From Haloferax mucosum ATCC BAA-1512 (GTDB taxonomy: Archaea > Halobacteriota > Halobacteria > Halobacteriales > Haloferacaceae), in assembly GCF_000337815.1 (NCBI RefSeq), contig NZ_AOLN01000010.1:124001-188000 (forward strand): a DNA stretch of 64,000 nucleotides, read 5' to 3'. The notes beneath the pieces are model-generated. The model did not search any database. It saw only the letters and a list, made by a program, of their open reading frames with translations, and had not been told where the DNA came from. Both the position numbers and the translations under genes were made by a program. Of the stretch, positions 1 through 64,000 are shown in pieces; within the stretch, counting starts at the first letter, position 1, and each line of letters opens with the position of its first letter.

Positions 1-727
1 CACGCAACTGACCGAACTCCGGAACCAACACGGCGGCGAGGTTATCGTCTCGTTCGGCGGTCTCAACGGCACGTATCTCGCCGAGTCGCTGTCGAGCGCC
101 AGCGAGTTGAAAGACGCCTACGCGACGGTCGTCGATACCTACGACCTGACGTTCATCGACTTCGACGAGGAGTCGCGCATCAGCCGCGACGAGGAGTCGA
201 TTCAGCGACGGAACGAGGCGCTCGTCATGTTGCAAGAAGAGTACCCAGACCTGCGCGTCTCGTACACGCTCCCGGTGATGCCGTCCGGACTCCCGAGCCA
301 CGGCTCCAACGACGTGCTGTTCGTGCTCGAAGACGCCGTGTCCAAGGGCGTCGAACTGGAGGCGGTCAACCTCATGGCCATGGATTACGGCGCGGACATC
401 GCGCCGAACGCCGAAAACGCCATCAGCGCGGCAGAGAACGTCCACGCACAACTCGGCGACCTCTATCCCGACAAGTCGGCCGCCGAGCGCTGGGGTATGC
501 TCGGACTCACGCCGATGATCGGTGTCAACGACATCGGCGGGACGTTCTACCAAGAAGATGCACAACAGGTGCTCGACTTCGCACAGAACAACGGCCTTCC
601 GTGGCTCTCGTTTTGGGAACTCGTCCGCGACAACGGCGAGGGCGACAAACTCTACGAGAGCACTCTCATCGAACAGGAACCGTTCGAGTTCTCGTCCCTC
701 CTCAATCCGTTTACGACCCAACAATGA
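1..727 (+). CDS. GH18 chitinase, C-terminal part (5' end outside window)
   Basis: The frame is open from base 2, so the start lies upstream of the window; a TTG at 107 is only an internal codon. The visible part is the second half of a glycoside hydrolase family 18 TIM barrel, which hydrolyses beta-1,4 bonds of chitin. The GH18 signature DxDxE is present as DFDEE (bases about 158-172), so the catalytic glutamate is kept. The rest aligns well with the next gene, including the ERWGMLGLTPMIGVND-type strand. Its stop overlaps the next start (ATGA at 724-727), so the two chitinases are co-transcribed. Signal peptide and binding modules cannot be judged because they would lie upstream. Confidence 0.9.
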   Translation, partial: TQLTELRNQHGGEVIVSFGGLNGTYLAESLSSASELKDAYATVVDTYDLTFIDFDEESRISRDEESIQRRNEALVMLQEEYPDLRVSYTLPVMPSGLPSHGSNDVLFVLEDAVSKGVELEAVNLMAMDYGADIAPNAENAISAAENVHAQLGDLYPDKSAAERWGMLGLTPMIGVNDIGGTFYQEDAQQVLDFAQNNGLPWLSFWELVRDNGEGDKLYESTLIEQEPFEFSSLLNPFTTQQ

Positions 728-2148
728 CACAACATCGTCGAACGTATCTTCGGAACGTATCGGCACTCGTCACGTCAGTCGCTGGCGTGAGCGCAGTATC
801 GACCGCGGCGGCCGCACCGCCGGCGTGGGACGAATCGACCCTGTATCAGGAAGGTGACCGCGTCACCTACGACGGGTACATCTGGGAGGCCGACCTCTCC
901 TCGCGGAACGCCCAGCCGTCCGACGGTTCGGCGTACTGGACTAAAATCGGTCCCGTCGATGGCGGCGGTGGCGGTGACGGAGACCTGACGGCGGCGTTTA
1001 CCGTCAGCGACGCGACCGTCACGCCGGGAACGTCAGTCTCGTTCGACGCGAGCGACTCCACCGGTTCGATAGCGAGCTACAACTGGTCGTTCAGTGACGG
1101 CGGAAGCGCGACCGGGAAAACCATCTCCCACGCGTTCGACTCGACCGGCTCGTACGCGGTCAAACTCACCGTCACGGGGGCAGACGGTGCGACCAACACG
1201 ACAGAACAGACCGTCACGGTCGAATCAGCCGATGGCGGCGGTGGCGGGACGCCGACAGACGGCCTGCCGTCGAGCGTCTTCGCGCCCTACGACCACGTTT
1301 CCACGAACTCGGGGACGGAACCGATAGACCACGCGTCGGAGGCGGGAACGAACTACTTCCACCTCGCGTTCGTACTCGCGGGTCCGAACGGAGAACCGGC
1401 GTGGGACGGCGACGCGAACCAACTCGTCGGCGAGTCGCCCGTCGGCGGCTACATCGACGACCTCCACGCGGCCGGCGGCGAGGTCATCATCGCCTTCGGC
1501 GGCGCGGCAGGTCCGTATCTCGCAGACGGCACCGACGACCCGGCGGTTCTCGCAGACCGCTTCGAGGCGGTCGTCGATGCGTACGGCGCGACGCACCTCG
1601 ACATCGACGAGGAGGCGTTCGCCATGGACACGGTCAAGCGCCGAAACGAGGCGCTTGCGACGCTCCAAGAGCGCCGCCCCGAGGTCAGCATCTCCTTTAC
1701 GCTTCCCACGTCAACGAAGGGACTGACCGCACAGGGCAAAGACGTGCTCCAAGACGCCATCGACAAGGGAGTCACCATCGATACGGTGAACATCATGACG
1801 ATGAACTACGGGTGGGTCGAACCGACCGGAGACATCGTGACCCAGTCGGCGAGCAACCTCCACGACGACCTCGGGAGCCTCTTCCCCAACAAGTCGGCCA
1901 CAGAGCGCTGGAGCATGGTCGGTATCACGCCGATGATCGGTGTGAATAACGTCGGCGGGAAGTTCACGCAGTCGGACGCCAAACAGGTGGTCGCGTTCGC
2001 ACAGGACAACGACATCGGTCTGCTTTCGTTCTGGTCTATCGACCGAGACAACGGCACCGGGTCCGGTGAGGTCTCACCCATCAAAAGCGGTATCGACCAA
2101 ACGCCGTACGAGTTCTCGTCCATCTTCGCTCCGTTCACGAGCGAGTAA
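724..2148 (+). CDS. Secreted GH18 chitinase with CBM5/12 and PKD domains
   Basis: This 474-residue protein starts at ATG 724, overlapping the previous stop. A longer in-frame reading from 601 would run through the upstream gene and was rejected. Order of parts: a Tat signal (RRTYLR near the N-terminus, alanine-rich cleavage region near residue 29), a small carbohydrate-binding module of the CBM5/12 type (about 31-75, with Trp/Tyr-rich spacing), a Gly-rich linker, a PKD domain (about 84-165), a second Gly-rich linker, and a GH18 barrel (about 175-474). The catalytic DxDxE is DIDEE at 293-297, with E297 as the acid/base. It should act outside the cell on chitin, releasing oligomers for the ABC importer encoded downstream. 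Family assignment is firm; endo- or exo-action cannot be told. Confidence 0.93.
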   Translation: MTQHRRTYLRNVSALVTSVAGVSAVSTAAAAPPAWDESTLYQEGDRVTYDGYIWEADLSSRNAQPSDGSAYWTKIGPVDGGGGGDGDLTAAFTVSDATVTPGTSVSFDASDSTGSIASYNWSFSDGGSATGKTISHAFDSTGSYAVKLTVTGADGATNTTEQTVTVESADGGGGGTPTDGLPSSVFAPYDHVSTNSGTEPIDHASEAGTNYFHLAFVLAGPNGEPAWDGDANQLVGESPVGGYIDDLHAAGGEVIIAFGGAAGPYLADGTDDPAVLADRFEAVVDAYGATHLDIDEEAFAMDTVKRRNEALATLQERRPEVSISFTLPTSTKGLTAQGKDVLQDAIDKGVTIDTVNIMTMNYGWVEPTGDIVTQSASNLHDDLGSLFPNKSATERWSMVGITPMIGVNNVGGKFTQSDAKQVVAFAQDNDIGLLSFWSIDRDNGTGSGEVSPIKSGIDQTPYEFSSIFAPFTSE

Positions 2149-2503
2149 CGACCCGAGTCGAACTCGGAGTCAACCTCGGACCCCGTTTCCGGTTTCGGCT
2201 CTGACTTCGAATCCGACTCACGGCGTCTCCCCGTTTCGGCGCATCGTCGAGCGATTGCGTATCTGACGACTAACTCGCCGGAGTCCGTTCCGGCCGTCAC
2301 ACTTCTTCGCGTGGGCGAATCTCCCGGTTACCCGAAGGTATTTCATCCAACCCACTGTTGTGTGCGATGATGAACGAGTTACCGAGCGGTTTCTGTGTCG
2401 GTGACGCCGCGTCACGACACCGGAAGCGTCACACGCGGACGAACAGATCGGATGTCGGAGTCAGCGACGTGCCAGACGGTCGAACCGAACGGGTGAGCGA
2501 ACA
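2149..2503. other. Intergenic region between chitinase and dehydrogenase genes
   Basis: This stretch of 355 bases is GC-rich. No open frame in it shows recognisable protein features. It should hold the 3' end of the chitinase transcript and the promoter of the dehydrogenase at 2504, but no convincing TATA box was picked out by eye. Confidence 0.5.
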
Positions 2504-3574
2504 ATGCGCGCGATAGCCGTCCACCGCGGCGAAGAGTCACCGCGAGTTATCGACGTGCCGACGCCCGAGCCACAAGACGGCGACGTTCTCATCAAGACGC
2601 TCAGAGTCGGCGTCGACGGGACCGACCACGAGGTCATCAAGGGAACCCACGGCGGCTTCCCGCCGGGCGACGGCTATCAGATTCTCGGGCACGAAGCCAT
2701 CGGCGTCGTCGTTGACCCGACCACGACGGGATTCGACGAGGGTGACCTCGTCATCCCGACGGTCCGACGACCGCCCGGCGAGACGAACGAATACTTCGAA
2801 CGCGGCGAGCCGGATATGGCACCCGCCGGGAAGTATCTCGAACGCGGTATCGTGGACGCTCACGGCTACATGTCCGAGTACTTCACGAGTCCGGCAGAGT
2901 TCCTCGTCAAGCTTCCGTCGTCGCTTGCGTCCAACGGGTTCCTCGTCGAGCCAATGAGCAACGCAGAGAAAGCCATCGAGCACGCGTTCGCAACCCGGTC
3001 GGCGTTCACGTGGGAGCCGGAATCGGCGCTCGTGCTCGGAAACGGCCCGCTCGGACTGTTGACGCTAGCGCGTCTCGCTGACGATGTGGACGAACTCTAC
3101 TGCCTCGGGCGTCGTGACCGGCCGGACCCGAGTATCGACATCATCGAGAAACTCGGTGCGACCTACGTCGATTCGCGCGAGACGCCGGTCCCCGAGATTC
3201 CGGACGAGTACGGCCACGTCGATATCGCCGTCGAGGCGACCGGCTACGCGAAACACGCGTTCGAAGTCGTCGATGCGCTCGCGCCGAACGGAGTGGGCGC
3301 GCTTCTCGGCGTTCCCGCCGACTGGTCGTTCGACGTCGAAGGCGGGAGACTCCACCGCGAGATGGTACTCCAGAACAAGGCCCTCGTCGGGAGCGTCAAC
3401 TCCCACATTCCGCACTTCGAGATGGCTATCGACACGGTGTCGTCGCTTCCGGACTGGTTCATCGAGGACATCGTTACCGAAGTCGTTCCCGCAGAAGACC
3501 CAGCGGCCGCGTTCGAGCGAAACAAAGAACAGATCAAGACGGCCGTCGAGTTCGCGCCGCCGGCAGAGCGGTAA
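2504..3574 (+). CDS. Glucose 1-dehydrogenase-like zinc medium-chain dehydrogenase
   Basis: A 356-residue protein of the haloarchaeal glucose dehydrogenase family (MDR superfamily), which oxidises aldoses at C1 with NAD(P)+. The zinc ligands known for the Haloferax enzyme are present in sequence: D38, H63, E64 and a glutamate at 149 in the EP motif. The Rossmann motif GNGPLG follows, and GRRDRPDP after the second strand fits an NADP-preferring site. Its place beside chitinases, a deacetylase and a PLP lyase suggests that the substrate here may be glucosamine (product glucosaminate) rather than glucose; that is inference. The next gene is convergent, 18 bases away. Confidence 0.88.
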   Translation: MRAIAVHRGEESPRVIDVPTPEPQDGDVLIKTLRVGVDGTDHEVIKGTHGGFPPGDGYQILGHEAIGVVVDPTTTGFDEGDLVIPTVRRPPGETNEYFERGEPDMAPAGKYLERGIVDAHGYMSEYFTSPAEFLVKLPSSLASNGFLVEPMSNAEKAIEHAFATRSAFTWEPESALVLGNGPLGLLTLARLADDVDELYCLGRRDRPDPSIDIIEKLGATYVDSRETPVPEIPDEYGHVDIAVEATGYAKHAFEVVDALAPNGVGALLGVPADWSFDVEGGRLHREMVLQNKALVGSVNSHIPHFEMAIDTVSSLPDWFIEDIVTEVVPAEDPAAAFERNKEQIKTAVEFAPPAER

Positions 3575-3592
3575 TCAACGCGTATTCGAGGC

Positions 3593-4336
3593 TCAGAGTA
3601 GCTCCTTGGTCCGTCGGACGGTGCCGAGGACCATCCCGGGGATGTTTTCTTCGAGTCGTTTGCTACTGAGTCGGTCAGCACGTCCGACGACGTACACGGC
3701 GGCAATCTCGTCTTCGTATTCGAAAGCGATCGCGACGCCGTTCTGCTCAGGGTGTTGTTCGCCTCGCTCGATGGCGATACCGCGCTCGCGGATGTTCGCC
3801 AACTCGTCTGCGAGCAAGTCGGATTCGGTAATCGTATTGTCCGTGCGCGCGGGAAGCCCGGCGACGTCGATGATGTCGCTGACGCGGTCGTCCGAGAGAT
3901 GTGCGAGGATGGCCTTTCCCGGTGCGGTGCGGTGGAGATAGTGGTCGATTTCGATCGTCTCCGAGCGGTCGCTGGTCGATTGGTAGAGGTTGACGCCGTA
4001 CGACCCCTGTTTGACGAAGAGTCCGGCCGTCTCGTTCGTCGTCTGTGCGAGTTGGTCGATGAGTTCGTTAGAGGCGCGGTAGAGCGGTGAACGACCGCGA
4101 ATTCGAGTTCCCAACAAGACGAACCGATACGACAGCGAGTACTCCACGCCGGTTTTTCTGACGTACCCGAGTTCACGCAACGTTGCGAGGTGCTTGTAGG
4201 TCGTACTCCGGGTGTACCCGAGTTTCTCGGCGAGGTCCGAGACGCGGACCGGTCCGTCGCAGTCCGCCATCTCCTCGACGAGGGCGAACGTCTTTTTCGG
4301 CGCGGAGAGCGTCGGCATCCGAGTCCGGTCTGTCAT
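3593..4336 (-). CDS. IclR-family transcriptional regulator
   Basis: A 247-residue protein with the IclR layout: an N-terminal winged helix-turn-helix (about residues 10-70, with a SDLAEKLGYTRSTTYKHL-type recognition region) and a C-terminal IclR effector-binding domain. Family members bind small sugar acids or aromatic acids and usually control adjacent catabolic operons. It lies just downstream of and in the same direction as the DgoD-like gene (47-base gap), so the two are probably co-transcribed. A palindrome of the TGGA-N5-TCCA type sits upstream of the DgoD-like gene and the divergent ABC importer, a natural target. The ligand is unknown. Confidence 0.9.
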   Translation of the reverse strand: MTDRTRMPTLSAPKKTFALVEEMADCDGPVRVSDLAEKLGYTRSTTYKHLATLRELGYVRKTGVEYSLSYRFVLLGTRIRGRSPLYRASNELIDQLAQTTNETAGLFVKQGSYGVNLYQSTSDRSETIEIDHYLHRTAPGKAILAHLSDDRVSDIIDVAGLPARTDNTITESDLLADELANIRERGIAIERGEQHPEQNGVAIAFEYEDEIAAVYVVGRADRLSSKRLEENIPGMVLGTVRRTKELL

Positions 4337-4383
4337 ATCACGAGGTTGGACAAGAGCGGTTTAACGGTTTCGTGGCGGGATGC

Positions 4384-5535
4384 CTACCAGTCAGTGATGC
4401 TTCCGTCTTCGTTTCGCCACGTCGGATTGTGCCACTCGACGTGTGCTTCGGAACGCGCTTCGACGGTTTCCTCGTCGATGGTGATGCCGAGTCCCGGGTC
4501 GTCGAGCGTGTCGAGGTATCCATCGTTGAAACTGAAGACTTCGGCGTCCGCGAGGTAGTCGTACGCGGGCCCGAGGTCGGGTGAGTGGATGTCGAATCCG
4601 TGGTCCTGCACGACGAGGTTCGGGATGTGCGTATCGACCTGCAAGGAGGCCGCGAGCGCAATCGGGCCGAGCGGGCAGTTCGGTGCGACGCCGACGTCGT
4701 ACGCCTCGGCCATCGTTGCGAGTTTGACCATCTCCGAGATACCGCCGGCGTGGGAGACGACGGGTTGAATCAGGTCGATAGCGCCGCCGCCGAAGAGCTG
4801 TTTGAAATCCCAGCGCGAGTAGAGTCGCTCGCCCGCCGCAATCGGGATTTGGGTCTGGTTTGCGATTGCCGGGAGGTGTTCGACGTTCTCCGGGAGAACT
4901 GGCTCCTCGGCGAACATGAGGTTGAGGTCTGAAAGGCGGTTCGTGAGCGTCTTCGCCATCGACTTCGAGACGCGACCGCGGAAATCGACGCCGATATCGA
5001 CCGCGTTATCCACCGCCTCGCGGACTTTTCGAATCCGCTCGACGACTCGCTCTATCGAGGCGGCCGTCTCGATGTGTCGCGTCTGGTTCGTCGCGTCCAT
5101 CTTCAACGCGGTGTACCCCGTATCGACGAGACGGTGTGCCTCCTCGATAACGTCGGTGGGGCGGTCCCCCCCGACCCACTGATACACCCTGATTTTGTCC
5201 CGGCTCTTGCCACCGAGGAGTTCGTAGACGGGTGCGTCGTAGTGCTTGCCTTTGATGTCCCATAGCGCCTGGTTGATACCCGCGATTGCGCTCATGAGAA
5301 TCGGTCCGCCGCGGTAGAAGCCGCTTCGATACAACGCCTGCCAGTGGTCTTCGATGCGAAGCGGGTCCTTCCCGACGAGATAGCCGTCGAGCATCTCCGA
5401 GACGGCCGTCTTTACCGTTTTCGCGCGGCCTTCGACGATTGGTTCGCCCCAGCCGACGAGTCCGTCGTCAGTCTCTATCTTGAGGAATAACCAGCGCGGA
5501 GGGAGTTCGTAGAGGTCGTACCCGGTGATTTTCAT
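4384..5535 (-). CDS. DgoD-like enolase-superfamily protein with altered catalytic residues
   Basis: A 383-residue protein that aligns end to end with bacterial D-galactonate dehydratase (mandelate-racemase branch of the enolase superfamily): LPPRW at the N-terminus, GFYRGGPILMSAIAG loop, and the barrel. The three metal ligands are kept (D184, E210, E236). The positions equivalent to the acid/base residues of E. coli DgoD are all changed: H185 to R186, D258 to V259, H285 to N286 and E310 to D311 (E. coli residues from memory). It may be a sugar-acid dehydratase of different chemistry or specificity (gluconate, glucosaminate) rather than a true galactonate dehydratase. It is divergent from the sugar ABC importer and followed by the IclR gene. 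Confidence 0.85.
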   Translation of the reverse strand: MKITGYDLYELPPRWLFLKIETDDGLVGWGEPIVEGRAKTVKTAVSEMLDGYLVGKDPLRIEDHWQALYRSGFYRGGPILMSAIAGINQALWDIKGKHYDAPVYELLGGKSRDKIRVYQWVGGDRPTDVIEEAHRLVDTGYTALKMDATNQTRHIETAASIERVVERIRKVREAVDNAVDIGVDFRGRVSKSMAKTLTNRLSDLNLMFAEEPVLPENVEHLPAIANQTQIPIAAGERLYSRWDFKQLFGGGAIDLIQPVVSHAGGISEMVKLATMAEAYDVGVAPNCPLGPIALAASLQVDTHIPNLVVQDHGFDIHSPDLGPAYDYLADAEVFSFNDGYLDTLDDPGLGITIDEETVEARSEAHVEWHNPTWRNEDGSITDW

Positions 5536-5621
5536 GATTCGACATTTCGACCATGCTGTAATAACTTGTCGTGGTGGCGGCGCAGTTGGCCGATAATTTG
5601 TAGACTAGCTGTTATAAACTC

Positions 5622-5636
5622 GTGGACCACGTCCAC
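5622..5636. promoter_or_regulatory. Inverted repeat, candidate IclR operator
   Basis: GTGGAC-CAC-GTCCAC is a perfect 6-bp inverted repeat with a 3-bp spacer. It contains TGGA-N5-TCCA, like the TGGA/TCCA arms of known IclR-family sites. It lies between the divergent DgoD-like and ABC importer genes, just upstream of the importer TATA box, where a regulator could control both. Confidence 0.45.
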
Positions 5637-5649
5637 ACACAACAATGAA

Positions 5650-5657
5650 TTATAAAT
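5650..5657 (+). promoter_or_regulatory. TATA box of the sugar-binding protein gene
   Basis: TTATAAAT stands 29-36 bases upstream of ATG 5686. This is the distance expected for a nearly leaderless haloarchaeal transcript. Confidence 0.6.
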
Positions 5658-5685
5658 AGTGGTATTTCTATAGTGGTACTGTCTC

Positions 5686-7002
5686 ATGGAAGACACTAGT
5701 AAGCGTAGTGTATCCCGGAGGCAACTCCTCGCAGGTGCCGGTGCGGCGACGGCAACTGGGTTAGCGGGTTGTCTCGGGCAGTTTAGCAGTACGACCAACC
5801 AAACGGAACAGGACATCACGCTCCAAGCCCGTCACTTCGCAACAAACGGCGTCGAGAAGTTCTACGAGAAACACGCCGCGAAGTTCGAAGAAGAGACGGG
5901 TATCGCCGTCGAAATCGATACGATGGGCTGGGGCAACGCAAAGCAAAAGCAACTCAACAGCATCACCAGCCGAGACGGTCCCGACGTCGAGGAAATTGCA
6001 TCGACGTGGATGCCTCAGCAGATTCAATCGGACGCGTGGATGGACCTCGACGAACTCGGTATCAGCCTCGACGGCGTCTACGACCAACCGACGAACGTCG
6101 CAAAACACGACGGAATCACCGCTGGATTCCCGTGGTTCTGGGGTCCGCGTGGGCACCTCGTCCACCAAGGCATGCTCGACGAAGCGGGAATCGAAGAGCA
6201 ACCAACGTCGTGGGACGACCTCATCGAACACAGCAAACAGTTCAAAGAGACGTTCCCCGAGAAGCATCTGTTCGGCCTGCCGGGTGCGAACAACTACGCC
6301 GTCACCCAGTATTACGCCATGTTCCTGTGGCAGTCCGGCGGAAAGCTTCTCTCTGACGATGAATCTGAAGCGACGTTTAACACCGAAAACGCCGTCGAGG
6401 CGCTCAACTTCTACAAGGACCTGGCGACGAAACACGAAGTTGCGCCGAAGGCGTCCGCCGAGTGGGACGGTCCCGCCCGCGACAGCGCCTTCATCAACAA
6501 GCGCATCGCTGGGACGTGGAGTTCGCTCAACACGGTCGATAAAGTCGTCTCCGAGGGCGACGCGACGCGCGACTCGATGGCGGTGTACAAGCCACCGGCG
6601 GGTCCGAACGGCCAGTCTGCGACGTTCTACGGCGTCAACCTCGTTGGCATCCACCCGTGGACGGACTACCCCGACGCGGCGGCCAAGTGGCTCAAGTACC
6701 TGATGAGGCCAGCGGTCAACGCCGACATCGCCTCGATGACCGGCTTCCTGCCGACCATCAAAAGCGGCTTCGACCAAGAACAGTTCTCCGGCCCGCTGTA
6801 CCAAACGTTCGCCGACAACGTTCTGCCGGGCGCAAAGACGTTCCCGCAGATTGTCGGCTGGGGTGAAGTCGAAGGGACGCTCAAAAACGCCGTCACGGAC
6901 GTTCTCACGAAGGGCGTCAGCGGCGACTGGAGCGAAGGCGACACGAAAGCCGCCCTCGACAAAGCGGTCAAGCAGGCGAACAACGTCCTCAGCGAGAACT
7001 GA
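5686..7002 (+). CDS. ABC transporter sugar-binding lipoprotein (family 1)
   Basis: A 438-residue extracellular solute-binding protein. The N-terminus has a Tat motif (SRRQLL) and a lipobox ending in LAGC, so it is a Tat-exported lipoprotein anchored outside the membrane. The remainder is a family 1 sugar-binding fold (residues about 45-438), with the TSWDDL and GRxGHLVHQ-type strands of MalE-like proteins. It begins an importer with the permeases at 7123 and 8102. The ATPase is probably the gene at 13516, as none lies adjacent. In this chitin locus the likely cargo is N-acetylglucosamine oligomers or another chitin breakdown sugar; this is inferred from context only. Confidence 0.9.
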   Translation: MEDTSKRSVSRRQLLAGAGAATATGLAGCLGQFSSTTNQTEQDITLQARHFATNGVEKFYEKHAAKFEEETGIAVEIDTMGWGNAKQKQLNSITSRDGPDVEEIASTWMPQQIQSDAWMDLDELGISLDGVYDQPTNVAKHDGITAGFPWFWGPRGHLVHQGMLDEAGIEEQPTSWDDLIEHSKQFKETFPEKHLFGLPGANNYAVTQYYAMFLWQSGGKLLSDDESEATFNTENAVEALNFYKDLATKHEVAPKASAEWDGPARDSAFINKRIAGTWSSLNTVDKVVSEGDATRDSMAVYKPPAGPNGQSATFYGVNLVGIHPWTDYPDAAAKWLKYLMRPAVNADIASMTGFLPTIKSGFDQEQFSGPLYQTFADNVLPGAKTFPQIVGWGEVEGTLKNAVTDVLTKGVSGDWSEGDTKAALDKAVKQANNVLSEN

Positions 7003-7089
7003 CGACGAGAACGACGAAACGACAGCGTCCCCGAAAACGAGTCTCGACGGACAGCGTCAGACACACGGTTACCCTCCAGAATTTGAGAA

Positions 7090-7098
7090 CATATATAT
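7090..7098 (+). promoter_or_regulatory. Possible internal TATA box before the permease pair
   Basis: CATATATAT is centred about 29 bases before ATG 7123, in the 120-base gap after the binding-protein gene. It could give the permeases their own leaderless transcript, allowing more binding protein than membrane subunits. Confidence 0.4.
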
Positions 7099-7122
7099 GA
7101 GACAGTTGAGAAGTGATGACAC

Positions 7123-8100
7123 ATGTTAGAACGTGCCAAAAGCGGTATCACGAGAGCCGTCCCGAACTGGGTACAAGTTCGGCTACCCAGAACCAGCGAC
7201 GACACATTATTCGCATACAAACTCCTCCTCCCGGCGTTTTTGATGATGGGACTCATCCACTTTCTGCCCATCATATGGGGCTTCTACATCAGCTTCGTCG
7301 AACTCGACGCGGCCTACGTGTCGAACTGGTGGAACGCACCGATAGTCGGGTTGGAGAACTACGCGAAGATATTCAATCCGAACAGCATCGTCGGCGCTGA
7401 GTTCTGGACGTCGCTCCGACAGACGCTCATCTTCACCGTCGCGTCGGTCGTGGGGATTTACACGCTCGGGTTGGCGACGGCGCTCCTCTTGAACAGAGAC
7501 TTCAGGGGGAAACTCGCCGCTCGAACGCTCGTGTTGGTTCCGTGGATTGCGCCCGCGGTCGTGACCGTCCTGACGTGGCAGATGATGTTCCGCACCGACA
7601 CGGGGATGATCAATCACATCCTCCGGTCGGTCGGACTCATCGACGGGTCGTTCTTCTGGCTCATCGGTCCGCGGTCGATATTCGCAATCACCGCCGTCTG
7701 GACGTGGCAGAACTTCCCGTGGGCGGCGATTATGCTCTACGCGGGCTTGCAGTCGATTCCGGAACACCTCTACGAGGCCGCCGAAACCGACGGCGCGGGT
7801 CGGTGGGGGAAGTTCCGGTACATCACGATGCCCCAATTGAAACCCGTCTCAGTCGTCATCGTTCTCCTGATGGTCGTCTGGACGCTCATCAACTTCACCG
7901 TCCCGTACGTGTTACTCGGTGCGAGTCCGAGTGACTCCGGGAAGGTTCTCATGTTGTTCATCTATAACTACGCGTTCTCCAACTGGTCGTTCGGTCTCGG
8001 CGCGGCGATGAGTACCATCCTGTTCATCGTGGCGATGATACTCGCGTACATCTACTACAAGCGCGTTATCGGCGGCGAGTTCGAAGGAGGTGCCATCTGA
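7123..8100 (+). CDS. ABC sugar transporter permease, MalF type
   Basis: A 325-residue membrane protein with about six transmembrane segments, the first near residues 35-60. It has the cytoplasmic EAA loop typical of binding-protein-dependent permeases (EAAETDGAGRWGKFRYITMP at about 226-245), which docks on the ATPase. It pairs with the permease at 8102, whose start lies one base after this stop. Together they form the channel of the importer that starts at 5686. Confidence 0.92.
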   Translation: MLERAKSGITRAVPNWVQVRLPRTSDDTLFAYKLLLPAFLMMGLIHFLPIIWGFYISFVELDAAYVSNWWNAPIVGLENYAKIFNPNSIVGAEFWTSLRQTLIFTVASVVGIYTLGLATALLLNRDFRGKLAARTLVLVPWIAPAVVTVLTWQMMFRTDTGMINHILRSVGLIDGSFFWLIGPRSIFAITAVWTWQNFPWAAIMLYAGLQSIPEHLYEAAETDGAGRWGKFRYITMPQLKPVSVVIVLLMVVWTLINFTVPYVLLGASPSDSGKVLMLFIYNYAFSNWSFGLGAAMSTILFIVAMILAYIYYKRVIGGEFEGGAI

Positions 8101-8101
8101 G

Positions 8102-9013
8102 ATGTGGGGCGCGCTCCGAACCGAAGACGAAGGCGGCCAGATTCCCGACTCGTTCCGACTGACGACCGACGGCCGCGAACTCATCGTCGATACGTTCTCG
8201 CGGTTCGCGCTCGGGTTGATACTGCTTTTCGCGCTGTTTCCCATCTGGATGATGGTGATGAACAGTTTCAAATCCAGAAGTCAGGTGATGGCCGAGAACC
8301 CGACGCTCATCCCGACCGAGTTCCATATCTCGAACTACTTCGAGATGTGGCAACGTTTCCCGCTGTTCGATTACTTCCTGAACAGCCTCATCATTGCCAG
8401 CGTGACGACCGTCGTCACCATCCTCGTCGCCAGCCTCGCCGCGTACGCGTTCTCGCGGTACGACTTCCCGGGGAAGACGAAGTTCGAACTGTCGATTCTC
8501 GGGACGCAGATGATTCCCGGCGTACTCATCCTCCTGCCGATGTACCTGCTTTTCATCAACATTCAGATGCGGGTCGGCCTACCGATGAAAGATACGTACC
8601 ACGGACTCATCTTCCTGTACTCGACGTTCACCATCCCGTTCGCAATCTGGATGCTCCGCGGATACTTCGATACGATTCCGAACGCGCTCGGCGAAGCCGC
8701 ACGAATCGACGGTTGTACACGACTCGGCGCGCTGTTCCGAGTCGTGATGCCGCTGGCCGCGCCGGGCATCGCCGCAACGTCGATGTTCGTGTTCCTCCTC
8801 GCGTTCAACGAGGTCCTTTTCGCGTCGGTGCTCGGCTCCGACAGCGTCACGCCGTTCGCAATCGGTATTCAGGAGTTCCAGACGCAGACCCAGACCTACT
8901 GGGGACAGATGATGGCGGCATCGACGGTTGCGACGATTCCGCTGTTGTTCCTGTTCGTCCTCTTCCAAAAGCCGATTGTCTCGGGACTTACCTCGGGAAG
9001 CGTCAAGCACTAA
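8102..9013 (+). CDS. ABC sugar transporter permease, MalG type
   Basis: A 303-residue permease with six predicted transmembrane segments and the EAA loop (EAARIDGCTRLGALFRVVMP, near residue 200). ATG 8102 is chosen because GGAGG at 8086-8090 stands 11 bases before it. A GTG at 8090 inside that motif would add four residues. It forms the heterodimeric channel with the preceding permease. A hairpin with a T run overlaps its end. Confidence 0.92.
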   Translation: MWGALRTEDEGGQIPDSFRLTTDGRELIVDTFSRFALGLILLFALFPIWMMVMNSFKSRSQVMAENPTLIPTEFHISNYFEMWQRFPLFDYFLNSLIIASVTTVVTILVASLAAYAFSRYDFPGKTKFELSILGTQMIPGVLILLPMYLLFINIQMRVGLPMKDTYHGLIFLYSTFTIPFAIWMLRGYFDTIPNALGEAARIDGCTRLGALFRVVMPLAAPGIAATSMFVFLLAFNEVLFASVLGSDSVTPFAIGIQEFQTQTQTYWGQMMAASTVATIPLLFLFVLFQKPIVSGLTSGSVKH

Positions 9014-9034
9014 CGCTCCTCGCGGTGCTTTTTT
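9006..9034 (+). terminator. Hairpin plus T-run after the permease operon
   Basis: AGCAC (9006-9010) can pair with GTGCT (9025-9029), followed by a run of T. Archaeal termination needs mainly the T-run; the stem overlaps the stop codon of the permease. Confidence 0.4.
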
Positions 9035-9174
9035 GTCCGGACGCGGCACCGACCGGCGACTCAAATCGTGGCACGTGTGGGTCGGCCGGTGCGCGGATAC
9101 CGGCGTTCGACGCGCGGCAGTAGTGTGCGTCAGACAGTAGCACTAAGACCGTCGCCTGCGACTGTCCGGTCGAA

Positions 9175-10764
9175 ATGACAGACAACGTGTTGACAGCGGA
9201 GCGCCCAGTCCATGCGGTGCCGCTCGAAGAGAAAGTCGGGCAGTTGTTCGTCGCCGGGTTCGACGGGAGCGAACCGACCGACGACATCGCGGAGTTAGTT
9301 TCGTCGCACCACCTCGGTGGCATCATCTATTTCAGCCGAAACATCGACTCGCCGTCGCAAGTGGCGTCGCTTTCGGAACGTCTCCAAACCATCGCGCGCG
9401 AGGCGGGCGAACCGCCGCTCCTCATTGCGACCGACCAAGAAGGGGGCGTCGTCTCTCGGTTCGACTGGGGCGCACAACTCCCCAGTCAGATGGCGCTTGG
9501 GGCGACGCGCGACCCGTCGAAACTCAGGTGGGCGGGCGAGACCGTCGGTGAAGAACTCGCGTCACTCGGTATCTCGATGAACTTCGCACCGGTGTTGGAC
9601 GTGAACAACAACCCCGAGAATCCCGTTATCGGTGTTCGGTCGTTCGGCGACGACCCGGAACGCGTCGGCGAGTTGGGGTCGGCGCTCGCGTCGGGGTTGC
9701 AGTCAGCGGGCGTCGTCGCCTGCGGGAAACACTTCCCCGGGCACGGCGACACCGAGACCGACTCCCACCGGTCGCTTCCAGTTATTCCGCACGACAGAGA
9801 CCGACTGGAGACCGTCGAGTTCGTCCCGTTCCGCCGCGCCATCGACGACGGTATCGACGCGCTCATGACGACGCACATCGCCTTCCCGGCGATTACGGGC
9901 GACGAGACGCTCCCGGCGACGCTCTCGAAGGAGGTTCTGACGGGTATCCTCCGGGAAGAGTTTGGATTCGACGGCCTGCTCGTCTCCGACTGTTTGGAGA
10001 TGAACGCCATCGCCGACACCGTCGGCACGGCCGACGGCGCAGTACAATCGATTGCGGCGGGATGCGACGTGGTGCTCGTGTCTCACTCGCCCGAGCGCCA
10101 GCGCGAGGCCATCGAACGCGTCATCCACGCCGTCGAGTCCGGTGAACTCTCCGAATCGCGCATCGACAGCGCGTTCGAGCGAGTGCGAGAGTACAAACGC
10201 AAGCGAGTCGCCAGCGGAGGCGACCCATCGGCTGACTGGCGCGAGGCGGTCGAGCACTCGCGGACAGTCGCACGCGAACTCGCTAGCGCGGGTGTGACCG
10301 TCGTCCGCGACCGTGACGGCGTGCTCCCGTTCGACCCGTCGGCACCGATTCACCTCGTCGGCTTCGCGGGGACCGCCCAGTCAGACGCAGAAGACGACCG
10401 GTACGACTCGAGCGATTTCTTGGCGGCGTTCGGCGAAGACCGCGAGGTGCATTTCCACGACGTCGTGGACGCCGAAGAGTACGACCACCCGTTCGACGGG
10501 GGCGAACAGGTCGTCGTCGCAACGTACCACGCGCGGTCGAATATCGGACAGGCGCGCGTCGTCCGCGAGATTGCCGACGCTTCGACCGAGTTGGCCGTAG
10601 TCTCGGTGCGCGACCCCTACGACCTCAACGCATTTCCCGAGATTTCGACGTACGTCACGGGATACGGCTACTCGCCGGCGATGCTGGAAGCGCTCGCAGA
10701 CGTGCTCTGCGGCGGCGAAGGTGGAACCGGGACGTTGCCAGTGACGATTCCCGGCGTCGAATAG
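9175..10764 (+). CDS. GH3 beta-N-acetylglucosaminidase, NagZ-like
   Basis: A 529-residue glycoside hydrolase family 3 enzyme. The N-terminal barrel (about 18-340) has the NagZ-type loop K185-H-FPGHGDT-x-x-DSH198, with the His/Asp dyad acting as the general acid, and the nucleophile D272 in the VSDCLEM motif. A C-terminal alpha/beta domain follows (about 355-529). No signal peptide is seen, so it is cytoplasmic and would cleave imported chitin oligomers or chitobiose to N-acetylglucosamine. It stands alone on the plus strand, between the permease operon and the convergent RidA gene. Confidence 0.92.
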   Translation: MTDNVLTAERPVHAVPLEEKVGQLFVAGFDGSEPTDDIAELVSSHHLGGIIYFSRNIDSPSQVASLSERLQTIAREAGEPPLLIATDQEGGVVSRFDWGAQLPSQMALGATRDPSKLRWAGETVGEELASLGISMNFAPVLDVNNNPENPVIGVRSFGDDPERVGELGSALASGLQSAGVVACGKHFPGHGDTETDSHRSLPVIPHDRDRLETVEFVPFRRAIDDGIDALMTTHIAFPAITGDETLPATLSKEVLTGILREEFGFDGLLVSDCLEMNAIADTVGTADGAVQSIAAGCDVVLVSHSPERQREAIERVIHAVESGELSESRIDSAFERVREYKRKRVASGGDPSADWREAVEHSRTVARELASAGVTVVRDRDGVLPFDPSAPIHLVGFAGTAQSDAEDDRYDSSDFLAAFGEDREVHFHDVVDAEEYDHPFDGGEQVVVATYHARSNIGQARVVREIADASTELAVVSVRDPYDLNAFPEISTYVTGYGYSPAMLEALADVLCGGEGGTGTLPVTIPGVE

Positions 10765-10913
10765 TGGCTGGCGAACAGCAATCAACGAATAGCGACTAGC
10801 AACCAGAAGCGGCAACGGCAATCAAGGACTAGCGAATAACAACCAACGTCCGGACGAATACGATTGCTGTAGCGAAATCCAGAGGAGAAAACAGACTGAC
10901 GATGCTGGTTCGG

Positions 10914-11288
10914 TTACGCCTCGGCGACCACTTCGATTTCGACTTTGATGTCAACGGGGAGTTTCACGACTTCGACCGCGCTTCGAGCGGGGTACGGAGA
11001 CGACAGCAGTTCACCGTACACCTCGTTGACGCGGTCGTAATAGCGCATGTCGTTGACGAAGACCGTCGCTTTCACGACGTCGTCGAGAGACGCGTCGCCG
11101 GCGCGGAGGACCGCCTCGACGTTTTCGAGTGTTTGTCGCGTCTGTTCGCGGACGTCTTGGCTGACTACGTCGCCGGTTTCGGGGTCGATAGGACCCTGCC
11201 CGGAGACGTAGATGGTGCCGTCGGATTCGATACCTTGGGAGAAGGGGCCGATACTTGCGGGTGCGTCGTCGGTGGAGAGTTCGCGCAT
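10914..11288 (-). CDS. ridA: RidA-family enamine/imine deaminase
   Basis: A 124-residue protein of the Rid (YjgF/YER057c/UK114) family. The key arginine is in PARSAVEV and the glutamate in the C-terminal VEIEV. Rid proteins hydrolyse reactive 2-aminoacrylate or related imines made by PLP-dependent lyases and dehydratases, yielding ketoacids and ammonia. It is the last gene of the minus-strand set PLP lyase, deacetylase, RidA, which suggests it clears the enamine or imine made by the PLP enzyme at 12118. The 5' neighbour is 72 bases away. Confidence 0.9.
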   Translation of the reverse strand: MRELSTDDAPASIGPFSQGIESDGTIYVSGQGPIDPETGDVVSQDVREQTRQTLENVEAVLRAGDASLDDVVKATVFVNDMRYYDRVNEVYGELLSSPYPARSAVEVVKLPVDIKVEIEVVAEA

Positions 11289-11360
11289 TGTGGATGTTGG
11301 TGAGTCGGATGTGGTTGTAGTCGGTTCAGTGGACCGAGTGTGCTGGATTCGGTACGCCCG

Positions 11361-12068
11361 TTAGCTCGACAGGTAATCCCGAGCCTGTTCGTGAAGCGGT
11401 GCGAAGCCCTCAGCGGCCGTACAGCCGACGCGCTTTCCGAGCGTCATCCCCTCGGCGCGAAGGCTCTCGACGAGGTTGTCGAACTCGGCGTCGATACCGC
11501 CGTGGTCAACGAGGAACTCGATCTGCGAGACGTGCTGTTCGAGCGCCTCGATTTTCGTATCGAGGTGGCCGGAGATATCCACGAACGTCTCGGGGTCGAA
11601 CGACGACGTGGGCTTCCCGAAGAAGTAGATGTTGTCGGGGTCGCAGGGTTCGAAATCGGTCTCGACGAGCGGGAGCGACGCCATGTAGTACGCGTCGGTC
11701 ACGAGTCGGGCGGTCGCTTGGTGGTCCGGGTGCATGTCGTCTTTGAAGTGCGTGAGGACTACGTCGGGGTCGTACTTTCGAAGCGTGTCCACGATTTGGA
11801 GTCGGTTTTCGAGCGAGTACTGGACGCGACCGTCTTTGAAGCCGAGGAACTCGACCTCGTCAACGTCGAGAATGTCGCCCGCGGCGCGGGATTCCTCGCT
11901 TCTGACCGTCGCAACCTCTGTTTCCGTGTCGCTTTCGAGACCGCCGTACTCGCCGCGAGTCATGTGCGCGACCGTCACGTGGTCGCCGCGTGCGGCGTGC
12001 TTTGCGAGCGTGCCACCACAGAAGATTGCGGCGTCGTCTGGATGTGCGACTATTGCTAACAAGTCCAT
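11361..12068 (-). CDS. PIG-L/LmbE-family N-acetylglucosaminyl deacetylase
   Basis: A 235-residue zinc deacetylase of the PIG-L/LmbE family. The zinc-binding AHPDD is at residues 8-12 and the second motif HPDH is near residue 110. This is the same family as the diacetylchitobiose deacetylases of chitin-using archaea. No signal peptide is visible, so it works inside the cell, removing acetyl groups from GlcNAc or chitobiose. It is co-directional with the PLP enzyme (49-base gap) and RidA, implying one aminosugar operon. The residue after AHPDD is Ala rather than the usual Glu, a mild divergence. Confidence 0.88.
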   Translation of the reverse strand: MDLLAIVAHPDDAAIFCGGTLAKHAARGDHVTVAHMTRGEYGGLESDTETEVATVRSEESRAAGDILDVDEVEFLGFKDGRVQYSLENRLQIVDTLRKYDPDVVLTHFKDDMHPDHQATARLVTDAYYMASLPLVETDFEPCDPDNIYFFGKPTSSFDPETFVDISGHLDTKIEALEQHVSQIEFLVDHGGIDAEFDNLVESLRAEGMTLGKRVGCTAAEGFAPLHEQARDYLSS

Positions 12069-12117
12069 CGCGTTTGTCAGTGAGAGAAACTGACTAAAAT
12101 AACTTTACGTTCTGTTG

Positions 12118-13344
12118 TTAGTTCTCGACGTTGGCGACGATTCGGCCGGCGACGTACTCGGCCTCCTCGTCGGTGAGACACATCGGGTTCGCAACGACTT
12201 CTCCCTCGTCGATTTTGTCGCCGCCGAGGTAGACACGCGGATTTTCGGCACGAAGTCGGCGAACTAGTTCGATAGCGGTGGTATCGGACGAGCCGTCGAT
12301 GTCGATGACGACTTCGGGGGCGACGCTGACGTCGCTCCCGCCGGTGACGTGGGTCGCCAAGCCGGCGTCCTCGATGGCCCGCGCGATGTTGTCGGCGCGG
12401 CTCTGCCACTCGCGTTGGGTCTCAGCCGGGTCTTCCTCCAAGAACGCATCGAGCGCGTAGATGAGACCGACCAGTTCCTCTTTTCCGACCTTCATCGGGC
12501 GGCCGATTCCCTGTCGGGGGACGCCCGCGAAATTGTCGAGGTCGATGAGTCGCTTCGGCGGCGACCACGCGGCCTCGGCGACGTGCATGTCGAGGTGTTG
12601 GAGAGCAATCGACTCGATGTACTCCTGTTTGCCAGCGACGATACCGGTCGTCTGCGGACCGCGAATGCCCTTCCCACCGCTGAACACGACGAGGTCGGCA
12701 CCCTGTTCGACGAACCGCGAGAAGTTCGAACGGGGCGGGAGTTCGGCGGCCGCATCGACGATGACGGGGATGTCGTGGTCGTGTGCGATGTCGGCGACAA
12801 CGTCCAGCGGCGGACTGGTGTAGGACTTTTCCATGTACGCGATAGCCGCCGTCTCGTCGGTGATGTTCGACTCGATTTCCCACGGCTCGACGTTGGTCGA
12901 GCCGGTTCCGAGGTGGAGGTCGTTCGTCCCGATATCGACGATAGTCGCGCCCGCGGTTCGAAGAGCGTGGTCGTAGCCGGTCCGGTGGGTTCGAGGCATC
13001 AGTATCTCGCTCGGGATGCCCTTGGTGTCGGGAAGGCTATCCATCGCCGCAACGTCGTGACCGGCGATGGCCGCCGCCGCAGAAAGACACAGACCAGCGG
13101 CCGCCCCGCTCGTCACGTAACCGGCTTCCGCGCCGGTGACTTCGGCGATGCGGTCCGAAGCGGCCGCCTGGAGGTCGCCGAGTTCGACGAAGTCCGAAGC
13201 GGCACGGTTCATCGCTTCGAGTGCTTCGTCTCTGATGAGACTCCCGCCGATTCGTGTCTTCGTCCCGGCGGCGTTGACCACTGGCGGGACGTCCAACTCT
13301 TCGTATATGGAGTCTGTATGACTCCGGTAACGTTGCTCTGTCAT
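12118..13344 (-). CDS. SelA/DgaE-like PLP-dependent lyase, candidate glucosaminate ammonia-lyase
   Basis: A 408-residue fold-type I PLP enzyme. The Schiff-base lysine is K225 in SGGKGIRGPQ and the PLP-pyridine aspartate is D197 in VDAAAELPP. The N-terminal NAAGTKTRIGGS motif is typical of the SelA/DgaE group, which includes D-glucosaminate-6-phosphate ammonia-lyase and 2-amino-sugar-acid dehydratases. Next to a deacetylase, RidA and a sugar dehydrogenase, the likely reaction is elimination of ammonia from glucosaminate to 2-keto-3-deoxygluconate. This specific role is inference. A minus-strand TATA-like ATATAAA lies at about 13411-13417, 65 bases upstream of the start. Confidence 0.82.
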   Translation of the reverse strand: MTEQRYRSHTDSIYEELDVPPVVNAAGTKTRIGGSLIRDEALEAMNRAASDFVELGDLQAAASDRIAEVTGAEAGYVTSGAAAGLCLSAAAAIAGHDVAAMDSLPDTKGIPSEILMPRTHRTGYDHALRTAGATIVDIGTNDLHLGTGSTNVEPWEIESNITDETAAIAYMEKSYTSPPLDVVADIAHDHDIPVIVDAAAELPPRSNFSRFVEQGADLVVFSGGKGIRGPQTTGIVAGKQEYIESIALQHLDMHVAEAAWSPPKRLIDLDNFAGVPRQGIGRPMKVGKEELVGLIYALDAFLEEDPAETQREWQSRADNIARAIEDAGLATHVTGGSDVSVAPEVVIDIDGSSDTTAIELVRRLRAENPRVYLGGDKIDEGEVVANPMCLTDEEAEYVAGRIVANVEN

Positions 13345-13480
13345 TGTGGCTCACTGGAAACGAACGAGTCGTTAGTGACTCCAGATACTTTCCTGTGTTA
13401 CCGGCGTTGCATATAAACGTTCGCTTCGGCTCAACAGCGCTATTTCTCGGGACTTACGCGTGGGTAGTGATGACAAAGCA

Positions 13481-13488
13481 TTATATAG
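13481..13488 (+). promoter_or_regulatory. TATA box of the ABC ATPase gene
   Basis: TTATATAG is centred about 30 bases before ATG 13516, as expected for a leaderless transcript. It stands in the divergent region shared with the PLP lyase operon. Confidence 0.6.
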
Positions 13489-13515
13489 TTTGACGGTAAA
13501 GGTTGGGGAGAACGC

Positions 13516-14646
13516 ATGTCACAGTTAGAGCTTCGTAACCTCCGGAAGGAGTTCACCGGAGGGGGCGACAACATCGTTGCGGTTGACGATGTCGATTTGA
13601 CACTCCACGATGGTGAGTTTCTCGTCCTCGTCGGACCCTCGGGATGCGGCAAATCGACCACACTTCGGATGATTGCGGGATTGGAGACGGTGACCAACGG
13701 GGATGTCATCATCGGTGACGAGTCGGTAACTGACTTAGAGCCGCGAGAGCGCGACATCGCGATGGTGTTCCAGAATTACGCGTTGTATCCCCACATGACG
13801 ACCCGTGAGAACATCGGCTTCGGTCTGAAGATGACGACCGACCTCGACGCCGACGAACGGAACCAACGAGTCGAGGACGTCGCCACGTCGCTCGGTATCG
13901 AGGAACTCCTCGACGATTATCCGAAGGAATTGTCGGGCGGGCAACAACAGCGCGTCGCGCTCGGTCGTGCAATCATCCGTGACCCCGAAGTGTTCTTGAT
14001 GGACGAACCGCTTTCGAACCTCGACGCGAAGCTTCGGACACAGATGCGAACCGAACTCAAGGCGTTGCAGGACGACCTGAACGTCACCACCGTCTACGTC
14101 ACCCACGACCAGACCGAAGCGATGACGATGGGCGACCGCATCGCTATCCTCAACCACGGAGAACTACAGCAAGTCGGGACGCCGCTGGAGTGTTACCACC
14201 AGCCGGCCAACAAGTTCGTCGCCGGCTTCATCGGTGCGCCCTCGATGAACTTCATCAACGTCGAATCCGAAGGTGACCGACTCGTCCACAAGGAGTTCAC
14301 GTACGACGTCACCGGCGAGACCGCCGAAGCGATCGCCGACCACGGTCGGGTGTCGATGGGTATCCGACCGGAAGACATTCGAGTCGTCGATGAATCGGCC
14401 GTCGAAAATCCGATTACCGCCGACGTTCACCTCGTAGAACCGCTCGGAGACGTGTCGCACGTCACACTGAACGTCGGAGCCAAACGACTTACCGCGGCCG
14501 TTCCGGGTGGAAAGACGTTCGAGCGGGGTGAGGAAGTCACGCTACAGTTCCCCGAGGAGAATCTACACCTGTTCGACGCCGCGTCAGGTGAAACGCTGAA
14601 AAACAGTTCGCAGTCGGCCGACGAAGAACCAGTCATTCACGCCTGA
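13516..14646 (+). CDS. ABC transporter ATP-binding protein, MsmX/UgpC type
   Basis: A 376-residue ATPase of sugar importers. It has Walker A GPSGCGKST (about 41-49), signature LSGGQQQR, Walker B VFLMDEPLSNLD, the switch histidine in VTHDQTEA, and C-terminal TOBE-like regulatory domains with the FIGAPSMNFI boundary. No permease is adjacent, so it probably energises the importer at 5686-9013. ATPases of this group can serve several importers. It has its own promoter. Confidence 0.92.
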   Translation: MSQLELRNLRKEFTGGGDNIVAVDDVDLTLHDGEFLVLVGPSGCGKSTTLRMIAGLETVTNGDVIIGDESVTDLEPRERDIAMVFQNYALYPHMTTRENIGFGLKMTTDLDADERNQRVEDVATSLGIEELLDDYPKELSGGQQQRVALGRAIIRDPEVFLMDEPLSNLDAKLRTQMRTELKALQDDLNVTTVYVTHDQTEAMTMGDRIAILNHGELQQVGTPLECYHQPANKFVAGFIGAPSMNFINVESEGDRLVHKEFTYDVTGETAEAIADHGRVSMGIRPEDIRVVDESAVENPITADVHLVEPLGDVSHVTLNVGAKRLTAAVPGGKTFERGEEVTLQFPEENLHLFDAASGETLKNSSQSADEEPVIHA

Positions 14647-15261
14647 GGAAAGACCAAAGAAAGCTGTCACCTGCCGCGGGACGGCGCGTAGACGGAGGAC
14701 TATGTATAACCTACGCACTCCCACTCGTGGCAGTCCTATGAGCCGTTCGTCTCGGGGTTTTAGTCACGTACAAGTGCAGAATATTAGGCAATACCGCGAT
14801 ATAATATTGTTCAATGAATGCAAGATAGAAGAGAACCACATACTCCAGAGCGATAAAAAAGTAAGTCGAGAGTTTGTATCGAAATTCGGTGCCGAGATTC
14901 GATTTGGTATGAGGTTCTACATTGAGAGTCTTGCGAAGTAACATGTTAGACACGCAGGACGTAACAAGTATTTCTATTCGATACTAGCAGGTATATTCAA
15001 AGACAGAGTAGTAGATTATCTAAATTATTCAGATTTTCTAAATTAGTAAGTTCGCAAGCAGATTTTAGACTGAGATAGTATAGTAGTATATATGCAAAAA
15101 TGAGAACACGGTAAGTTTAAACGGGAGCAAAACTGGGAGAGACAGGAGATGTGTCGAAACGACAGGTGAGCGCGTGACGGAGGGCCGTATCGAGCGGCCC
15201 GACACAAAGATGGAAGTCAAAGATTTCCGTCACAAGGCCCACACCTTCACCGGAGATATAA
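14647..15261. other. AT-rich intergenic region
   Basis: The GC content falls sharply after the ATPase gene. Small frames here (14702-14941 on plus, 15117-15347 on minus) have no recognisable motif and are not called. The region contains a 9-bp-phased AT array at 15013-15057 and ends in a transposase remnant, so it looks like an old insertion site. Confidence 0.5.
15013..15057 (+). repeat. 9-bp-phased AT-rich array
   Basis: Consecutive 9-bp units AGATTATCT, AAATTATTC, AGATTTTCT and AAATTAGTA, then a decayed unit. Same motif and phase as the arrays around parA (30777-32913) and at 47794. Confidence 0.6.
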
Positions 15262-15399
15262 ACAAATGCGGTCGAACGCGTCTTCAAAGAGCTGAAACGC
15301 CGGACTGAATCGTTCGCAACCCACTTCAGACACGTTGATTCCGACACCGCAGAAACATGGTTGCAAGCCTTCGCATGCTACTGGAATCAACTAATCTGA
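15262..15399 (+). pseudogene. IS6-family transposase remnant (C-terminal end)
   Basis: The frame reads NAVERVFKELKRR, then a further 30 or so residues including TAETWLQAFACYWNQLI, and a TGA at 15397. This matches the C-terminus of haloarchaeal IS6-family DDE transposases, including the last catalytic glutamate in the NxxERxF motif. An in-frame stop at 15259 and no upstream transposase domain show that only about 45 codons survive. It marks a past insertion beside the AT-rich stretch. Confidence 0.72.
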
Positions 15400-15582
15400 A
15401 CAATGCCAATCGAGGACGATGAGGAACAGAGTAGTTCACGCTGCTCAACCATCACTTCTGCACGTCGGCACGATAGGAATTGTATGTTTGTACGAGCGGT
15501 TGCCTATCGGCATCGAATCTATTTGTCATTAATGAGTGTAATAAACCAGACAAAATATGTGATAGTAGACACATATTCGCCT

Positions 15583-16479
15583 ATGCGATGGTACCCTTTA
15601 GCTCGCAAAGAGTTCTCGGACCTCAGTCGGTCCAAGGGGCTTCGGTTGTTTGGTCTTGTCCTCATTATCTCCAGTTACTTCTCTATCGGAGGGCCAGCCT
15701 ACGTCGCTGACGCGCTTGGTCCGAACCAAATCATTGCTGCATTCCAAACACCGGTAACACTCTTCGCGGGTTTTGCCGCGATACTCGTTAGCTACCGGTC
15801 TGTAATCGGAGAATGTGAGTCTGGAAGCATCAAATTCGTCAGCGGGATGCCCCAACGTCGATATGAGATTCTGACGGGCAAAATCGTTGGGCGAACGGCC
15901 GCTCTTTGTGTCCCACTTCTCGTGACTTTCGTGTTTGTTTCACTTCTTGGCGTAATCCAACATGGAATCTTCTCTTTGAGCCAGTTCGTCCTGTTCAGCC
16001 TGCTATCGATTCTCTATGTATTCACCATCATCTGTGTCGGAACTGCTATCTCGGCGGTCGCAAACACATCTTTACAAGCCGCGACCGCTTCGTTCGGATA
16101 TTATATCCTCTTTATTCTCGGCTGGATCGATCTCCTTAGCTACCAGGTTTTTTCAGCCATTACGGGCACTCCCGTCAATCCACTCGAACCACCCGCCTCA
16201 GAGCTTCTCTTTAGTATTCATCGCGCGACGCCGATCGGTGCGTACAACGTTCTCACGAATTCGGTCCTCGATGTTGGGAATTCGGCGTCGTGGGTTACAG
16301 GAGTTATTGCAGATCAGCTCCCGAACATCACTTCGAATGCTCTCGTAGTGGGGCTCGTTTTTGATGGGTCACAATCTGCGATACTCGCAACACCGCTCGC
16401 CCTTGGAATTCTCGCGTTGTGGATTAGTGTCCCACTGTTGGTTTCGGGATACGTCTTCCAACGAGCCGACCTCGCATAA
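15583..16479 (+). CDS. ABC-2 type transporter permease
   Basis: A 298-residue membrane protein with about six transmembrane segments. It opens with MRWYPLARKEFSDLSRSKG, the usual N-terminus of haloarchaeal ABC-2 (NatB-like) exporters, which is why ATG 15583 is preferred over the in-frame starts at 15532 and 15403. It pairs with the ATPase 27 bases downstream to form an exporter. The substrate is unknown. The gene is less GC-rich than the chitin locus, and it follows an insertion-sequence remnant, which suggests acquisition by transfer. Confidence 0.85.
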   Translation: MRWYPLARKEFSDLSRSKGLRLFGLVLIISSYFSIGGPAYVADALGPNQIIAAFQTPVTLFAGFAAILVSYRSVIGECESGSIKFVSGMPQRRYEILTGKIVGRTAALCVPLLVTFVFVSLLGVIQHGIFSLSQFVLFSLLSILYVFTIICVGTAISAVANTSLQAATASFGYYILFILGWIDLLSYQVFSAITGTPVNPLEPPASELLFSIHRATPIGAYNVLTNSVLDVGNSASWVTGVIADQLPNITSNALVVGLVFDGSQSAILATPLALGILALWISVPLLVSGYVFQRADLA

Positions 16480-16506
16480 CCACAGAGAACACAGTTCAGT
16501 CCAACA

Positions 16507-17415
16507 ATGCCCGCACTCACCATATCCGACCTAACGAAACGCTACGAAACCGAAACCGCTGTCGAAGACTTGAGCTTAGAGATAGAGACCGGAGAGGTCT
16601 ACGGCTTCCTTGGACCGAATGGCGCGGGGAAGTCAACGACGATTAACATTCTCATGGATTACGTACGGCCAACGACTGGCGATATCCAGATTCTCGGGTA
16701 TGACCCGCACGATGACCTCGTTGACGTTCACCAACGTGTCGGCATTCTCCCCGACAGATTTAGTGTCTATGGCCGACTGACGGGTCGCCAGCATCTCGAA
16801 TATATTATTGATTCCAAAGGCGCTGCAGACACACCAGAGAAGCTCCTTGCGCGAGTCGGATTAGAAGGTGCAATCGACCAACAAGCTGGTGAGTACTCAC
16901 GAGGAATGCAACAGCGACTTGCGCTTGCAATGGCGCTTGTCGGTAGTCCAGAATTGTTGATTCTTGACGAGCCATTCACCGGGCTAGATCCGCACGGTGC
17001 ACGTGCGATCCGCGATCTGGTAAACGAGGAAAACGAACGTGGGGTGACGATATTCTTTTCCAGCCACGTTCTAGGACAAGTAGAGATGATATGCGACCGG
17101 ATCGGGATTCTTCATGACGGTCACCTGATTTCTGAAGGCCGTATAGATGAGTTGCGATCGGACGCAGGTGTTGAAGCAACCGTCTCGTTTGTTGTTTCCG
17201 ACTTGTCTAAGCGCCTTGTTGATGCAGTTGACTCTCTCGATAGCGTCACCGGGACCACTACAGCAGACAACAGGATCGACGTTCAAGTGCGCGATGACAC
17301 TGCACGGATTGACGTCCTCGCAACGATTGAATCGGCCGGGGGAACAGTTGAGACGTTCTCAGTTCGGGAACCGTCTGTTGAGGAAATTTTCACTGCCTAC
17401 ACTGGCGACAGATGA
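16507..17415 (+). CDS. ABC-2 transporter ATP-binding protein, CcmA/NatA type
   Basis: A 302-residue ATPase with Walker A GPNGAGKST (about 36-44), signature YSRGMQQRL, Walker B LLILDEPFTGLD and the switch histidine in SSHVLG. A C-terminal extension of about 90 residues is typical of NatA-like exporters. It forms a two-gene unit with the permease just upstream. Substrate not predictable from sequence. Confidence 0.92.
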   Translation: MPALTISDLTKRYETETAVEDLSLEIETGEVYGFLGPNGAGKSTTINILMDYVRPTTGDIQILGYDPHDDLVDVHQRVGILPDRFSVYGRLTGRQHLEYIIDSKGAADTPEKLLARVGLEGAIDQQAGEYSRGMQQRLALAMALVGSPELLILDEPFTGLDPHGARAIRDLVNEENERGVTIFFSSHVLGQVEMICDRIGILHDGHLISEGRIDELRSDAGVEATVSFVVSDLSKRLVDAVDSLDSVTGTTTADNRIDVQVRDDTARIDVLATIESAGGTVETFSVREPSVEEIFTAYTGDR

Positions 17416-17467
17416 CAAAGACAGAATCAAAACCACGCTAATATAAATCCAAATACACCTAATGATT

Positions 17468-17545
17468 TAGACATATGTGTGAGACTCTCTGTTACTGCGA
17501 TTTCTCACCTCGGTCGTTGTAACAGTACTACGGAACATATGTCTA
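17468..17545. repeat. Perfect 11-bp inverted repeat pair
   Basis: TAGACATATGT (17468-17478) and its exact complement ACATATGTCTA (17535-17545) are separated by 56 bases. Each half contains the palindrome ACATATGT. It sits in the promoter region of the ugp-like operon and could be a paired operator or the ends of a small element. Confidence 0.6.
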
Positions 17546-17648
17546 GAGGGATATCCACTACTACGTTATACTATTGTGGCCACAATCCCACATCTTATTG
17601 ATATGTTCAAAAGAATTAAATTTAGTGCCAATGACCGGCCGGTGTCGG

Positions 17649-19064
17649 ATGACAAATCGAAATACACGCCGTACATTCATCAGAACCGTCGGTGCCGCTG
17701 GCATTGCGGGACTGGCCGGTTGTTCGCAGGGAGGACAAGAACAGACGCAAGATTCCGGCGGGGAGAGTGGTTCGGGCGGTTCGACTGAGACGGGAACAAC
17801 CGCCGGGTCGGGAAGTTCCGGAACGACGACCATCAAATTCTGGCACGCGATGGGCGGTGACATCGGGAAGCTAATCGACTCACTCGCAAACGAGTTCGAA
17901 CAGCAAGCCGACGGTATCAGCGTCGAAGCGACACAGAAAGGAAGCTACCGAGAGACGCTGAACGCGACAACGTCGGCAGTACAGGCCGGTAACCCACCGG
18001 CGATTTCGCAAATCTTCGAAATCGGGACGCAACTCGCAATCGACAGCGGCGTTTTCGCTCCCATCGAGGATATCATCCCCGAGGACAAGGTGGATTTCGA
18101 CAACTACCTCGACTCGGTTTTGAACTACTACCGAATCGACGGAAAGCTCCACTCGATGCCGTTCAACTCCTCGAACGCCATCTTCTACTACAACAAAAAC
18201 GCCTTCGAAGAGGCAGGTCTGGACCCCGAAAGTCCACCGACGACCTACCAAGGCGTGATGGACGCATCCATCGAACTGACCGACGCCGGTGTGGTCGATA
18301 AAGGAACGACGTGGCCGAACCACTCGTGGTTCGTCGAACAGTGGTTCGCCGAACAGAACCAGCCGTTCGTAAACAACAACAACGGCCGTGACGGCCGAGC
18401 GACGGAAGCACACTTCGAGAGCGATGCCTCGAAGAACATCTTCGACTGGTGGACGGACCTCTACGAAAAGGGGCAATATCTCAACCCTGGCATCGAGGCG
18501 TGGTCCGAAGCACAACAAGCGTTCCTGACGCAGAAGACGGGCATGCTCGGGTATTCGACGTCGAGTATCGCGCCGATGACGGACGGTGCGAAGAAAAACG
18601 GGTTCGAGCTCGGTACGATGCGACTTCCGACCCCGGGCGGCAAGCGCCAAGGCGTCGTCATCGGCGGCGCGTCGCTGTGGGCACCAAAGAGCGTCTCGGA
18701 CGAAAAGAAAGCCGCCGCCGGAGAGTTCCTCGCGTGGCTAACCAAGCCCGAACAGCAGAAGCGCTGGCACACGAACACGGGCTACTTCCCCGTCCGCAAA
18801 GAGGCGATTTCGCAACTCGAAGACGACGGCTTCTACGAGGAAAACCCCAACTTCCGGACCGCTATCGACCAACTCCGCGAGACGAAGGACTCGCCGGCGA
18901 CCCGCGGTGCGCTCATGGGGACGTTCACGAAGGTCCGTACGACCGTCGAGGAGGGGTACGTCAATATGATTCAGAACTCGAATCAGAGCGTCAGCGACGG
19001 GTTAGCGACCATCGACTCACAGGTCGAAGACGCCCTCACCAGCTACAACAAGAAAGTCAACTGA
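17649..19064 (+). CDS. ugpB: Glycerol-3-phosphate-type ABC binding lipoprotein, UgpB-like
   Basis: A 471-residue protein. ATG 17649 is chosen because MTNRNTRRTFIRTVG places the Tat arginines and the LAGC lipobox at normal distances; frames from 17574 or 17631 add unlikely residues. After a Ser/Gly-rich tether the mature part matches E. coli UgpB along its length: PFNSSNAIFYYNK, the GLDPESPPTTYQ segment, GGASLW, the WHTNTGYFPV strand and FYEENP. It should capture glycerol-3-phosphate or glycerophosphodiesters outside the membrane. It opens a four-gene operon with ugpA, ugpE and ugpC. Confidence 0.9.
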   Translation: MTNRNTRRTFIRTVGAAGIAGLAGCSQGGQEQTQDSGGESGSGGSTETGTTAGSGSSGTTTIKFWHAMGGDIGKLIDSLANEFEQQADGISVEATQKGSYRETLNATTSAVQAGNPPAISQIFEIGTQLAIDSGVFAPIEDIIPEDKVDFDNYLDSVLNYYRIDGKLHSMPFNSSNAIFYYNKNAFEEAGLDPESPPTTYQGVMDASIELTDAGVVDKGTTWPNHSWFVEQWFAEQNQPFVNNNNGRDGRATEAHFESDASKNIFDWWTDLYEKGQYLNPGIEAWSEAQQAFLTQKTGMLGYSTSSIAPMTDGAKKNGFELGTMRLPTPGGKRQGVVIGGASLWAPKSVSDEKKAAAGEFLAWLTKPEQQKRWHTNTGYFPVRKEAISQLEDDGFYEENPNFRTAIDQLRETKDSPATRGALMGTFTKVRTTVEEGYVNMIQNSNQSVSDGLATIDSQVEDALTSYNKKVN

Positions 19065-19159
19065 GCGGGTCGCACGGCGCGATTCGACCACGCATCGCTT
19101 TCGACCACCATCGCAGTTCGACCGTATACCAACACAACCGCGGTATCACCACGTCCGTT

Positions 19160-20053
19160 ATGAGCGATTTCACCAAACCATACACCTCAGCGACCCAAGC
19201 CGGCCTGCTGTTGGTTCCGACGCTGGTCGTCCTCGTCGCCTTTCTGTACTATCCGGCCGTCGAGACGCTCCGGCTGAGCTTCTTCCAAACGTTACTTCTT
19301 GGAACCAAACAGCAGTTCGTCGGTCTCGACAACTACGTCGCCCTCGCAACGTCCGCAGAGTACCAAAAGAGCATTCTCGTCTCGTTCCTCTTCGCGGCCG
19401 CCGTCGTCGTCGGTGCGCTCGTCGCCTCGCTTTTCATCTCGTATCTCTTGTTCGAAGTGAAAGCTGGCGCGTCGGGTTATCTGCTGGCGGCCATCTGGCC
19501 GTACGCACTTCCGACCGCCGTCGCAGGGACGATTCTCCTCTTCATGTTGCACCCCACACTCGGAATCATCACCCACTATCTCGAAGCGCTGACCGGTCTC
19601 ACGTTCGACTGGTTTACGAGCGGCCCGCTGGCGTTTTTCGTCCTCGTCGTCGTCGCGGTGTGGAAGCAACTCGGCTACAACATCATCTTCCTCGTCGCCG
19701 CACTGAACAACATACCCGAGACGCTCACCGAATCAGCGCAACTCGACGGCGTCGGGCGACTCACGATGCTGTACCGCGTGTATATCCCGCTCATCTCGCC
19801 GACGCTGACGTTTCTCGTCGTGATGAACACCATCTACGCGTTCTTCGGGGCGTTCCCGCTCGTCGATCTCATGACCAGCGGGGGACCGAACAACGCCACG
19901 AACCTACTCATCTTCAAACTGTACCGCGACGCCTTCGAGTTCAGCAGTCTCGGACAAGCGTCCGCCGAGTCGATGATTCTGTTCGGTATCGTGTCGCTTC
20001 TGATGTACGTCCAACTCCGGTTTTCCGACCGGCACGCACACTACGGGGCCTAA
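19160..20053 (+). CDS. ugpA: Glycerol-3-phosphate-type ABC permease, UgpA-like
   Basis: A 297-residue permease (E. coli UgpA is about 295). ATG 19160 (MSDFTKPYTSATQ) is used; a longer in-frame reading from 18449 overlaps ugpB and is spurious. It has six predicted transmembrane segments and the EAA loop around ESAQLDGVGRLTMLYRVYIP. The stop is three bases before ugpE. It forms the channel with UgpE. Confidence 0.92.
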   Translation: MSDFTKPYTSATQAGLLLVPTLVVLVAFLYYPAVETLRLSFFQTLLLGTKQQFVGLDNYVALATSAEYQKSILVSFLFAAAVVVGALVASLFISYLLFEVKAGASGYLLAAIWPYALPTAVAGTILLFMLHPTLGIITHYLEALTGLTFDWFTSGPLAFFVLVVVAVWKQLGYNIIFLVAALNNIPETLTESAQLDGVGRLTMLYRVYIPLISPTLTFLVVMNTIYAFFGAFPLVDLMTSGGPNNATNLLIFKLYRDAFEFSSLGQASAESMILFGIVSLLMYVQLRFSDRHAHYGA

Positions 20054-20056
20054 CAC

Positions 20057-20944
20057 ATGGCAACACAGACAGAATCCACACAACACACCGAACCCACCCA
20101 AGAGACACAGCGGTCGTCGCTTTCGGCGCGCTTCGAGGGTGACCTGTTCGTCCATCTCGCGCTCGTCGGGTCGATTTTCCTCGTCGGTCTCCCGCTCATC
20201 CTCGCGGTCATCATGAGCACACAATCGACGACCGAAATCTACGAGGTGACGAATCTCGGCGTCGGGAGCGCCGGGCTGTCGAACTACGAGACGGCACTGA
20301 CCGAGTATAACCTCATGCAGTACATGGTGAACTCGGTCGTGATGTCGGTCGTCATCGTCGTCGGGAAGGTCACGCTCTCGCTTCTCGCGGCGCTCGCGCT
20401 CGTGTACTATCGGTTCCCGTACGAGCGCGCCGTCTTCACGTTCATCCTGTTGACCCTGTTAGTTCCCGTCCCGGTTCGAATCGTCCCGCTGTTCCAGTTG
20501 ATGGCCGACCTCGGCTGGGCGAACTCCCTGTTGGCGATTACCGGTCCCTATATTGCGAGTGCGACGGCGGTCTTCCTCTTTCGACAACACTTCACGTCGA
20601 TTCCCGAGTCGCTGGTCGAAAACGCCCGACTCGACGGCGTCGGACCGCTCGCCTTCCTCGTGCAGGTGCTGATTCCCATGTCGAAGGGAATGATTGCGGG
20701 CGTCTCCGTGATTACGTTCATCTACGCGTGGAATCAGTATCTCTGGCCGCTCATCGTCGTGAGCGACCAGTCGAAACAGGTCATCCAAGTCGGCATCAAG
20801 TTCCTGCAAGGCGCGAGCCAATCCGGACTCACGGAGTGGGGACTCATCATGGCCGGCGCAGTAATTGCACTGCTTCCGCCGCTTTTCGTTCTCATCGTCC
20901 TGCACCGACCGCTCCTCGAAACATTTGCGATTCAACAAAAATAA
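20057..20944 (+). CDS. ugpE: Glycerol-3-phosphate-type ABC permease, UgpE-like
   Basis: A 295-residue permease with a short acidic cytoplasmic N-terminus, six transmembrane segments, the EAA loop (ENARLDGVGPLAFLVQVLIP) and the AWNQYLWPLIV strand seen in UgpE/MalG permeases. It is tightly packed between ugpA and ugpC (3-base gaps), so translation of the subunits is likely coupled. Confidence 0.92.
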   Translation: MATQTESTQHTEPTQETQRSSLSARFEGDLFVHLALVGSIFLVGLPLILAVIMSTQSTTEIYEVTNLGVGSAGLSNYETALTEYNLMQYMVNSVVMSVVIVVGKVTLSLLAALALVYYRFPYERAVFTFILLTLLVPVPVRIVPLFQLMADLGWANSLLAITGPYIASATAVFLFRQHFTSIPESLVENARLDGVGPLAFLVQVLIPMSKGMIAGVSVITFIYAWNQYLWPLIVVSDQSKQVIQVGIKFLQGASQSGLTEWGLIMAGAVIALLPPLFVLIVLHRPLLETFAIQQK

Positions 20945-20947
20945 CGC

Positions 20948-22126
<1,179 letters not shown>

Positions 22127-22160
22127 GCCGAGCGGCGCACTACCTCGGAGTTCGACGGAG

Positions 22161-22194
22161 TTTCGTGTTCTCTGGGGAATTTTCGTGTTCTCTG
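22161..22194 (+). repeat. 14-bp direct repeat in a convergent intergenic region
   Basis: TTTCGTGTTCTCTG occurs at 22161-22174 and again at 22181-22194, exactly 20 bases apart. It lies between ugpC and the convergent racemase gene; related sequence continues loosely downstream. No function is evident. Confidence 0.55.
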
Positions 22195-22292
22195 TCGAGT
22201 CCTTGTTCCAATAGGGAGTTCAGCGTTCCTCCGGAGAATTCCTGTTCGTCCGGGAAATTCCGTTTTCGATAGCGTTACGAGTTCACCGGGGG

Positions 22293-23033
22293 TTACCGCA
22301 CTTCTGCGTCGGCACGCAGACTGTACTCGACGGCTCGCTCGACGTGAAGCGCGGTCGTATCGAACATCGGAATCTCCGGTCTGTCGGACTGGTTGACGAG
22401 GAGTTCGATTTCCGTACAGCCGAGTACGATACCCTCTGCGCCGTCCGCGACGAGCGCGTCGATGGCGTCCAGATAGTAGTCTCGGGAGTCGTCACAGATG
22501 TCTCCTTTCGTCAACTCCTCGAAAATGATTCGGTCCACTTCCGGACAGTGCTCCTTGTCGGGAACGACGAGGTCGATACCGTGGTCGGCGAATCGGTCGC
22601 GGTAGAAGTCCTCCTGCATCGTGGCTTGCGTTCCGAGAACCCCGACAGTGTCGAGACCGGCGGCGCGGATGGCATCGGCGGCGACATCGACGATGTGGAC
22701 GAACGGGACAGCGAGCGCGTCGGTGATAGACGGTGCGACCTTGTGCATCGTGTTGGTAGCTAAGAGTACGAAATCGGCACCGGCGGCTTCGAGGTCGTGG
22801 GCGGCCGCGGCGAGATACGCTCCCGCTTCGTCCCACTGCTCCGATTGGATGAATCCCTTGATATCGGCGAAGTTGACGCTTCTAATCACGATATCGCCAG
22901 CGTGGTGGCCGCCGAGGCGGTCGTTGATTTCACTGTCGATATAGCGGTAGTATTCGACCGTCGATTGGCTACTCATTCCGCCGAGGATACCGATAGTTCG
23001 CGGATCGTCGAGCACGTCGCTCTGCCAACTCAT
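22293..23033 (-). CDS. Aspartate/glutamate racemase family protein, YgeA-like
   Basis: A 246-residue cofactor-independent racemase of the Asp/Glu racemase superfamily. The first catalytic motif is ATNTMHK, with Thr where classical racemases have Cys, and the second is LGCTEIELL with the catalytic Cys. The same Thr/Cys pair is known in E. coli YgeA, so a one-cysteine racemase for Asp/Glu-like or other amino acids is likely. GILGGMSSQSTVEYY at the N-terminus fits the family. It is followed by a divergently unrelated regulator on the same strand, 152 bases away. Confidence 0.9.
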   Translation of the reverse strand: MSWQSDVLDDPRTIGILGGMSSQSTVEYYRYIDSEINDRLGGHHAGDIVIRSVNFADIKGFIQSEQWDEAGAYLAAAAHDLEAAGADFVLLATNTMHKVAPSITDALAVPFVHIVDVAADAIRAAGLDTVGVLGTQATMQEDFYRDRFADHGIDLVVPDKEHCPEVDRIIFEELTKGDICDDSRDYYLDAIDALVADGAEGIVLGCTEIELLVNQSDRPEIPMFDTTALHVERAVEYSLRADAEVR

Positions 23034-23185
23034 GCAATCACCCGCTGGTTCTGCCGCCAGCGTTCACAACGTTCAGTCACGGTTCGAGCGTCAGTTGCAC
23101 CGAAGAGTGCTGACATACGATACCAAACGATTCGTTTGCACATCAGGTGTCGCCTCCCATGGGAGGGTCGAGAAACCAGACGCTA

Positions 23186-23896
23186 TCAGCGACTCATCAG
23201 CTTCGCTTCCGCCTTCCGAAGGTGCTCTAAAAACGTCGTCTTCGACACGTCGAGTTCGGCCGCTAACTGGCGCGCCGTCACCTCTCTCGGCCAGTTGTAG
23301 TAGCCGCGCTCGCGCGCCAGGTTTACCGCTTCGCGTTGTCGTGGGGTGAGCAGTTCCGTTCGGCCGGGTTTGGGTGGCCGTATCGGTTCGGACGCGGGCG
23401 AGATTTTCGTCACCGAGATGTCCGCGTCGCGGTCGTCTCGGATCTCGTCAAGCAGTCGGCCCAGCGATTCCCGCGAGGTGTGCGCGAGAAGGTTCCACGT
23501 CTCGACGCCATCCTCGATTCGGTACGAACTATCGACGAGCACGCCGCGCGTCAAGAATGCGGAGCCGATTCCCTCGTTTGCGACGTACTCGATGAACACG
23601 TCTTGGGTCGCGTGGCCGATTGCGGCGGGAACGGCGGTCTCGCTTGCGGCCCCGCCTATCGGTTCGATATGGTTGATAAATGAGAGTTCGTGTGCGACTT
23701 CGATTGCTTGCGTAACGTGTTCGTGTGACTCTCCGTAAATGGTACAGCGTTCGTACGCCGAGTTCCCCTCGACCGCCGCGCCATGACCGACGAGTCCACT
23801 CCCCGCCTCGGCCGTGGAGACGATACCCCAGCAGTCGGGATGCCAGACTTCGAGAGAGAGGTTGAGGAGTTCTTTTTCACGTTTCGATTCGGCCAT
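23186..23896 (-). CDS. Bacterio-opsin activator-type regulator (HTH_10)
   Basis: A 236-residue haloarchaeal regulator. The N-terminal part (about 1-155) is a small-ligand or sensor domain of the bacterio-opsin activator type. The C-terminus carries the HTH_10 DNA-binding domain, starting at LTPRQREAVNLARERGYY (about 182) and ending with the recognition helix around ELDVSKTTFLEHLRKAE. Such proteins control nearby metabolic genes; the racemase downstream is a candidate. The ligand is unknown. Confidence 0.9.
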   Translation of the reverse strand: MAESKREKELLNLSLEVWHPDCWGIVSTAEAGSGLVGHGAAVEGNSAYERCTIYGESHEHVTQAIEVAHELSFINHIEPIGGAASETAVPAAIGHATQDVFIEYVANEGIGSAFLTRGVLVDSSYRIEDGVETWNLLAHTSRESLGRLLDEIRDDRDADISVTKISPASEPIRPPKPGRTELLTPRQREAVNLARERGYYNWPREVTARQLAAELDVSKTTFLEHLRKAEAKLMSR

Positions 23897-24071
23897 TGTC
23901 GAGTCAACACATGCCGAGCAGGAAAACGTAGCGTTCGCGCGGCGATGGACAGTCAGTCATTCGGTCGCGTGGTGGGTGGTCCACCCGACGGCGTGACCGG
24001 TAGTTCGTTCGACCGCGTGGGAGTTCGACCGCGTGGGAAACCGATTCTCGCGTTCGCGCGTGTGTCTGGGG

Positions 24072-26408
24072 TTAGTTTCCACCGAGCACCCGCTTGAACA
24101 GCGTGAACGTGAGCAGGGTGAAAAACAGCCCGTTCAACATCCCTTGACTCGCCGCCAGCACACGAGCGGCTGGACCAATCGGGTTGATATCGCCGTAGCC
24201 GACCGTACTGAAGCTAATATAGCTGTAGTAGACGTTGTCGAAGAGGACTTCGAGTGCCGTCTTGTTGACCGCACCCGCCTCGAAAACACTCCCCGCTTGT
24301 GTCGCAAATGGTCCGCCGACGGCGTACAATAGCCCGAACACCGCCGGAAGCAAGAACGTGAAGATGGCGATTCGCGGAAGCCGGTTTCCGTAGCCACACG
24401 TCACCTGCATCAGGAGGTTGAGACCCGCGCTTGCGACCTTCTTACCGCGAGCCCACACGTTCAGCGAGTACTCGTTGATGATGATGTCGAAGTTCTTCTT
24501 GCGGTTGTAGTAGTAGCGCTTGAATTCGAACTCCCGGCTGGCGGGTGTGTCGCCGACCGCATCCGCGCTATCCTGTGCTTTTCGGTACGTCTCCTCGATG
24601 ATTTCGTGGTCCATCTCGACGGCGAACTGGCCGGTCGCGGTGTTGCCGACGAAGTCGTGAATCGTCCAGTCGTTTCGTTCGAGATAGCCGTGGTGGTCGC
24701 TGAAGTCGAAGCAGTCGAACTCGGTGAGACAGAATCTGAAGTGGTCGAGTAGTTCGTGGTCGTTGCCGTCGCCTTCGAGTTGGAGGTCGCCGATGGTCGC
24801 ACGGGTGAGGTCGTACGGGGTCGCCTCGCCGGAGACCTGCGAAATCGTCCCACCGCAGATGGTCGCGTCGGTGAAATCGAGGTACGTGTCACGCTCGCCG
24901 TTGCGGACGCGGAAGCGGGCGGTTTCGTGAAACACCGCACGGCGGAAGTCCGACTGCTCGTGGAACGTCGTCTCCCAGAACGAGGCGGTCGTGAAGTTCG
25001 CCGCTTCGAACTCGGCGGCGTCCTCGAAGACGGCTTCGTTGAACGACGCGTTCGCTTCGAGATGTTGCATCTCGCCTTCGAACAGCGCACCACGGAACTC
25101 GGCGGGGCCGTGAAACGTCGCGTTTCGGAAGCGTGCGTCCTCTTCGAATCTGACCTCGGTGAACCGCGCTCGTGCTTCGAAGGCGACATCCTCGAACGAA
25201 GCGTCGCCGCCGAACGTCGTCTCCTCGGCGACGACGTCGTCTTGGAGCGTGCTGTCGTCGAAATTGACGCCGCCGTTGAACGTTGCGAGCGAGAGGTTGA
25301 GTTCGCCGGCGATTCGGAGGCGGTGGCAATCCGCTCTCGCCGTGAACGTCGCGCGGTCGAAGTTGACCGCACCTTTGAACACCGCATCTTTGAAGTCCGA
25401 AAACCGGAAGCGAGCGAGTTTGTAGTCAGCCTCGCTTTCGAACGTCGCGCCCTCGAACGTCACGTCGTCGTGTGTCGTCCGACTACCGCCGTTGAACTCG
25501 ACGCCGCGGAACTCGGCCAACGCCATGAATCGACCGTCGGTGAAGCTGACGTCGTCGTCGAAGCGTGCCTCGTCGAAGTCGGCCATCTCCTGAAACGTCA
25601 CGTCGTCGAATCGGGCGTCGCCGTCGAACCTGACGTGTTCGAAGTCGGAACCAGCAGTGAACTGCGCGCGTTCGAACGTGACGTAATCGAACGTCGCCTG
25701 CCGGAAACTCGCGTCGCCGCGAAAGGTCGTATCGGCGAACGAGATGTGGTCGTTCAACACGTGGCTACTCCCGCTCGTCTCGATGTTTCGGAAGTTCGCC
25801 GCGCCGTGGAACGTCGTGTCCGCGAAGCTCGTGTCGGCCAAGAACGTCGTCTCGTCGCAGTGAACGTCCCCGTGAAAGACCGCGTCGTCGAACCAGACTT
25901 CCTGTTCGAACGTCGCCTCGTTCGTCGTCATCTCGTCTCGGACGGTCAGGTGCTGTGCATCGACGGTTCCCGTGAGAACCGCCTCCTTGAGCTTGAGCCG
26001 GCCGATGGTCGCCTCTCGGAGAATCAATCCCTGTTCGAGTTTGCCGTGCGTGAGGTCCAACCCTTCGATAGTCGCGTGCTGGAAGTTCAGCACGTGGTTG
26101 GTCTCACCGTTGACATCCTGATACGTGAGCGAGAGGTGCGGGAGGTCCGCGCCGACGTACTCGTTGACGCGGGTGTCCGACGACTGGAGATTCGCCCGGA
26201 GTTCTTCGACAATATCGTCACCCGAGACGTCGAGCGAGGTCCGCTCGTCCCGGCTCATGTGGAACACGCAGTGTTCGCTTTCGGGATGGGCCTCGTGGGG
26301 ACATTCCCACGTCGTTTGGAGGTGTGCGTCCGTCTGTATCGACGGGTCGAACGTGTACCGACACGTGGAGGAAGACATCAAAGCGGGTGTAGATTCATTT
26401 CTCGACAT
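24072..26408 (-). CDS. Pentapeptide-repeat protein fused to a two-helix ion channel
   Basis: A 778-residue protein. The N-terminus has a small Cys/His cluster (CPHEAHPESEHCVFH near 35-50). Residues about 100-600 are long runs of pentapeptide-like repeats (A-x-F-x-x with Phe at every fifth position), predicted to form a right-handed quadrilateral beta-helix. The C-terminal 150 or so residues contain two transmembrane helices around the potassium-channel filter TVGYGD (near 745). The large cytoplasmic beta-helix is likely a sensor or scaffold gating the pore. It is the last gene of a five-gene minus-strand cluster with a spermidine-synthase-like protein. An alternative start is Met 11. Confidence 0.85.
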   Translation of the reverse strand: MSRNESTPALMSSSTCRYTFDPSIQTDAHLQTTWECPHEAHPESEHCVFHMSRDERTSLDVSGDDIVEELRANLQSSDTRVNEYVGADLPHLSLTYQDVNGETNHVLNFQHATIEGLDLTHGKLEQGLILREATIGRLKLKEAVLTGTVDAQHLTVRDEMTTNEATFEQEVWFDDAVFHGDVHCDETTFLADTSFADTTFHGAANFRNIETSGSSHVLNDHISFADTTFRGDASFRQATFDYVTFERAQFTAGSDFEHVRFDGDARFDDVTFQEMADFDEARFDDDVSFTDGRFMALAEFRGVEFNGGSRTTHDDVTFEGATFESEADYKLARFRFSDFKDAVFKGAVNFDRATFTARADCHRLRIAGELNLSLATFNGGVNFDDSTLQDDVVAEETTFGGDASFEDVAFEARARFTEVRFEEDARFRNATFHGPAEFRGALFEGEMQHLEANASFNEAVFEDAAEFEAANFTTASFWETTFHEQSDFRRAVFHETARFRVRNGERDTYLDFTDATICGGTISQVSGEATPYDLTRATIGDLQLEGDGNDHELLDHFRFCLTEFDCFDFSDHHGYLERNDWTIHDFVGNTATGQFAVEMDHEIIEETYRKAQDSADAVGDTPASREFEFKRYYYNRKKNFDIIINEYSLNVWARGKKVASAGLNLLMQVTCGYGNRLPRIAIFTFLLPAVFGLLYAVGGPFATQAGSVFEAGAVNKTALEVLFDNVYYSYISFSTVGYGDINPIGPAARVLAASQGMLNGLFFTLLTFTLFKRVLGGN

Positions 26409-26517
26409 CGGTGGGGAGGCTCCTATCGAAATCTCGTTGGGTCGTGTTCGAATATCGGTTCGAGATTCGTACTTCGTTCATTTTCCGGGGTGTGTGATAT
26501 ATATCTTCGGACGACAG

Positions 26518-27471
26518 TCAGTCGAAGATGGTACGTCGTTCTCGTTCCGTGAGTTCGGCGCGAATCGCGTTCGGCGAGCAGTGTTCGCACTCGTGTGCGG
26601 GGTTGGTGCTCTGGTCGAAGGTCCAAACGGGATGGCCGAAGAGGAAAAACGCCTCCAGCTGGTGGCGCTCGATGATGGCCTCGGCCGCCTGTCCGCAGTT
26701 CGAACACCAGTCATCTCCGTCGTGCGGCACCTGAAACGTCACTTTCGTTCGGCCGAACCCGGCGTTCGAGTAGGCTTCGCTCCGCGACATCTCGACGAGG
26801 TCTTCGGCCGGGTACGGTTCGGCATCGACATCGTTGTCGAATCCGGTCTCGGTTTCGACAGTCGAAGAGAGGTACGGACCGACGTGGACGGTGTTGTCGT
26901 AGCCGACGAAGTGGATGGAAATTTCGGCACCTTTGCCATCGACACGAACGTCGTGGCCGTGGCCGACGAGATAGAGTTCGACGTCGCGGCGGACGTTAGC
27001 TAACTCGATGTCGTGAGACATCCCCACCGCATAGACACCTGCTTCTGGGTCGGTCGCGCGTCCCGACTGCTCCCAACCGAACGTCGAAACGTCGTAGGAG
27101 TCAGCATCGGCCGCGAGCGAGGTGTCGTCCGAGTAGACGTTTTCCGCACCGGGAGCAGAGACTGTGCCATCGACGGCGTCGGCCGAGATAAACACGTCTT
27201 CGGCGTGCGAAAGGAGCACGTCGCCGGGGACCGATTGGACGTATCCGTCTTCGATGGTGCCGGCGATTTCGGTTTCGGCGTCCGCGACCGCGTTGGAGCC
27301 GGTTACGGGCGAGTGCGTGAAGACGTATTCCGCGTTTTGGACGGTGAGGTCACCGTCGATGCTTTCAGCGCCGACGAACACGTCGGCGGGGTCTCGGAGT
27401 TCGACCGGTGGCTGTTCCGAGCCGTTGAGCGTCACGTCTCCGTCGTAGGAAGGCTGTGTGTTTTGTGTCAT
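26518..27471 (-). CDS. Uncharacterised protein with C-terminal zinc ribbon
   Basis: A 317-residue acidic protein of unknown family. Residues about 10-210 are short beta-rich repeats (strings such as GDLTVQNAEYVF and DNTVHVG), suggesting a beta-helix or beta-prism. The C-terminal region has CSNC and, about 35 residues later, CEHC, a likely zinc ribbon. No signal peptide or membrane segment is visible. It stands between the DUF2617-like gene and the channel gene in the same direction, so a role in the same stress or membrane process is plausible. Confidence 0.6.
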   Translation of the reverse strand: MTQNTQPSYDGDVTLNGSEQPPVELRDPADVFVGAESIDGDLTVQNAEYVFTHSPVTGSNAVADAETEIAGTIEDGYVQSVPGDVLLSHAEDVFISADAVDGTVSAPGAENVYSDDTSLAADADSYDVSTFGWEQSGRATDPEAGVYAVGMSHDIELANVRRDVELYLVGHGHDVRVDGKGAEISIHFVGYDNTVHVGPYLSSTVETETGFDNDVDAEPYPAEDLVEMSRSEAYSNAGFGRTKVTFQVPHDGDDWCSNCGQAAEAIIERHQLEAFFLFGHPVWTFDQSTNPAHECEHCSPNAIRAELTERERRTIFD

Positions 27472-27576
27472 GGATTGGATTTGAGTTGGGTTGGACTGTG
27501 TTGGGCAGGTTGGACTGTGTTGGGCAGGGTTGGATGGACTGGATTGAGGCGGGCGACTTTCGATTGAGTGTTGCGG

Positions 27577-28071
27577 CTACGGTTCGGGGTGCTTCGAATG
27601 CGGGTCGAGTTCGGTTCTCGTGTACAGCGCGAGGTCGTACTCGGGATAGGTGTGGTACGTCTCGTATCCGGACCCCGACGGTTCGACTCGGATGGTGGTC
27701 CACGCGTCAGGCCCAAACCGATACGAGATGCTCGATTCATTCGGGCCGGGGAACTCGTCGAGTGATTTCCCCTCGACCGTCGTGTGCGCGTCGAGATGGT
27801 CACTTTCGAATCGGAACTCGTGTTCGGCGTCAGCAACCAACGGTGTCTCGTGGGTCTGTTCTGACGGGAGCGGCTTACACGAACAGAGTTCGTGAAACTC
27901 CAGCGACGGCAGGCCGACGTAGTGAGACTCGCCGATGACGGTGAATACCGCGGGCGAATCCACCAACGTCGCCGGATGGACGGTTTTTACTTCGACTGAC
28001 GCCAGGTTCGGCACCTCGCTGGCGTAGCCGAAGTACAGTGCAGTCGGTGAGTCGTGGGGTTGGGAGGGCAT
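27577..28071 (-). CDS. DUF2617-like protein
   Basis: A 164-residue acidic cytoplasmic protein. The central GESHYVGL, the ELCSC strand and the C-terminal GYETYHTYPEYDLALYTRTE resemble the conserved W/H-YP...TR ending of DUF2617 proteins. In many bacteria that family is encoded with spermidine-synthase-like proteins, DUF350 and DUF4178 (recalled from published gene-neighbourhood work). Here too it lies one base after the spermidine-synthase-like gene. The biochemical role is unknown. Confidence 0.55.
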   Translation of the reverse strand: MPSQPHDSPTALYFGYASEVPNLASVEVKTVHPATLVDSPAVFTVIGESHYVGLPSLEFHELCSCKPLPSEQTHETPLVADAEHEFRFESDHLDAHTTVEGKSLDEFPGPNESSISYRFGPDAWTTIRVEPSGSGYETYHTYPEYDLALYTRTELDPHSKHPEP

Positions 28072-28072
28072 G

Positions 28073-29842
28073 TTAGGTATCGACGAGGATGTCGTAGTTC
28101 GGGTGGAAGATCGAGTTCACTCGCACGCCACGGTAGCGAGGAACTGCGTGCCATTTGACGGTTCGATACTGCTCGTGAGTCCGAACGTAAGCTGTTTCGC
28201 CGTCTCCTGTGAGCGGTCGGCGCTCACCAGGCGCGAACACGTAGAACTTCTCGACGCGTTCGGATTGGCCGTCGGAATCGAGGTCCTCACGAACCCAATA
28301 CGAAAGTTGGTTTGTGAATCCAGCGGTTCCGACCGTGTTGACGAACGCTTTGTGGTGCTGTGGGTAACTATCCGGAGAGTACCCCCACGTGGCGACGACA
28401 CCCTCGTCGGAGAGGTGGTTTCGAACGGAGCGGTAGAACTCCGCGGAATAGAGTGTGAGCAAGTCGTCGTCGGTCGCACCGGGGATGTCGAGAAGCACGA
28501 GGTCGTACGTCTCGTTCGTCTCTTGAAGGTAATGATAGCCGTCCGCGGTGGTCGTGTTCAACCTGTCGTACTCGTAGGCGTCGTCGTGCCACGTCCGGAA
28601 GAACGGGTCCGTTTTCGCCTGTTGCATGAACTCCCCGTCGAGGTCAACGTGGTCTACGGAGACGTCGTACTCTCGGAGGTGGTCAATCGCGATCCAGTCG
28701 CCGCCGCCGACGACGAGGACGTTCGTTTTGGGACCGGGTTCGACCAACGACATGGGGACATCGACGAGTCCCTGGTGATAGCTGTCCGCCCAGCTCTCAC
28801 ATAACTGGACCGCAGAGCCTAAACGAAGACACTGTTCGGTCCGGCCGGTGAAGTACGGATTCGGACCGGTTCCCGTCCACGTTCGGTTGTACCGGATGAC
28901 GTGTTGATACGTGGTCGTCTCCTGAGAAGTGACGGTTGCACGCATCGCACCCGGTGGATACCGGTTTTCTATCTGCTGTTCTAAGTAGAGTTCTGACAGT
29001 TGCTCGTCTGCGGTATCGTGTTTCGCAACCACACCCGCGTACGACGCGGTGAGAACGAGACAGACGACGAGAAGTGTCTTCGAGACGTGACCAATCGAGA
29101 GTTCACGAGAGGTCCGTTTGCCACCGCCGACAGGCCACCAAGCCCAGTCGCCGAAGTGAGCCACGAAGACCAACGCGGCGATGCCGTTCAGTAGTGCCAA
29201 CACGAATATCGTCGGAATCAGCCCGATACCCGGGTAGAGGACGCGGGCGTAGACGACCGCACCAGCGAGACCACCGACGTAGTCCATCGCCAGCACGAGC
29301 GACAGGCCGCTTCGCCGTCCGTCAGTTCGTTTGACATTCCAAACCGTGCCGAGAATCGAGACCATAATCTCGTGGATTTGGCCACACGTGCTTCGAAGCC
29401 AGTTCGGCATCGTCGCCTCTCCGTCTTCGAGTTCATCGACCATGTGGGTCAACAACGGAAGTTCGAAGCCGGAGAGGAAGCCGACGACCACGACTGGAAG
29501 GCGGGCCGTCATCCAGATGACTTCCGACGGAATCGACTGCGGAATGCGGACGCTGTTGAGCGCGACGATGAGCAGGAATCCTGCCGGTGCGACGGCGGCG
29601 AGGAACACCTCGGTTCGGAAGAAGTTCCCGCCGAGGTCCGTGGCATCGAGGTCATCCGAGAGCGCCGCACCGATGCCGAGACTGAAGAAGTACAGTCCGA
29701 CTGTGATGACGTACTGTGTCACGGTCCCACCGTACATCACCGTCAGCAGTTCGGAGTAGACGAACTCGTAGGCGAAGCTACAGAAGGAGACGACGAATGT
29801 GAGCGCCAGGAGCGTTCCGGTATCAGTTCGTGTGTTAGACAT
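28073..29842 (-). CDS. Membrane-bound spermidine synthase-like protein
   Basis: A 589-residue protein. The N-terminal half has about seven transmembrane segments. The C-terminal half (about 355-560) is a Rossmann methyltransferase-like domain of the spermidine synthase (aminopropyltransferase) type: VLVVGGGDW binds the nucleotide, VDLDGEFMQQA contains the ribose-binding acid, and VLLDIPGATDD corresponds to the catalytic aspartate loop. Canonical enzymes have GGGDG; the Trp here suggests altered substrate or cofactor use. Membrane-fused homologues are usually found with DUF2617 and related genes and are linked to envelope stress rather than bulk polyamine synthesis. Confidence 0.82.
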   Translation of the reverse strand: MSNTRTDTGTLLALTFVVSFCSFAYEFVYSELLTVMYGGTVTQYVITVGLYFFSLGIGAALSDDLDATDLGGNFFRTEVFLAAVAPAGFLLIVALNSVRIPQSIPSEVIWMTARLPVVVVGFLSGFELPLLTHMVDELEDGEATMPNWLRSTCGQIHEIMVSILGTVWNVKRTDGRRSGLSLVLAMDYVGGLAGAVVYARVLYPGIGLIPTIFVLALLNGIAALVFVAHFGDWAWWPVGGGKRTSRELSIGHVSKTLLVVCLVLTASYAGVVAKHDTADEQLSELYLEQQIENRYPPGAMRATVTSQETTTYQHVIRYNRTWTGTGPNPYFTGRTEQCLRLGSAVQLCESWADSYHQGLVDVPMSLVEPGPKTNVLVVGGGDWIAIDHLREYDVSVDHVDLDGEFMQQAKTDPFFRTWHDDAYEYDRLNTTTADGYHYLQETNETYDLVLLDIPGATDDDLLTLYSAEFYRSVRNHLSDEGVVATWGYSPDSYPQHHKAFVNTVGTAGFTNQLSYWVREDLDSDGQSERVEKFYVFAPGERRPLTGDGETAYVRTHEQYRTVKWHAVPRYRGVRVNSIFHPNYDILVDT

Positions 29843-29958
29843 CGTGAAAATCCGTGCGGGGTGACGGAACCATCAGTTGCGACTGCGACGTCGGCGATGA
29901 CGACCGCAGGGCAGTTGGTGACTGCGCTGTCGCGGCCAGTCACTGACCGCGAGCGTGT

Positions 29959-30675
29959 TCAAATCCGCGGTGAGACTTTCCACTGTTCTTCGATGGTGAA
30001 CTTCTCGTCACCGAGACCGGTGACTTCGAGGTCGTAACACTCCCAGCGGAAATCGTGGTCAGTGTCCGACCCGACGACGTGAGTACCGACGCGATACCAG
30101 CCATCACGGTTGAACTCGTTTCGGCTGGTGAGGTCGTACGCCACGGTGTCGTCGGGGTTGTCGAACGTCTCGTCCCACGCAACCGGACCGGCGTCCGGTG
30201 CGTCGTCTTTCATCGCCTCCGTAGAGCCAAGGTAGGCGATACCGAGGGCGGCGATACCGACGCCATACCGAGACACTTCGTTGCCGTGGTCTTCATACCA
30301 ATCGTCGGCGTAGTCGCCGCCGTAGAACCACGCGTGACCGTGCTTCGTTCGCGGGGCCGACGAGTATCCGCCGGAGCCGCGACCGGTGGCACCTCGCCCG
30401 CCGACACCGCCGCCTTTTCCTTTGGCGCTGGCGATGCCAATCGGACTGACACCTGAAATCGATTGGTGGTTTGGTTCGTACCGGGACATGACCCACGTCT
30501 CGTCGGCGAGGTCGATGACGAGAGAGCCATCGCTCGTCTCAAAATCCGCGACGACGCTGGACTTTCGCGGTGGAGGGGACTTGCTACCGAGGCATCCGGC
30601 CAGAGCACCGAGTGCTCCGAGACCGGACGTGTAGAGGAATTTGCGGCGACGCATACTCGTATTCATCTGGTTCAA
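29959..30675 (-). CDS. Tat-exported lipoprotein of unknown function
   Basis: A 238-residue protein with a twin-arginine motif (RRRKFL) and a lipobox LAGC near residue 28. Residues about 85-115 are a Gly-rich stretch (GGGVGGRGATGRGSGGYSS), possibly flexible. The C-terminal half has beta-rich segments (DDTVAYDLT, DHDFRWECYDLEV). No family recognised. It is the first gene of the five-gene cluster with the spermidine-synthase-like protein, 116 bases upstream of it, and probably acts on the outer face of the membrane. Confidence 0.75.
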   Translation of the reverse strand: MNQMNTSMRRRKFLYTSGLGALGALAGCLGSKSPPPRKSSVVADFETSDGSLVIDLADETWVMSRYEPNHQSISGVSPIGIASAKGKGGGVGGRGATGRGSGGYSSAPRTKHGHAWFYGGDYADDWYEDHGNEVSRYGVGIAALGIAYLGSTEAMKDDAPDAGPVAWDETFDNPDDTVAYDLTSRNEFNRDGWYRVGTHVVGSDTDHDFRWECYDLEVTGLGDEKFTIEEQWKVSPRI

Positions 30676-30776
30676 TCAGATAACGCGGATAACAGTCTTG
30701 TGGTTCAGAATGTCGTCGAGAGAGTTACAGTCGTTCGTCAACGTCCGGGAAATCCCAGTAAAGTTCGATGAAATGA

Positions 30777-30830
30777 GATAATTTGGACTTTTAGAATTCT
30801 TTGGATTATCTGGATTTCCCAGATAGTTCG
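30777..30830 (+). repeat. 9-bp-phased AT-rich array
   Basis: Six consecutive 9-bp units: GATAATTTG, GACTTTTAG, AATTCTTTG, GATTATCTG, GATTTCCCA, GATAGTTCG. Confidence 0.65.
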
Positions 30831-31048
30831 GGAGAGTTGCATAGCCCAGATGTTAGAGAGAACCGAGATAGTTGAGACTACGCAAATACGCTGAGTTGTG
30901 TGGAATAGGTGGCCCGAACGCGAGCAAACGAGGTAGGTGACAAGACAATATCAAAATAATAGCAAGATAATAGCAAGATAATATGGTTGACAAGGTATCC
31001 AACTGAGTCAGCTCTTTCGAGGGGCTGTAAATATTCAAACTAGACAGA

Positions 31049-31199
31049 CAATCCAAATTCTTAGAATTATTTAAATTATTTGAATGGCTGAGGGGGGTGT
31101 TAGCGCGGACGAAAGCTGGACGGTGCCAGAAGAAAAGAGATACGAGGCAACAGTAAATTATTCAAATTATGTAGATTTCTTAGGCTATTTAAGACATCC
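31049..31199 (+). repeat. Two 9-bp-phased AT-rich arrays
   Basis: The first block is 31049-31084 (CAATCCAAA, TTCTTAGAA, TTATTTAAA, TTATTTGAA). The second is 31155-31199 (AAATTATTC, AAATTATGT, AGATTTCTT, AGGCTATTT, AAGACATCC). Both keep the 9-bp step and lie just before the parA start. Confidence 0.65.
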
Positions 31200-31269
31200 A
31201 AAGGGCCAGGATAACCATAATTATTTCAAGAACGCCGAATATCTGGATAGTACGGATACCCTGCCCATT

Positions 31270-32133
31270 ATGTCACGCGCAGTCAGTGTTTGTCTACTCA
31301 AAGGCGGTATCGGCAAATCGACGACCTCGATCAACCTCACCCGCGAACTCGCACACCGCGGAAGCAACGTCCTCCTCGTTGACCTCGACCCGAACGGCCA
31401 TACGACGACCGGCCTCGGGTTCGGCGAGGAATTTTACTCGGAGTCGCATCTCGGAGACGTGCTCTTGGACGACGCGGACACCGAACCCCGGGAACTCATC
31501 TTAGAGACCGACTTCGAAATCGACCTCCTGCCCTCGAACGACCGCATCGAGCAGGTCGAGTCAGACCTCGGCGGCGTGATGATGGGTTCTGCGCGTCTCA
31601 AACAGCGCGTCGTCAATCCGCTTCTCGGAGACGAATACGACTACGTTGTCGTGGACTGTCCCGCCGCACGCGGAAAACTCAACGACAACGCCCTGTATGC
31701 GACGCAAAATCTGGTGTTGCCGATGCGTCCCGAGTCCGGGGCGCTCTCCGGTCTCGAAAAGACAGTCAAGCGTCTGATTCAGCCCGCACGAGAGCACTTC
31801 GACCTCGATATTCTCGCGGTGGTACCGACCGACCTCCGGGACCGAATCGACCACGACCGACCGACGCGGCGGCTCATCGAAGCCCTCGTTTCGAAACCGA
31901 ATATCGCTTCGAAACTCCCGGAGTTCGCGTATACGGACCCGTCGTTCTTCGAAGCGATCGACAACGGCACGTGGGATGACGACCTGCCAAAGCCTGGAAT
32001 CCGTCATCGGTCGGCAATCGACGCATCGATTCGAGACCACATGCCGCTACGCGACTACGACAGCTCGTGCGACCAACTCGAATGCTACGACGAACTCGCT
32101 CAAATCGTCGAAAACGGAGCTGTCAGCCGATGA
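31270..32133 (+). CDS. parA: ParA/Soj-family partition ATPase
   Basis: A 287-residue ATPase of the ParA/MinD superfamily with the deviant Walker A KGGIGKSTT (about 11-19), LLVDLDPNGH (Walker A' region) and VVVDCPAA (Walker B). ATG 31270 (MSRAVSVCLLKGG) is chosen; the in-frame extension from 31084 consists of repeat DNA. It overlaps the next gene by ATGA. Together they form a plasmid-partition operon beside the replication origin, which moves replicon copies to daughter cells. Confidence 0.92.
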   Translation: MSRAVSVCLLKGGIGKSTTSINLTRELAHRGSNVLLVDLDPNGHTTTGLGFGEEFYSESHLGDVLLDDADTEPRELILETDFEIDLLPSNDRIEQVESDLGGVMMGSARLKQRVVNPLLGDEYDYVVVDCPAARGKLNDNALYATQNLVLPMRPESGALSGLEKTVKRLIQPAREHFDLDILAVVPTDLRDRIDHDRPTRRLIEALVSKPNIASKLPEFAYTDPSFFEAIDNGTWDDDLPKPGIRHRSAIDASIRDHMPLRDYDSSCDQLECYDELAQIVENGAVSR

Positions 32134-32516
32134 GTGACGACCCGTTCGGTGACCTCGATGCCGCGATGGGCGACGAAAGCGACTCAGAATCCACCACTGA
32201 ACCCGAAGTAGACGACGGGGCACCGACAGCCGAGGAAACCGAATCCGACGTAGCCGACGAACCCGCAGACCCACGGAAAAGCCCGGCCTTCGAGTTCGAC
32301 GAAACGGTACACAAAGCCCTCTACGTTCTCGGAGCGGTCGCAACCGAGTTTGACGATATCATCACCTACGACGTGGAGCGCGAACTCACGCGAGACCACG
32401 GACTACAGAACATCAAAAAGAGCGAACTCCACAACGCCGCACTGTCTGTCGTTGCCGAGCACCCAGAGCTAATCGTTGAGCAGGTACTCGAACAGCGTGG
32501 TATCGACAGCGAATAA
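32130..32516 (+). CDS. Small acidic partner of ParA, probable partition protein
   Basis: A 128-residue protein starting at ATG 32130, inside the ParA stop (ATGA). The first 60 residues are acidic and low-complexity (DDPFGDLDAAMGDES...), probably disordered. The C-terminal half is helical (ALYVLGAVATEFDDIITYDVE..., with KKSELHNAALSVVAEHP). It has no ParB signature, but position suggests the DNA-binding adaptor of this ParA. Similar small partners follow parA on other haloarchaeal plasmids. Confidence 0.65.
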   Translation: MSDDPFGDLDAAMGDESDSESTTEPEVDDGAPTAEETESDVADEPADPRKSPAFEFDETVHKALYVLGAVATEFDDIITYDVERELTRDHGLQNIKKSELHNAALSVVAEHPELIVEQVLEQRGIDSE

Positions 32517-32520
32517 CGCA

Positions 32521-32583
32521 GATTAGTCGGGTAATTTGGTGGTTGAGGAAATTCAAGTTGGATAGATAACCCAGCTGGTTTAG
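32521..32583 (+). repeat. 9-bp-phased AT-rich array (degenerate)
   Basis: Seven 9-bp steps starting GATTAGTCG, GGTAATTTG, GTGGTTGAG, GAAATTCAA, immediately after the stop of the ParA partner. Confidence 0.5.
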
Positions 32584-32728
32584 GTTTTGTACGGTGCAGT
32601 GGGCAGACGAGTGCTGAGGACAGGCGAGCGTTGTGTGAGCCACGGTCGTGTCGTGGTGAGTCAGCCGAGAACCGGCCTCGAATCGTGGATTGGTCGTATC
32701 GAGTAGCGGCCGGCTCGGTACCGGAGAG

Positions 32729-32764
32729 GAATAATTTGGATTATTTAAAATATGTAGGATGATT
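32729..32764 (+). repeat. 9-bp-phased AT-rich array, short
   Basis: Four units: GAATAATTT, GGATTATTT, AAAATATGT, AGGATGATT. Confidence 0.55.
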
Positions 32765-32823
32765 TCTGGTGGTAAGAAACTGTGTTCGGTCGATTACAAT
32801 GGCCAAGTGGATTCGGTGGAAAC

Positions 32824-32913
32824 TTAGATAATTCAAACCTCTTAAATACTTTTGCTTATTTGAGTTCCTTAGATTATTTGGGTAATTTGAATTCTATGGA
32901 TAATTTGGAAGGG
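32824..32913 (+). repeat. 9-bp-phased AT-rich array, longest in window
   Basis: Ten 9-bp units, including TTAGATAAT, TTAAATACT, TTGAGTTCC, TTAGATTAT, TTGGGTAAT, TTGAATTCT, ATGGATAAT. The consensus is close to TTRGATWAT. Confidence 0.7.
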
Positions 32914-33000
32914 ATGAGGAAGGCCATCAGAGAAGGCTCAGAAGAGAGACGGATCGACAGGCCACTAGGCGGCCGCTATGAGTCGAACGCAGTGAGAGTG

Positions 33001-34233
33001 TTATTCAAGTGTCGAGATTCGACTATCCCGAAGCAACACTCGTTTGACAATATCCGGGTCTTCGAGTAGTCGGTGGGTCCCGTGAACGCCTTGTCCGCGT
33101 CCACGCCCGCGTACCTCCGACTGAATGACGTTGAGGAAGTCGAGTTCTTGTAGGAGTTCTTGGACCCGGCGTTCAGAGAGTTGGTCCATATCGAGGTCAT
33201 CTGCGACAGTGAGATACTGTCGATAGATTTTGTTCGTCGTGATTTCGGCGGTTTTTCGCCCGCCGGTTTGAAGCACGAGCGAGTAGAGAACGGCCTTCGA
33301 TTGCGTGGCGGTTCCTTCGAGGAGTTCGCTGAACCGGTCCGCCTCGCTTTTTTCTTTCGCCGCTCGAACGTGGTCGTCGGTCACCGTCTCGGCGCTTTCA
33401 TTACGGGCGATTCGTCCAGCGTTTCGGAGGATGTCGATCGCCTTCCGAGCGTCGCCGTGTTCCTGTGCCGCGAGCGCGCTTGCAAGCGGGATGACGTCGT
33501 CAGTGAGGACGCCGGGTTTGAACGCGTCCTTACGGTTTTCGAGGATTTCCCGGAGTTGATTCGCGTCGTACGACGGAAACACGAGTTCGTCGTGTGCGAA
33601 ACTCGATTTGACGCGCTCAGTTAGCTCTTCGGGATAGTCGATCTTGTTCGAAATGCCGATAATGCCAATCCGTGAATCGACTATTTTCTGGTTTTCACCT
33701 GCGCGAGAGAGTTTGCGAAGAACCTCGTCGTCCCGAAGCATGTCTATCTCGTCGAGGATGACGATAGCGACGTCAGAGCACGTGTCGAGGACCTGCCACA
33801 AACGGTTGTAGTAATCGCCGGTCGAAAGCCCGCGTTCGGGAATCGTCATGCCGCTTTTCGACGGATCGTTGACCTGCGATGCGAGTGTCTTGATAACCGA
33901 CGCCTCAGTATGTTGCTCCCCGCAGTCGATAACCGCGATTTTTACTTCGACGTCCTCCCGTGTCGCCTCGGTTTGCAGTCGCTCACTGACGAGTCGAGCA
34001 GTGAGCGTCTTCCCCGAACCAGTCTTCCCAAAGATAAACAGATGAGTCGGCTCTCGACCGAAAATTGCGGGGTTGAGCGCCTGTGCGACTTTCGACATGT
34101 GCTCGTCGCGGCCGACAATTTTGTCCGGGCCAGGTAGGTGTGAAATCTTGAGAATGTCCTCGTTCGCAAAGATAGGTTGATCGTATCGAAAGAGGGGATC
34201 ACGACCACCCCCGCCAGCCTCGTCAGATGTCAT
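33001..34233 (-). CDS. orc: Orc1/Cdc6-family replication initiator
   Basis: A 410-residue AAA+ initiator. Walker A GKTGSGKT is near residue 70, Walker B IVILDEIDML near 155, sensor 1 in GISNKID, and sensor 2 (GDARKAIDILRNAG) near 275. A C-terminal winged helix (about 320-400) should recognise origin repeats; its beta-hairpin region RGRGRGQG is notable. It is transcribed away from the iteron array that begins 48 bases upstream of its start, the classic haloarchaeal orc-ori pairing. It very likely binds those repeats. Confidence 0.95.
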   Translation of the reverse strand: MTSDEAGGGGRDPLFRYDQPIFANEDILKISHLPGPDKIVGRDEHMSKVAQALNPAIFGREPTHLFIFGKTGSGKTLTARLVSERLQTEATREDVEVKIAVIDCGEQHTEASVIKTLASQVNDPSKSGMTIPERGLSTGDYYNRLWQVLDTCSDVAIVILDEIDMLRDDEVLRKLSRAGENQKIVDSRIGIIGISNKIDYPEELTERVKSSFAHDELVFPSYDANQLREILENRKDAFKPGVLTDDVIPLASALAAQEHGDARKAIDILRNAGRIARNESAETVTDDHVRAAKEKSEADRFSELLEGTATQSKAVLYSLVLQTGGRKTAEITTNKIYRQYLTVADDLDMDQLSERRVQELLQELDFLNVIQSEVRGRGRGQGVHGTHRLLEDPDIVKRVLLRDSRISTLE

Positions 34234-34838
34234 ATGGGTTCGGTATTCATACTCACCAATAATAAAAGTGAGGGGGTGGACTCGCGTTTGTAACTATGGC
34301 AGATATGGCCGTCTGAACGGATGTATGTCAAAATCTACGTTTACTAAATACAGAGTGGCATCGCGCGAGTAACACTGTCAGACACCACCCTCGCGGATGT
34401 AACACGTGAAGCCGACCCTCCCGAAGAGAACTACGAGTGGGGTACACTCGCGTTTGTAACGTAGTCGTTGGAGACCACCCTCGCGGATGTAACACGGTGG
34501 GGAGTACCCTCGCGTTTGTAACGCGGTAGCGCCGAAGTTCCCGTTCAGACACACCACCCTCGCGTTTGTAACACGAATAAGTGAAGGAGAGTTCTCGCAG
34601 AAGACCCACTTCGGAGAGGATATTGCCGCTATATTTACAAACGCGAGGGGGGTGTGTTCAGATACTCTAGAGACTCTCGTAGCCGTTACAAACGCGAAGG
34701 TGGTGTGTGTGTGTACACTCTGAGGCCATACCATCGACTAGATTACAAGAAGCGAGAGTAAATCCCACAGCAGTCCTAGTCACCCGTTTCGCTACAACCG
34801 TACAACTAACGACTACTAGTCAAGTACCAACCAAAACG
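34234..34838. other. Replication origin region
   Basis: About 600 bases between the orc and TBP genes with no gene. It carries at least eight copies of an origin-recognition-like repeat (34281-34699), seven pointing one way and the last two reversed, as expected for an Orc1/Cdc6-dependent origin. Frames through it (34328-34609, 34378-34734 on minus) simply read the repeats. Confidence 0.8.
34281..34699. repeat. Origin-recognition (ORB-like) repeat array
   Basis: The core CTCGCGTTTGTAAC or CTCGCGGATGTAAC is found on plus at 34281-34294, 34390-34403, 34447-34460, 34480-34493, 34509-34522 and 34559-34572, with a degenerate copy near 34361. Reverse copies are at 34634-34647 (one mismatch) and 34685-34699. 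Several are preceded by ACCACC or GTAC. The two sequence versions (GTTTG and GGATG) alternate in the forward set. Confidence 0.85.
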
Positions 34839-35405
34839 TCAACCAAGTAGTCCCAGCTCACGAACGTCGGAATCAACAACTTCGAGTGCCGATTCCGCGT
34901 CAGCAACCGCTTCAGCGCCTGTAATCACGATTTTACCGCTTCCAAACATGAGGATAACGACATTCGGTTCGTCGAGACGGTAGACGAGTCCGGGAAACTG
35001 CTCGGGTTCGTACTCGACGGCTTCGAGACCAAGTCCAATTGCAAGCGCGTTCAGGTTGAGCGCTCCACCGAGGTCGGCACTCGATACGATATTTTGGATG
35101 GTTGGACTCGGGTCGTCCGGAACGGGAACACCAAGTGAGTCCAGTTCGTCGAACAGCGTTTCGATTGCCGCGTTTACGTCTGTAACACTATCTGCACCGG
35201 TACAGACGATTTTCCCGGACCGGAACACGAGACAAGCGGCTTTCGGGTCGTGGGTTCGATAGACGAGTCCGGGAAAATTCTCCGGGTCGTAATCCGTGCT
35301 GGACATATCGAGTGAGAGGCGGTCCAAATCGAGCTCGAAGCTAACCTCGGTCGAAGCAACGACATTCTGCACTTCGACCGACCTCGCAACGTTTGCGCGC
35401 GACAT
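34839..35405 (-). CDS. tbp: TATA-binding protein (TBP)
   Basis: A 188-residue TBP with the two direct repeats of the saddle fold. Each has the FPGLVYR strand (PENFPGLVYRTHDPKAACLVF and PEQFPGLVYRLDEPNVVILMF) and the GKIVxTGA motif. The general transcription factor binds TATA boxes and recruits TFB and RNA polymerase. Haloarchaea carry several TBPs, some on plasmids. This one lies directly beside the origin, so it may set up transcription of replicon-specific promoters. The C-terminus is the usual acidic helix. Confidence 0.95.
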   Translation of the reverse strand: MSRANVARSVEVQNVVASTEVSFELDLDRLSLDMSSTDYDPENFPGLVYRTHDPKAACLVFRSGKIVCTGADSVTDVNAAIETLFDELDSLGVPVPDDPSPTIQNIVSSADLGGALNLNALAIGLGLEAVEYEPEQFPGLVYRLDEPNVVILMFGSGKIVITGAEAVADAESALEVVDSDVRELGLLG

Positions 35406-35655
35406 CTTGTGAACAATATGACAGGCTTTTGTGTTAAAGTACGGGGCTAATTAGGTACGTACACAACACGTTTCAATTCCGGAAATATCCTGGAATCCGT
35501 TCAAACTGTCCCAGTTCATCTACAACTCCCGTTTTATAAACTACTCTCTGTTCGTTTATATATTCATCATATTACTTGTTCTAGAATCCAAATCGAATAA
35601 CCAAATAATACAACCGCATCATAATTCTTTTCAGCACATTCACCGACTCATTGTC

Positions 35656-36321
35656 ATGGCATTCACCGACGAGATTCACGACGAAGCCGACGAGTTTTGG
35701 TCGGCTATCGTCGCACATCCGATGGTCGAACAGCTCGGTACTGGTTCTCTCGATGTGGAACCGTTCAAATATTGGGTCCGACAGGACTACCTCTACCTCG
35801 TCGAGTACAGTCGGCTGTTCGCTCTCGGTGCGACGAAGGCTCCAACACTCGATTCGATGGGAACGTTTGCGTCACTCCTCGAATCGACCGTCAACGAGGA
35901 GATGGACCTCCACCGCGGGTATGCGACCGAGTTTGGAATCAGCACCGACGAGTTAGAGGCAACGACTCCCTCACCGACGACTCGTGCGTACACCGACTTT
36001 CTCGTTCGAACAGCCACACTCGGGACGTTCGGTGATATCGTCGCGGCACTGCTCCCTTGTATGTGGGGATTCAACGAAACCGGTCGGCGACTCGCCGCCA
36101 ACGGGATTCCGGACCACAAACAGTACGCCGCGTGGGTCGAGATGTACACCGGCGACGAGTTCACAGAACTGACCGAATGGTGTAAAACCCTCATGGATGA
36201 CGTGGCCGCGGCCGCGACTCCAACGACCCGAGAGCGCTACCGCGAACTGTTCCGCACCTCCGCACAGTACGAGTACAAATTTTGGGACGCCGCTTGGCGA
36301 CAAGAGGAGTGGCCCCTATGA
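35656..36321 (+). CDS. tenA: TenA-family aminopyrimidine aminohydrolase (Cys type)
   Basis: A 221-residue TenA/thiaminase II. The catalytic Cys is at position 135 (LLPCMWGF) and the aspartate at 44 (VRQDYLYL), exactly the numbering known for the Bacillus enzyme; a glutamate near 206 (YEYKFW) completes the site. TenA-C enzymes convert 4-amino-5-aminomethyl-2-methylpyrimidine to hydroxymethylpyrimidine in thiamine salvage. It overlaps the next gene by ATGA and is the first gene of a three-gene operon. Confidence 0.92.
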   Translation: MAFTDEIHDEADEFWSAIVAHPMVEQLGTGSLDVEPFKYWVRQDYLYLVEYSRLFALGATKAPTLDSMGTFASLLESTVNEEMDLHRGYATEFGISTDELEATTPSPTTRAYTDFLVRTATLGTFGDIVAALLPCMWGFNETGRRLAANGIPDHKQYAAWVEMYTGDEFTELTEWCKTLMDDVAAAATPTTRERYRELFRTSAQYEYKFWDAAWRQEEWPL

Positions 36322-37082
36322 AGGACACGACCACGGGGGAACCGTTGTCAGTTCCAGAAACGTACGACCAGTACGCCGCCGGTCGGGACCAGCCGAGATT
36401 TACCGACTGGCTCCGCGCTCGGGCGGGGGACCAGTGGGACGCGGCGACGACACACCGATTCACGCGCGAACTCGGACGTGACGACATCGACCCCGACGTG
36501 TTCAGTCGATATCTGGTGCAAGATTACGCATTCGTCGAGACACTCGTCGGCGTTTTCGGTCACGCGGTCGGGCAAGCCCCGACGATGGCCGCGAAGTCTA
36601 AATTCGTCGAATTTCTCAGAACGCTAACCGACGACGAAGACGACTACTTCCTGCGCTCGTTCGACGCGCTCGACGTTCCAGCATCGACGTACGGAAACCC
36701 GTCTACGACGCCGACGACCCGCGCGTTCGAAGACCTCCTCGAACGCGCCGCCCACCAAGGAGGCTACGCGGAGACGCTGGCGGTGCTCGTCCCCGCCGAG
36801 TGGGTCTACCTGACATGGGCGACCAAGGTGGCTGATCGGTCGCCGTCGCGTTTCTATCTCGCCGAGTGGATCGACCTTCACGCGACCGACGACTTTGCGA
36901 CGTTCGTCAACTGGCTTCGTGACGAACTCGACCGAGCGGGTGCGGTCGCCTCGCCACGCCGACAGCAACGCCTCGACCGACTGTTCCGCCGGATGGTTGA
37001 ACTCGAAGTCGCGTTCTTCGATGCGGCGTACGAGACAACGTCCGATACGACGGCCGAGGTATCCGGTGAGTCTACATGGTGA
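36318..37082 (+). CDS. TenA-family protein lacking the catalytic cysteine (TenA-E type)
   Basis: A 254-residue TenA-like protein starting at ATG 36318, inside the upstream stop. The aspartate is kept in VQDYAFVETLVG. The cysteine region reads VLVPAEWVYLTW with no Cys, as in the TenA-E subgroup, which has been linked to formyl-aminopyrimidine processing. It ends seven bases inside the symporter gene, so the three products are translationally coupled. It is longer than usual by a short acidic tail. Confidence 0.85.
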   Translation: MKDTTTGEPLSVPETYDQYAAGRDQPRFTDWLRARAGDQWDAATTHRFTRELGRDDIDPDVFSRYLVQDYAFVETLVGVFGHAVGQAPTMAAKSKFVEFLRTLTDDEDDYFLRSFDALDVPASTYGNPSTTPTTRAFEDLLERAAHQGGYAETLAVLVPAEWVYLTWATKVADRSPSRFYLAEWIDLHATDDFATFVNWLRDELDRAGAVASPRRQQRLDRLFRRMVELEVAFFDAAYETTSDTTAEVSGESTW

Positions 37083-38605
37083 GTACCGAAGTCGCCCTCG
37101 GGTTGACTGTCGCAACGCTCGCCCTCTTCACCGGCATCGGAGTGTGGGTCTCCCGCGGGCGTGTCGATTCGGTCGAAGACTTAGTCAGCGCCCGCGACTC
37201 GATGGGCGAACGTCGAACGACGGCGACCCTCGTTGCCTCGGTCATGGGCGTTTGGGTGCTCTTTTCGGCACCCGAAGCCGGGGCCGGATTCGGCATCGCC
37301 GCCGTCGTCGGATACGGTATCGGCGAGGCGGTTCCGATGCTCGTTTACTCTAAACTCGGCCCGCGAATCCGGCGCCTCATTCCACACGGCCACTCGTTGA
37401 CTGAGTACGCCCACGCCAGGTACGGCACCGCGATGTACGCGTTCGTCCTCGTAGTGAGCGCTCTCTACATGTTCATCTTCCTCGCCGCGGAACTGACTGG
37501 TATCGCGGGTGCACTCTCGCTCGTCGCCGGCGTTCCGCAGTGGCAAACCGCTCTTCTCGTCGGCGGGTTCGTCCTCCTCTATACGAGCTACGGCGGACTC
37601 AGAGCCAGTATCACCACCGACGCCATCCAAGCAGTCGTCGTTTTCCCCCTCTTGCTTCTCGCAGTCGGTGGCGCACTCGTTTCACTGGGTGGTCCAACCG
37701 CCGCACTCGACGGTATCACCGAAACGAACCCCGCGTTGCTCGACCTCGGTTCGCTCGCCGGACTCCAGTTCGGACTCGCACTCGCATTCGCCATCCTCGG
37801 CGCGGAACTCATCAACCAGACGTGGTGGCAACGAATCTACGCCAGCGACTCCGAACAGACGGTCGAACGAAGCTTCAGAAGTGCGGCGGTTGCGAACGGA
37901 CTGGTCGTCTTCGTCACCGCATTTTTCGGCATCGTCGCCGTCGGAAACGCCGATGTCGTCACCAACGTCACGAGTTCGAACTACAACGCCGACGTTGCGT
38001 TCTTCGTCCTCCTGCAGGACGCGTTCCCTGAATGGCTCGTCCTCGCGGCCGTTCTCTTGGCCCTGTTACTCGTGATGAGTTCTATCGACACGCTGTTCAA
38101 CGCCCTGTCGAGCCTCGTCACTGCTGACATCGCGCGAGTACTGTCGTCGCCGAGCGACCGACAACTCGCCGTTGGCTCCCGCGCACTCACCGTCGTTGTC
38201 GCGCTCGCGGCCATCTACGTGAGTCTGCGCGCCCAGAGCGTCCTTCGGCTGTTTTTCTTCGCCGACTTGCTCGGCGCGGCCGTCGCGTTCCCGCTCGTCT
38301 ACGGGTTGTACTCGACGCGAATCACCGGACCGGGGGCGCTCGCCAGCAGTCTCTCCGGTCTCGCTGTCGGACTCGCGTACTTCCCGGACCTCCGGGGAGC
38401 AATCACGGGAATCCCACTCGTCGGGAGTCACCTCCCGTCTGCCGACCCGCTGTATCTCACCTCCTTCGGTGGGGCGTTTCTCGTCTCGATGGTCGCGTCG
38501 CTGATCGCCGCACGGCTTTCGAACGCCGCGTTCGACCTCGGCCGCCTCTCCAGAGAGATTCGACTGCTCGATAGCTCGGCGACCGAACAACAGACGTCCG
38601 ACTGA
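37076..38605 (+). CDS. Sodium:solute symporter family permease, probable thiamine-precursor uptake
   Basis: A 509-residue protein with about thirteen transmembrane segments. It has the SSS-family features: a periplasmic N-terminus, the GFGIAAVVGYGIGEAVPML helix, LYTSYGGLRASITTDAIQ (the conserved GG-R-A-x-TD-x-xQ motif) and helix 8 near MSSIDTLFNA. The family takes up solutes with sodium. The overlap with two tenA genes suggests that the cargo is a thiamine breakdown product such as aminopyrimidine; no other evidence decides. Confidence 0.85.
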   Translation: MVSTEVALGLTVATLALFTGIGVWVSRGRVDSVEDLVSARDSMGERRTTATLVASVMGVWVLFSAPEAGAGFGIAAVVGYGIGEAVPMLVYSKLGPRIRRLIPHGHSLTEYAHARYGTAMYAFVLVVSALYMFIFLAAELTGIAGALSLVAGVPQWQTALLVGGFVLLYTSYGGLRASITTDAIQAVVVFPLLLLAVGGALVSLGGPTAALDGITETNPALLDLGSLAGLQFGLALAFAILGAELINQTWWQRIYASDSEQTVERSFRSAAVANGLVVFVTAFFGIVAVGNADVVTNVTSSNYNADVAFFVLLQDAFPEWLVLAAVLLALLLVMSSIDTLFNALSSLVTADIARVLSSPSDRQLAVGSRALTVVVALAAIYVSLRAQSVLRLFFFADLLGAAVAFPLVYGLYSTRITGPGALASSLSGLAVGLAYFPDLRGAITGIPLVGSHLPSADPLYLTSFGGAFLVSMVASLIAARLSNAAFDLGRLSREIRLLDSSATEQQTSD

Positions 38606-38739
38606 CGTTACCCACTCTCTCAGTTTCCGGGGAGCGACTATTCACTTTCATACGTCTCCTCGGACCCGACGAATTCTGACACCGACCCCCAGAACCGAGG
38701 TCACCGGCCACGAAACCGAGGTCACCGGTCACGATGGTC

Positions 38740-39132
38740 TCAGTACGTTTTCACTGTCGCCGTCCCAACCGAAATCCGAACGAGTTCGTTTTCGGGCCAC
38801 GCGGATTCATCTGCTCCGTACCGCCGGTTGATTCGTCGCGTCGCTTCACGTTTCTTGTCGGCGTCGTCAACAACGGTTGCCGTGCCGAGCATGGTCACTC
38901 GCCACTGCGCTCGCCCGTCGATATCCTTCTGCACCGAGAGTGCGACCCGCGGGTTTTCACGGATATTCGAAAGCTTGCGGCCGGTCGTCAGCACTTCGAT
39001 ACCCTCCGCCGCGGCGTCGTAACTAAACCAGACGGGAGCAACGTGCGGCCGTCCGTCAACGCAGGTTGCGAGGTGGGCCATCAGCGGTTCGCTCGTCACG
39101 AGTTCGAGAGCCTCGTCGGATAATCCAGTCAT
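38740..39132 (-). CDS. Pyridoxamine 5'-phosphate oxidase-like FMN-binding protein
   Basis: A 130-residue split-barrel protein of the PPOX family: MAHLATCVDGRPHVAPVWFSYD (strands 1-2), LTTGRKLSNIRENPRVALSV (FMN phosphate contacts) and a C-terminal VRISVGTATVKTY. Such small haloarchaeal proteins bind FMN or F420; the substrate is unknown. It is monocistronic and convergent with the symporter operon. Confidence 0.88.
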   Translation of the reverse strand: MTGLSDEALELVTSEPLMAHLATCVDGRPHVAPVWFSYDAAAEGIEVLTTGRKLSNIRENPRVALSVQKDIDGRAQWRVTMLGTATVVDDADKKREATRRINRRYGADESAWPENELVRISVGTATVKTY

Positions 39133-39675
39133 ATCGTTGCTACCCGTTCGCGGGCCAAAGCTCTGTCTTCGGCACGTTCAACTGCTCTGTATTTAATCTT
39201 CGAATCCAGGATCACAGAGCTTCTACTGCTTGTCTCAGATGATTTTACATCCGCGAGGGTACTCCCTACGTACGACGGCCGCCGTCTCTTCGGTCTCGCA
39301 AGTACCTTCTGTTTTCCTTCGTCTATTGTCGTTTTCTATTGTCGTTTTCTGCTTCCGTTCTTCTGCTTCCGTCTCCTCACAGTTGGCTTGGAACTCGTGT
39401 TCCTCCGTCTCAGAAATAGTCACATATCTGGTGTTATACGTCGTATACCGCCGTCCTGAATTGACCATAGAAAAGTTACTAACGTTGCCACTCTTCGGCT
39501 GTCTTCGATACCACTTCTCCAATTCGAAACTCCTGTTCGAATCGGTACATTTCTGTTTTAGTACTGCTACTCGCTGTTTTGCGTCCGAGTCGGAACGCGT
39601 CGCTGTCGGCTCAATCCGAGTGATAATACGCGTATAACAAAGCCATGTCGGTGGGACAGTTTAGTCACTTGACTA
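39133..39675. other. Intergenic region with an orphan origin-type repeat
   Basis: About 540 bases. A 135-codon open frame on plus (39230-39637) has no motif, a Ser/Val/Phe-rich composition and atypical codon use, and is not called. The stretch contains an ORB-like copy (39245-39265) and a tandem 13-mer (CTATTGTCGTTTT, 39323-39335 and 39336-39348). Confidence 0.5.
39245..39265 (-). repeat. Orphan ORB-like element
   Basis: The minus strand reads GGAGTACCCTCGCGGATGTA, matching the repeat at 34502-34520 apart from the GGATG/GTTTG variant. It is 4.5 kb from the array and in the same orientation as its two reversed copies. Confidence 0.6.
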
Positions 39676-40695
39676 ATGAGTATCGAGATTACACGTGCGA
39701 CCGAATCTGACATCGAACAATGGGACGAGTACGTAGCGCAGTCTCCACACACGAACCTGTTTCATCAGTACGAAGCCCTCGAAATACAAGCGGCGCATTC
39801 CAGTGCGGAACTGTACCCACTCGTCGGACGCAAAGGAGACGAAGTCGTCGGTCTGTTTTCCGTGTTCAAAATCACGAAAGGACCGATTGCAACAGTGTTC
39901 TCTCCGCCTCCCGACCTCCGGGTTGCGTATCTCGGACCGGTTTTGCTGAACATGGACCACATGAAACAGCGGAAGCGCGAGCGGCGTCACCACGAGTTCA
40001 TCGACGGCTGTCTCGAATGGGTCCAAGAAGAGGCTCGGCCGCGCTACACGCACCTCCGACTCGATGGTAGCTACGACGACCTTCGGGTCTTCTCGTGGAA
40101 CGACTACACTATCACACCGCTGTACACGTACCACGTTGACCTCTCGGGCGGCAAAGAGGACGTGTTGATGAGCTTCAGTAGCGACGCGAGGTCGAACATC
40201 CGAAACGCCCCCGAGGAGGCGTACACTATCGAAGAGGGAGGACTCCGCGAAATCGAGTTGATAATCGAGCAGGTCGCCGCCCGCTACGAATCTCAGGGTG
40301 TCTCCTACGACGCGTCGCCCGAGTTCGTCAAAGACCTCTACACCTCGCTTCCGGACGGCCAGCTCCGACCCTACACGCTCCGACTCGACGGCGACTTCGC
40401 AGGTGGGATTCTCGTCACAGACTACAAAAACACGGTCTCACGCTGGCAGGGCGGCGTCAGGACCGATATCGACAGCGACGTTGCCATCAACGACGTGCTC
40501 GACTGGCGCATCATGTGCGACGCGATAGAACGCGGCCGAACGACCTACGACCTCGTCGGTGCCAACAACCGTCGTATCAACCGGTACAAGGCGAAGTTCA
40601 ATCCGACGCTCCACCCGTTCTACAGTCTCGAACAGGACGTCGCCGGGATGCGAACGCTCGCGCACCTCTACAGGTCGTTCCGACAGAAAGTGTAG
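39676..40695 (+). CDS. GNAT/FemAB-like acetyltransferase
   Basis: A 339-residue protein of the GNAT superfamily, of the FemAB/CelD-like (BioF2-type) double-GNAT architecture: an N-terminal part with DEYVAQSPHTNLFHQY and a C-terminal acyltransferase half with GGILVTDYKNTVSRWQGG and DLVGANNRRINRYKAKFNP. Related proteins modify polysaccharides or peptides during surface glycan assembly. It is followed by an alpha/alpha-barrel protein and a phosphodiesterase on divergent transcripts, perhaps a surface-polysaccharide group. The substrate is unknown. Confidence 0.85.
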   Translation: MSIEITRATESDIEQWDEYVAQSPHTNLFHQYEALEIQAAHSSAELYPLVGRKGDEVVGLFSVFKITKGPIATVFSPPPDLRVAYLGPVLLNMDHMKQRKRERRHHEFIDGCLEWVQEEARPRYTHLRLDGSYDDLRVFSWNDYTITPLYTYHVDLSGGKEDVLMSFSSDARSNIRNAPEEAYTIEEGGLREIELIIEQVAARYESQGVSYDASPEFVKDLYTSLPDGQLRPYTLRLDGDFAGGILVTDYKNTVSRWQGGVRTDIDSDVAINDVLDWRIMCDAIERGRTTYDLVGANNRRINRYKAKFNPTLHPFYSLEQDVAGMRTLAHLYRSFRQKV

Positions 40696-40909
40696 ATTCG
40701 GGTTTCCCTACTTTTTAGTCCGAACCGACTCTCGCTGAGCGACACCCGGCGGATATCTCCTTAGAAAGGACTGATCGACGTCGAGAAATATATTCCTGCG
40801 TCAAGAATATCAACTTCGCCGTCAGAAAAGGTGTTCCAGTGTCTGAAATAGCCGTTTTGACGCCAAAAGGCGTCTGGCGTCAGAACTGTCTTTCGACGGA
40901 AATACGCCC

Positions 40910-42274
40910 TCAGACTCTCCCATTCGAGTTCGCTTTCTCTGGTCGGACCGACCCGATTTGGTCTATCCGATTTTCGCCTTCCGTCTCGTCGTTCGTTTCG
41001 ACGTCGCTCACGTTGAGTTGTCCGTCCGTGGTTCGCACCACTGCGTTCAGATACTCGGACATCGCGTAGGCCATCCACGCCTGCGCCCACCGCATCAACG
41101 TCGTCTTGGCGGTGTAGAACCGGTGTTTTCGGTAGTAGAAGCGACCGTCACCGGCGTAGAGGTTTTCGAGCGTCCACGACAGGATTCGGGATGCGGTTTC
41201 GAGGTCGGCGGCGGCGGTAAAGACCGCTATCGCCGTGGCAGACGCGTGAATATCTCGGGGGTAGGCCTTCGACTCGTCCCAATTCGGTGCGCCGTCCGGT
41301 TCGAACAGGACGGTTCGATAGAATTCGAGCCCTCGTTCGGTCGTCTCGTCGTACCGCGACGACCCGGTGACGGCTCTGTACCTGAGGAAGGCATCGATGA
41401 TGAACCCGTTGTGGTGGTTGTCCATCGAGAGGTGCGAACTGGAGGCGGGCACCCTGTAGGTCCACCCACCGATGGGTGCTTGCTGAGACGCGATAAAGTC
41501 GAGAATCGCAGTCGCGCGTTCGAGGTCGTCCTCGTCGCCGTACTGCTCGTAGATGTCCACGAGGAGTCGGGCACCGAGCGCACCGGAATTGAGGGTGTAG
41601 TAGGTATCCGGATGGTTCATGTGATAGTTGATTTTCGCACCGCCGTCAACTTCCCTGTAGTCGAGGTCCTCGACGACGAACTCGGATGCCGTCCGCGCGA
41701 TTGGCCCGTAAATCGGGTCGTGTGGTGCGGCGGCTAAAAGCGCCTTAACGGCGAACGATGTCGAGACGACGTCCGGGTCGTTCGGGACGCCCTTCTTTTC
41801 GAGGTGTTGTATCTCGTGTTTGTGACCGCCACAGAATCCGTGATAGCCGACACTTCGGTTCTGTACGAGCCAATCGGCGAGTGCTTTCGCCTCCGACAGG
41901 TAGTCGGTTGACTGCTCGCGCTCTGTCTCCTGTGCGAACTGATGGGCGTTGAGATTTGCCAGCGCAAACAGGGATGTCCCCTTGTAGTTGCGCCGCTGTT
42001 CGATGAGTAAGAGTGGCCGGATGTTTATCGGCGGGCGCTTCGCCAACTCTTGGATGGCGAGGTTCACCCACCGGCTTTCGAACGGGAGCGCCTGTAGCAG
42101 TTTACTGCTCATCCCGTCTCCGTAATCCCATCCTTTGTAGTCTCGTGTTCGCGCGTACGCGAGCGTCGCGTCGAGTACGTCCGGTAACCACCGGTCACCG
42201 AACGAAAGCAGTGCTTGTCGGTCCTCGTATGTGGTTACGTTGCGGTCGGAAACGAGTGAACTTCGTTGTACCAT
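40910..42274 (-). CDS. Alpha/alpha-barrel protein of unknown function
   Basis: A 454-residue protein with no signal peptide. The repeated helix pairs, with motifs WDYGDGMSSK, RNYKGTSLFALANLNAHQF, PDVVSTSFAVKALL and GGWTYRVPASSSHLSMDNHHNGF, suggest an (alpha/alpha) toroid like those of glycoside hydrolases, epimerases or prenyltransferases. No catalytic signature was recognised. The last 40 residues are acidic and probably disordered. Its neighbours (GNAT, phosphodiesterase) suggest surface glycan work. Confidence 0.7.
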   Translation of the reverse strand: MVQRSSLVSDRNVTTYEDRQALLSFGDRWLPDVLDATLAYARTRDYKGWDYGDGMSSKLLQALPFESRWVNLAIQELAKRPPINIRPLLLIEQRRNYKGTSLFALANLNAHQFAQETEREQSTDYLSEAKALADWLVQNRSVGYHGFCGGHKHEIQHLEKKGVPNDPDVVSTSFAVKALLAAAPHDPIYGPIARTASEFVVEDLDYREVDGGAKINYHMNHPDTYYTLNSGALGARLLVDIYEQYGDEDDLERATAILDFIASQQAPIGGWTYRVPASSSHLSMDNHHNGFIIDAFLRYRAVTGSSRYDETTERGLEFYRTVLFEPDGAPNWDESKAYPRDIHASATAIAVFTAAADLETASRILSWTLENLYAGDGRFYYRKHRFYTAKTTLMRWAQAWMAYAMSEYLNAVVRTTDGQLNVSDVETNDETEGENRIDQIGSVRPEKANSNGRV

Positions 42275-42530
42275 ACTCCTGTGTTGACAGACAGACTTTG
42301 ACGGCTTTGTTACGTGCGCCCTACGCGACCCAGCAGTCGGTCACAGCGACGCTTGCGGCTGAAAACAGCGGTTAGGTGCCCGCCCGAGATGGAGCGAGCC
42401 CGAACCAAAATCCCCCGCAATGGTTAGTATGCCACTTTGATTCCGCCCCGGTCACTAGTGGTTAACTTCCGATTTGCGACCGCTCTTGAAGACGGTACAT
42501 AACAAAACGCGACAATATCGTTCTACGACC

Positions 42531-44159
42531 ATGAGTAACGGCCAGACAGGAACACTACACACACTGTTGGTCGGCCTAGACGCCGCGTGTCTCCCGGTTT
42601 TACGACCATTGTTCGACGAAGGAAAAATTCCGACACTCCATTCGATTTTCACGAACGGGACCTACGCACCCCTTGAATCACAAATCCCTCCGTGGACGGC
42701 CAGCGCGTGGCCGTCACTGTACACCGGCATGAATCCGGGGAAACACGGGGTGTTCGACTTTCTTTCATTTCAGGGACACGAGTGGAGCGTCGTCAACGGA
42801 AGCCACGTCCGCGAGCGGACGCTCTGGGAGATTCTCGACTACCACGGCTATTCGAGCGTCGTCGTCAATGCACCGGTAACCCACCCGACACGTCCATTCA
42901 ACGGCGCGCTCGTTCCGGGTTACACCGCCCCCGAGAACCCGGAGGGCTACCCTGCAGGAATTGTAGACGACGTGCGCGATGCGGTTGGTGACTATCGCGT
43001 GTACCCCCGAGACCCGTCACCGGATGACGAAGCGGCGAGCGACCGCTACTGTGAACTCGTCAACATGAGAGGTGACGCGTTCCAATACCTCCTAGACCGG
43101 TTCGAGCCAGATTTCGGATTCATTCAGTTCCAACAGACAGACACCGTCTTCCACGAGCGACCCGGTGACCTCGACTCGGTTCGTGACATCTACGCCGCGG
43201 TTGACCGGCAACTCGCCGCAATTCTCGACGCGTACCGCCCCGAAAACGTGTTCGTCGTCAGCGACCACGGGATGGGAGAATACGACGGATACGAGTTCCG
43301 CGTCAACGAATTTCTCTCCCGACACGGATACGTTCGAACCGTCAACGGCGGCCAAGGGATGCCGACGTGGGCGACTGTTCGTGACTCGAAGCTCAGGGCT
43401 GGCGTGGACGCCCAGTCGGTCAAACAAGGTCTTCACGTAAAGGCGATACAACTGCTCGCCCGAACCGGGCTGACGAGCCAACGAATCGGCGCGCTTCTCG
43501 AATACGTCGGTCTCGACGAACTCGTTGCAAGTCGTATCCCCACAGCAATCATCAGCGCCGGCACCCGCCAGGTGGATTTCGAACGTTCGATTGCGTATCT
43601 CCGTTCGCGCACGGAACTCGGTATCAGAATCAACCTCGAAGGGAGAGAGCCGAGCGGTATCGTTCCGCCGGACGACTACGAGTCGATTCGCACCGAACTC
43701 ATCGAACTTCTGCAAGCGGTCACGGACCCGGATGGGAACCCGGTCTTCGACGACGTCGCACCGCGCGAAGCCTACCTCAACGGGCCAAAAGAGGACGCGG
43801 CAGTCGATATCGTCCTCGTCCCGCGCAACTTCGACCAGTTCCTTTCGTCGATGCTCGCAGACCGGGTTTTCGGTGACCCCTCCGAACCGTGGAACCACAA
43901 ACTCTACGGCATCGTAGCCGCAGTCGGACACGATATCGACACGGGGGCGAGTCTCGAAGGCGCGCATCTCTTCGATATCGCACCGACGATTCTCGCCGCC
44001 TTCGGCGTCGAGACCGACGACCGAATGGACGGTCAGGTGCTCCCTATCGTTGACCCGGTGGGTCAGACGGCGTACCCCGACCCCGACGTTCAGGACGTCA
44101 GCGAGACGAACAACTCTGCCGTCGAAGAACGCCTCGCAAACCTCGGATACCTCGAATAA
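42531..44159 (+). CDS. Type I phosphodiesterase / alkaline phosphatase superfamily protein
   Basis: A 542-residue protein of the alkaline phosphatase superfamily (nucleotide pyrophosphatase branch). GLDAACLPVLRP supplies the first metal ligand, PPWTASAWPSLYTGMNPGKHG the Thr/Ser nucleophile loop, and VVSDHGMGEYDGYEFRVN the second metal site. ATG 42531 is used; a frame from 42474 adds 19 unlikely residues. In haloarchaea such enzymes are common in polysaccharide and glycolipid gene clusters. No signal peptide is seen, so it is cytoplasmic. Confidence 0.88.
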   Translation: MSNGQTGTLHTLLVGLDAACLPVLRPLFDEGKIPTLHSIFTNGTYAPLESQIPPWTASAWPSLYTGMNPGKHGVFDFLSFQGHEWSVVNGSHVRERTLWEILDYHGYSSVVVNAPVTHPTRPFNGALVPGYTAPENPEGYPAGIVDDVRDAVGDYRVYPRDPSPDDEAASDRYCELVNMRGDAFQYLLDRFEPDFGFIQFQQTDTVFHERPGDLDSVRDIYAAVDRQLAAILDAYRPENVFVVSDHGMGEYDGYEFRVNEFLSRHGYVRTVNGGQGMPTWATVRDSKLRAGVDAQSVKQGLHVKAIQLLARTGLTSQRIGALLEYVGLDELVASRIPTAIISAGTRQVDFERSIAYLRSRTELGIRINLEGREPSGIVPPDDYESIRTELIELLQAVTDPDGNPVFDDVAPREAYLNGPKEDAAVDIVLVPRNFDQFLSSMLADRVFGDPSEPWNHKLYGIVAAVGHDIDTGASLEGAHLFDIAPTILAAFGVETDDRMDGQVLPIVDPVGQTAYPDPDVQDVSETNNSAVEERLANLGYLE

Positions 44160-44261
44160 GGCTGATACAAAATCCGAGTGGAATACACACCCACTCGTGT
44201 CTCTCTGCACTGGAACCGTGCATCTCGGGCACCTCGGCAGGTAACACGTCCAACCAGGTAG

Positions 44262-45125
44262 TCACACCCTCGCCAACACGTCTTCGACGTGCTTCTTTCC
44301 GAGCGCAATCGTATCGTAATCCTCCGTTCCGATTTCGAGCGTCGCCGTCCCCGACCAGTTGGTCTCTGCGAGTCCCGACAGCACCGTTTCGAAGTCGATA
44401 TGTCCCATTCCGACCGGGAGATGTTCGTCACCGCCGCCGCGGGTATCGACGAGGTGGAGATGGCTGATTCGCCCGGCGTGGTCACGAATGAACCCCGCCA
44501 TATCTTGTTCGTCCATCCCGGTGAGGAGTGCGTGACTCGTGTCGAACGTCATCGAGGCGTCGGAGTAGCGCTCCAGTAACGCCGGAAACGTCGTCACGTC
44601 GTAATAACTGGAGACGAGATTTTCGAGACACGGTTCGACGCCACGGTCTACCGCCGCAGGGACGAGTTCGTCTACGCTATCGTGAATGTACTCGCGGCGT
44701 TCTGCGTCGGACCAGCCGATGTCCCACGCATCCGAAGACGGATGAAACACGACCTTTGTCGCGCCGAGATCTGCCGCGAGGTCCATCCCCGCGACGAACT
44801 CGGCGACTGCCCCCTCTCGAACCGGAGTAAACGGCGACCCGGGGTCAACGGTAAATGGGAGGTGAACGACGAGATCAACTCCGGCATCTTCGAGCGCCGT
44901 CCGCATCGAATCTCGTCTGTCCGCGATTCGCTCCCGGGCGTACTTCCCGTCGAGCAGGAGTTCGATATAGTCGAATCCCTCGTCTGCGGCCCACCTGACG
45001 CTCTCGCCGAACGGCATTTCGAGACCGACGGTAAACCCGAGGTCGATATCGACTCCTCCGCCGTCTCCGCTATCGGCATTCGATTTCACGGGTTCTCGAC
45101 TGGCCTCCAACCCAGTAAAATACAT
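44262..45125 (-). CDS. Sugar phosphate isomerase/epimerase-like TIM-barrel protein
   Basis: A 287-residue xylose-isomerase-like TIM barrel. Metal ligands fit the family: E in CLENLV, D and H in TFDTSH, H in HLHLVDTRGG and E in ATLEIG. Members isomerise or epimerise sugars, or cleave inosose and DNA (endonuclease IV). The first 30 residues before LGFTVGLEMPFGE look like a non-conserved extension; no better start codon was found. The substrate is unknown. Confidence 0.85.
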   Translation of the reverse strand: MYFTGLEASREPVKSNADSGDGGGVDIDLGFTVGLEMPFGESVRWAADEGFDYIELLLDGKYARERIADRRDSMRTALEDAGVDLVVHLPFTVDPGSPFTPVREGAVAEFVAGMDLAADLGATKVVFHPSSDAWDIGWSDAERREYIHDSVDELVPAAVDRGVEPCLENLVSSYYDVTTFPALLERYSDASMTFDTSHALLTGMDEQDMAGFIRDHAGRISHLHLVDTRGGGDEHLPVGMGHIDFETVLSGLAETNWSGTATLEIGTEDYDTIALGKKHVEDVLARV

Positions 45126-45247
45126 CGGTAAGCCATCGCAATAGCAAATAACGCTCCATCACAATAGCAAACCACTCCTCTCCGAAAACGTTGTGACGCT
45201 CAGTTTAGACGGCAACTCCCTGACTGCCGTGTTCCAGTTGACGCGTT

Positions 45248-45631
45248 CTACAAGACGTACCGCTCGTAGACGTGAAATAGACCAACCGTGAGTACGAGCG
45301 AACCAAACAGCCCCGGGAAAACCGCCGCCTCTTCTGGAATCCCGACCCAGTGGCCGATACTCGCACCCAGTCCAAATCCAAGCCCAACCCCGTTTAGCGC
45401 GACGAGACTTTTCGCACTGGTGTTTACGAATCTCTCTATCAGGGATACTCCTCCAAACAAGAGAAGCGACCCGCTGACCACTGCGACCAACATTTCGATG
45501 GGGTTCAACAGGAGTGTCGGTCCCGAACGAAGGTACCAGTAGGGAACCAAGGGAAGGTAGAGTACGAACAGAATTAGCAGGTAGTGAAACAACCTGACTC
45601 GAATTTTCGTCTGTTGAGTGTTCTCCGCCAC
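45248..45631 (-). CDS. Small integral membrane protein
   Basis: A 127-residue protein with four probable transmembrane helices (about 15-32, 42-62, 74-92, 100-122) and a short charged N-terminus. No family recognised. It lies between the TIM-barrel protein and a long pyrimidine tract, on the same strand as both flanking genes. Confidence 0.6.
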   Translation of the reverse strand: MAENTQQTKIRVRLFHYLLILFVLYLPLVPYWYLRSGPTLLLNPIEMLVAVVSGSLLLFGGVSLIERFVNTSAKSLVALNGVGLGFGLGASIGHWVGIPEEAAVFPGLFGSLVLTVGLFHVYERYVL

Positions 45632-45662
45632 ACCTCGATTTCCCCGCCGCTACTATTCTCTG

Positions 45663-45709
45663 TTTCCCTCTCTCTTCTCTTTTCCTCGTCTCTTTTCTCT
45701 TCCTTTTTC
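45663..45709. repeat. Polypyrimidine/polypurine tract
   Basis: Forty-seven bases, all C or T on the plus strand except one G at 45688. It lies 31 bases upstream of the small membrane protein gene (minus strand). Mirror-symmetric stretches (TCTCTTCTCTTTTC) could adopt triplex structure. Confidence 0.6.
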
Positions 45710-45853
45710 ATCTCTCTGGCTCTGTTAGAATCATTTATCGTTGATATTGTGGGGAGTCGCCCTTCCACAGGTTTTCGCGGGTCCTGTTGGAAACTCACTC
45801 CTCAGCAAATCGCAAGACGTGAGGTGGATTTCAACAGAGCCTCCCGTTTCACT

Positions 45854-46864
45854 CTATAGCCCGGCGTACGGACCTTCCTTCGATTCGGTCAACCGGTCTA
45901 CTTGTTCGTCCGAGAGTTCGATTGTCGCGGCTTCGAGATTCTCGGTCAACTGCTCGACGGTGCGCGCGCCGACGATTGGGGCCGTCACGCCGCGTCGATG
46001 CATGAGCCACGCCAGCGCCGTTTGCGCCAGCGTCGCGTCCACCTCGTCGGCGACGGCTTCGAGTTCGTCGTGTACGTCGAAGTTCTCTGCTGTGAGATAC
46101 GTCCGCTCGAACCGGCTGGATTCGGCGGCCCGCGACTCGCCGGTAAGTCCCTCTTCGCGGGTGTACTTTCCGGTCAAAAACCCCTGTCCGAGCGGACTCC
46201 ACGGACAGACCGCGATGCCGTACGACCGGGCCATTCCGAGGTAATTCCCTTCGATTTCGCGGTCAACGAGGTTGTACCGGGGTTGCGCGACGGTGAATGG
46301 TTCCCATCCCGCTTCGCGGGCGATTTCGTTCGCCATTGCGACTTTCCACGCGTTCGGTCGGAGCGTCGAAGCCCCGAGATAGTGGACTTTCCCGTCTTCG
46401 ACGAGTCCGTTGAGCGTCTTCATCATCTCACGTGCTGGAGTGTCGTCGTCCCAGCGGTGGATGTACAGCACGTCGATGTAGTCGGTTCCGAGGCGGTCGA
46501 GTAGCGCGTCGATTCGGTGCCGGATGTTCTTTCGGTTCGTTCCCCGACTGTTCGGGTCGCCGGGGCGAATCTGCCAGTAAATCTTCGACGCAATCGTGAA
46601 CCGCTCTCGGTCTCTGTCTTCGAGCCATTCTCCGATCCAGCGCTCGCTTTCTCCGCCGCCGTACACGTCCGCAGTATCGATGAAACGACCGCCTGCGGCC
46701 TCGTAAGCGTCTAGCAACTCGTGTGCGCGGTCTGCTCCGATTTCGACGTTCCCCTGTTCGGTCTCTTTTCCGAACCGCCACGTCCCGAACTGGAGTTCGC
46801 TCGTCTGTAGCCCCGTCTCTCCGAGCGGAACGAATCCCAGTTCGATGTTTTCGAGCGTCGTCAT
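45854..46864 (-). CDS. Aldo/keto reductase
   Basis: A 336-residue NADPH-dependent TIM-barrel oxidoreductase. The catalytic tetrad is visible: D and Y in DTADVYGGGESE, K in TIASKIYW and H in LYIHRWD. The phosphate-binding end (GARTVEQLTENLEAA) is C-terminal. It belongs to the YajO/potassium-channel beta-subunit-like branch with broad carbonyl substrates. No co-transcribed partner is obvious. Confidence 0.92.
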   Translation of the reverse strand: MTTLENIELGFVPLGETGLQTSELQFGTWRFGKETEQGNVEIGADRAHELLDAYEAAGGRFIDTADVYGGGESERWIGEWLEDRDRERFTIASKIYWQIRPGDPNSRGTNRKNIRHRIDALLDRLGTDYIDVLYIHRWDDDTPAREMMKTLNGLVEDGKVHYLGASTLRPNAWKVAMANEIAREAGWEPFTVAQPRYNLVDREIEGNYLGMARSYGIAVCPWSPLGQGFLTGKYTREEGLTGESRAAESSRFERTYLTAENFDVHDELEAVADEVDATLAQTALAWLMHRRGVTAPIVGARTVEQLTENLEAATIELSDEQVDRLTESKEGPYAGL

Positions 46865-46985
46865 AGCCGTCCGTAGGTACGGTAAATCCCCGCAAAAGTA
46901 TTCGGTCGCCGGAAAGCACGCGGGTGACGCACGTGCGTCACTAGCCCGTCCGTCGCGTTCGGAGGCCGATTGCTGTTGGACGGAT

Positions 46986-47723
46986 TCAGGCGTTGTTCCG
47001 AATCAGCGTTTCGAGGTCGTTGCGAACCTTGGCGACGTCCGTGGTCCGAATCGTCGTTTGGACTGTTCGCTCGTCGAGGTCACCGAGTTCGCTAAGAATT
47101 CCGCCCCGGCGATCGACTTCGACGAACAGTTCGAGCGAATCGGCGCTCGGTCGCGGAATCACTTCGAGTTCGTCGAGTGCGCCGCTGAACTCGCCCGACG
47201 TCGGACGGAACTCGAACTCCTGAATGAACCGCCGATTCGACGTGAAGTAACTGTGCGGGTCGGCCTCGCACTCGGCGCTGTGAAGCGAAAAGCCGAGCTC
47301 GTCGAGTGCGTCGAAGACCGCTTGGAGGCGCGGTTCGGGTCGGACGTTCAGATAGTCTTTGTCTTCGGGGTCAACGGCCCGCTTGATGTCGAGTTCCGTT
47401 TCGATCCACACGTCGGCGTTCCCGAGTGTGACGGGCGTCGAGTACGGAATGTCGAGCGAGACGGATCGCGTCTCTTCTTCGTCGGCTTCGATGGTAAGCC
47501 CTTCTGCGAGTGTGTACTGTTTGATGTCTACCTCTCGGTAGCCCTCGTCTGTTCGGTATCGCGTTTCCAGTTCGAACCGAACCGTCCCGATATCTTGTTC
47601 AACGGTGCCACCCGTGATGTGTACCTCTGCATCGACCGTCTCGCCCGGACGAACCGTGTCGGAGGGGAGAACGGTGTCAACGGTTGCATTGCCAATTCCA
47701 ATACTTGCGAGGACCTTCTTCAT
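46986..47723 (-). CDS. Spo0M-like (arrestin-fold) protein
   Basis: A 245-residue protein of the Spo0M (SpoOM) family. The N-terminal half KKVLASIGIGNATVDTVLP is followed by alternating beta-strands (EVHITGGTVEQDIGTV, the VSLDIPYSTPVTLG segment) of the arrestin-like fold; the C-terminus is also beta-rich. In Bacillus it tunes sporulation; in haloarchaea its role is unknown, perhaps membrane-stress scaffolding. It starts near a 9-bp AT array and a short membrane-protein gene. Confidence 0.88.
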   Translation of the reverse strand: MKKVLASIGIGNATVDTVLPSDTVRPGETVDAEVHITGGTVEQDIGTVRFELETRYRTDEGYREVDIKQYTLAEGLTIEADEEETRSVSLDIPYSTPVTLGNADVWIETELDIKRAVDPEDKDYLNVRPEPRLQAVFDALDELGFSLHSAECEADPHSYFTSNRRFIQEFEFRPTSGEFSGALDELEVIPRPSADSLELFVEVDRRGGILSELGDLDERTVQTTIRTTDVAKVRNDLETLIRNNA

Positions 47724-48030
47724 TGTTGCAGACCAACGGTTTGTCCAGCGGCGTAATGTACTTAGTGGCTTTTCTGTGGCTCGGTCACACTGTGCATTAT
47801 TTTGGGATCATCTGAAAAATCCGGACTATCCATATATTCTGAATTATCTGAATAACCTAAACTACCTATTACTTATTTTTCTAACTTACTAATTAGTCAG
47901 TCACGTAGGTAGCTATATATGGGGTATAGGACGGCTTAGAAACTAGGGTGTCAAAATGGGGACACGGAAATCCACCAAACTAACTAACTAACCAATTAGT
48001 TTATCACGCTGAGTTCACCTAGGTAGCGTA
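47724..48030. other. AT-rich region with phased repeats and direct repeats
   Basis: About 300 bases between Spo0M and a small membrane protein gene. It carries the 9-bp array at 47794-47874 and two near-identical 13-mers (TCACGTAGGTAGC at 47901-47913 and TCACCTAGGTAGC at 48016-48028), each preceded by CTAAC/AATTAG-rich sequence. The second copy is directly before the next start codon. Confidence 0.55.
47794..47874 (+). repeat. 9-bp-phased AT-rich array
   Basis: Nine units in step, including GCATTATTT, CCATATATT, CTGAATTAT, CTGAATAAC, CTAAACTAC, CTATTACTT. Same phase and motif as the arrays near parA, 15 kb away. Confidence 0.65.
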
Positions 48031-48183
48031 TGGAACGAGCCGTCTACCCCGTTCAGAATAACTCCTCGAACACCGAGATGGGTCTTATCGGAACGTTCAT
48101 CGTCGCAGGGTTGTTCGTCCTGTCCATTCCGCTCCTCCCGTTTATCCTCCTCGGACTGCTCAAACAGAAGCTCTCGGGCTGAT
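48031..48183 (+). CDS. Small single-pass membrane protein (50 residues)
   Basis: ATG 48031 opens a 50-codon frame ending in TGA 48181. After a polar N-terminus (MERAVYPVQNNSSNTEMG) comes one long hydrophobic helix (about 19-44) and a basic end (KQKLSG). Such short hydrophobic proteins are common in haloarchaea. Function unknown. It ends about 95 bases before the TetR gene. Confidence 0.55.
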
Positions 48184-48278
48184 CGGGACGGCCGACCGAC
48201 GGCGTCTATAGAGCACTAGACTCCACATAGCCGAACGCGTTGCGAACTGTTATCCGAGTCACGGAGTAGTTGTTGGTA

Positions 48279-48881
48279 ATGACCGATTCAGCAGGCGAGA
48301 CCCCCGCGACTCCGAACGAGGAAATCATGCGGGCGACCTATCGGGCACTCCGGAAAGAGGGCTATACGAACCTCACTATCAAGCAAATCGCCGAGGAGTA
48401 CGGCAAATCGACCGCCGCGGTTCACTACTACTACGAGACGAAAGACGACCTTCTCGTCGCATTTCTCAACTACCTCATCGAACTCTATGTCGATGAAATC
48501 AACCAGATAGAGACGACCGACCCACGGGAACGGCTGGAACTCTTGCTCGACGAACTGCTCTGCAAACCGAAAGACCATCTCCATCTTCTGGGCGCACTGC
48601 TGGCGATGCGAAGTCAGACACCACACAACCAGGCGTTCCGCGAGCGGTTCAAACAGAACGACGAGTACATTCAATACACTCTCAAGGCGGCGATTAACCA
48701 CGGCATCGACGAAGGTGTGTTCGAGGAGCGAGACCCCTCTCACACCACGCACGCGCTGATGAGCATCATCGACGGTGGCCGAACTCGTGCGGTCGTGCTC
48801 GACGACCCGGACGAACTGGACGTAGCGAGGGAGACGGCGGCAGAATACGTCGATAGCATCGTCGCCAAAGAGCGCGTGTGA
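48279..48881 (+). CDS. TetR/AcrR-family transcriptional regulator
   Basis: A 200-residue regulator. The N-terminal HTH (about 12-60) reads EEIMRATYRALRKEGYTNLTIKQIAEEYGKSTAAVHYYYETKDDLL, the typical TetR signature. The C-terminal ligand domain is helical. ATG 48279 is preferred over a TTG at 48270. Haloarchaeal TetR proteins often control adjacent efflux pumps; here none is adjacent, apart from the broken genes downstream. Confidence 0.9.
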   Translation: MTDSAGETPATPNEEIMRATYRALRKEGYTNLTIKQIAEEYGKSTAAVHYYYETKDDLLVAFLNYLIELYVDEINQIETTDPRERLELLLDELLCKPKDHLHLLGALLAMRSQTPHNQAFRERFKQNDEYIQYTLKAAINHGIDEGVFEERDPSHTTHALMSIIDGGRTRAVVLDDPDELDVARETAAEYVDSIVAKERV

Positions 48882-49004
48882 CCCCGGGACCCGCTTGGGT
48901 CTGCTCCCCCCTCGCGGCACTCATTTTTACTCCCGCGTCCTATCGATTCTAGAATAGCAGACACCCACTCCACAGTTTATACACTGACAAAATATTCAAC
49001 AACC

Positions 49005-49103
49005 TATGGCACGCGATTGTCTGGCAAAATCGCGGTCGTTACGGGTGAAAGTAGCGGTATCGGCCAAACGACGCGAAACCTTTTCAACAAGCAGACATTC
49101 TAA
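49005..49103 (+). pseudogene. Short-chain dehydrogenase remnant
   Basis: The frame reads GTRLSGKIAVVTGESSGIGQTTRNLF and then stops at 49101. GKxAVVTGxSSGIG is the NAD-binding N-terminus of classical SDR enzymes (first strand and TGxxxGIG motif). No catalytic region follows, so only about 30 codons survive. ATG 49006 is in another frame. Confidence 0.55.
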
Positions 49104-49164
49104 CTACCCCGATTTGTGCTGTTCTGGGCTTTCTTGTTTGGTCAACCGACAGCCTTGCGGCGAC

Positions 49165-50361
49165 CTACACCCTTCCATTGATAATATCAGCGACCCGTTG
49201 GCGGTCGAATAACTGGTGTTGGGTGGGGACGTCTCCAATCGAGCCAGGCCACTCGCCAAACTCGTCGGGGTACAACTGCATCGCGACTGCCTCTGCCGAA
49301 AAGAGATCGATGATCGGCCCCATGTTCGTCCCGGCCGACCGGACGAAGTTCTCGTTTTGGACCGCAGTCAACTCACTCAAAATTTCGTGGTTCTTGGCTG
49401 CTTCGAGGGTTTGCTGGAAGGAGTCGCTAGTTGCCGTCGTCAGATTATCGATGAGTCCAATGTATTCTGGGTCAACTTCGAGGAGTTCCTCGTAGCCGAT
49501 TTTCTTGTACGGGACGTAAGACTCTCCTTTGAACGCACTGTTGACACCAAGCTTACGCAAGGACCTACCATCGTTTCGGACCGCGTTGATGTTCGCCGCC
49601 ATCAGGTTCTTTCCTTCGATGTCGAAGTCGATGATGAATGCACCGACGGTCGGTTTGTCGTCCGGGAGACGCGACTGTATCTCGGCAAACACCTCGTCTT
49701 TGAGGGTCACCCATGCATTGTACTGTGCTTGCCGCTGGAATATTTTCGCCACCTTCTCGACGGCTTCGTACAGTGTGTAGTACGGGTCACGTCCGTACGG
49801 GAAGCGGATCATCGACCCCAATATTGGACCAATGTCGCGCTCTATCTCTTCTAGGTCGTGGTCAGTCCACCCTGAGTACCGCTTGAGAACCCGCGGGTCC
49901 ATCAGGTGTACATCAGCATCGACCTCGTAGAACACTTCCTTGTCGAACCCCGAGCTTTCGGAGTCAAACAGTTGCTCTACGGAACCCAGGTCGATAGCAA
50001 CCTCAGGAAGTGCTTCGTAGTATTTTAACTGCTCTTCTTCGAGGGACATCATCGCGGATGGCTTGATACCAAATGACATCGCCATATCCATCCAGGCCCC
50101 GGGAAAACTCGCGTAGGTTTCGGGTACCGTCTCGAAGGTATGTGTTCCGGCTGGTTTGACGGTCACTTCGTACGGTGTTGGATTGTCACTTTCCGTCGTC
50201 GCCCGCTCGTCCGGTGGTGTCGTAGTCGCGGTGTTACCCGACGATGAGTCGTCACTGGTGCCGAGACAACCAGCAAGTATCCCACTGCCAACGATACCGC
50301 AACCAGCCTTCAGTACATCTCTGCGACGTTGACTGCTGTCCGAGGAGTCTCTGTTTTGCAT
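49165..50361 (-). CDS. Iron-type ABC transporter substrate-binding lipoprotein
   Basis: A 398-residue protein starting at ATG 50361 (MQNRDSSDSSQRRRDVL), which puts the Tat motif and lipobox LAGC at normal distances; a frame from 50430 adds 23 residues. The body is a class III (FepB/BtuF-like) binding protein: ETVPETYASFPGAWMDMAMSFG, DLGSVEQLFD, then DVHLMDPRVL and a C-terminal helix. It should bind a ferric siderophore or similar metal chelate. A palindromic operator lies between its TATA box and start, consistent with iron control. No permease or ATPase gene is adjacent. Confidence 0.85.
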   Translation of the reverse strand: MQNRDSSDSSQRRRDVLKAGCGIVGSGILAGCLGTSDDSSSGNTATTTPPDERATTESDNPTPYEVTVKPAGTHTFETVPETYASFPGAWMDMAMSFGIKPSAMMSLEEEQLKYYEALPEVAIDLGSVEQLFDSESSGFDKEVFYEVDADVHLMDPRVLKRYSGWTDHDLEEIERDIGPILGSMIRFPYGRDPYYTLYEAVEKVAKIFQRQAQYNAWVTLKDEVFAEIQSRLPDDKPTVGAFIIDFDIEGKNLMAANINAVRNDGRSLRKLGVNSAFKGESYVPYKKIGYEELLEVDPEYIGLIDNLTTATSDSFQQTLEAAKNHEILSELTAVQNENFVRSAGTNMGPIIDLFSAEAVAMQLYPDEFGEWPGSIGDVPTQHQLFDRQRVADIINGRV

Positions 50362-50365
50362 ATTT

Positions 50366-50379
50366 TTAGGCTGGCCTAA
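50366..50379. promoter_or_regulatory. Palindromic operator, candidate DtxR/Idr-type iron site
   Basis: TTAGGC-TG-GCCTAA has perfect 6-bp arms. It resembles the TTAGG...CCTAA sites of DtxR/IdeR-family metal regulators and lies between the TATA box and the expected transcription start, where binding would block transcription. Confidence 0.55.
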
Positions 50380-50385
50380 GAATAG

Positions 50386-50393
50386 GTTATATG
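50386..50393 (-). promoter_or_regulatory. TATA box of the iron-binding-protein gene
   Basis: The minus strand reads CATATAAC, about 27 bases before the expected start of a leaderless transcript at 50361. Confidence 0.55.
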
Positions 50394-50481
50394 TTGCGAT
50401 TCTTGACCAGTACGGGTGGGTCTGTCTCACTCTCCCCGTGATTTATTTGTAACACTATCTACCGTAGGCACCGTCTAGTTA

Positions 50482-50927
50482 GTGACTTCCCTAGTGGTGT
50501 TCGTCCGTCGAGCCCTTGCGGTCGTTGGACGCTATCGCATTTCACGAATTGTATGGGCCACTCGTGGACACTCACATGATTGCCTCACGGATGGTTCATC
50601 GACTCGTCGGGCTTGTACACTGTCAATCGCCGGGGCCTTGTCTTCGCTACTCGCAGGCCTCGGGCAGGTCTCCCTTCGTCGCTGGAAACGCGCGCTCGGG
50701 AGGCTCACCGTTCTGTTCGCCGTGAGCTATGTGAGCGGTCTCGGTGCCGTCAGTACGTATCTCGAAGGGACCGGGAACTTCTGGGCCGCCGCGCCATATT
50801 CTTCGTGACCGTCTTTGCGACTATCGACGCGTACATCGTCGTACCGACCGAGCACAGCGTCGCTCCGAACGGTTTCGGAGACGACGGAGTGTCGCGGTTG
50901 CGTTCATCGGTTAGAGATAGTGACTGA
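50482..50927 (+). pseudogene. Frameshifted remnant of a haloarchaeal membrane protein
   Basis: The first frame (to 50808) contains SLLAGLGQVSLRRWKRALGRLTVLFAVSYVSGLGAV. A second frame picks up near 50790 with FFVTVFATIDAYIVV and ends at 50927. Together they resemble small haloarchaeal multi-helix proteins with a GLGHxYLRRWxRG motif and a terminal xxSxxDAY helix. One frameshift near 50790 separates the parts. The N-terminal section is poorly conserved. Confidence 0.4.
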
Positions 50928-51752
50928 CTCCGAAATCGTCTCGTAATCGGTTTGTTTCGCTGTGCTCCCGACGCTTTGGGTATCTCGTCTGGTTGCTCTA
51001 ACCTCATTTTGAACTGAGGAGTTCGAATACATGATGTGTAACGAACTTCGCAACACTACTTGTTTCAAACTCTAATGATAAATTATAATCTATATTTTGT
51101 CTGGATAATTCCACTCTGATGCTTATCCTTTCGTATTCAATACTTGGCCTACAACGATACTACGCTGTGATTTTGACTTTGTAACGGCATCAGCCTTCGT
51201 CACAAGACCAAAATAAGCATTTTATCCGTCTATCGTCGCAATCTATCTTTGGACTCCCAATTCTCTTAACCGACACTGTGTGGCTATCTTTACTGCAGAT
51301 ATCAAATCTACTACCTCGACCGATTTTATCACGAATACTCTAATAATATACTCAATTCAACTTTAAATCTGTATATTGTTACTTGAATTATAAATATAAC
51401 TTCTCTGCTGATTAATTCCCAAAAATAATATTGTCTATATTTCACATTTCTCACATGGTTTCTATTTTCCGCTCTTACTTAAGTGCCATTTATGAACCAG
51501 TCATATAGGGACTAAGTTTTGATTCTACGCCTGTTTCGGTTCGCGGAGCTAATTACAGATAGATAACCGTTACGGCCGTACTATTGTAATTGGGATTGAA
51601 AACACATCTACTCTCGTACTCGAAGCCCCGCGAACCGGCCGTCACTCCGGTTCTCCCTCGCGGTCTACTGTTGCTATACATATTTTCTTCGCACACGCAA
51701 CTGGTTCGTTTCCACTACTGTTTTGTTGAGTGAGAAGAGAGCTAAGCTGACA
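50928..51752. other. AT-rich gene desert before the conjugation module
   Basis: About 825 bases of low GC with no open frame of note except a 114-codon antisense frame over the next gene. No repeats matching the 9-bp motif or ORB were found. It separates the metabolic half from the type IV-like module and may be its left boundary. No tRNA or attachment site was recognised. Confidence 0.5.
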
Positions 51753-52169
51753 ATGAAGTCAGTCCCAATTCCGGGAGAAATCCTCCGAACTGACGTCTTC
51801 CTTGGCTTGACCTTCGACGAACTCGTGATTCTGGGCTCGGTCCCGCTCGTTGTTATCTTCCCCAGCCTATTCATCAAGCAGATACCGCTTTTTGCGACTC
51901 TCGGTATTGTCCTCCTGTCTACGTTGGGCGTCGCTGCCATCGTTCTCCGAACACCCGATGGACAGACCCCTCTCGAATGGGCCCCTGCGGCCCTGAGACG
52001 TAGAATCATGCCCGACACGTACTACCTAAAACCCCGAATCCGAGACCGTGATACAATCGTCTATGCAGACGTCGTCCACACTTCGGACCAAATTGTTTCG
52101 GACTCCAACCAGTCGGAACCTACGGACTCTAAATCGAACCAGAGCACTCCCACAACGCAAGATGACTGA
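51753..52169 (+). CDS. PrgI-like conjugation membrane protein
   Basis: A 138-residue protein with two adjacent hydrophobic helices (about 20-40 and 45-66) near the N-terminus, preceded by the short sequence KSVPIPGEILRTDVFLGLTFDEL. This matches PrgI (VirB3-like) proteins of Gram-positive conjugative systems, which precede the VirB4 ATPase. The C-terminal 70 residues are polar. ATG 51753 is used; the in-frame start at 51723 adds a basic leader. It overlaps the next gene by eight bases, so translation is coupled. Confidence 0.78.
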   Translation: MKSVPIPGEILRTDVFLGLTFDELVILGSVPLVVIFPSLFIKQIPLFATLGIVLLSTLGVAAIVLRTPDGQTPLEWAPAALRRRIMPDTYYLKPRIRDRDTIVYADVVHTSDQIVSDSNQSEPTDSKSNQSTPTTQDD

Positions 52170-53316
52170 CGATAGCACTGCGGATACTTCCGCGCCTCAC
52201 TCTGAAGAAACCGTATCGACATCGACGAATCGAGAACAGACACCGGCGGACGCCGGCTCAGATGATACCTCTGACGAGCACGAGAGCAAGGGTGCTTTCG
52301 AGGGCGTCCACGCAGTCGACCAGAACCTACCGGGCGGTACCGAAGACGTAGACTCCCCAACACAGCCAAAAGCCGATGTTGAGGAGGGCCTTCGTTCGGA
52401 GCCGACCGACGGTCCATCCCCTGCAAGTGACGAGGCTCAGCCCGGTGACGATGATAGTGACGCATTCACCGATGCACACGTCGGAACACTTGAGCCACCA
52501 CAGCGTTCCGACACTACGGAAAAAGGGAGCCTCTCGATTCCGAACTACGCACAGGATTTGCTTGATTTCGAGTTCGTTCTCGAAGCCCACGACGAGTTCC
52601 TTCCTAACAGTGTTAATGGCGCTGGGATGGTTGTCACGGGCGAAGACGAGTTCGTCGGTATCGCGGAAATCAGCCCTCGGTCGTGGTCAATTCACACGGC
52701 CGAAAAGAAAACGGAGATCATCCAGACGTACAAATCTGCGTTCCTCGCAACACTGGATTTTCCCATTCAGATAGTGTCGTACCCGACGACATTCGACATC
52801 TCTGACCACGTCGAACGACTGAAGGACGTCACTGCGGCGGGTCGAACCCACTCGACCGATAGCCAACTGGTGACTCTCGGTCGCCAGGTGTACCCGGATT
52901 GGCTCGACCGTTTCATCAAGCGGAACGATATGAAACAACGGCAGTTCTACGTCGTCGTCCCGATCTCCGAAACACAGATCAATCAGTTTCGGAACGAAGA
53001 CAGCGGTCTGTTACAGGCGGCCGCAGACGCGTTTTCACCGCTCGAACCGGTCGCAGAGTTCTTCCACGACGGAACCGAATCTAGTGTCAGCACACAACAG
53101 TGCTTACGGGAACTAGATTCGCGTCTCGACCGCGTTGCGAGCAGTCTCCACCGTCTCGACATCCGCACCACGAGACTGTCCGACCGAGACGCTGTTATGA
53201 GCGTTCTCTATCACTACTACAACAACGAACAGCCGGTCAACGGTTCGTTCCCCACGGGTCCCTACTCGGCCGAAAGCACGGACGCCCCCGACACGACTCC
53301 CCAAAATAGCAGGTAA
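52162..53316 (+). CDS. VirB4 N-domain-like conjugation protein
   Basis: A 384-residue protein starting at ATG 52162. The first 130 residues are an acidic, disordered tail (Ser/Thr/Asp/Glu). The rest resembles the N-terminal, non-ATPase domain of VirB4/TraC/TrsE proteins: ISPRSWSIHTAEKKTEIIQTYKSAFLATLDFPIQIVSYP and RQFYVVVPISETQ. No Walker motifs are present. Together with the next protein it probably reconstitutes a split VirB4 system. It lies eight bases before the ATPase. Confidence 0.7.
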   Translation: MTDDSTADTSAPHSEETVSTSTNREQTPADAGSDDTSDEHESKGAFEGVHAVDQNLPGGTEDVDSPTQPKADVEEGLRSEPTDGPSPASDEAQPGDDDSDAFTDAHVGTLEPPQRSDTTEKGSLSIPNYAQDLLDFEFVLEAHDEFLPNSVNGAGMVVTGEDEFVGIAEISPRSWSIHTAEKKTEIIQTYKSAFLATLDFPIQIVSYPTTFDISDHVERLKDVTAAGRTHSTDSQLVTLGRQVYPDWLDRFIKRNDMKQRQFYVVVPISETQINQFRNEDSGLLQAAADAFSPLEPVAEFFHDGTESSVSTQQCLRELDSRLDRVASSLHRLDIRTTRLSDRDAVMSVLYHYYNNEQPVNGSFPTGPYSAESTDAPDTTPQNSR

Positions 53317-53323
53317 TTCTCGA

Positions 53324-55705
53324 ATGGCTTTCACAATCACGACGCTCCAGGCTGACAGTATCGCCTCGATGACTCGGACGATCTACGACCTCTTCGGATT
53401 GAGTTGGGTAATCGAAACGTATGGAATTTGGCCTGCGTTCGGTCTCTTTGCCGGGTGTGCCATGCTTCTCAGTACGATCTGGATTGCAGTTTCGTCCCGC
53501 TCGTCATCGAGCTTCAGCATCGGTGGCGTATTACCGTTCAGTGGCGGCGTGTCTAGCGGCGCCGACGCGACGGGCGTCAACGACGAAGTCGTCGCGGAGG
53601 CGGCAAAACGCATCCAGCAGGCTGGCGAAGAGATAACCGAAGAGCGACTCGCGGACGAAATCAAGTCGGTAAAGGAAGACACACAGCGCGAACAGAGCGG
53701 AAAAACGGGCGTTATCCCCGACCGAACCGAGCGGTCTCGGACGGCGAACCTTTCGATTTCCCCCGAGCGTATCATCGAGTCGGAGAGCTATCTTAAACGG
53801 ATAGGTGGACAAGGAACGGAGAAGTACGCTCGCTCACTTATCATTTCGAGCTATCCGAGTCGCGTCTCTCCGGGCTGGCTCGATGCACTGTTTACGAGCG
53901 GGCTTTCGACGAACGGTGCCGAAATCCGGGTCTCTTACCACATCTTCCCGCGGGACGCCGAAGAGATGAAACGGAAGTTGAACGTCCGTGCGACGCGACT
54001 CACCTCTCAGATTCGACGGAAGAAGAACGATGGAAAGCTCAACACTATCGAAGAAGAACAGCAACTCCAGCACGTCGAGCGCCTGCGTAGCGGCTTGACC
54101 GAAGGTTCGACGAAACTGTTCGATTTCGGGGTGTACTTCGAGGTTCTCGCTGAAGACGAAGAGACGCTAAACGAGGGAACACAGGAACTCAAACAGCTAC
54201 TCTCTCAGGTCAACACAAAAGTCACGACGCTTTACGACCGCCAACTCCAGTCCCAACAGACGATGGCACCGCTCGCAACAGACACCATCCGGAGTACGCA
54301 AATCATGGATTTAGATGCGCTCGGAACGACCTTCCCGTTCACCGACCGCTCTATCGTTCAAGCCAGCGGTGTCTTGATGGGCTTCCAGCTATCGACTAAT
54401 GCGCCTATCGTCGTCGATCGTTTCGAACAGTCCGGCCACAACATGCTCATCTCGGGGAAGATTGGGTCCGGAAAGTCGTACCTCGCAAAACTCTCTATGT
54501 GGCGGCGGCTGATGATGGACCCCGAAACCGAGGTGCTGATTATCGACCCAGTTGGCGGCTTTAGCGACGTCGTCGATGCCGTTGACGGCCAACGCGTCAC
54601 TATCGACAGTCGTTCTCGAATCAACCCGCTCGAAATCAAACAGGTTGACGACACCAGCGCCGTCGAAGGAGACCCATACGACGACAAGATACGAAGTGTA
54701 ATGGGCCTATTCGAGTCACACTTCCAAGGCAAACGCGAACTCAGTAAGGAAGAAGAGGGTGTCTTGCGCCGCGCGATACGATACGCCTACCTCGAACGCG
54801 GGATTACGAAAGACATCAGTACGCACCACCACGAAAGCCCGGTCATTCAGGACGTTCTCGACCTACTCGAACAGATGGCAAACGGGACGCCGCCGAGTGA
54901 TTTCCTCGAAGTTCCCGAACACGTACGGCCCGAAATCACGACGATTCATACCGAGACGACGATCGAAGGCAAAGAGCAGGCTGACCGACTCGCGGACTAC
55001 GCACACAGTGTCCTTCTCGGTCTCGAAGAGTTCAACCGAGGCGGCCAGCGCAGTAACCTCAACGGAAAAACGAACGTGAGGCTCCAAGACCGTGTCGTCC
55101 AGTTCGACCTGTCGAGCGTCGCCGACGGCTCGAACGAGGGACTCATTATGCACATCGTCTTGGACTGGCTCTTCCAGCGCGCGAAGGCGAACACCGGCAA
55201 GATGGTCGTCATGATCGACGAAGCTCACTACATGCTCGGCCACGAGCAGGCCTTAGACATGCTGAACCTGTTTGCTCGCCACAGTCGTCACTACGGAAGT
55301 GGACTGACGCTCATCAGCCAGACAGTAGACGAGTTCATGGCGAACCAGAAAGCCAAGGAGATCTACGACCAGTGTGACACCCGGGCGTTGATGCGACACC
55401 AAGACATCGGAGACGATGCCATTGAGGCGCTGAACCTGACGCCGCGAGAGCGGGACTTCGTCCTGCAGGCGCAGGCCGGAAACTCGGCGAACTACTCCGA
55501 GTCACTCCTGTACGTCACCGGTAAGGGGAAGATGCGCATGCGAGTTCTGTCGAACGACTTCGAGCACCACGTTATCGACGGCGACATGAACGTGTGGGCG
55601 TTCCTCTACGACAACGACATGGTGGGTTGGGACGCAATCCCCGAGGACGAGCGCCGGGCGGTAAAGCGGATTCTCGACGTCACCCCGTCTAGCTCGCTGT
55701 CCTGA
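53324..55705 (+). CDS. VirB4-family conjugation ATPase
   Basis: A 793-residue ATPase with one transmembrane helix near residues 35-55. The middle part (about 150-330) is a VirB4 linker region. The motor domain has Walker A ISGKIGSGKSY (about 374-384), then IIDPVGGFSD, and Walker B VVMIDEAHYML (about 625-636). TLISQTVDEFMANQ and QCDTRALMRHQD follow, the VirB4/HerA-FtsK motor pattern. It powers pilus assembly and DNA transfer. It is the anchor for calling this a conjugation-type module; no VirD4 coupling protein or relaxase lies in the window. Confidence 0.92.
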   Translation: MAFTITTLQADSIASMTRTIYDLFGLSWVIETYGIWPAFGLFAGCAMLLSTIWIAVSSRSSSSFSIGGVLPFSGGVSSGADATGVNDEVVAEAAKRIQQAGEEITEERLADEIKSVKEDTQREQSGKTGVIPDRTERSRTANLSISPERIIESESYLKRIGGQGTEKYARSLIISSYPSRVSPGWLDALFTSGLSTNGAEIRVSYHIFPRDAEEMKRKLNVRATRLTSQIRRKKNDGKLNTIEEEQQLQHVERLRSGLTEGSTKLFDFGVYFEVLAEDEETLNEGTQELKQLLSQVNTKVTTLYDRQLQSQQTMAPLATDTIRSTQIMDLDALGTTFPFTDRSIVQASGVLMGFQLSTNAPIVVDRFEQSGHNMLISGKIGSGKSYLAKLSMWRRLMMDPETEVLIIDPVGGFSDVVDAVDGQRVTIDSRSRINPLEIKQVDDTSAVEGDPYDDKIRSVMGLFESHFQGKRELSKEEEGVLRRAIRYAYLERGITKDISTHHHESPVIQDVLDLLEQMANGTPPSDFLEVPEHVRPEITTIHTETTIEGKEQADRLADYAHSVLLGLEEFNRGGQRSNLNGKTNVRLQDRVVQFDLSSVADGSNEGLIMHIVLDWLFQRAKANTGKMVVMIDEAHYMLGHEQALDMLNLFARHSRHYGSGLTLISQTVDEFMANQKAKEIYDQCDTRALMRHQDIGDDAIEALNLTPRERDFVLQAQAGNSANYSESLLYVTGKGKMRMRVLSNDFEHHVIDGDMNVWAFLYDNDMVGWDAIPEDERRAVKRILDVTPSSSLS

Positions 55706-55754
55706 TTCGCTGTTCCGACTACTTCTTCTATTTGACAAAAACAGTTGTAGGGTT

Positions 55755-57551
55755 CTACTCGAAGAACCCGAAGTGACGGATGTAGAAGTACAGGAAGATG
55801 AGGGGAGAGACGAGTGCGACGGTCGAAACGAGGTCGTACGTGCGTTCGAGTAAGATGACCTCCGGGAGGTAGGTTTTGCTGGCGGTGTGTTTGTCGTAAA
55901 AGACGTCGCCAGCGGTGGTTCGCCAGTCGTCGCGTTCCGTTCGTGCGCGAATAAACGGGCCCGTCCGAGACGCGTAGAGGTCGCCGTTTTCGTTCGTCAC
56001 GGCGTAGCCATCAGCGCTCGTCGATTCTGGTGTGCCGCCGTAGAGATAGACGCGTCTTCCGGTCAATGGCTCTCCCGTTTTCGGGTCTTCAACGTGGATT
56101 CGGACACGCTTTCCGTGCACGTGTTCGATGGCTATCTCCGGTTGTCTGTACTGAATCCTGTTCGTGACGTCAACATCGATTTCTTGGCCGTGAATCGTGA
56201 CCATCGACGTGACCGTTTTCGGCGCGTTGGAGATGACGATTCGTCGGTATGCGACCGGCTGTTTGGGTTCGATTGAAACGTGTTTCTGCGGTATTTGGGA
56301 CGTCTTGACGTTGTAGCCCTCGAAGCCGATAACGGAGGCTTCGGTCGTCGAATATTCCGTGGACGTCACCGTCGGGTTCCGGTCCACGCCGACGAGGTAC
56401 GTGCGTGGGACGTGCGGGGGGTCGTGGTCAACGTCTCGGTCGTCGTTCGTGTGTTTCGTCGTTCGGTGATACTGCCGTACCGAGTAGGTCCCCCACGTTC
56501 CTGTGACGTATTGGTCGTCGCCAAGCGCAAGGTAGCTCCACAGCCGACGATTCAATAGCTGGTTACGATTGACTCCGTCGGGCCCGTGTGGACCGTCGAG
56601 TGTGAGGACGAGATGTTTCGTCTCGTTGTCCACTTCGATGACCGTCTGTTGAACGTCAAGCGAACCGGCATCGGTGACGAGGACCTCCGTCGAGTCGGTG
56701 ACCTCGGTTTGTTCGAATCGGTGATTTCTGTCTCTGTCCACGTCGAACACGTCCCAACCACCGATGTCGTCCCAGTCTTTCTCGATTGCAGTCCGTGCGA
56801 TTCGGACCGTGATTTCAGCGTGGACTGTCAACGTCTGCTTGTCGTTCGAAGAGAGACCTCTGTACGAGATCGTGTCGCCTCCCTCGTCGAATCGCTCTCC
56901 TTCGATTGTCACCCACCGATCGACTTTGTGGTGTAATTCGTACCGGTAACAGGTCTTGAAGCCGTCTCGGCGTACGCGTTCTGTTTCGTTGTCACCGTCG
57001 ATGTCTCTGTGGGAGTATTCCCAGTCCGGGTCCGTACAGTGGTTTTCAGGTGGCATGCTCGGACTGATTCGGTAGTCGGCGTAGTTGAGGACCTTGCCCC
57101 GAGAACCGATGAGAAGCGGATAGTCGCTCTGTTGGCTGTGCCCATTCGTTCCCAATCGAGGTTGCGCACCGCCGTGGACCCCCAGCAGTGTGACGTGGGC
57201 GTCTCTGATTACCCCGCTGTCTTTCGTCTCGGACGACGGGAGCGTCCGTGACGACCGCTCGTCCGTGCTGAGTCTATCGAGGCTATCACGTTGATACTCG
57301 TAGAGCGACGTCCCGTCGATTTTGTATTGCGGTTTCGTCGTTCGGTACGTGATGTCAGACACTTTCGCGTAGGCTGTCCCCGACTCGACGTCTCCCGAGA
57401 TACTCGCCGGGTTTTGTTCTTGGTCGTCGGAGTGGAAGATGCGGGCTTGTTCGTCGCTGAGGACACCGCTCGCCGAGACTATCGCTGGCGTACACAGGAG
57501 CAACGCAACAAAAAGTACGCGTATTGTTCGAGTCGTTCTTGGGCGGGTCAC
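55755..57551 (-). CDS. Large secreted surface protein with C-terminal anchor
   Basis: A 598-residue protein with an N-terminal signal (VLFVALLLCTPAIVSA, cleavage near residue 27) and a C-terminal transmembrane helix (VALVSPLIFLYFYIRHF, near 580). The long middle part is predominantly beta, with a segment like a bacterial surface domain at GEPLTGRRVYLYGGTPE (about 490-505). Cysteines are few. It is the third gene of the minus-strand operon with a pilin-like protein and a Lon-like protease, so it is probably an exported component of the mating apparatus. No family recognised. Confidence 0.65.
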   Translation of the reverse strand: MTRPRTTRTIRVLFVALLLCTPAIVSASGVLSDEQARIFHSDDQEQNPASISGDVESGTAYAKVSDITYRTTKPQYKIDGTSLYEYQRDSLDRLSTDERSSRTLPSSETKDSGVIRDAHVTLLGVHGGAQPRLGTNGHSQQSDYPLLIGSRGKVLNYADYRISPSMPPENHCTDPDWEYSHRDIDGDNETERVRRDGFKTCYRYELHHKVDRWVTIEGERFDEGGDTISYRGLSSNDKQTLTVHAEITVRIARTAIEKDWDDIGGWDVFDVDRDRNHRFEQTEVTDSTEVLVTDAGSLDVQQTVIEVDNETKHLVLTLDGPHGPDGVNRNQLLNRRLWSYLALGDDQYVTGTWGTYSVRQYHRTTKHTNDDRDVDHDPPHVPRTYLVGVDRNPTVTSTEYSTTEASVIGFEGYNVKTSQIPQKHVSIEPKQPVAYRRIVISNAPKTVTSMVTIHGQEIDVDVTNRIQYRQPEIAIEHVHGKRVRIHVEDPKTGEPLTGRRVYLYGGTPESTSADGYAVTNENGDLYASRTGPFIRARTERDDWRTTAGDVFYDKHTASKTYLPEVILLERTYDLVSTVALVSPLIFLYFYIRHFGFFE

Positions 57552-57566
57552 GGTGTGACTCGTGAC

Positions 57567-57929
57567 TTAGCTGAGGCCGACGCCGAGCAGTCCAGTAAGG
57601 AATCGGACGGCGGTAACGACGGCGGCCGCACCGGCGACGCCGATGAACGAGTTTCGAATCCGTGTTCTTCCTTTGTCACTTTGTTCGGTGTCGGTTCCGG
57701 CGGTCATGTACTGGAAGACGCCGAATGCGCCGTTCGGCACCGCAACGAACGCGATGACTGCCGCGAGGAAGTTACCGACATCCTTCATCTGTTTTTTGAG
57801 TTCACCCTTGGCCTTATCGCCGTCGTCGTCGGCGGCGACCGGTGCCGTACAGACGAGGAGCACCGACATGAAGACCATCGCTATTTTGAGCACTCGCGCT
57901 ACGCCGTGCTGTCTCTGCAAATCTGTCAT
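57567..57929 (-). CDS. VirB2/TrbC-like pilin
   Basis: A 120-residue protein with a hydrophobic signal (VLKIAMVFMSVLLVCTAPVAAD, cleavage near residue 33), a charged linker, and two helices (about 52-70 and 95-116) separated by the short basic loop DTEQSDKGRTRIRNS. Two helices after a signal are the hallmark of VirB2/TrbC pilins. ATG 57929 is preferred to a TTG at 57935. It stands 15 bases before the surface-protein gene and 57 bases after the Lon-like protease gene. Confidence 0.75.
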   Translation of the reverse strand: MTDLQRQHGVARVLKIAMVFMSVLLVCTAPVAADDDGDKAKGELKKQMKDVGNFLAAVIAFVAVPNGAFGVFQYMTAGTDTEQSDKGRTRIRNSFIGVAGAAAVVTAVRFLTGLLGVGLS

Positions 57930-57985
57930 ATGCAACCGATATTTTCAATCACACTAATATGTTGCGAAATGTCAAAATCAGTGTA

Positions 57986-58753
57986 TTATGTTGGCACACG
58001 ACGTTCGATGGGTGCTTCGATTGTACTTTGCTCCGTCGTGTTCCCGATACAGGATGGGTGCTGGTTCAAGCCGTACGTTGCGGCTTCACGAAACGTTGAC
58101 ACTCCAACTATCTCGATACCATCGACTGCGACCCCCTGTCCGGCCGGAACGAGGAACGTCGTCACATTCCGCTGTCGCGCATTTTTCGCTTTCTCCAGTA
58201 CTCGGTCTACCTGTACGACGGTTCCGTCGCTCGATAACCCGCCGGTGACCGCGACGCTCTCGTTTAACTCGACACACTCGTTTGTGGCCGCAAACCCGAG
58301 TGCTAACGACAGTGCCGCACTTCCCCCACCGACTATCTCCCACGATTTCGGCGGCGACACGTCAACGACCGCCCCTCGATACCGTGGCGGATGCTTGCTC
58401 GCTTCGGCGGTCTCCCACGCGGTTCGCATCGACTGCTGAACTGCCGCCGTGTGCGAGACACCATCGACATTGAGGTACAGTCCGTCTGTCGGCACCGATG
58501 CGACTCGTGCCGGAACGGCTATCGCTTCTCCTCGACCCTTGTCGTATGCGTACAGCGATACGTGTTCCTGCGTTCCGCTCGCTGTCGTTCCGCTCGCACC
58601 CGCGAACACGGCGATCTCCTGTTGGTCTTGTTCGACACCTTCGATGCGACGTTCGATCGACGCGCTCCTGTGATCGACGGCGGCCGTCCAACTGAGGTCG
58701 ATAAGCACGAGTGCGACGAGTAAGACGATAAGTGCGCGAGTTCTCGCTTCCAT
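57986..58753 (-). CDS. Membrane-anchored Lon-type (S16) serine protease domain
   Basis: A 255-residue protein starting at ATG 58753 (a GTG at 58771 would add six residues). It has one N-terminal transmembrane helix (about 8-27) and then an S16 protease fold. The catalytic Ser is in VGGGSAALS and the catalytic Lys in VDRVLEKAK, exactly 43 residues apart, as in bacterial Lon. VAVTGGLSSDGTVVQV and ATYGL match the rest of the domain. There is no AAA+ part. It may process the pilin or another mating-apparatus component. It is the first gene of its operon. Confidence 0.82.
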   Translation of the reverse strand: MEARTRALIVLLVALVLIDLSWTAAVDHRSASIERRIEGVEQDQQEIAVFAGASGTTASGTQEHVSLYAYDKGRGEAIAVPARVASVPTDGLYLNVDGVSHTAAVQQSMRTAWETAEASKHPPRYRGAVVDVSPPKSWEIVGGGSAALSLALGFAATNECVELNESVAVTGGLSSDGTVVQVDRVLEKAKNARQRNVTTFLVPAGQGVAVDGIEIVGVSTFREAATYGLNQHPSCIGNTTEQSTIEAPIERRVPT

Positions 58754-58838
58754 CTCTCGGTAGATACCCACGTTGTCCCTGGGATAGAATATGTTTTATA
58801 TTTCCATTTTCCAGTACGCTGTAGAAGCTTTCATTCAG

Positions 58839-59816
58839 ATGAGTAGCCGCTCTCCCCGCTTCATCGACGAGGCACACGGCCTGTGGAGCGTCGCCGCCAG
58901 TTGCATGGCTCTCGTCCAGATCAGCATTCCCGACGTTTCCGAAGTCATCCGCGGTGCAATCAAGTGGCTCCTCGTCAACACCGTCGAAGGGATTCTCGAT
59001 GCGCTCACGATTATCTTCTCGTTCGGGTTCGAAACGTTCCTCTTCTATCCGAACCCCGCCACAGTCCCCATCCTCGACACCATCTGGAAGCTATCGCTCG
59101 GCGCGTACGCGGTCCTCGCGGGTCTCTCGTTTCTCTACATACTCCTCATATCACAGTACTTTCCGGGGACCGACGCCGCCGACCTGCAGTACCACTTAGA
59201 GCAGACGACGAAGTACTTCGTCGTCGTCTTCGTCTCCAGAGAACTCATCGCGTTCTTCGCCGCGTTCACAAATACGCTCGCTGGAGTCTACTATCGATCT
59301 TCCTACGACCCAAGCCTCGGCGTTTCGATGATTCGACAGAGCATGGACTCCATGACGATTTTCGTCGGGTTTCAGTGGGGACTCCTCGCTTCGATTCTGC
59401 TTTTCATCGCCGGCGTCGGTCTCATCTTACTGCTCGTCGCTCGTATGCTCATTATCTTCACTACGTACGCGCTCCTGCCGCTCCTCCTCGGCCTCAAGCT
59501 CGTCGAAGTCGGGCCGTGGAGTCGTCTTAACGACCTCGGTGAGAAATTCATCACCACCAGTGCGAAACTCATGCTGTACGGTCTTTTCGTCACCGCGCTC
59601 ATCTGGACGAGCACGCTCCTGACCGGACTGGGTACATACGACCCGCCGTCCGATGGTTCGTTCGCCGGTGGTGAATCACTCGATGCCACCGCTCCAGACG
59701 CCGCCTTTGCCGCCTCCAACCCGCTCCCCACCGTGCTCAAAGATTTCTTCTTCCTCGTCACGCCGCTTCTCATCATCGACTTCGTCGGCTTCCAACTCGT
59801 GATAGAACTCATATGA
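58839..59816 (+). CDS. VirB6/TrbL-like conjugation membrane protein 1
   Basis: A 325-residue protein with about seven transmembrane segments. It starts at ATG 58839 (MSSRSPRFIDEAHG); an in-frame ATG at 58791 adds 16 residues. VARMLIIFTTYALLPLLLGLKLVEVGPW and LNDLGEKFITTSAKLML are the core helices of VirB6/TrbL-like proteins. It begins a co-directional set with the next two TrbL-like proteins and overlaps the next by ATGA. TATA-like TTTTATAT at about 58793-58800 stands in the divergent region. Confidence 0.78.
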   Translation: MSSRSPRFIDEAHGLWSVAASCMALVQISIPDVSEVIRGAIKWLLVNTVEGILDALTIIFSFGFETFLFYPNPATVPILDTIWKLSLGAYAVLAGLSFLYILLISQYFPGTDAADLQYHLEQTTKYFVVVFVSRELIAFFAAFTNTLAGVYYRSSYDPSLGVSMIRQSMDSMTIFVGFQWGLLASILLFIAGVGLILLLVARMLIIFTTYALLPLLLGLKLVEVGPWSRLNDLGEKFITTSAKLMLYGLFVTALIWTSTLLTGLGTYDPPSDGSFAGGESLDATAPDAAFAASNPLPTVLKDFFFLVTPLLIIDFVGFQLVIELI

Positions 59817-61159
59817 CCCGAACAACCGACACCACCAACCGTATCCGGTCGCCTCTCAGTGAACCCTCCCGTTCAGAGACAGCCGACAGTGCCGCGTCCG
59901 GAGGACACACACGGAACCACGCCGCGTTCTTCCTCCTCGTCGGCATCAAAGGTCCCATCAAAGACGTCATCAACCAACTCTTTTTCGGCCTGTTCGATCT
60001 CATCGTCGGTCTCCTCTCCGACATTCTGAGAGAATTCATTTATCTCAACCCACAGCACCTTCGCGCCGTCGAGGGCGTGTACGAGCTTGGAATCTTCTTT
60101 TTCTTCGTTATCGTCGCCCTCTATGGCACCGCGATGCTCGGTCTGTTCGAACTGTTCCCCAGCACCGAGCGAACGGACCCGATTCGCTTTGCCGCCCGCG
60201 CGCTCGCGGCCACGACGTCGATCTGGATTGTGAACCCGCCCGGGTGGGGTCCGAACCTCCTCGATAGAGGTGCGTTCGCGGCCGCCTTCGTCGTCGCCAA
60301 CGAGTTGTCCGACCTCTATCTCGACGAACTCGGCACGGGAATCTCGTTTCAGAGTGACCAGATTGCGAACGCGCTTGGTGCGCCGTTCGTCATCTTGGGA
60401 GCCGGCTATCTCATCGGTGGGACGATACTCACTGCCGAACTCGTTCTCCTCATCCTTCTGTTGATGCGGCAGGTCATCGTCATTGCGACCTACGCTCTTT
60501 ACCCAGCGCTCATCGCGCTCTGGATAGCCGACAGCGGCCCGATGAAGTACGGACAGAAACTCTCGTCGAAGATGTTCCAGACGTGTATCACGCTCATCGC
60601 GGGCGGTGTCATTATCTCCGCAGTGTTTGCTGTGGGGATGGGACTGCTCACGGAGACCAGTCCGTTTTTCGCTGGTGGGGTTCCGTCGAGTACCACCACT
60701 GACGGTGCTCCCGTTGCCAACGGTGTTTTCGCCACTCCGAACCCGGGAGACGTCGTGATGAACTTCCTCCTGAAAGCGCTCATCGTCATCGTCGTCCTTG
60801 GCTTACCGTCGTTGATGCTCGTGCAGATGCTTGGCTCCGTGGGAAGTGCACTTTCGAGTGTTGCACAAGCGGGTGCGGCGGTGGCAACGAGCGGGGCGAG
60901 TCTGTCGGCGTCCGTCGCCAGTCAGGGAGCCAAAACTGCCGCCAAACAGGTCGGTAAACAGGGCTTACGGAAGGGATTACAATCGACGGCGCAGATGGGT
61001 GCGTCGAAGGCGAAAGCGGGCGCGAAAAAGAAAGTCAAACAGACGACCTCTCGACTAAAGAACACTGCAACTGACCTCGAACCCGCTCCGGTCGCCGCGA
61101 ACACCAACCGACACGCACCCGCGGCGGAAGACGAAGATGAAGAAGAGCGGCGACGCTGA
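59813..61159 (+). CDS. VirB6/TrbL-like conjugation membrane protein 2
   Basis: A 448-residue protein with about eight transmembrane helices and a polar, basic C-terminal tail of about 100 residues ending in a poly-acidic stretch. The motif YGTAMLGLFELFP, the TDPIRFAARALAATTSIWIVNPPG segment and VIVIATYALYPALIALWIADSGPMKYG are shared with protein 3, so the two are paralogues. It forms part of the mating channel. The Ala/Ser-rich region about 340-375 may be a flexible linker. Confidence 0.8.
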   Translation: MTRTTDTTNRIRSPLSEPSRSETADSAASGGHTRNHAAFFLLVGIKGPIKDVINQLFFGLFDLIVGLLSDILREFIYLNPQHLRAVEGVYELGIFFFFVIVALYGTAMLGLFELFPSTERTDPIRFAARALAATTSIWIVNPPGWGPNLLDRGAFAAAFVVANELSDLYLDELGTGISFQSDQIANALGAPFVILGAGYLIGGTILTAELVLLILLLMRQVIVIATYALYPALIALWIADSGPMKYGQKLSSKMFQTCITLIAGGVIISAVFAVGMGLLTETSPFFAGGVPSSTTTDGAPVANGVFATPNPGDVVMNFLLKALIVIVVLGLPSLMLVQMLGSVGSALSSVAQAGAAVATSGASLSASVASQGAKTAAKQVGKQGLRKGLQSTAQMGASKAKAGAKKKVKQTTSRLKNTATDLEPAPVAANTNRHAPAAEDEDEEERRR

Positions 61160-61247
61160 ACCGTTTGAGTCAATGTAACATGACAGCACCCCTCCGCATC
61201 CAACTGTCAATAAAAGATTAAATAGGGTGAGAAAAAACGGCTGATAG

Positions 61248-63188
61248 ATGCTCGCTGGGGCCGCAGTTGCGCTCGGTAGACGGCTTACCGATAGCGTTGC
61301 GGCCGCCGCCTTCCCACTGGTCATCGACTTCGGTATCAAAGATGTCCTCAAGTGGTTCAACAGACGGATACTGAATGCGGTCTTCACACTGGTCGAACTC
61401 CTCTTTTCGAGCGTCGTCTCCGAAATGCTCAAACTGCATCCGAACGAGTTGACCAAACTCTCCGAGATATACGACCTCTCGACGGTGCTTTTTTTCACGC
61501 TTCTCACCCTCTATGGGCTTTCGTACCTCGGTGTCTTCCAACTGTTCCCACAAAACCAACAGACTGACCCGTACCGGTTCATATCTCGGGCCTTCGCGGC
61601 GCTCATGGCTCTGTTGGTCGTGAACCCGCCGGGAGAGTCGTCGTTGTTCTCGAAGGGGGTATTCGCGTGGGCGTTCACGATATCGAACGAGAGCATCGAC
61701 CTGTTCTTGAAAGGGGTTGACCTCACTGTCTCCCTTTCGGACAACCCCGCCGGGGGACTCGAAGGGACGGTTCCACCGTCTGTCATGCTCGTTCTCGGCA
61801 TCGTCATCCTGTTGGTCGTCGTCGTCTCGCAGATACTTCTGCTCGTGATGCTCGTCGCCCGGCAGATTCTCGTCTACTTCACCTACGCGTTGTTCCCACT
61901 TCTCATCGTGTTCTGGGTTGCCGACGCTGGTCCACTCAAGCACGCGAAGAATCTCTCGGAGAAGTTGTTCAAGGCGACGGGGATGCTCATCCCGGGTGGC
62001 GTCCTCATCGCCGGTATCTTCGCGGTCGGCATGAAGTTCACGTCGGGGACGCTCAGCACGTTCAGCGGAGCGGTAACCGCGGCGGGCGTCGATGCGTCGT
62101 TCGCATCCAGTCCGGTCCACGAGGTTATCTCGCTTTTGATGCCGCTTCTTACGGTTGCCTCGGTGGCGTTGTTGACGAATATGCAACTGTTGCAGTGGTT
62201 GTCCGGGGCTGGACTCGGGAATCTCCCGACTCCCAGTCCGGGGCAGGCACTGAGCGGTTCGAAGAATGCGGTTTCGAACTTGCGGAGCGGTTCGATTTCG
62301 GGTGGGATGGGCAGTGGTGGCACCAATCCTGGCGGCGTCGTCGCCCAGGCCAGGGAGACTGGACAGCAAGCGGCCCAGCGCATACCGTCCGACCCTTCGG
62401 GTCCGATGATGACTGCTGCCGCTGGCGGCGGGAACGACCTCGATAACGTGAGCGTGGCCGACGGTTCCGACGACGTGGACTTCGATGACTTCGGGGGCTT
62501 CGACCACCCTGGCTTCGACGACATAGAGACCGATCCGGACAAACCGGGGTACTCCGCTCACGACATGGAGACGGGCGAGACCAGCACCACCGACGAGTAC
62601 ACTATGGTGGACGCTCGGCGCGATGCCGCTGCCGAAACCGATGGCTTCACATCTGATGGGTTCCGTTTCTATGCTGACGACCCGACCGATGCACAGCGTG
62701 ACTTGCGAGACAAGCGTGCTCGGCAGCACTACATGGAGAAGAGTGAGGACTTCAGCGAACTCAGCATCACGGACTTCACGGAAGAGGAGTTCATGAACCT
62801 CACGGATGACCAGCAGAAGCGGCTCGAATTCCGTGACCATCAGCCCGATAGTCCGGCAAGCAAGATGCTCAAAGAGATGGTTAGTCCGGCGGCGGGGATG
62901 GCAGTTGGTGCTGTTCTCGGGGCTTCAGGCCTTGCCACAGCCAGCATCGGTGGTTCAGCTCTGGCTGGTGCGGTGACAATTGCTGGGAAAGGTGTCGTTG
63001 CGAGTACCGCGAAAGAGACGCTCAACAATGGTGCTCGTAGTGGACTCAATCACGTCGGGGCCGTCTTTGGAGATGGGCTTAAATCAGTTGGTGAAGGAGT
63101 AACAGACCGCCTTGGCATTAGAAACAGTAGTAGCGACAGTACCGATAGCTCGAGTAATGCATCAAAAGACCACGAGAAATACGAATGA
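61248..63188 (+). CDS. VirB6/TrbL-like conjugation protein 3 with variable C-terminal cassette
   Basis: A 646-residue protein. Residues 1-320 are a VirB6/TrbL-like membrane domain with about eight helices and the TDPYRFISRAFAAL motif. Residues about 325-500 are a Gly/Ser- and Asp-rich linker. The segment SEDF...DFTEEEFMNLTDDQQKRLE (about 498-527) is repeated at 63937-64000. The last 118 residues (after about 528) form a separate Gly/Ala-rich, hydrophobic domain with low-complexity tail. The next gene overlaps by ATGA. This is the layout of a polymorphic effector tail with an immunity gene, although toxicity is not demonstrated. Confidence 0.8.
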   Translation: MLAGAAVALGRRLTDSVAAAAFPLVIDFGIKDVLKWFNRRILNAVFTLVELLFSSVVSEMLKLHPNELTKLSEIYDLSTVLFFTLLTLYGLSYLGVFQLFPQNQQTDPYRFISRAFAALMALLVVNPPGESSLFSKGVFAWAFTISNESIDLFLKGVDLTVSLSDNPAGGLEGTVPPSVMLVLGIVILLVVVVSQILLLVMLVARQILVYFTYALFPLLIVFWVADAGPLKHAKNLSEKLFKATGMLIPGGVLIAGIFAVGMKFTSGTLSTFSGAVTAAGVDASFASSPVHEVISLLMPLLTVASVALLTNMQLLQWLSGAGLGNLPTPSPGQALSGSKNAVSNLRSGSISGGMGSGGTNPGGVVAQARETGQQAAQRIPSDPSGPMMTAAAGGGNDLDNVSVADGSDDVDFDDFGGFDHPGFDDIETDPDKPGYSAHDMETGETSTTDEYTMVDARRDAAAETDGFTSDGFRFYADDPTDAQRDLRDKRARQHYMEKSEDFSELSITDFTEEEFMNLTDDQQKRLEFRDHQPDSPASKMLKEMVSPAAGMAVGAVLGASGLATASIGGSALAGAVTIAGKGVVASTAKETLNNGARSGLNHVGAVFGDGLKSVGEGVTDRLGIRNSSSDSTDSSSNASKDHEKYE

Positions 63189-63913
63189 ACATGGAAGCTA
63201 ACCTCCTCGGCTACGACGACGAAGACTGTGGATTCGAAGTCTTCGATGAGAATAATAATCGACATGTTATCTCTGTCGAATGGGATGGTTCAATTGGACA
63301 ACACGCGACTAAGGATTACCCTCTGAAACGCGAGGACCGGACGCAGGAAGAACAACGTATCATGAGCCAAGTGGAGGTCCGGGCGAGGTATGCGGCCCAA
63401 CAAGAGTTTCCAGATGCGGATATTCTACTTCCGATGTGGGATATAGAACATTTGGAGGCTGGGCTTGAAGCGCTCGTGAACTACCCACTGGATGAGTTTC
63501 ATCGGGAATTCCGGGATTTCTACGAGGCACTTCGAGACCCCGGTCAGTTCATCACTGACTCGGACTTCGACCCGGAGATGGTCAAAGCGTTTAAGATATA
63601 TCGCTTCCGGGATGGCGAAATTCTGGATATCTCGCCCGTTCTCGTTCGTCATCTTACGGGAGGGAACACGGCGGACGATTACGGCCCGAAACCAGACTAC
63701 CCGGAAGACGAACTCATCAGTTGCTGTCTTCCGAATATGGAGTTCGTAGACTACTTCGACTACGAAACACAGATGCAAGACTTGGTTGTGGGTCACGTTG
63801 TCGCCCAGATTCGGGATTTATATCTTCATATGGGTGAGATGCCACCGGAAGAGTACCAAGTTGAGGGGATTGGGAAGCTCGACATCAACGGCGACGGGAT
63901 TGGCGATAACTAA
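63185..63913 (+). CDS. Acidic protein following the TrbL cassette, candidate immunity protein
   Basis: A 242-residue cytoplasmic acidic protein (no signal, no membrane helix) overlapping the previous stop by four bases. It has no recognisable family. The C-terminus ends in LDINGDGIGDN, an EF-hand/dockerin-like loop. Codon use is visibly less GC-rich than in the TrbL genes, suggesting separate acquisition. Its position directly after a variable C-terminal tail fits an immunity gene; this is inference. Confidence 0.6.
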   Translation: MNMEANLLGYDDEDCGFEVFDENNNRHVISVEWDGSIGQHATKDYPLKREDRTQEEQRIMSQVEVRARYAAQQEFPDADILLPMWDIEHLEAGLEALVNYPLDEFHREFRDFYEALRDPGQFITDSDFDPEMVKAFKIYRFRDGEILDISPVLVRHLTGGNTADDYGPKPDYPEDELISCCLPNMEFVDYFDYETQMQDLVVGHVVAQIRDLYLHMGEMPPEEYQVEGIGKLDINGDGIGDN

Positions 63914-64000
63914 TTCGGTCAATACTACATCGAAACGAGTGAGGACTTCACGGAAGAGGAGTTCATGAACCTCACGGATGACCAGCAGAAGCGGCTCGAA
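63914..64000 (+). pseudogene. Start-less duplicate of the TrbL-3 linker segment (orphan cassette start)
   Basis: Directly after the stop of the preceding gene, an open frame reads GQYYIETSEDFTEEEFMNLT, then DDQQKRLE to the window end. Bases 63944-64000 are identical to 62772-62828, and 63937-63949 also match 62741-62753, with 24 bases of the original (62754-62777) absent. No start codon precedes the repeat. It looks like an orphan C-terminal cassette, continuing outside the window. Confidence 0.75.

Follow-up and report, generated by a model that had tools for sequence, protein, structure and literature searches.

A haloarchaeal branch of galactonate dehydratase-like proteins with a replaced acid/base set and a probable place in amino-sugar catabolism

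In D-galactonate dehydratase (DgoD), H285, paired with D258, takes the C2 proton of galactonate, and H185 assists the departure of the 3-OH group. The D-mannonate dehydratases of the enolase superfamily carry their catalysts on the strand-2 side and have no His/Asp dyad. A passage of PMC11219438 cites Wieczorek 1999 for a new general acid of DgoD. Ordinary haloarchaeal DgoD sits with galactosidases and with KDG kinase and aldolase (PMC3102087). Passages of a 2025 paper on Natrarchaeobius (PMC12343721) describe chitinase clusters with chitinases, an ABC transporter, a CE14 deacetylase, GDH, DGA, an IclR and a RutC-type protein; they propose that GlcNAc is converted via GlcN and glucosaminate to KDPG, and list a 'GAD (galactonate dehydratase)' that has no assigned step there. 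The absence of functional residues is counted among the classes of misannotation that affect enzyme superfamilies (PMC2781113). Our literature search found no paper on enolase-superfamily enzymes acting on glucosaminate, and none discussing the clade described below.

A DgoD-like fold with a replaced acid/base set

The window analysed here is a stretch of 64,000 nucleotides from Haloferax mucosum ATCC BAA-1512. Its ORF at 4384..5535 (- strand) has an intact reading frame and encodes a 383-aa DgoD-like protein of the enolase superfamily, named DgoDx, in which both MR_MLE domains (PF02746, N; PF13378, C) were found with Pfam. A full-length alignment to DgoD, claimed in the first-pass annotation, was borne out: DgoDx scores 595 bits against a cut-off of 311 with the NCBIfam galactonate dehydratase model NF010624 (PRK14017), and it is aligned end to end both with this model and with the DgoD-like structure 3rr1. 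The AlphaFold2 model (pLDDT 91.4, pTM 0.92; input of 42 relatives) has the Ralstonia PRK14017 protein 3rr1/3rra as its closest solved structure, with a TM of 0.92 to 3rra. DgoDx is about 50% identical to E. coli DgoD and about 60% identical to ordinary haloarchaeal DgoD, which has the same fold. The ManD/RspA proteins (3ow1, 2qjn), also enolase-superfamily sugar-acid dehydratases, were among the next-best structural matches; they likewise lack the strand-6 Asp and are about 30% identical to DgoDx, whose score of 253.8 bits with the ManD family HMM lies below the cut-off of 550. A second, separate homologue (36% identity) encoded in the same genome is probably of the gluconate/xylonate dehydratase type.

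The numbering of E. coli DgoD equals that of DgoDx minus 1 at the sites discussed (for example, H185 corresponds to DgoDx residue 186). The E. coli sequence used as the reference agrees with the 3rr1 sequence at the compared sites. The three metal ligands of DgoD, D183, E209 and E235, are retained as Asp184 (4984..4986), Glu210 (4906..4908) and Glu236 (4828..4830), as is Lys145 (5101..5103) on strand 2, which the alignment places in all DgoD-like proteins; these and the following codons lie on the - strand. The general acid H185 is replaced by Arg186 (CGC, 4978..4980), D258 by Val259 (GTC, 4759..4761), the C2 base H285 by Asn286 (AAC, 4678..4680) and E310 by Asp311 (GAC, 4603..4605), the last being a conservative change. 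These four replacements (H185R, D258V, H285N and E310D in E. coli numbering) had been read before, three of them at the codon level; all were confirmed here, now including the E310D codon, but a fifth had been missed. This change, N146D, brings Asp147 (GAC, 5095..5097) to the strand-2 position of mandelate racemase K166 and has the same diagnostic value as the others. The motif pairs of DgoD and DgoDx align without gaps (GLDFHGR/GVDFRGR, QPDLSHAGG/QPVVSHAGG, APHCPLGP/APNCPLGP and LQEQ/VQDH), which rules out misalignment or shifted catalytic residues. DgoDx thus has the domains, TIM barrel and three carboxylate metal ligands of the mandelate racemase subgroup, but in place of the subgroup's strand-7 His base and strand-6 Asp it has Asn286 and Val259.

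A conserved clade under purifying selection

Relatives were collected by similarity search from genome contigs and 391 Halobacteria genomes, with an added search for a DNA pattern encoding Asn-Cys-Pro and then Gln-Asp-His-Gly at fixed spacing. The DgoDx type was found in 39 of the 391 genomes, in 13 genera, a count that may miss more divergent members failing both filters. Three members of one genus fell under the first similarity cut and were recovered through the DNA pattern and a neighbouring DgaE-like gene. Model NF010624 matched all 42 scanned members, DgoDx type and ordinary DgoD alike, and one clade member, on a Halosolutus plasmid, carries the label dgoD.

In an alignment of the 39 clade sequences with 47 ordinary DgoDs, D147, R186, N286 and D311 (DgoDx numbering) were present in 39/39 of the former and 0/47 of the latter. 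In only five columns, these four and F314, does the clade hold a single residue that is rare among ordinary DgoDs; four of the five are among nine active-site positions (hypergeometric, ~7e-7), so that the clustering of changes at the active site exceeds chance. The metal ligands, whose retention the first-pass annotation had noted, and Lys145 were found in all 39 members. The D258 column holds Asp in 34/39, Val in 4/39 and Ala in 1/39, and the Val-bearing members form a Haloferax and Haloarchaeobius sub-branch of the tree. The four changes reported at first had been treated as one set, to be sought in haloarchaeal homologues; three (R185, N285 and D310 in E. coli numbering) are indeed invariant and, with the N146 replacement, separate DgoDx from DgoD clade-wide, but D258V is a later, local change, and a family-wide rule of four replaced residues was rejected. 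On the simplest reading, loss of the His base came before the drift of its partner D258. H312, beside D311, was also considered as a general replacement base and rejected, this residue being Gln in 9/39 members.

In a quick, midpoint-rooted tree computed without the signature columns, a branch with SH-aLRT 99 separates the clade from the other sequences; within the enolase superfamily, the clade and haloarchaeal DgoD are sister branches. Values of dN/dS were 0.05-0.14 (about 0.08) among clade members, compared with 0.09-0.11 in ordinary DgoDs, and both types are present in some genomes (G053, G038). A relaxed, decaying gene copy could explain why this one sequence has lost catalytic residues, but the same residues recur in 39 genomes and 13 genera, with dN/dS of ~0.08 and no stops or frameshifts. 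This purifying selection argues against decay and for a functional change under constraint; clade-wide residues, tree and dN/dS together rule out a decaying copy, a pseudogene or a sequencing error, and we give decay hardly any credence.

Two further groups of DgoD-like proteins were observed. In a second DgoD-related clade (L017, L020, L021, L022, L029, L031), the match regions show Arg at H185 with H285 kept, N146 replaced by Ala, Ser or Val, and E310 by Ala or Ser; L022 has Gln at metal ligand E235, and two members lie near a PIG-L gene. From these residues, the group is likely another misannotated one. In Haloferax/Halorubrum DgoD-like proteins (L108, L109, L110, L024, L028), the strand-4 EE pair aligns as D-Q, so that metal ligand E209 is Asp, and the acid/base residues are all kept.

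Chitin and amino-sugar genes around DgoDx

In the window, DgoDx is flanked by the gene of an IclR-family regulator (3593..4336, -; Pfam) on one side and a sugar ABC transporter on the other. The transporter consists of a binding protein (5686..7002, +; Pfam), permease A (7123..8100, +; Pfam), permease B (8090..9013, +; an ORF syntenic in other loci) and a UgpC/MalK-type ATPase (13516..14646, +; NCBIfam). Beyond the regulator lie a secreted chitinase-like protein with CBM5/12 and PKD domains (601..2148, +), which has a DIDEE motif, no Pfam GH18 match and a true start probably downstream of the listed GTG, and a glucose 1-dehydrogenase (2504..3574, +), close to the glucose dehydrogenase entries 2b5v/2vwg and a candidate oxidiser of glucosamine. 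Also encoded are a GH3 beta-N-acetylhexosaminidase (9175..10764, +; NF003740, 226.7 bits against a cut-off of 207), a RidA/Rid-family enamine/imine deaminase (10914..11288, -; Pfam, NCBIfam), a PIG-L/CE14 GlcNAc-type deacetylase (11361..12068, -) matching diacetylchitobiose deacetylase structures, and a DgaE-like PLP lyase of the glucosaminate-6-phosphate ammonia-lyase family (12118..13344, -; NCBIfam). The lyase is a PLP enzyme of unrelated fold and thus a pathway partner encoded nearby, not a member of the DgoDx family. Two chitinases of family GH18, each with the motif DGxDIDWE, are encoded just upstream of the window.

Elsewhere in the window, a second chitinase-like protein at 1-727 has no Pfam match whatever, nine pentapeptide-repeat stretches are fused to an ion-channel domain (24072-26408), and two TENA/THI-4 genes overlap in tandem (35656-37082). 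ParA-like genes, Cdc6/Orc genes and a TraG-type ATPase (31084-34233 and 53324-55705) suggest that the window belongs to a megaplasmid or an integrated element.

The DgoDx neighbourhood therefore contains chitin/GlcNAc genes and DgaE, in contrast to the galactose genes of DgoD (kinase, aldolase, galactosidases). Across genomes, a DgaE-like gene was present in 39/39 with DgoDx, compared with 88/391 in the background (hypergeometric, 2e-29, with kinship ignored). The same held within genera: in genus g1, DgaE occurred in 3/3 genomes with DgoDx and 0/12 without it. The two genes lie within 10 kb of each other in 37/39 genomes, and 610 kb apart in genome G291. The smallest common unit is IclR-DgoDx-DgaE (L148, L149, L151), with gaps of 66-82 bases between DgaE and DgoDx; in the genus of L148, DgoDx follows DgaE in the same orientation after 66 bases, and IclR comes next. 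Among 35 clade neighbourhoods, 34 contained DgaE, the exception being at a contig end; PIG-L deacetylase and glucose dehydrogenase were each found in 30, the binding protein in 28, RidA in 22 and true GH18 chitinases in 19, the GH18 counts resting on protein cluster c2 and not on the 601-2148-type protein. DgaE was absent from every ordinary DgoD locus among those listed. The 'GAD' clusters in the passages of PMC12343721 are, by gene content, of the same type as that of DgoDx; 'GAD' is named a galactonate dehydratase in those passages, which contain no discussion of active-site residues. These results support the earlier view that the name galactonate dehydratase is unlikely for DgoDx: the clade is monophyletic and under purifying selection, and it lies beside DgaE and chitin/GlcNAc genes rather than the galactosidases of DgoD. 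Clade, selection and gene context likewise make likely a new enolase-superfamily function, one of the two readings offered earlier.

DgaE occurs without DgoDx in 49 of the 88 DgaE-bearing genomes, including clusters with the same ABC transporter (L207) or with chitinase and deacetylase (L204). DgoDx is therefore accessory or replaceable: although tied to the pathway, it is not indispensable, as the pathway can operate in its absence or with a replacement. This, together with the loss of the DgoD acid/base residues, the free drift of D258 in part of the clade and the adjoining IclR gene, is what could be expected if DgoDx were a non-catalytic pseudoenzyme, acting as a sensor, scaffold or DgaE partner through binding of an amino-sugar acid or metal. 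Against it, four new polar active-site residues, including a newly introduced Asp, are strictly fixed, and all 39 members keep Lys145 and the three metal ligands; a pseudoenzyme would have no need to retain its metal site. We consider a pseudoenzyme unlikely, and the binding protein offered as an alternative in the first-pass annotation likewise appears less likely because of the kept Lys145 and metal ligands.

No firm candidate for a replacement was found in the DgaE clusters lacking DgoDx. A family of ~340 aa with no Pfam match (c19) recurs beside DgaE (L204, L205, L206, L208, L211, L215, L217, L224) and is found alongside DgoDx as well (L215). Another enolase-superfamily protein, c26, lies near DgaE in L201, L206, L208, L211 and L156, of which 4/5 are in DgoDx-free genomes; it has KxK on strand 2, and its His/Asp dyad motifs are mostly visible.

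Proposed function of DgoDx

We consider it fairly probable that DgoDx is not a galactonate dehydratase but a neofunctionalised, metal-dependent enolase-superfamily enzyme that takes part in the oxidative breakdown of GlcN(Ac), with a 2-amino- or 2-acetamido-sugar acid as its substrate. Its pathway and substrate class are probably those to which the chitin/GlcNAc and DgaE neighbourhood points. Along this route, chitin would be cut by GH18 enzymes, taken up by the ABC transporter, and processed by GH3, PIG-L deacetylase and glucose dehydrogenase to D-glucosaminate, which the DgaE-like PLP lyase, with RidA, would convert to KDG. As the metal site and Lys145 remain, carboxylate binding and enolate stabilisation are still possible in DgoDx, and a 2-amino- or 2-acetamido-2-deoxy-aldonate could be bound by means of Lys145 and the Mg site.

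In this site the His base H285 has given way to Asn286 and the His acid H185 to Arg186, and the new ionisable residue, Asp147, occupies the position of mandelate racemase Lys166, which would put it across C2 from H285. Asp147, possibly with Asp311, may recognise the 2-amino group, or may serve as the single acid/base on the other C2 face, as in an epimerase; a proton-transfer role for Asp147 is tentative, and we know of no precedent for an Asp base at this strand-2 position. Alternatively, DgoDx could be a lyase whose substrate is the C2 epimer or the N-acetyl form. Its product may feed DgaE, or DgoDx may relieve DgaE. The exact reaction proposed is a guess, held with low confidence. Against this reading, the proposed pathway already reaches KDG with no enolase-superfamily step, 49 of the 88 DgaE-bearing genomes lack DgoDx, and the two genes lie far apart in G291.

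DgoDx might instead still be a gluconate- or galactonate-type dehydratase with an unconventional acid/base set, acting on the deaminated sugars handled by these clusters. Its identity of ~60% and common fold with ordinary haloarchaeal DgoD, and the glucose dehydrogenase in 30/35 loci, are consistent with such an enzyme, as is the example of the D-mannonate dehydratases with strand-2-side catalysts and no His/Asp dyad. However, the catalytic base H285 and acid H185 of DgoD are both replaced, the linkage is to DgaE and amino-sugar genes and not to galactose genes, and the separate 36% homologue, probably a gluconate/xylonate dehydratase, is encoded in the same genome. We regard a sugar-acid dehydratase as improbable.

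In the DgoDx clade, active-site changes that go together are cleanly confined to a single branch of a superfamily that has been studied in depth. It is also a case of over-annotation, as both kinds of protein pass one NCBIfam equivalog model. GlcNAc catabolism in chitin-eating haloarchaea has so far been a partial prediction, in which 'GAD' has no role in the relevant passages (PMC12343721). Since the gene neighbourhood points to a substrate class, the reaction of DgoDx is directly testable. It is possible, though doubtful, that DgoDx represents a new enolase-superfamily class, a 2-amino-/2-acetamido-2-deoxy-aldonate epimerase or lyase with a strand-2 Asp replacing the His/Asp dyad; if true, this would add an unrecognised step to haloarchaeal chitin catabolism.

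Follow-up and report, generated by a model that had tools for sequence, protein, structure and literature searches.

The 164-residue DUF2617 protein encoded in a five-gene cluster of Haloferax mucosum ATCC BAA-1512 is probably a cryptic, fused S-adenosylmethionine decarboxylase (AdoMetDC) that gives dcSAM to the spermidine synthase (SpeE)-like protein of the neighboring gene, and the cluster would represent a membrane aminopropyl-transfer module. Gene linkage, residue conservation, remote similarity and the absence of an ordinary SpeD are directly supported, while self-cleavage, SAM as the substrate, the acceptor and an envelope role are inferred.

The cluster lies on the minus strand of the stretch of DNA analyzed here (64,000 nucleotides, referred to as the window). 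An ORF check found five co-directional open reading frames at positions 24072-30675, just as the preliminary description had laid them out. Conservation was surveyed in 292 genomes of Halobacteria. Membrane SpeE of the cluster type was found in 42 genomes and DUF2617 in 42, and these are the identical 42 genomes. The lipoprotein, SpeE and DUF2617 genes are contiguous at 41 of the 42 loci, with the lipoprotein gene immediately upstream of SpeE (41/42), and the genes for the zinc-ribbon protein and the pentapeptide channel are found near this trio at 41 and 40 of the 42 loci, respectively. The five genes are a real, conserved haloarchaeal cluster, and the earlier expectation that they stay together was borne out by this neighborhood survey. 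Profile searches for DUF350 and DUF4178, which had been suggested along with it, gave no match in any of the 42 cluster-bearing genomes. An Rfam scan of positions 22000-33000 returned no match, and tblastn of DUF2617 against plasmids returned haloarchaeal matches only.

Ordinary SpeD is absent from the 42 cluster-bearing genomes; it was detected in two of the 292 Halobacteria, neither of which carries the cluster. Among 14 control genomes, SpeD was found in eight, SpeE in eleven and DUF2617 in two (C. glutamicum and Hfx. volcanii), with no genome containing both SpeD and DUF2617. In two related bacterial SpeE operons, speD is present and no DUF2617 is annotated.

The DUF2617 gene occupies 27577..28071 (minus strand). 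Its product matched PF10936 with 28.4 bits against a cut-off of 22.3, covering profile positions 23-158 of 160 in Pfam, which confirms the family assignment proposed in the preliminary description; a link to AdoMetDC had not been noticed there. The AlphaFold model (pLDDT 91.8) is nearly all-beta and is missing the AdoMetDC helices. In VIA, the best six rows were all AdoMetDC (Z 8.0, 6.4, 6.4, 6.1, 5.7 and 5.5; row seven 4.8), with eukaryotic class 2 enzymes (human and T. brucei; 1msv, 6bm7, 5tvm) as the best match. The human enzyme was aligned over 135 residues with an rmsd of 3.8 at Z 8.0, and a Z of about 8 approaches values that unrelated models can give. Foldseek returned nothing below 0.001 for this model, and AdoMetDC was not among the best 50 matches listed.

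Sequence-to-profile searches alone miss the relationship between DUF2617 and SpeD. Searching 24,736 Pfam models at E<=10 with 15 DUF2617 members gave only DUF2617 (15/15) and AdoMet_dc (1/15, E 0.16); since this best score does not reach the PF02675 (AdoMet_dc) cut-off, we do not class DUF2617 as PF02675. The SpeD profile, searched against 44 genomes, found DUF2617 in none of the 42 cluster-bearing ones; its only matches were the two SpeD-containing genomes (G138 and G089) and three chance matches (E 0.5-2), none of them at DUF2617. The DUF2617 profile had no match at E<=10 among PDB sequences. The class 2 model PF01536 did not match DUF2617 either, but it matched none of the controls, so this absence is uninformative.

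In profile-profile comparisons, each half of DUF2617 aligned to SpeD on the active-site motif. Using the 42-genome alignment in hhalign, the C-terminal half matched with E 4e-6 and a score of 36.3, while the highest of 100 column shuffles scored 17.7. The match of the N-terminal half was marginal (E 0.0035, beaten by one of 100 shuffles), with a register placing ESH onto ESH and C65 onto C83. The match probability was 28 with a smaller alignment and 72-79 with 42-44 sequences; the other cluster proteins compared with SpeD (A1, A3 and A4) gave 0.1-0.2. No similarity was detected between the two halves of DUF2617 in a direct profile comparison, and a duplication is therefore deduced through SpeD only.

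Class 1b SpeD (PF02675; T. maritima 1tlu) has one half per chain, and its ESH...TCG and F...S...HTWPE motifs align to the two halves of DUF2617, which spreads the motif over both. The predicted self-cleavage site, which would generate the pyruvoyl group, is between residue 48 and Ser49 (27925..27930; compare E62-S63-H64 of T. maritima). Cys65 (27877..27879) is the proposed catalytic Cys, equivalent to T. maritima C83. Thr125 (27697..27699) aligns to the Ser of SpeD GVSG and corresponds to T. maritima Ser55 and human Ser229, so that the hydroxyl is contributed by Thr replacing Ser. H140-T-Y-P-E144 (27640..27654) aligns to SpeD H68-T-W-P-E72 in the hhalign comparison of the C-terminal half, with His140 equivalent to the processing His (H68, human H243). 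All four features are on the minus strand. No H68 equivalent was seen when the N-terminal half was aligned to SpeD, and no Ser63 or Cys83 equivalents were seen for the C-terminal half. The motif is split between the halves, and the active site must therefore be composite. S49, H50, C65, F119, T125, H140, Y142 and E144 are each present in 42 of 42 DUF2617 sequences, so that none of the positions corresponding to the pyruvoyl Ser, the catalytic Cys, the processing Ser/Thr or the processing His varies; residue 48 is Glu in just 16 of 42. F119, Y142 and E144 align with SpeD F49, W70 and E72, which we take to be substrate contacts. For bacterial DUF2617, residue preferences were gauged indirectly from the PF10936 profile, which is presumably mainly bacterial, by recording how single substitutions in the window protein change its score. 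S49, H50, C65, T125, H140, Y142 and P143 also matter to this profile (C65A costs 6.0 bits), and at position 144 it favors Gln above Glu.

The proposed arrangement resembles class 2 AdoMetDC, which has two SpeD halves per chain and the same division of residues: its N-terminal half carries the pyruvoyl Ser together with the catalytic Cys, and its C-terminal half the processing Ser and His. Unlike class 2 AdoMetDC, DUF2617 is approximately half as long, nearly all-beta and prokaryotic. According to PMC10407285, prokaryotes do not seem to have an extant protein in which two bona fide SpeDs are fused.

The SpeE-like gene (28073..29842, minus strand) encodes a PRK03612-like membrane protein of 589 residues with a multi-TM N-terminus, hydrophobic by hydropathy, and a SpeE domain at approximately residues 330-515. 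It matched Spermine_synth (PF01564) with 55.1 bits (cut-off 22.9). Since its score against the PRK03612 equivalog was 199.8 bits, below the cut-off of 472, we do not call it a spermidine synthase. A PADLOC search for anti-phage systems gave a weak mad2 match only, on the methyltransferase-like part of this protein. The GGGDW nucleoside-binding motif pointed out in the preliminary description is present at residues 379-383 (28694..28708, minus strand). GGGD ending in D382, D400, D434, D452 and Y355 are all found in 42 of 42 sequences; residue 383 is Trp in 29 and Tyr in 13, making GGGD(W/Y) invariant. Changes are seen on the acceptor side, from YHE to YHxG and from DxPDP to DxPGA; we take these positions to be acceptor-site residues, and D382 and D452 to be donor-site residues. 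GGGDW had been suggested to indicate non-standard chemistry. We recast this suggestion: an altered acceptor and not an altered donor is the likely outcome, because DUF2617 looks like the enzyme making the usual donor. GGGD(W/Y) has already been published for HVO_B0357 of Haloferax volcanii (PMC6267482).

The remaining three proteins, all encoded on the minus strand, match the types assigned to them in the preliminary description. The lipoprotein gene is at 29959..30654 (approximately 231 residues), in a frame open to TTG at 30675; ATG at 30654 is the more likely start. An RR signal of the Tat type and a lipobox-like Cys are present in the 238-residue ORF protein and invariant across 16 aligned rows; no Pfam family matched it. 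The gene at 26518..27471 encodes a 317-residue, DUF3060-like, beta-rich repeat protein (model pLDDT 87.9) with a C-terminal zinc-ribbon-like CxxC...CxxC, in which both CxxC pairs are invariant. All 15 homologues matched DUF3060 weakly (best E 6.8e-5), and some also matched zinc-ribbon models; further searches with this protein gave only generic beta-helix matches. The 778-residue protein at 24072..26408 combines a pentapeptide beta-helix (Pentapeptide_3, 168 bits in Pfam) with a C-terminal K+-channel pore (Ion_trans_2, 37.6 bits) and has a TVGYGD selectivity filter at residues 735-740 (24189..24206), which is TIGYGG or TIGYGN in some relatives. The preliminary description proposed that the beta-helix may gate the pore.

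Bacterial operons with DUF2617, DUF4247, DUF4178, DUF350 and 7TM-SpeE are located beside PSP/envelope-stress systems (PMC11237479), in agreement with what the preliminary description had stated about the bacterial neighborhoods of DUF2617 and membrane SpeE. These operons and the haloarchaeal cluster both include DUF2617, a membrane SpeE-like gene, a lipoprotein and a potassium channel; the former have DUF350/DUF4178, whereas the latter has the beta-rich zinc-ribbon protein and the pentapeptide channel instead. DUF2617 is described there as a predicted beta-sandwich enzyme, and the section concerned draws no link to AdoMetDC. HVO_B0357, a 7TM protein with GGGD(W/Y), is very likely an orthologue of the cluster SpeE, judging from motif and genus. 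It is treated as a lone gene in PMC5178350 and PMC6267482, the relevant parts of which mention neither DUF2617 nor the cluster, and its deletion is reported to have no phenotype (PMC5178350).

Three other explanations should be weighed. It is unlikely that DUF2617 is unrelated to AdoMetDC and part of an envelope-stress module, with the SpeE-like protein being a pseudoenzyme or a SAM user. Such an explanation would fit the lack of a DUF2617-AdoMetDC match in sequence-profile searches, the modest VIA Z, the altered acceptor residues and the lack of spermidine reported for Hfx. volcanii (PMC5178350), but structure, in-register profile alignment, Pfam runner-up and residue conservation all concur in a relationship, and the SpeE-like protein invariably retains D382 and D452 in its donor site. 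Slightly less probable still is a SpeD-fold pyruvoyl decarboxylase of ornithine, arginine or lysine, which would yield the acceptor amine and not dcSAM. SpeD homologues have repeatedly turned into ornithine or arginine decarboxylases (PMC10407285), and such an enzyme would retain the same catalytic residues. Yet F119, Y142 and E144, aligned with SpeD F49, W70 and E72, are conserved in all 42 sequences, related bacterial SpeE operons hold speD itself, favoring a dcSAM role, and Hfx. volcanii already has HVO_1958, deletion of which results in agmatine auxotrophy (PMC5178350). We give the lowest probability to a DUF2617 that keeps the AdoMetDC fold but performs no catalysis and serves the SpeE-like protein as a partner or sensor, similar to the trypanosome prozyme. 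Catalytically dead AdoMetDC paralogues are known (PMC5201418) and the strict 1:1 pairing with SpeE also suits an obligate subunit; however, every processing and catalytic position is invariant in DUF2617, while prozyme is described as lacking key residues (PMC5201418).

As a fused AdoMetDC, DUF2617 would consist of two SpeD-like halves in a single chain, the N-terminal half giving Ser49, converted to pyruvoyl upon self-cleavage, and Cys65, and the C-terminal half giving Thr125, His140 and Glu144. It would decarboxylate SAM, and the membrane SpeE-like protein would then pass the aminopropyl moiety on to an acceptor, probably one other than putrescine and perhaps agmatine, cadaverine or a membrane-bound group. 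Two findings in Hfx. volcanii speak against the proposal: agmatine and cadaverine were detected but spermidine was not, and the HVO_B0357 deletion had no phenotype (PMC5178350). The lipoprotein, zinc-ribbon beta protein and channel may be envelope partners of this module.

SpeE homologues occur in haloarchaea without an AdoMet decarboxylase, and the origin of dcAdoMet has been asked about (PMC5178350). The missing AdoMet decarboxylase of M. tuberculosis was called the “most glaring omission”, and homogenates of M. bovis are reported to show the activity, the enzyme behind it not being known (PMC524486). In M. tuberculosis, DUF2617 (CCP45394.1) is encoded near speE (PMC11237479). A limited literature search found no publication tying DUF2617 to AdoMetDC. 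We see about an even chance that DUF2617 represents a third structural class of AdoMetDC, compact, fused and prokaryotic, that it is the long-unidentified enzyme supplying dcSAM in haloarchaea and in mycobacteria/corynebacteria, and that it works exclusively for a membrane aminopropyltransferase, which would modify a component of the envelope and not make free spermidine. As an AdoMetDC that makes dcSAM, DUF2617 would answer the published questions about the source of dcSAM in both Haloferax and M. tuberculosis (PMC5178350, PMC524486). With a candidate next to SpeE that has retained all of its catalytic positions, a single purified protein suffices to test both. The DUF2617 family, so far of unknown function, would gain a role, and the fused eukaryotic enzyme a prokaryotic counterpart.

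Five minus-strand genes make up the cluster: the lipoprotein gene comes first (29959-30654/30675), followed by those for the membrane SpeE-like protein (28073-29842), the DUF2617 protein (27577-28071), the beta protein with a zinc ribbon (26518-27471) and the pentapeptide-channel fusion (24072-26408). In a first scan, SpeE was present on 22 haloarchaeal contigs and adjoined by the lipoprotein gene on all of them, while DUF2617 and the zinc-ribbon protein were found on 21 and the channel gene on 17; for DUF2617 and the zinc-ribbon protein the special cases were locus L041, where the contig ends, and L052, where the two genes are broken or partial. Cluster-type SpeE (>300 bits; best unrelated match below this threshold, 59.6 bits) was detected in 42 of the 292 Halobacteria genomes drawn. 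DUF2617 was also detected in 42 of 292, and comparison of the lists by hand showed these to be the same genomes. Most Halobacteria matched in the SpeE search gave only weak matches, of the HVO_0255-like kind.

The preliminary description proposed a conserved cluster, and the neighbourhood survey bears this out: lipoprotein, SpeE and DUF2617 genes are consecutive on one strand at 41 of 42 loci (L109 is divided by a contig end), and the zinc-ribbon and channel genes lie inside the fetched region at 41 and 40 loci, respectively. Since the latter two shift position and strand between loci (opposite strand in 15 and 5 cases), SpeE-DUF2617 with the lipoprotein forms the core and the other two are looser partners. 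One base separates the SpeE-like and DUF2617 genes in the window; across 41 measurable loci the distance from SpeE stop to DUF2617 domain start ranges from -31 to 122 nt, and is 3 nt or less in 30. The pair occurs on twelve plasmid records and is thus often plasmid-borne.

Several other features were observed in and around the cluster. A 598-aa antisense ORF (24756-26552, plus strand) overlying the pentapeptide-channel gene is taken as a codon-bias artefact. Among relatives (the window gene and L053, L054, L056, L063 and L064) the channel filter reads TVGYGD, TIGYGG or TIGYGN, a variation that could affect K+ selectivity. At 34273-34711, next to an orc1/cdc6 gene (33001-34233) and a ParA gene (31084-32133), lie direct and inverted repeats with the core CCCTCGCGTTTGTAACG, which probably form a replication origin containing ORB elements; a gene for a TATA-binding protein with two TBP repeats (34839-35405) is close to this presumed origin.

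The SpeE-like protein keeps GGGD, D400, D434, D452 and Y355 at all 42 loci. Relative to two bacterial operon SpeEs, YHE is replaced by YHxG and D-x-P-D-P by D-x-P-G-A. The GGGDW motif had been considered a sign of non-standard chemistry; the motif is real (position 383 is W at 29 loci and Y at 13), but from the sequence we read the donor site as intact and the change as lying at the acceptor site. GGGD(W/Y) is already in print, with altered polyamine specificity suggested (PMC6267482). An invariant Cys338/Cys348 pair (42/42) flanks a likely hairpin ahead of the GGGD motif, where it is placed for a cross-strand disulfide or redox switch. A second SpeE-like membrane protein in the same genome (L002, G000:C11:241418-241753) is HVO_0255-like, with a GGGGF motif and without a DUF2617 partner.

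Spermidine synthase requires decarboxylated SAM. AdoMet decarboxylase (AdoMetDC, PF02675) was found in only two of 292 Halobacteria genomes, neither of them among the 42 with the cluster, in agreement with a second profile; hits in 74 of 196 genomes of a wider phylum draw indicate that the search is able to detect it. One genome (G138, locus L144; see also L061) has an ordinary speD beside a soluble-size SpeE, without DUF2617, an alternative pairing. Prunetti et al. report halophiles lacking AdoMetDC, absence of spermidine in Hfx. volcanii, and putrescine-binding residues not conserved in the two SpeE homologues (PMC5178350).

DUF2617 looks like the missing enzyme. When 42-44 DUF2617 sequences were aligned with 31 SpeDs using hhalign, F119, T125 and H140-T-Y-P-E144 of the C-half matched SpeD F49, S55 and H68-T-W-P-E72 (T. 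maritima numbering from the PDB sequence), with E 4e-6 and a score of 36.3 against a maximum of 17.7 in 100 shuffles for 42 sequences (35.0 against 26.4 for 44). In the N-half, I-G-E-S49-H50 and C65 align weakly with E62-S63-H64 and C83, a score matched by 0/100 shuffles (44 sequences) or 1/100 (42 sequences). Ser49, His50, Cys65, Phe119, Thr125, His140, Tyr142 and Glu144 are invariant at all 42 loci. S63, H68 and C83 are essential in T. maritima SpeD (PMC10407285), and human S68, S229 and H243 have matching roles; the T. maritima counterpart of S229 is S55, yet S55A was still activated (PMC3975893). Ser49 and Cys65 are 16 residues apart; in T. brucei AdoMetDC the pyruvoyl is residue 86 and the Cys is residue 100 (PMC5201418). 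Scanned against Pfam at E<=10, 15 DUF2617 proteins matched just two families: DUF2617 and, for one member, AdoMet_dc (E 0.16). Against 999 PDB chains, the AlphaFold model (15 sequences, pLDDT 91.8) gave AdoMetDC structures in each of the top six rows: human 1msv leads with a modest Z of 8.0 (rmsd 3.8, 135 aligned), T. brucei and T. maritima follow, and the next row drops to 4.8. The same comparison with the 317-aa zinc-ribbon protein gave no AdoMetDC among the 50 matches listed. The DUF2617 model has six strands in each half and is nearly helix-free, and would therefore be a stripped-down version; with the modest Z, this makes the AdoMetDC fold a tentative assignment.

DUF2617 also occurs in bacteria. 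Among 14 control genomes, SpeE was found in 11, SpeD in eight and DUF2617 in two (C. glutamicum, which additionally carries DUF350 and DUF4178, and Hfx. volcanii); SpeD and DUF2617 never occurred together. Three controls have SpeE without SpeD, one of which, Lactococcus lactis, also lacks DUF2617. M. tuberculosis is described as having spermidine synthase but no recognisable AdoMetDC (PMC524486), and DUF2617 (CCP45394.1) adjoins DUF4247 in SpeE-type operons (PMC11237479). The latter source also mentions, ambiguously and after a band-7 variant, operons encoding AdoMetDC and polyamine oxidase; if that sentence covered the DUF2617 variant, the case for DUF2617 as a decarboxylase would be weaker. 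In two annotated bacterial SpeE operons, speD is present and DUF2617 is not annotated. Two conserved His, one Asp and one Glu are ascribed to DUF2617 (PMC11237479); our haloarchaeal alignment has both His and the Glu but no invariant Asp. Single substitutions in the window protein, rescored against PF10936, abolished the match at H140 or Y142 and cost 3.3 at S49, 7.1 at H50, 5.3 at E61, 6.0 at C65, 2.7 at F119, 3.0 at T125 and 5.7 at P143, with little effect at C63 (-0.6) and E144 (-0.6; Gln +0.9). These profile scores suggest that the Ser, Cys, Thr and His are conserved across the wider family, while the Glu is not.

The N-half of DUF2617 holds Ser and Cys and the C-half Thr, His and Glu, each half being without the other's residues. 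Eukaryotic AdoMetDC, two fused class 1b proteins with the cleavage site missing from the C-terminal domain, has the same split (PMC10407285). We consider it reasonably probable that DUF2617 is a fused AdoMet decarboxylase, an activity predicted here. The genes themselves and the GGGDW motif are ordinary parts; DUF2617 as a fused AdoMet decarboxylase is the new and testable one.
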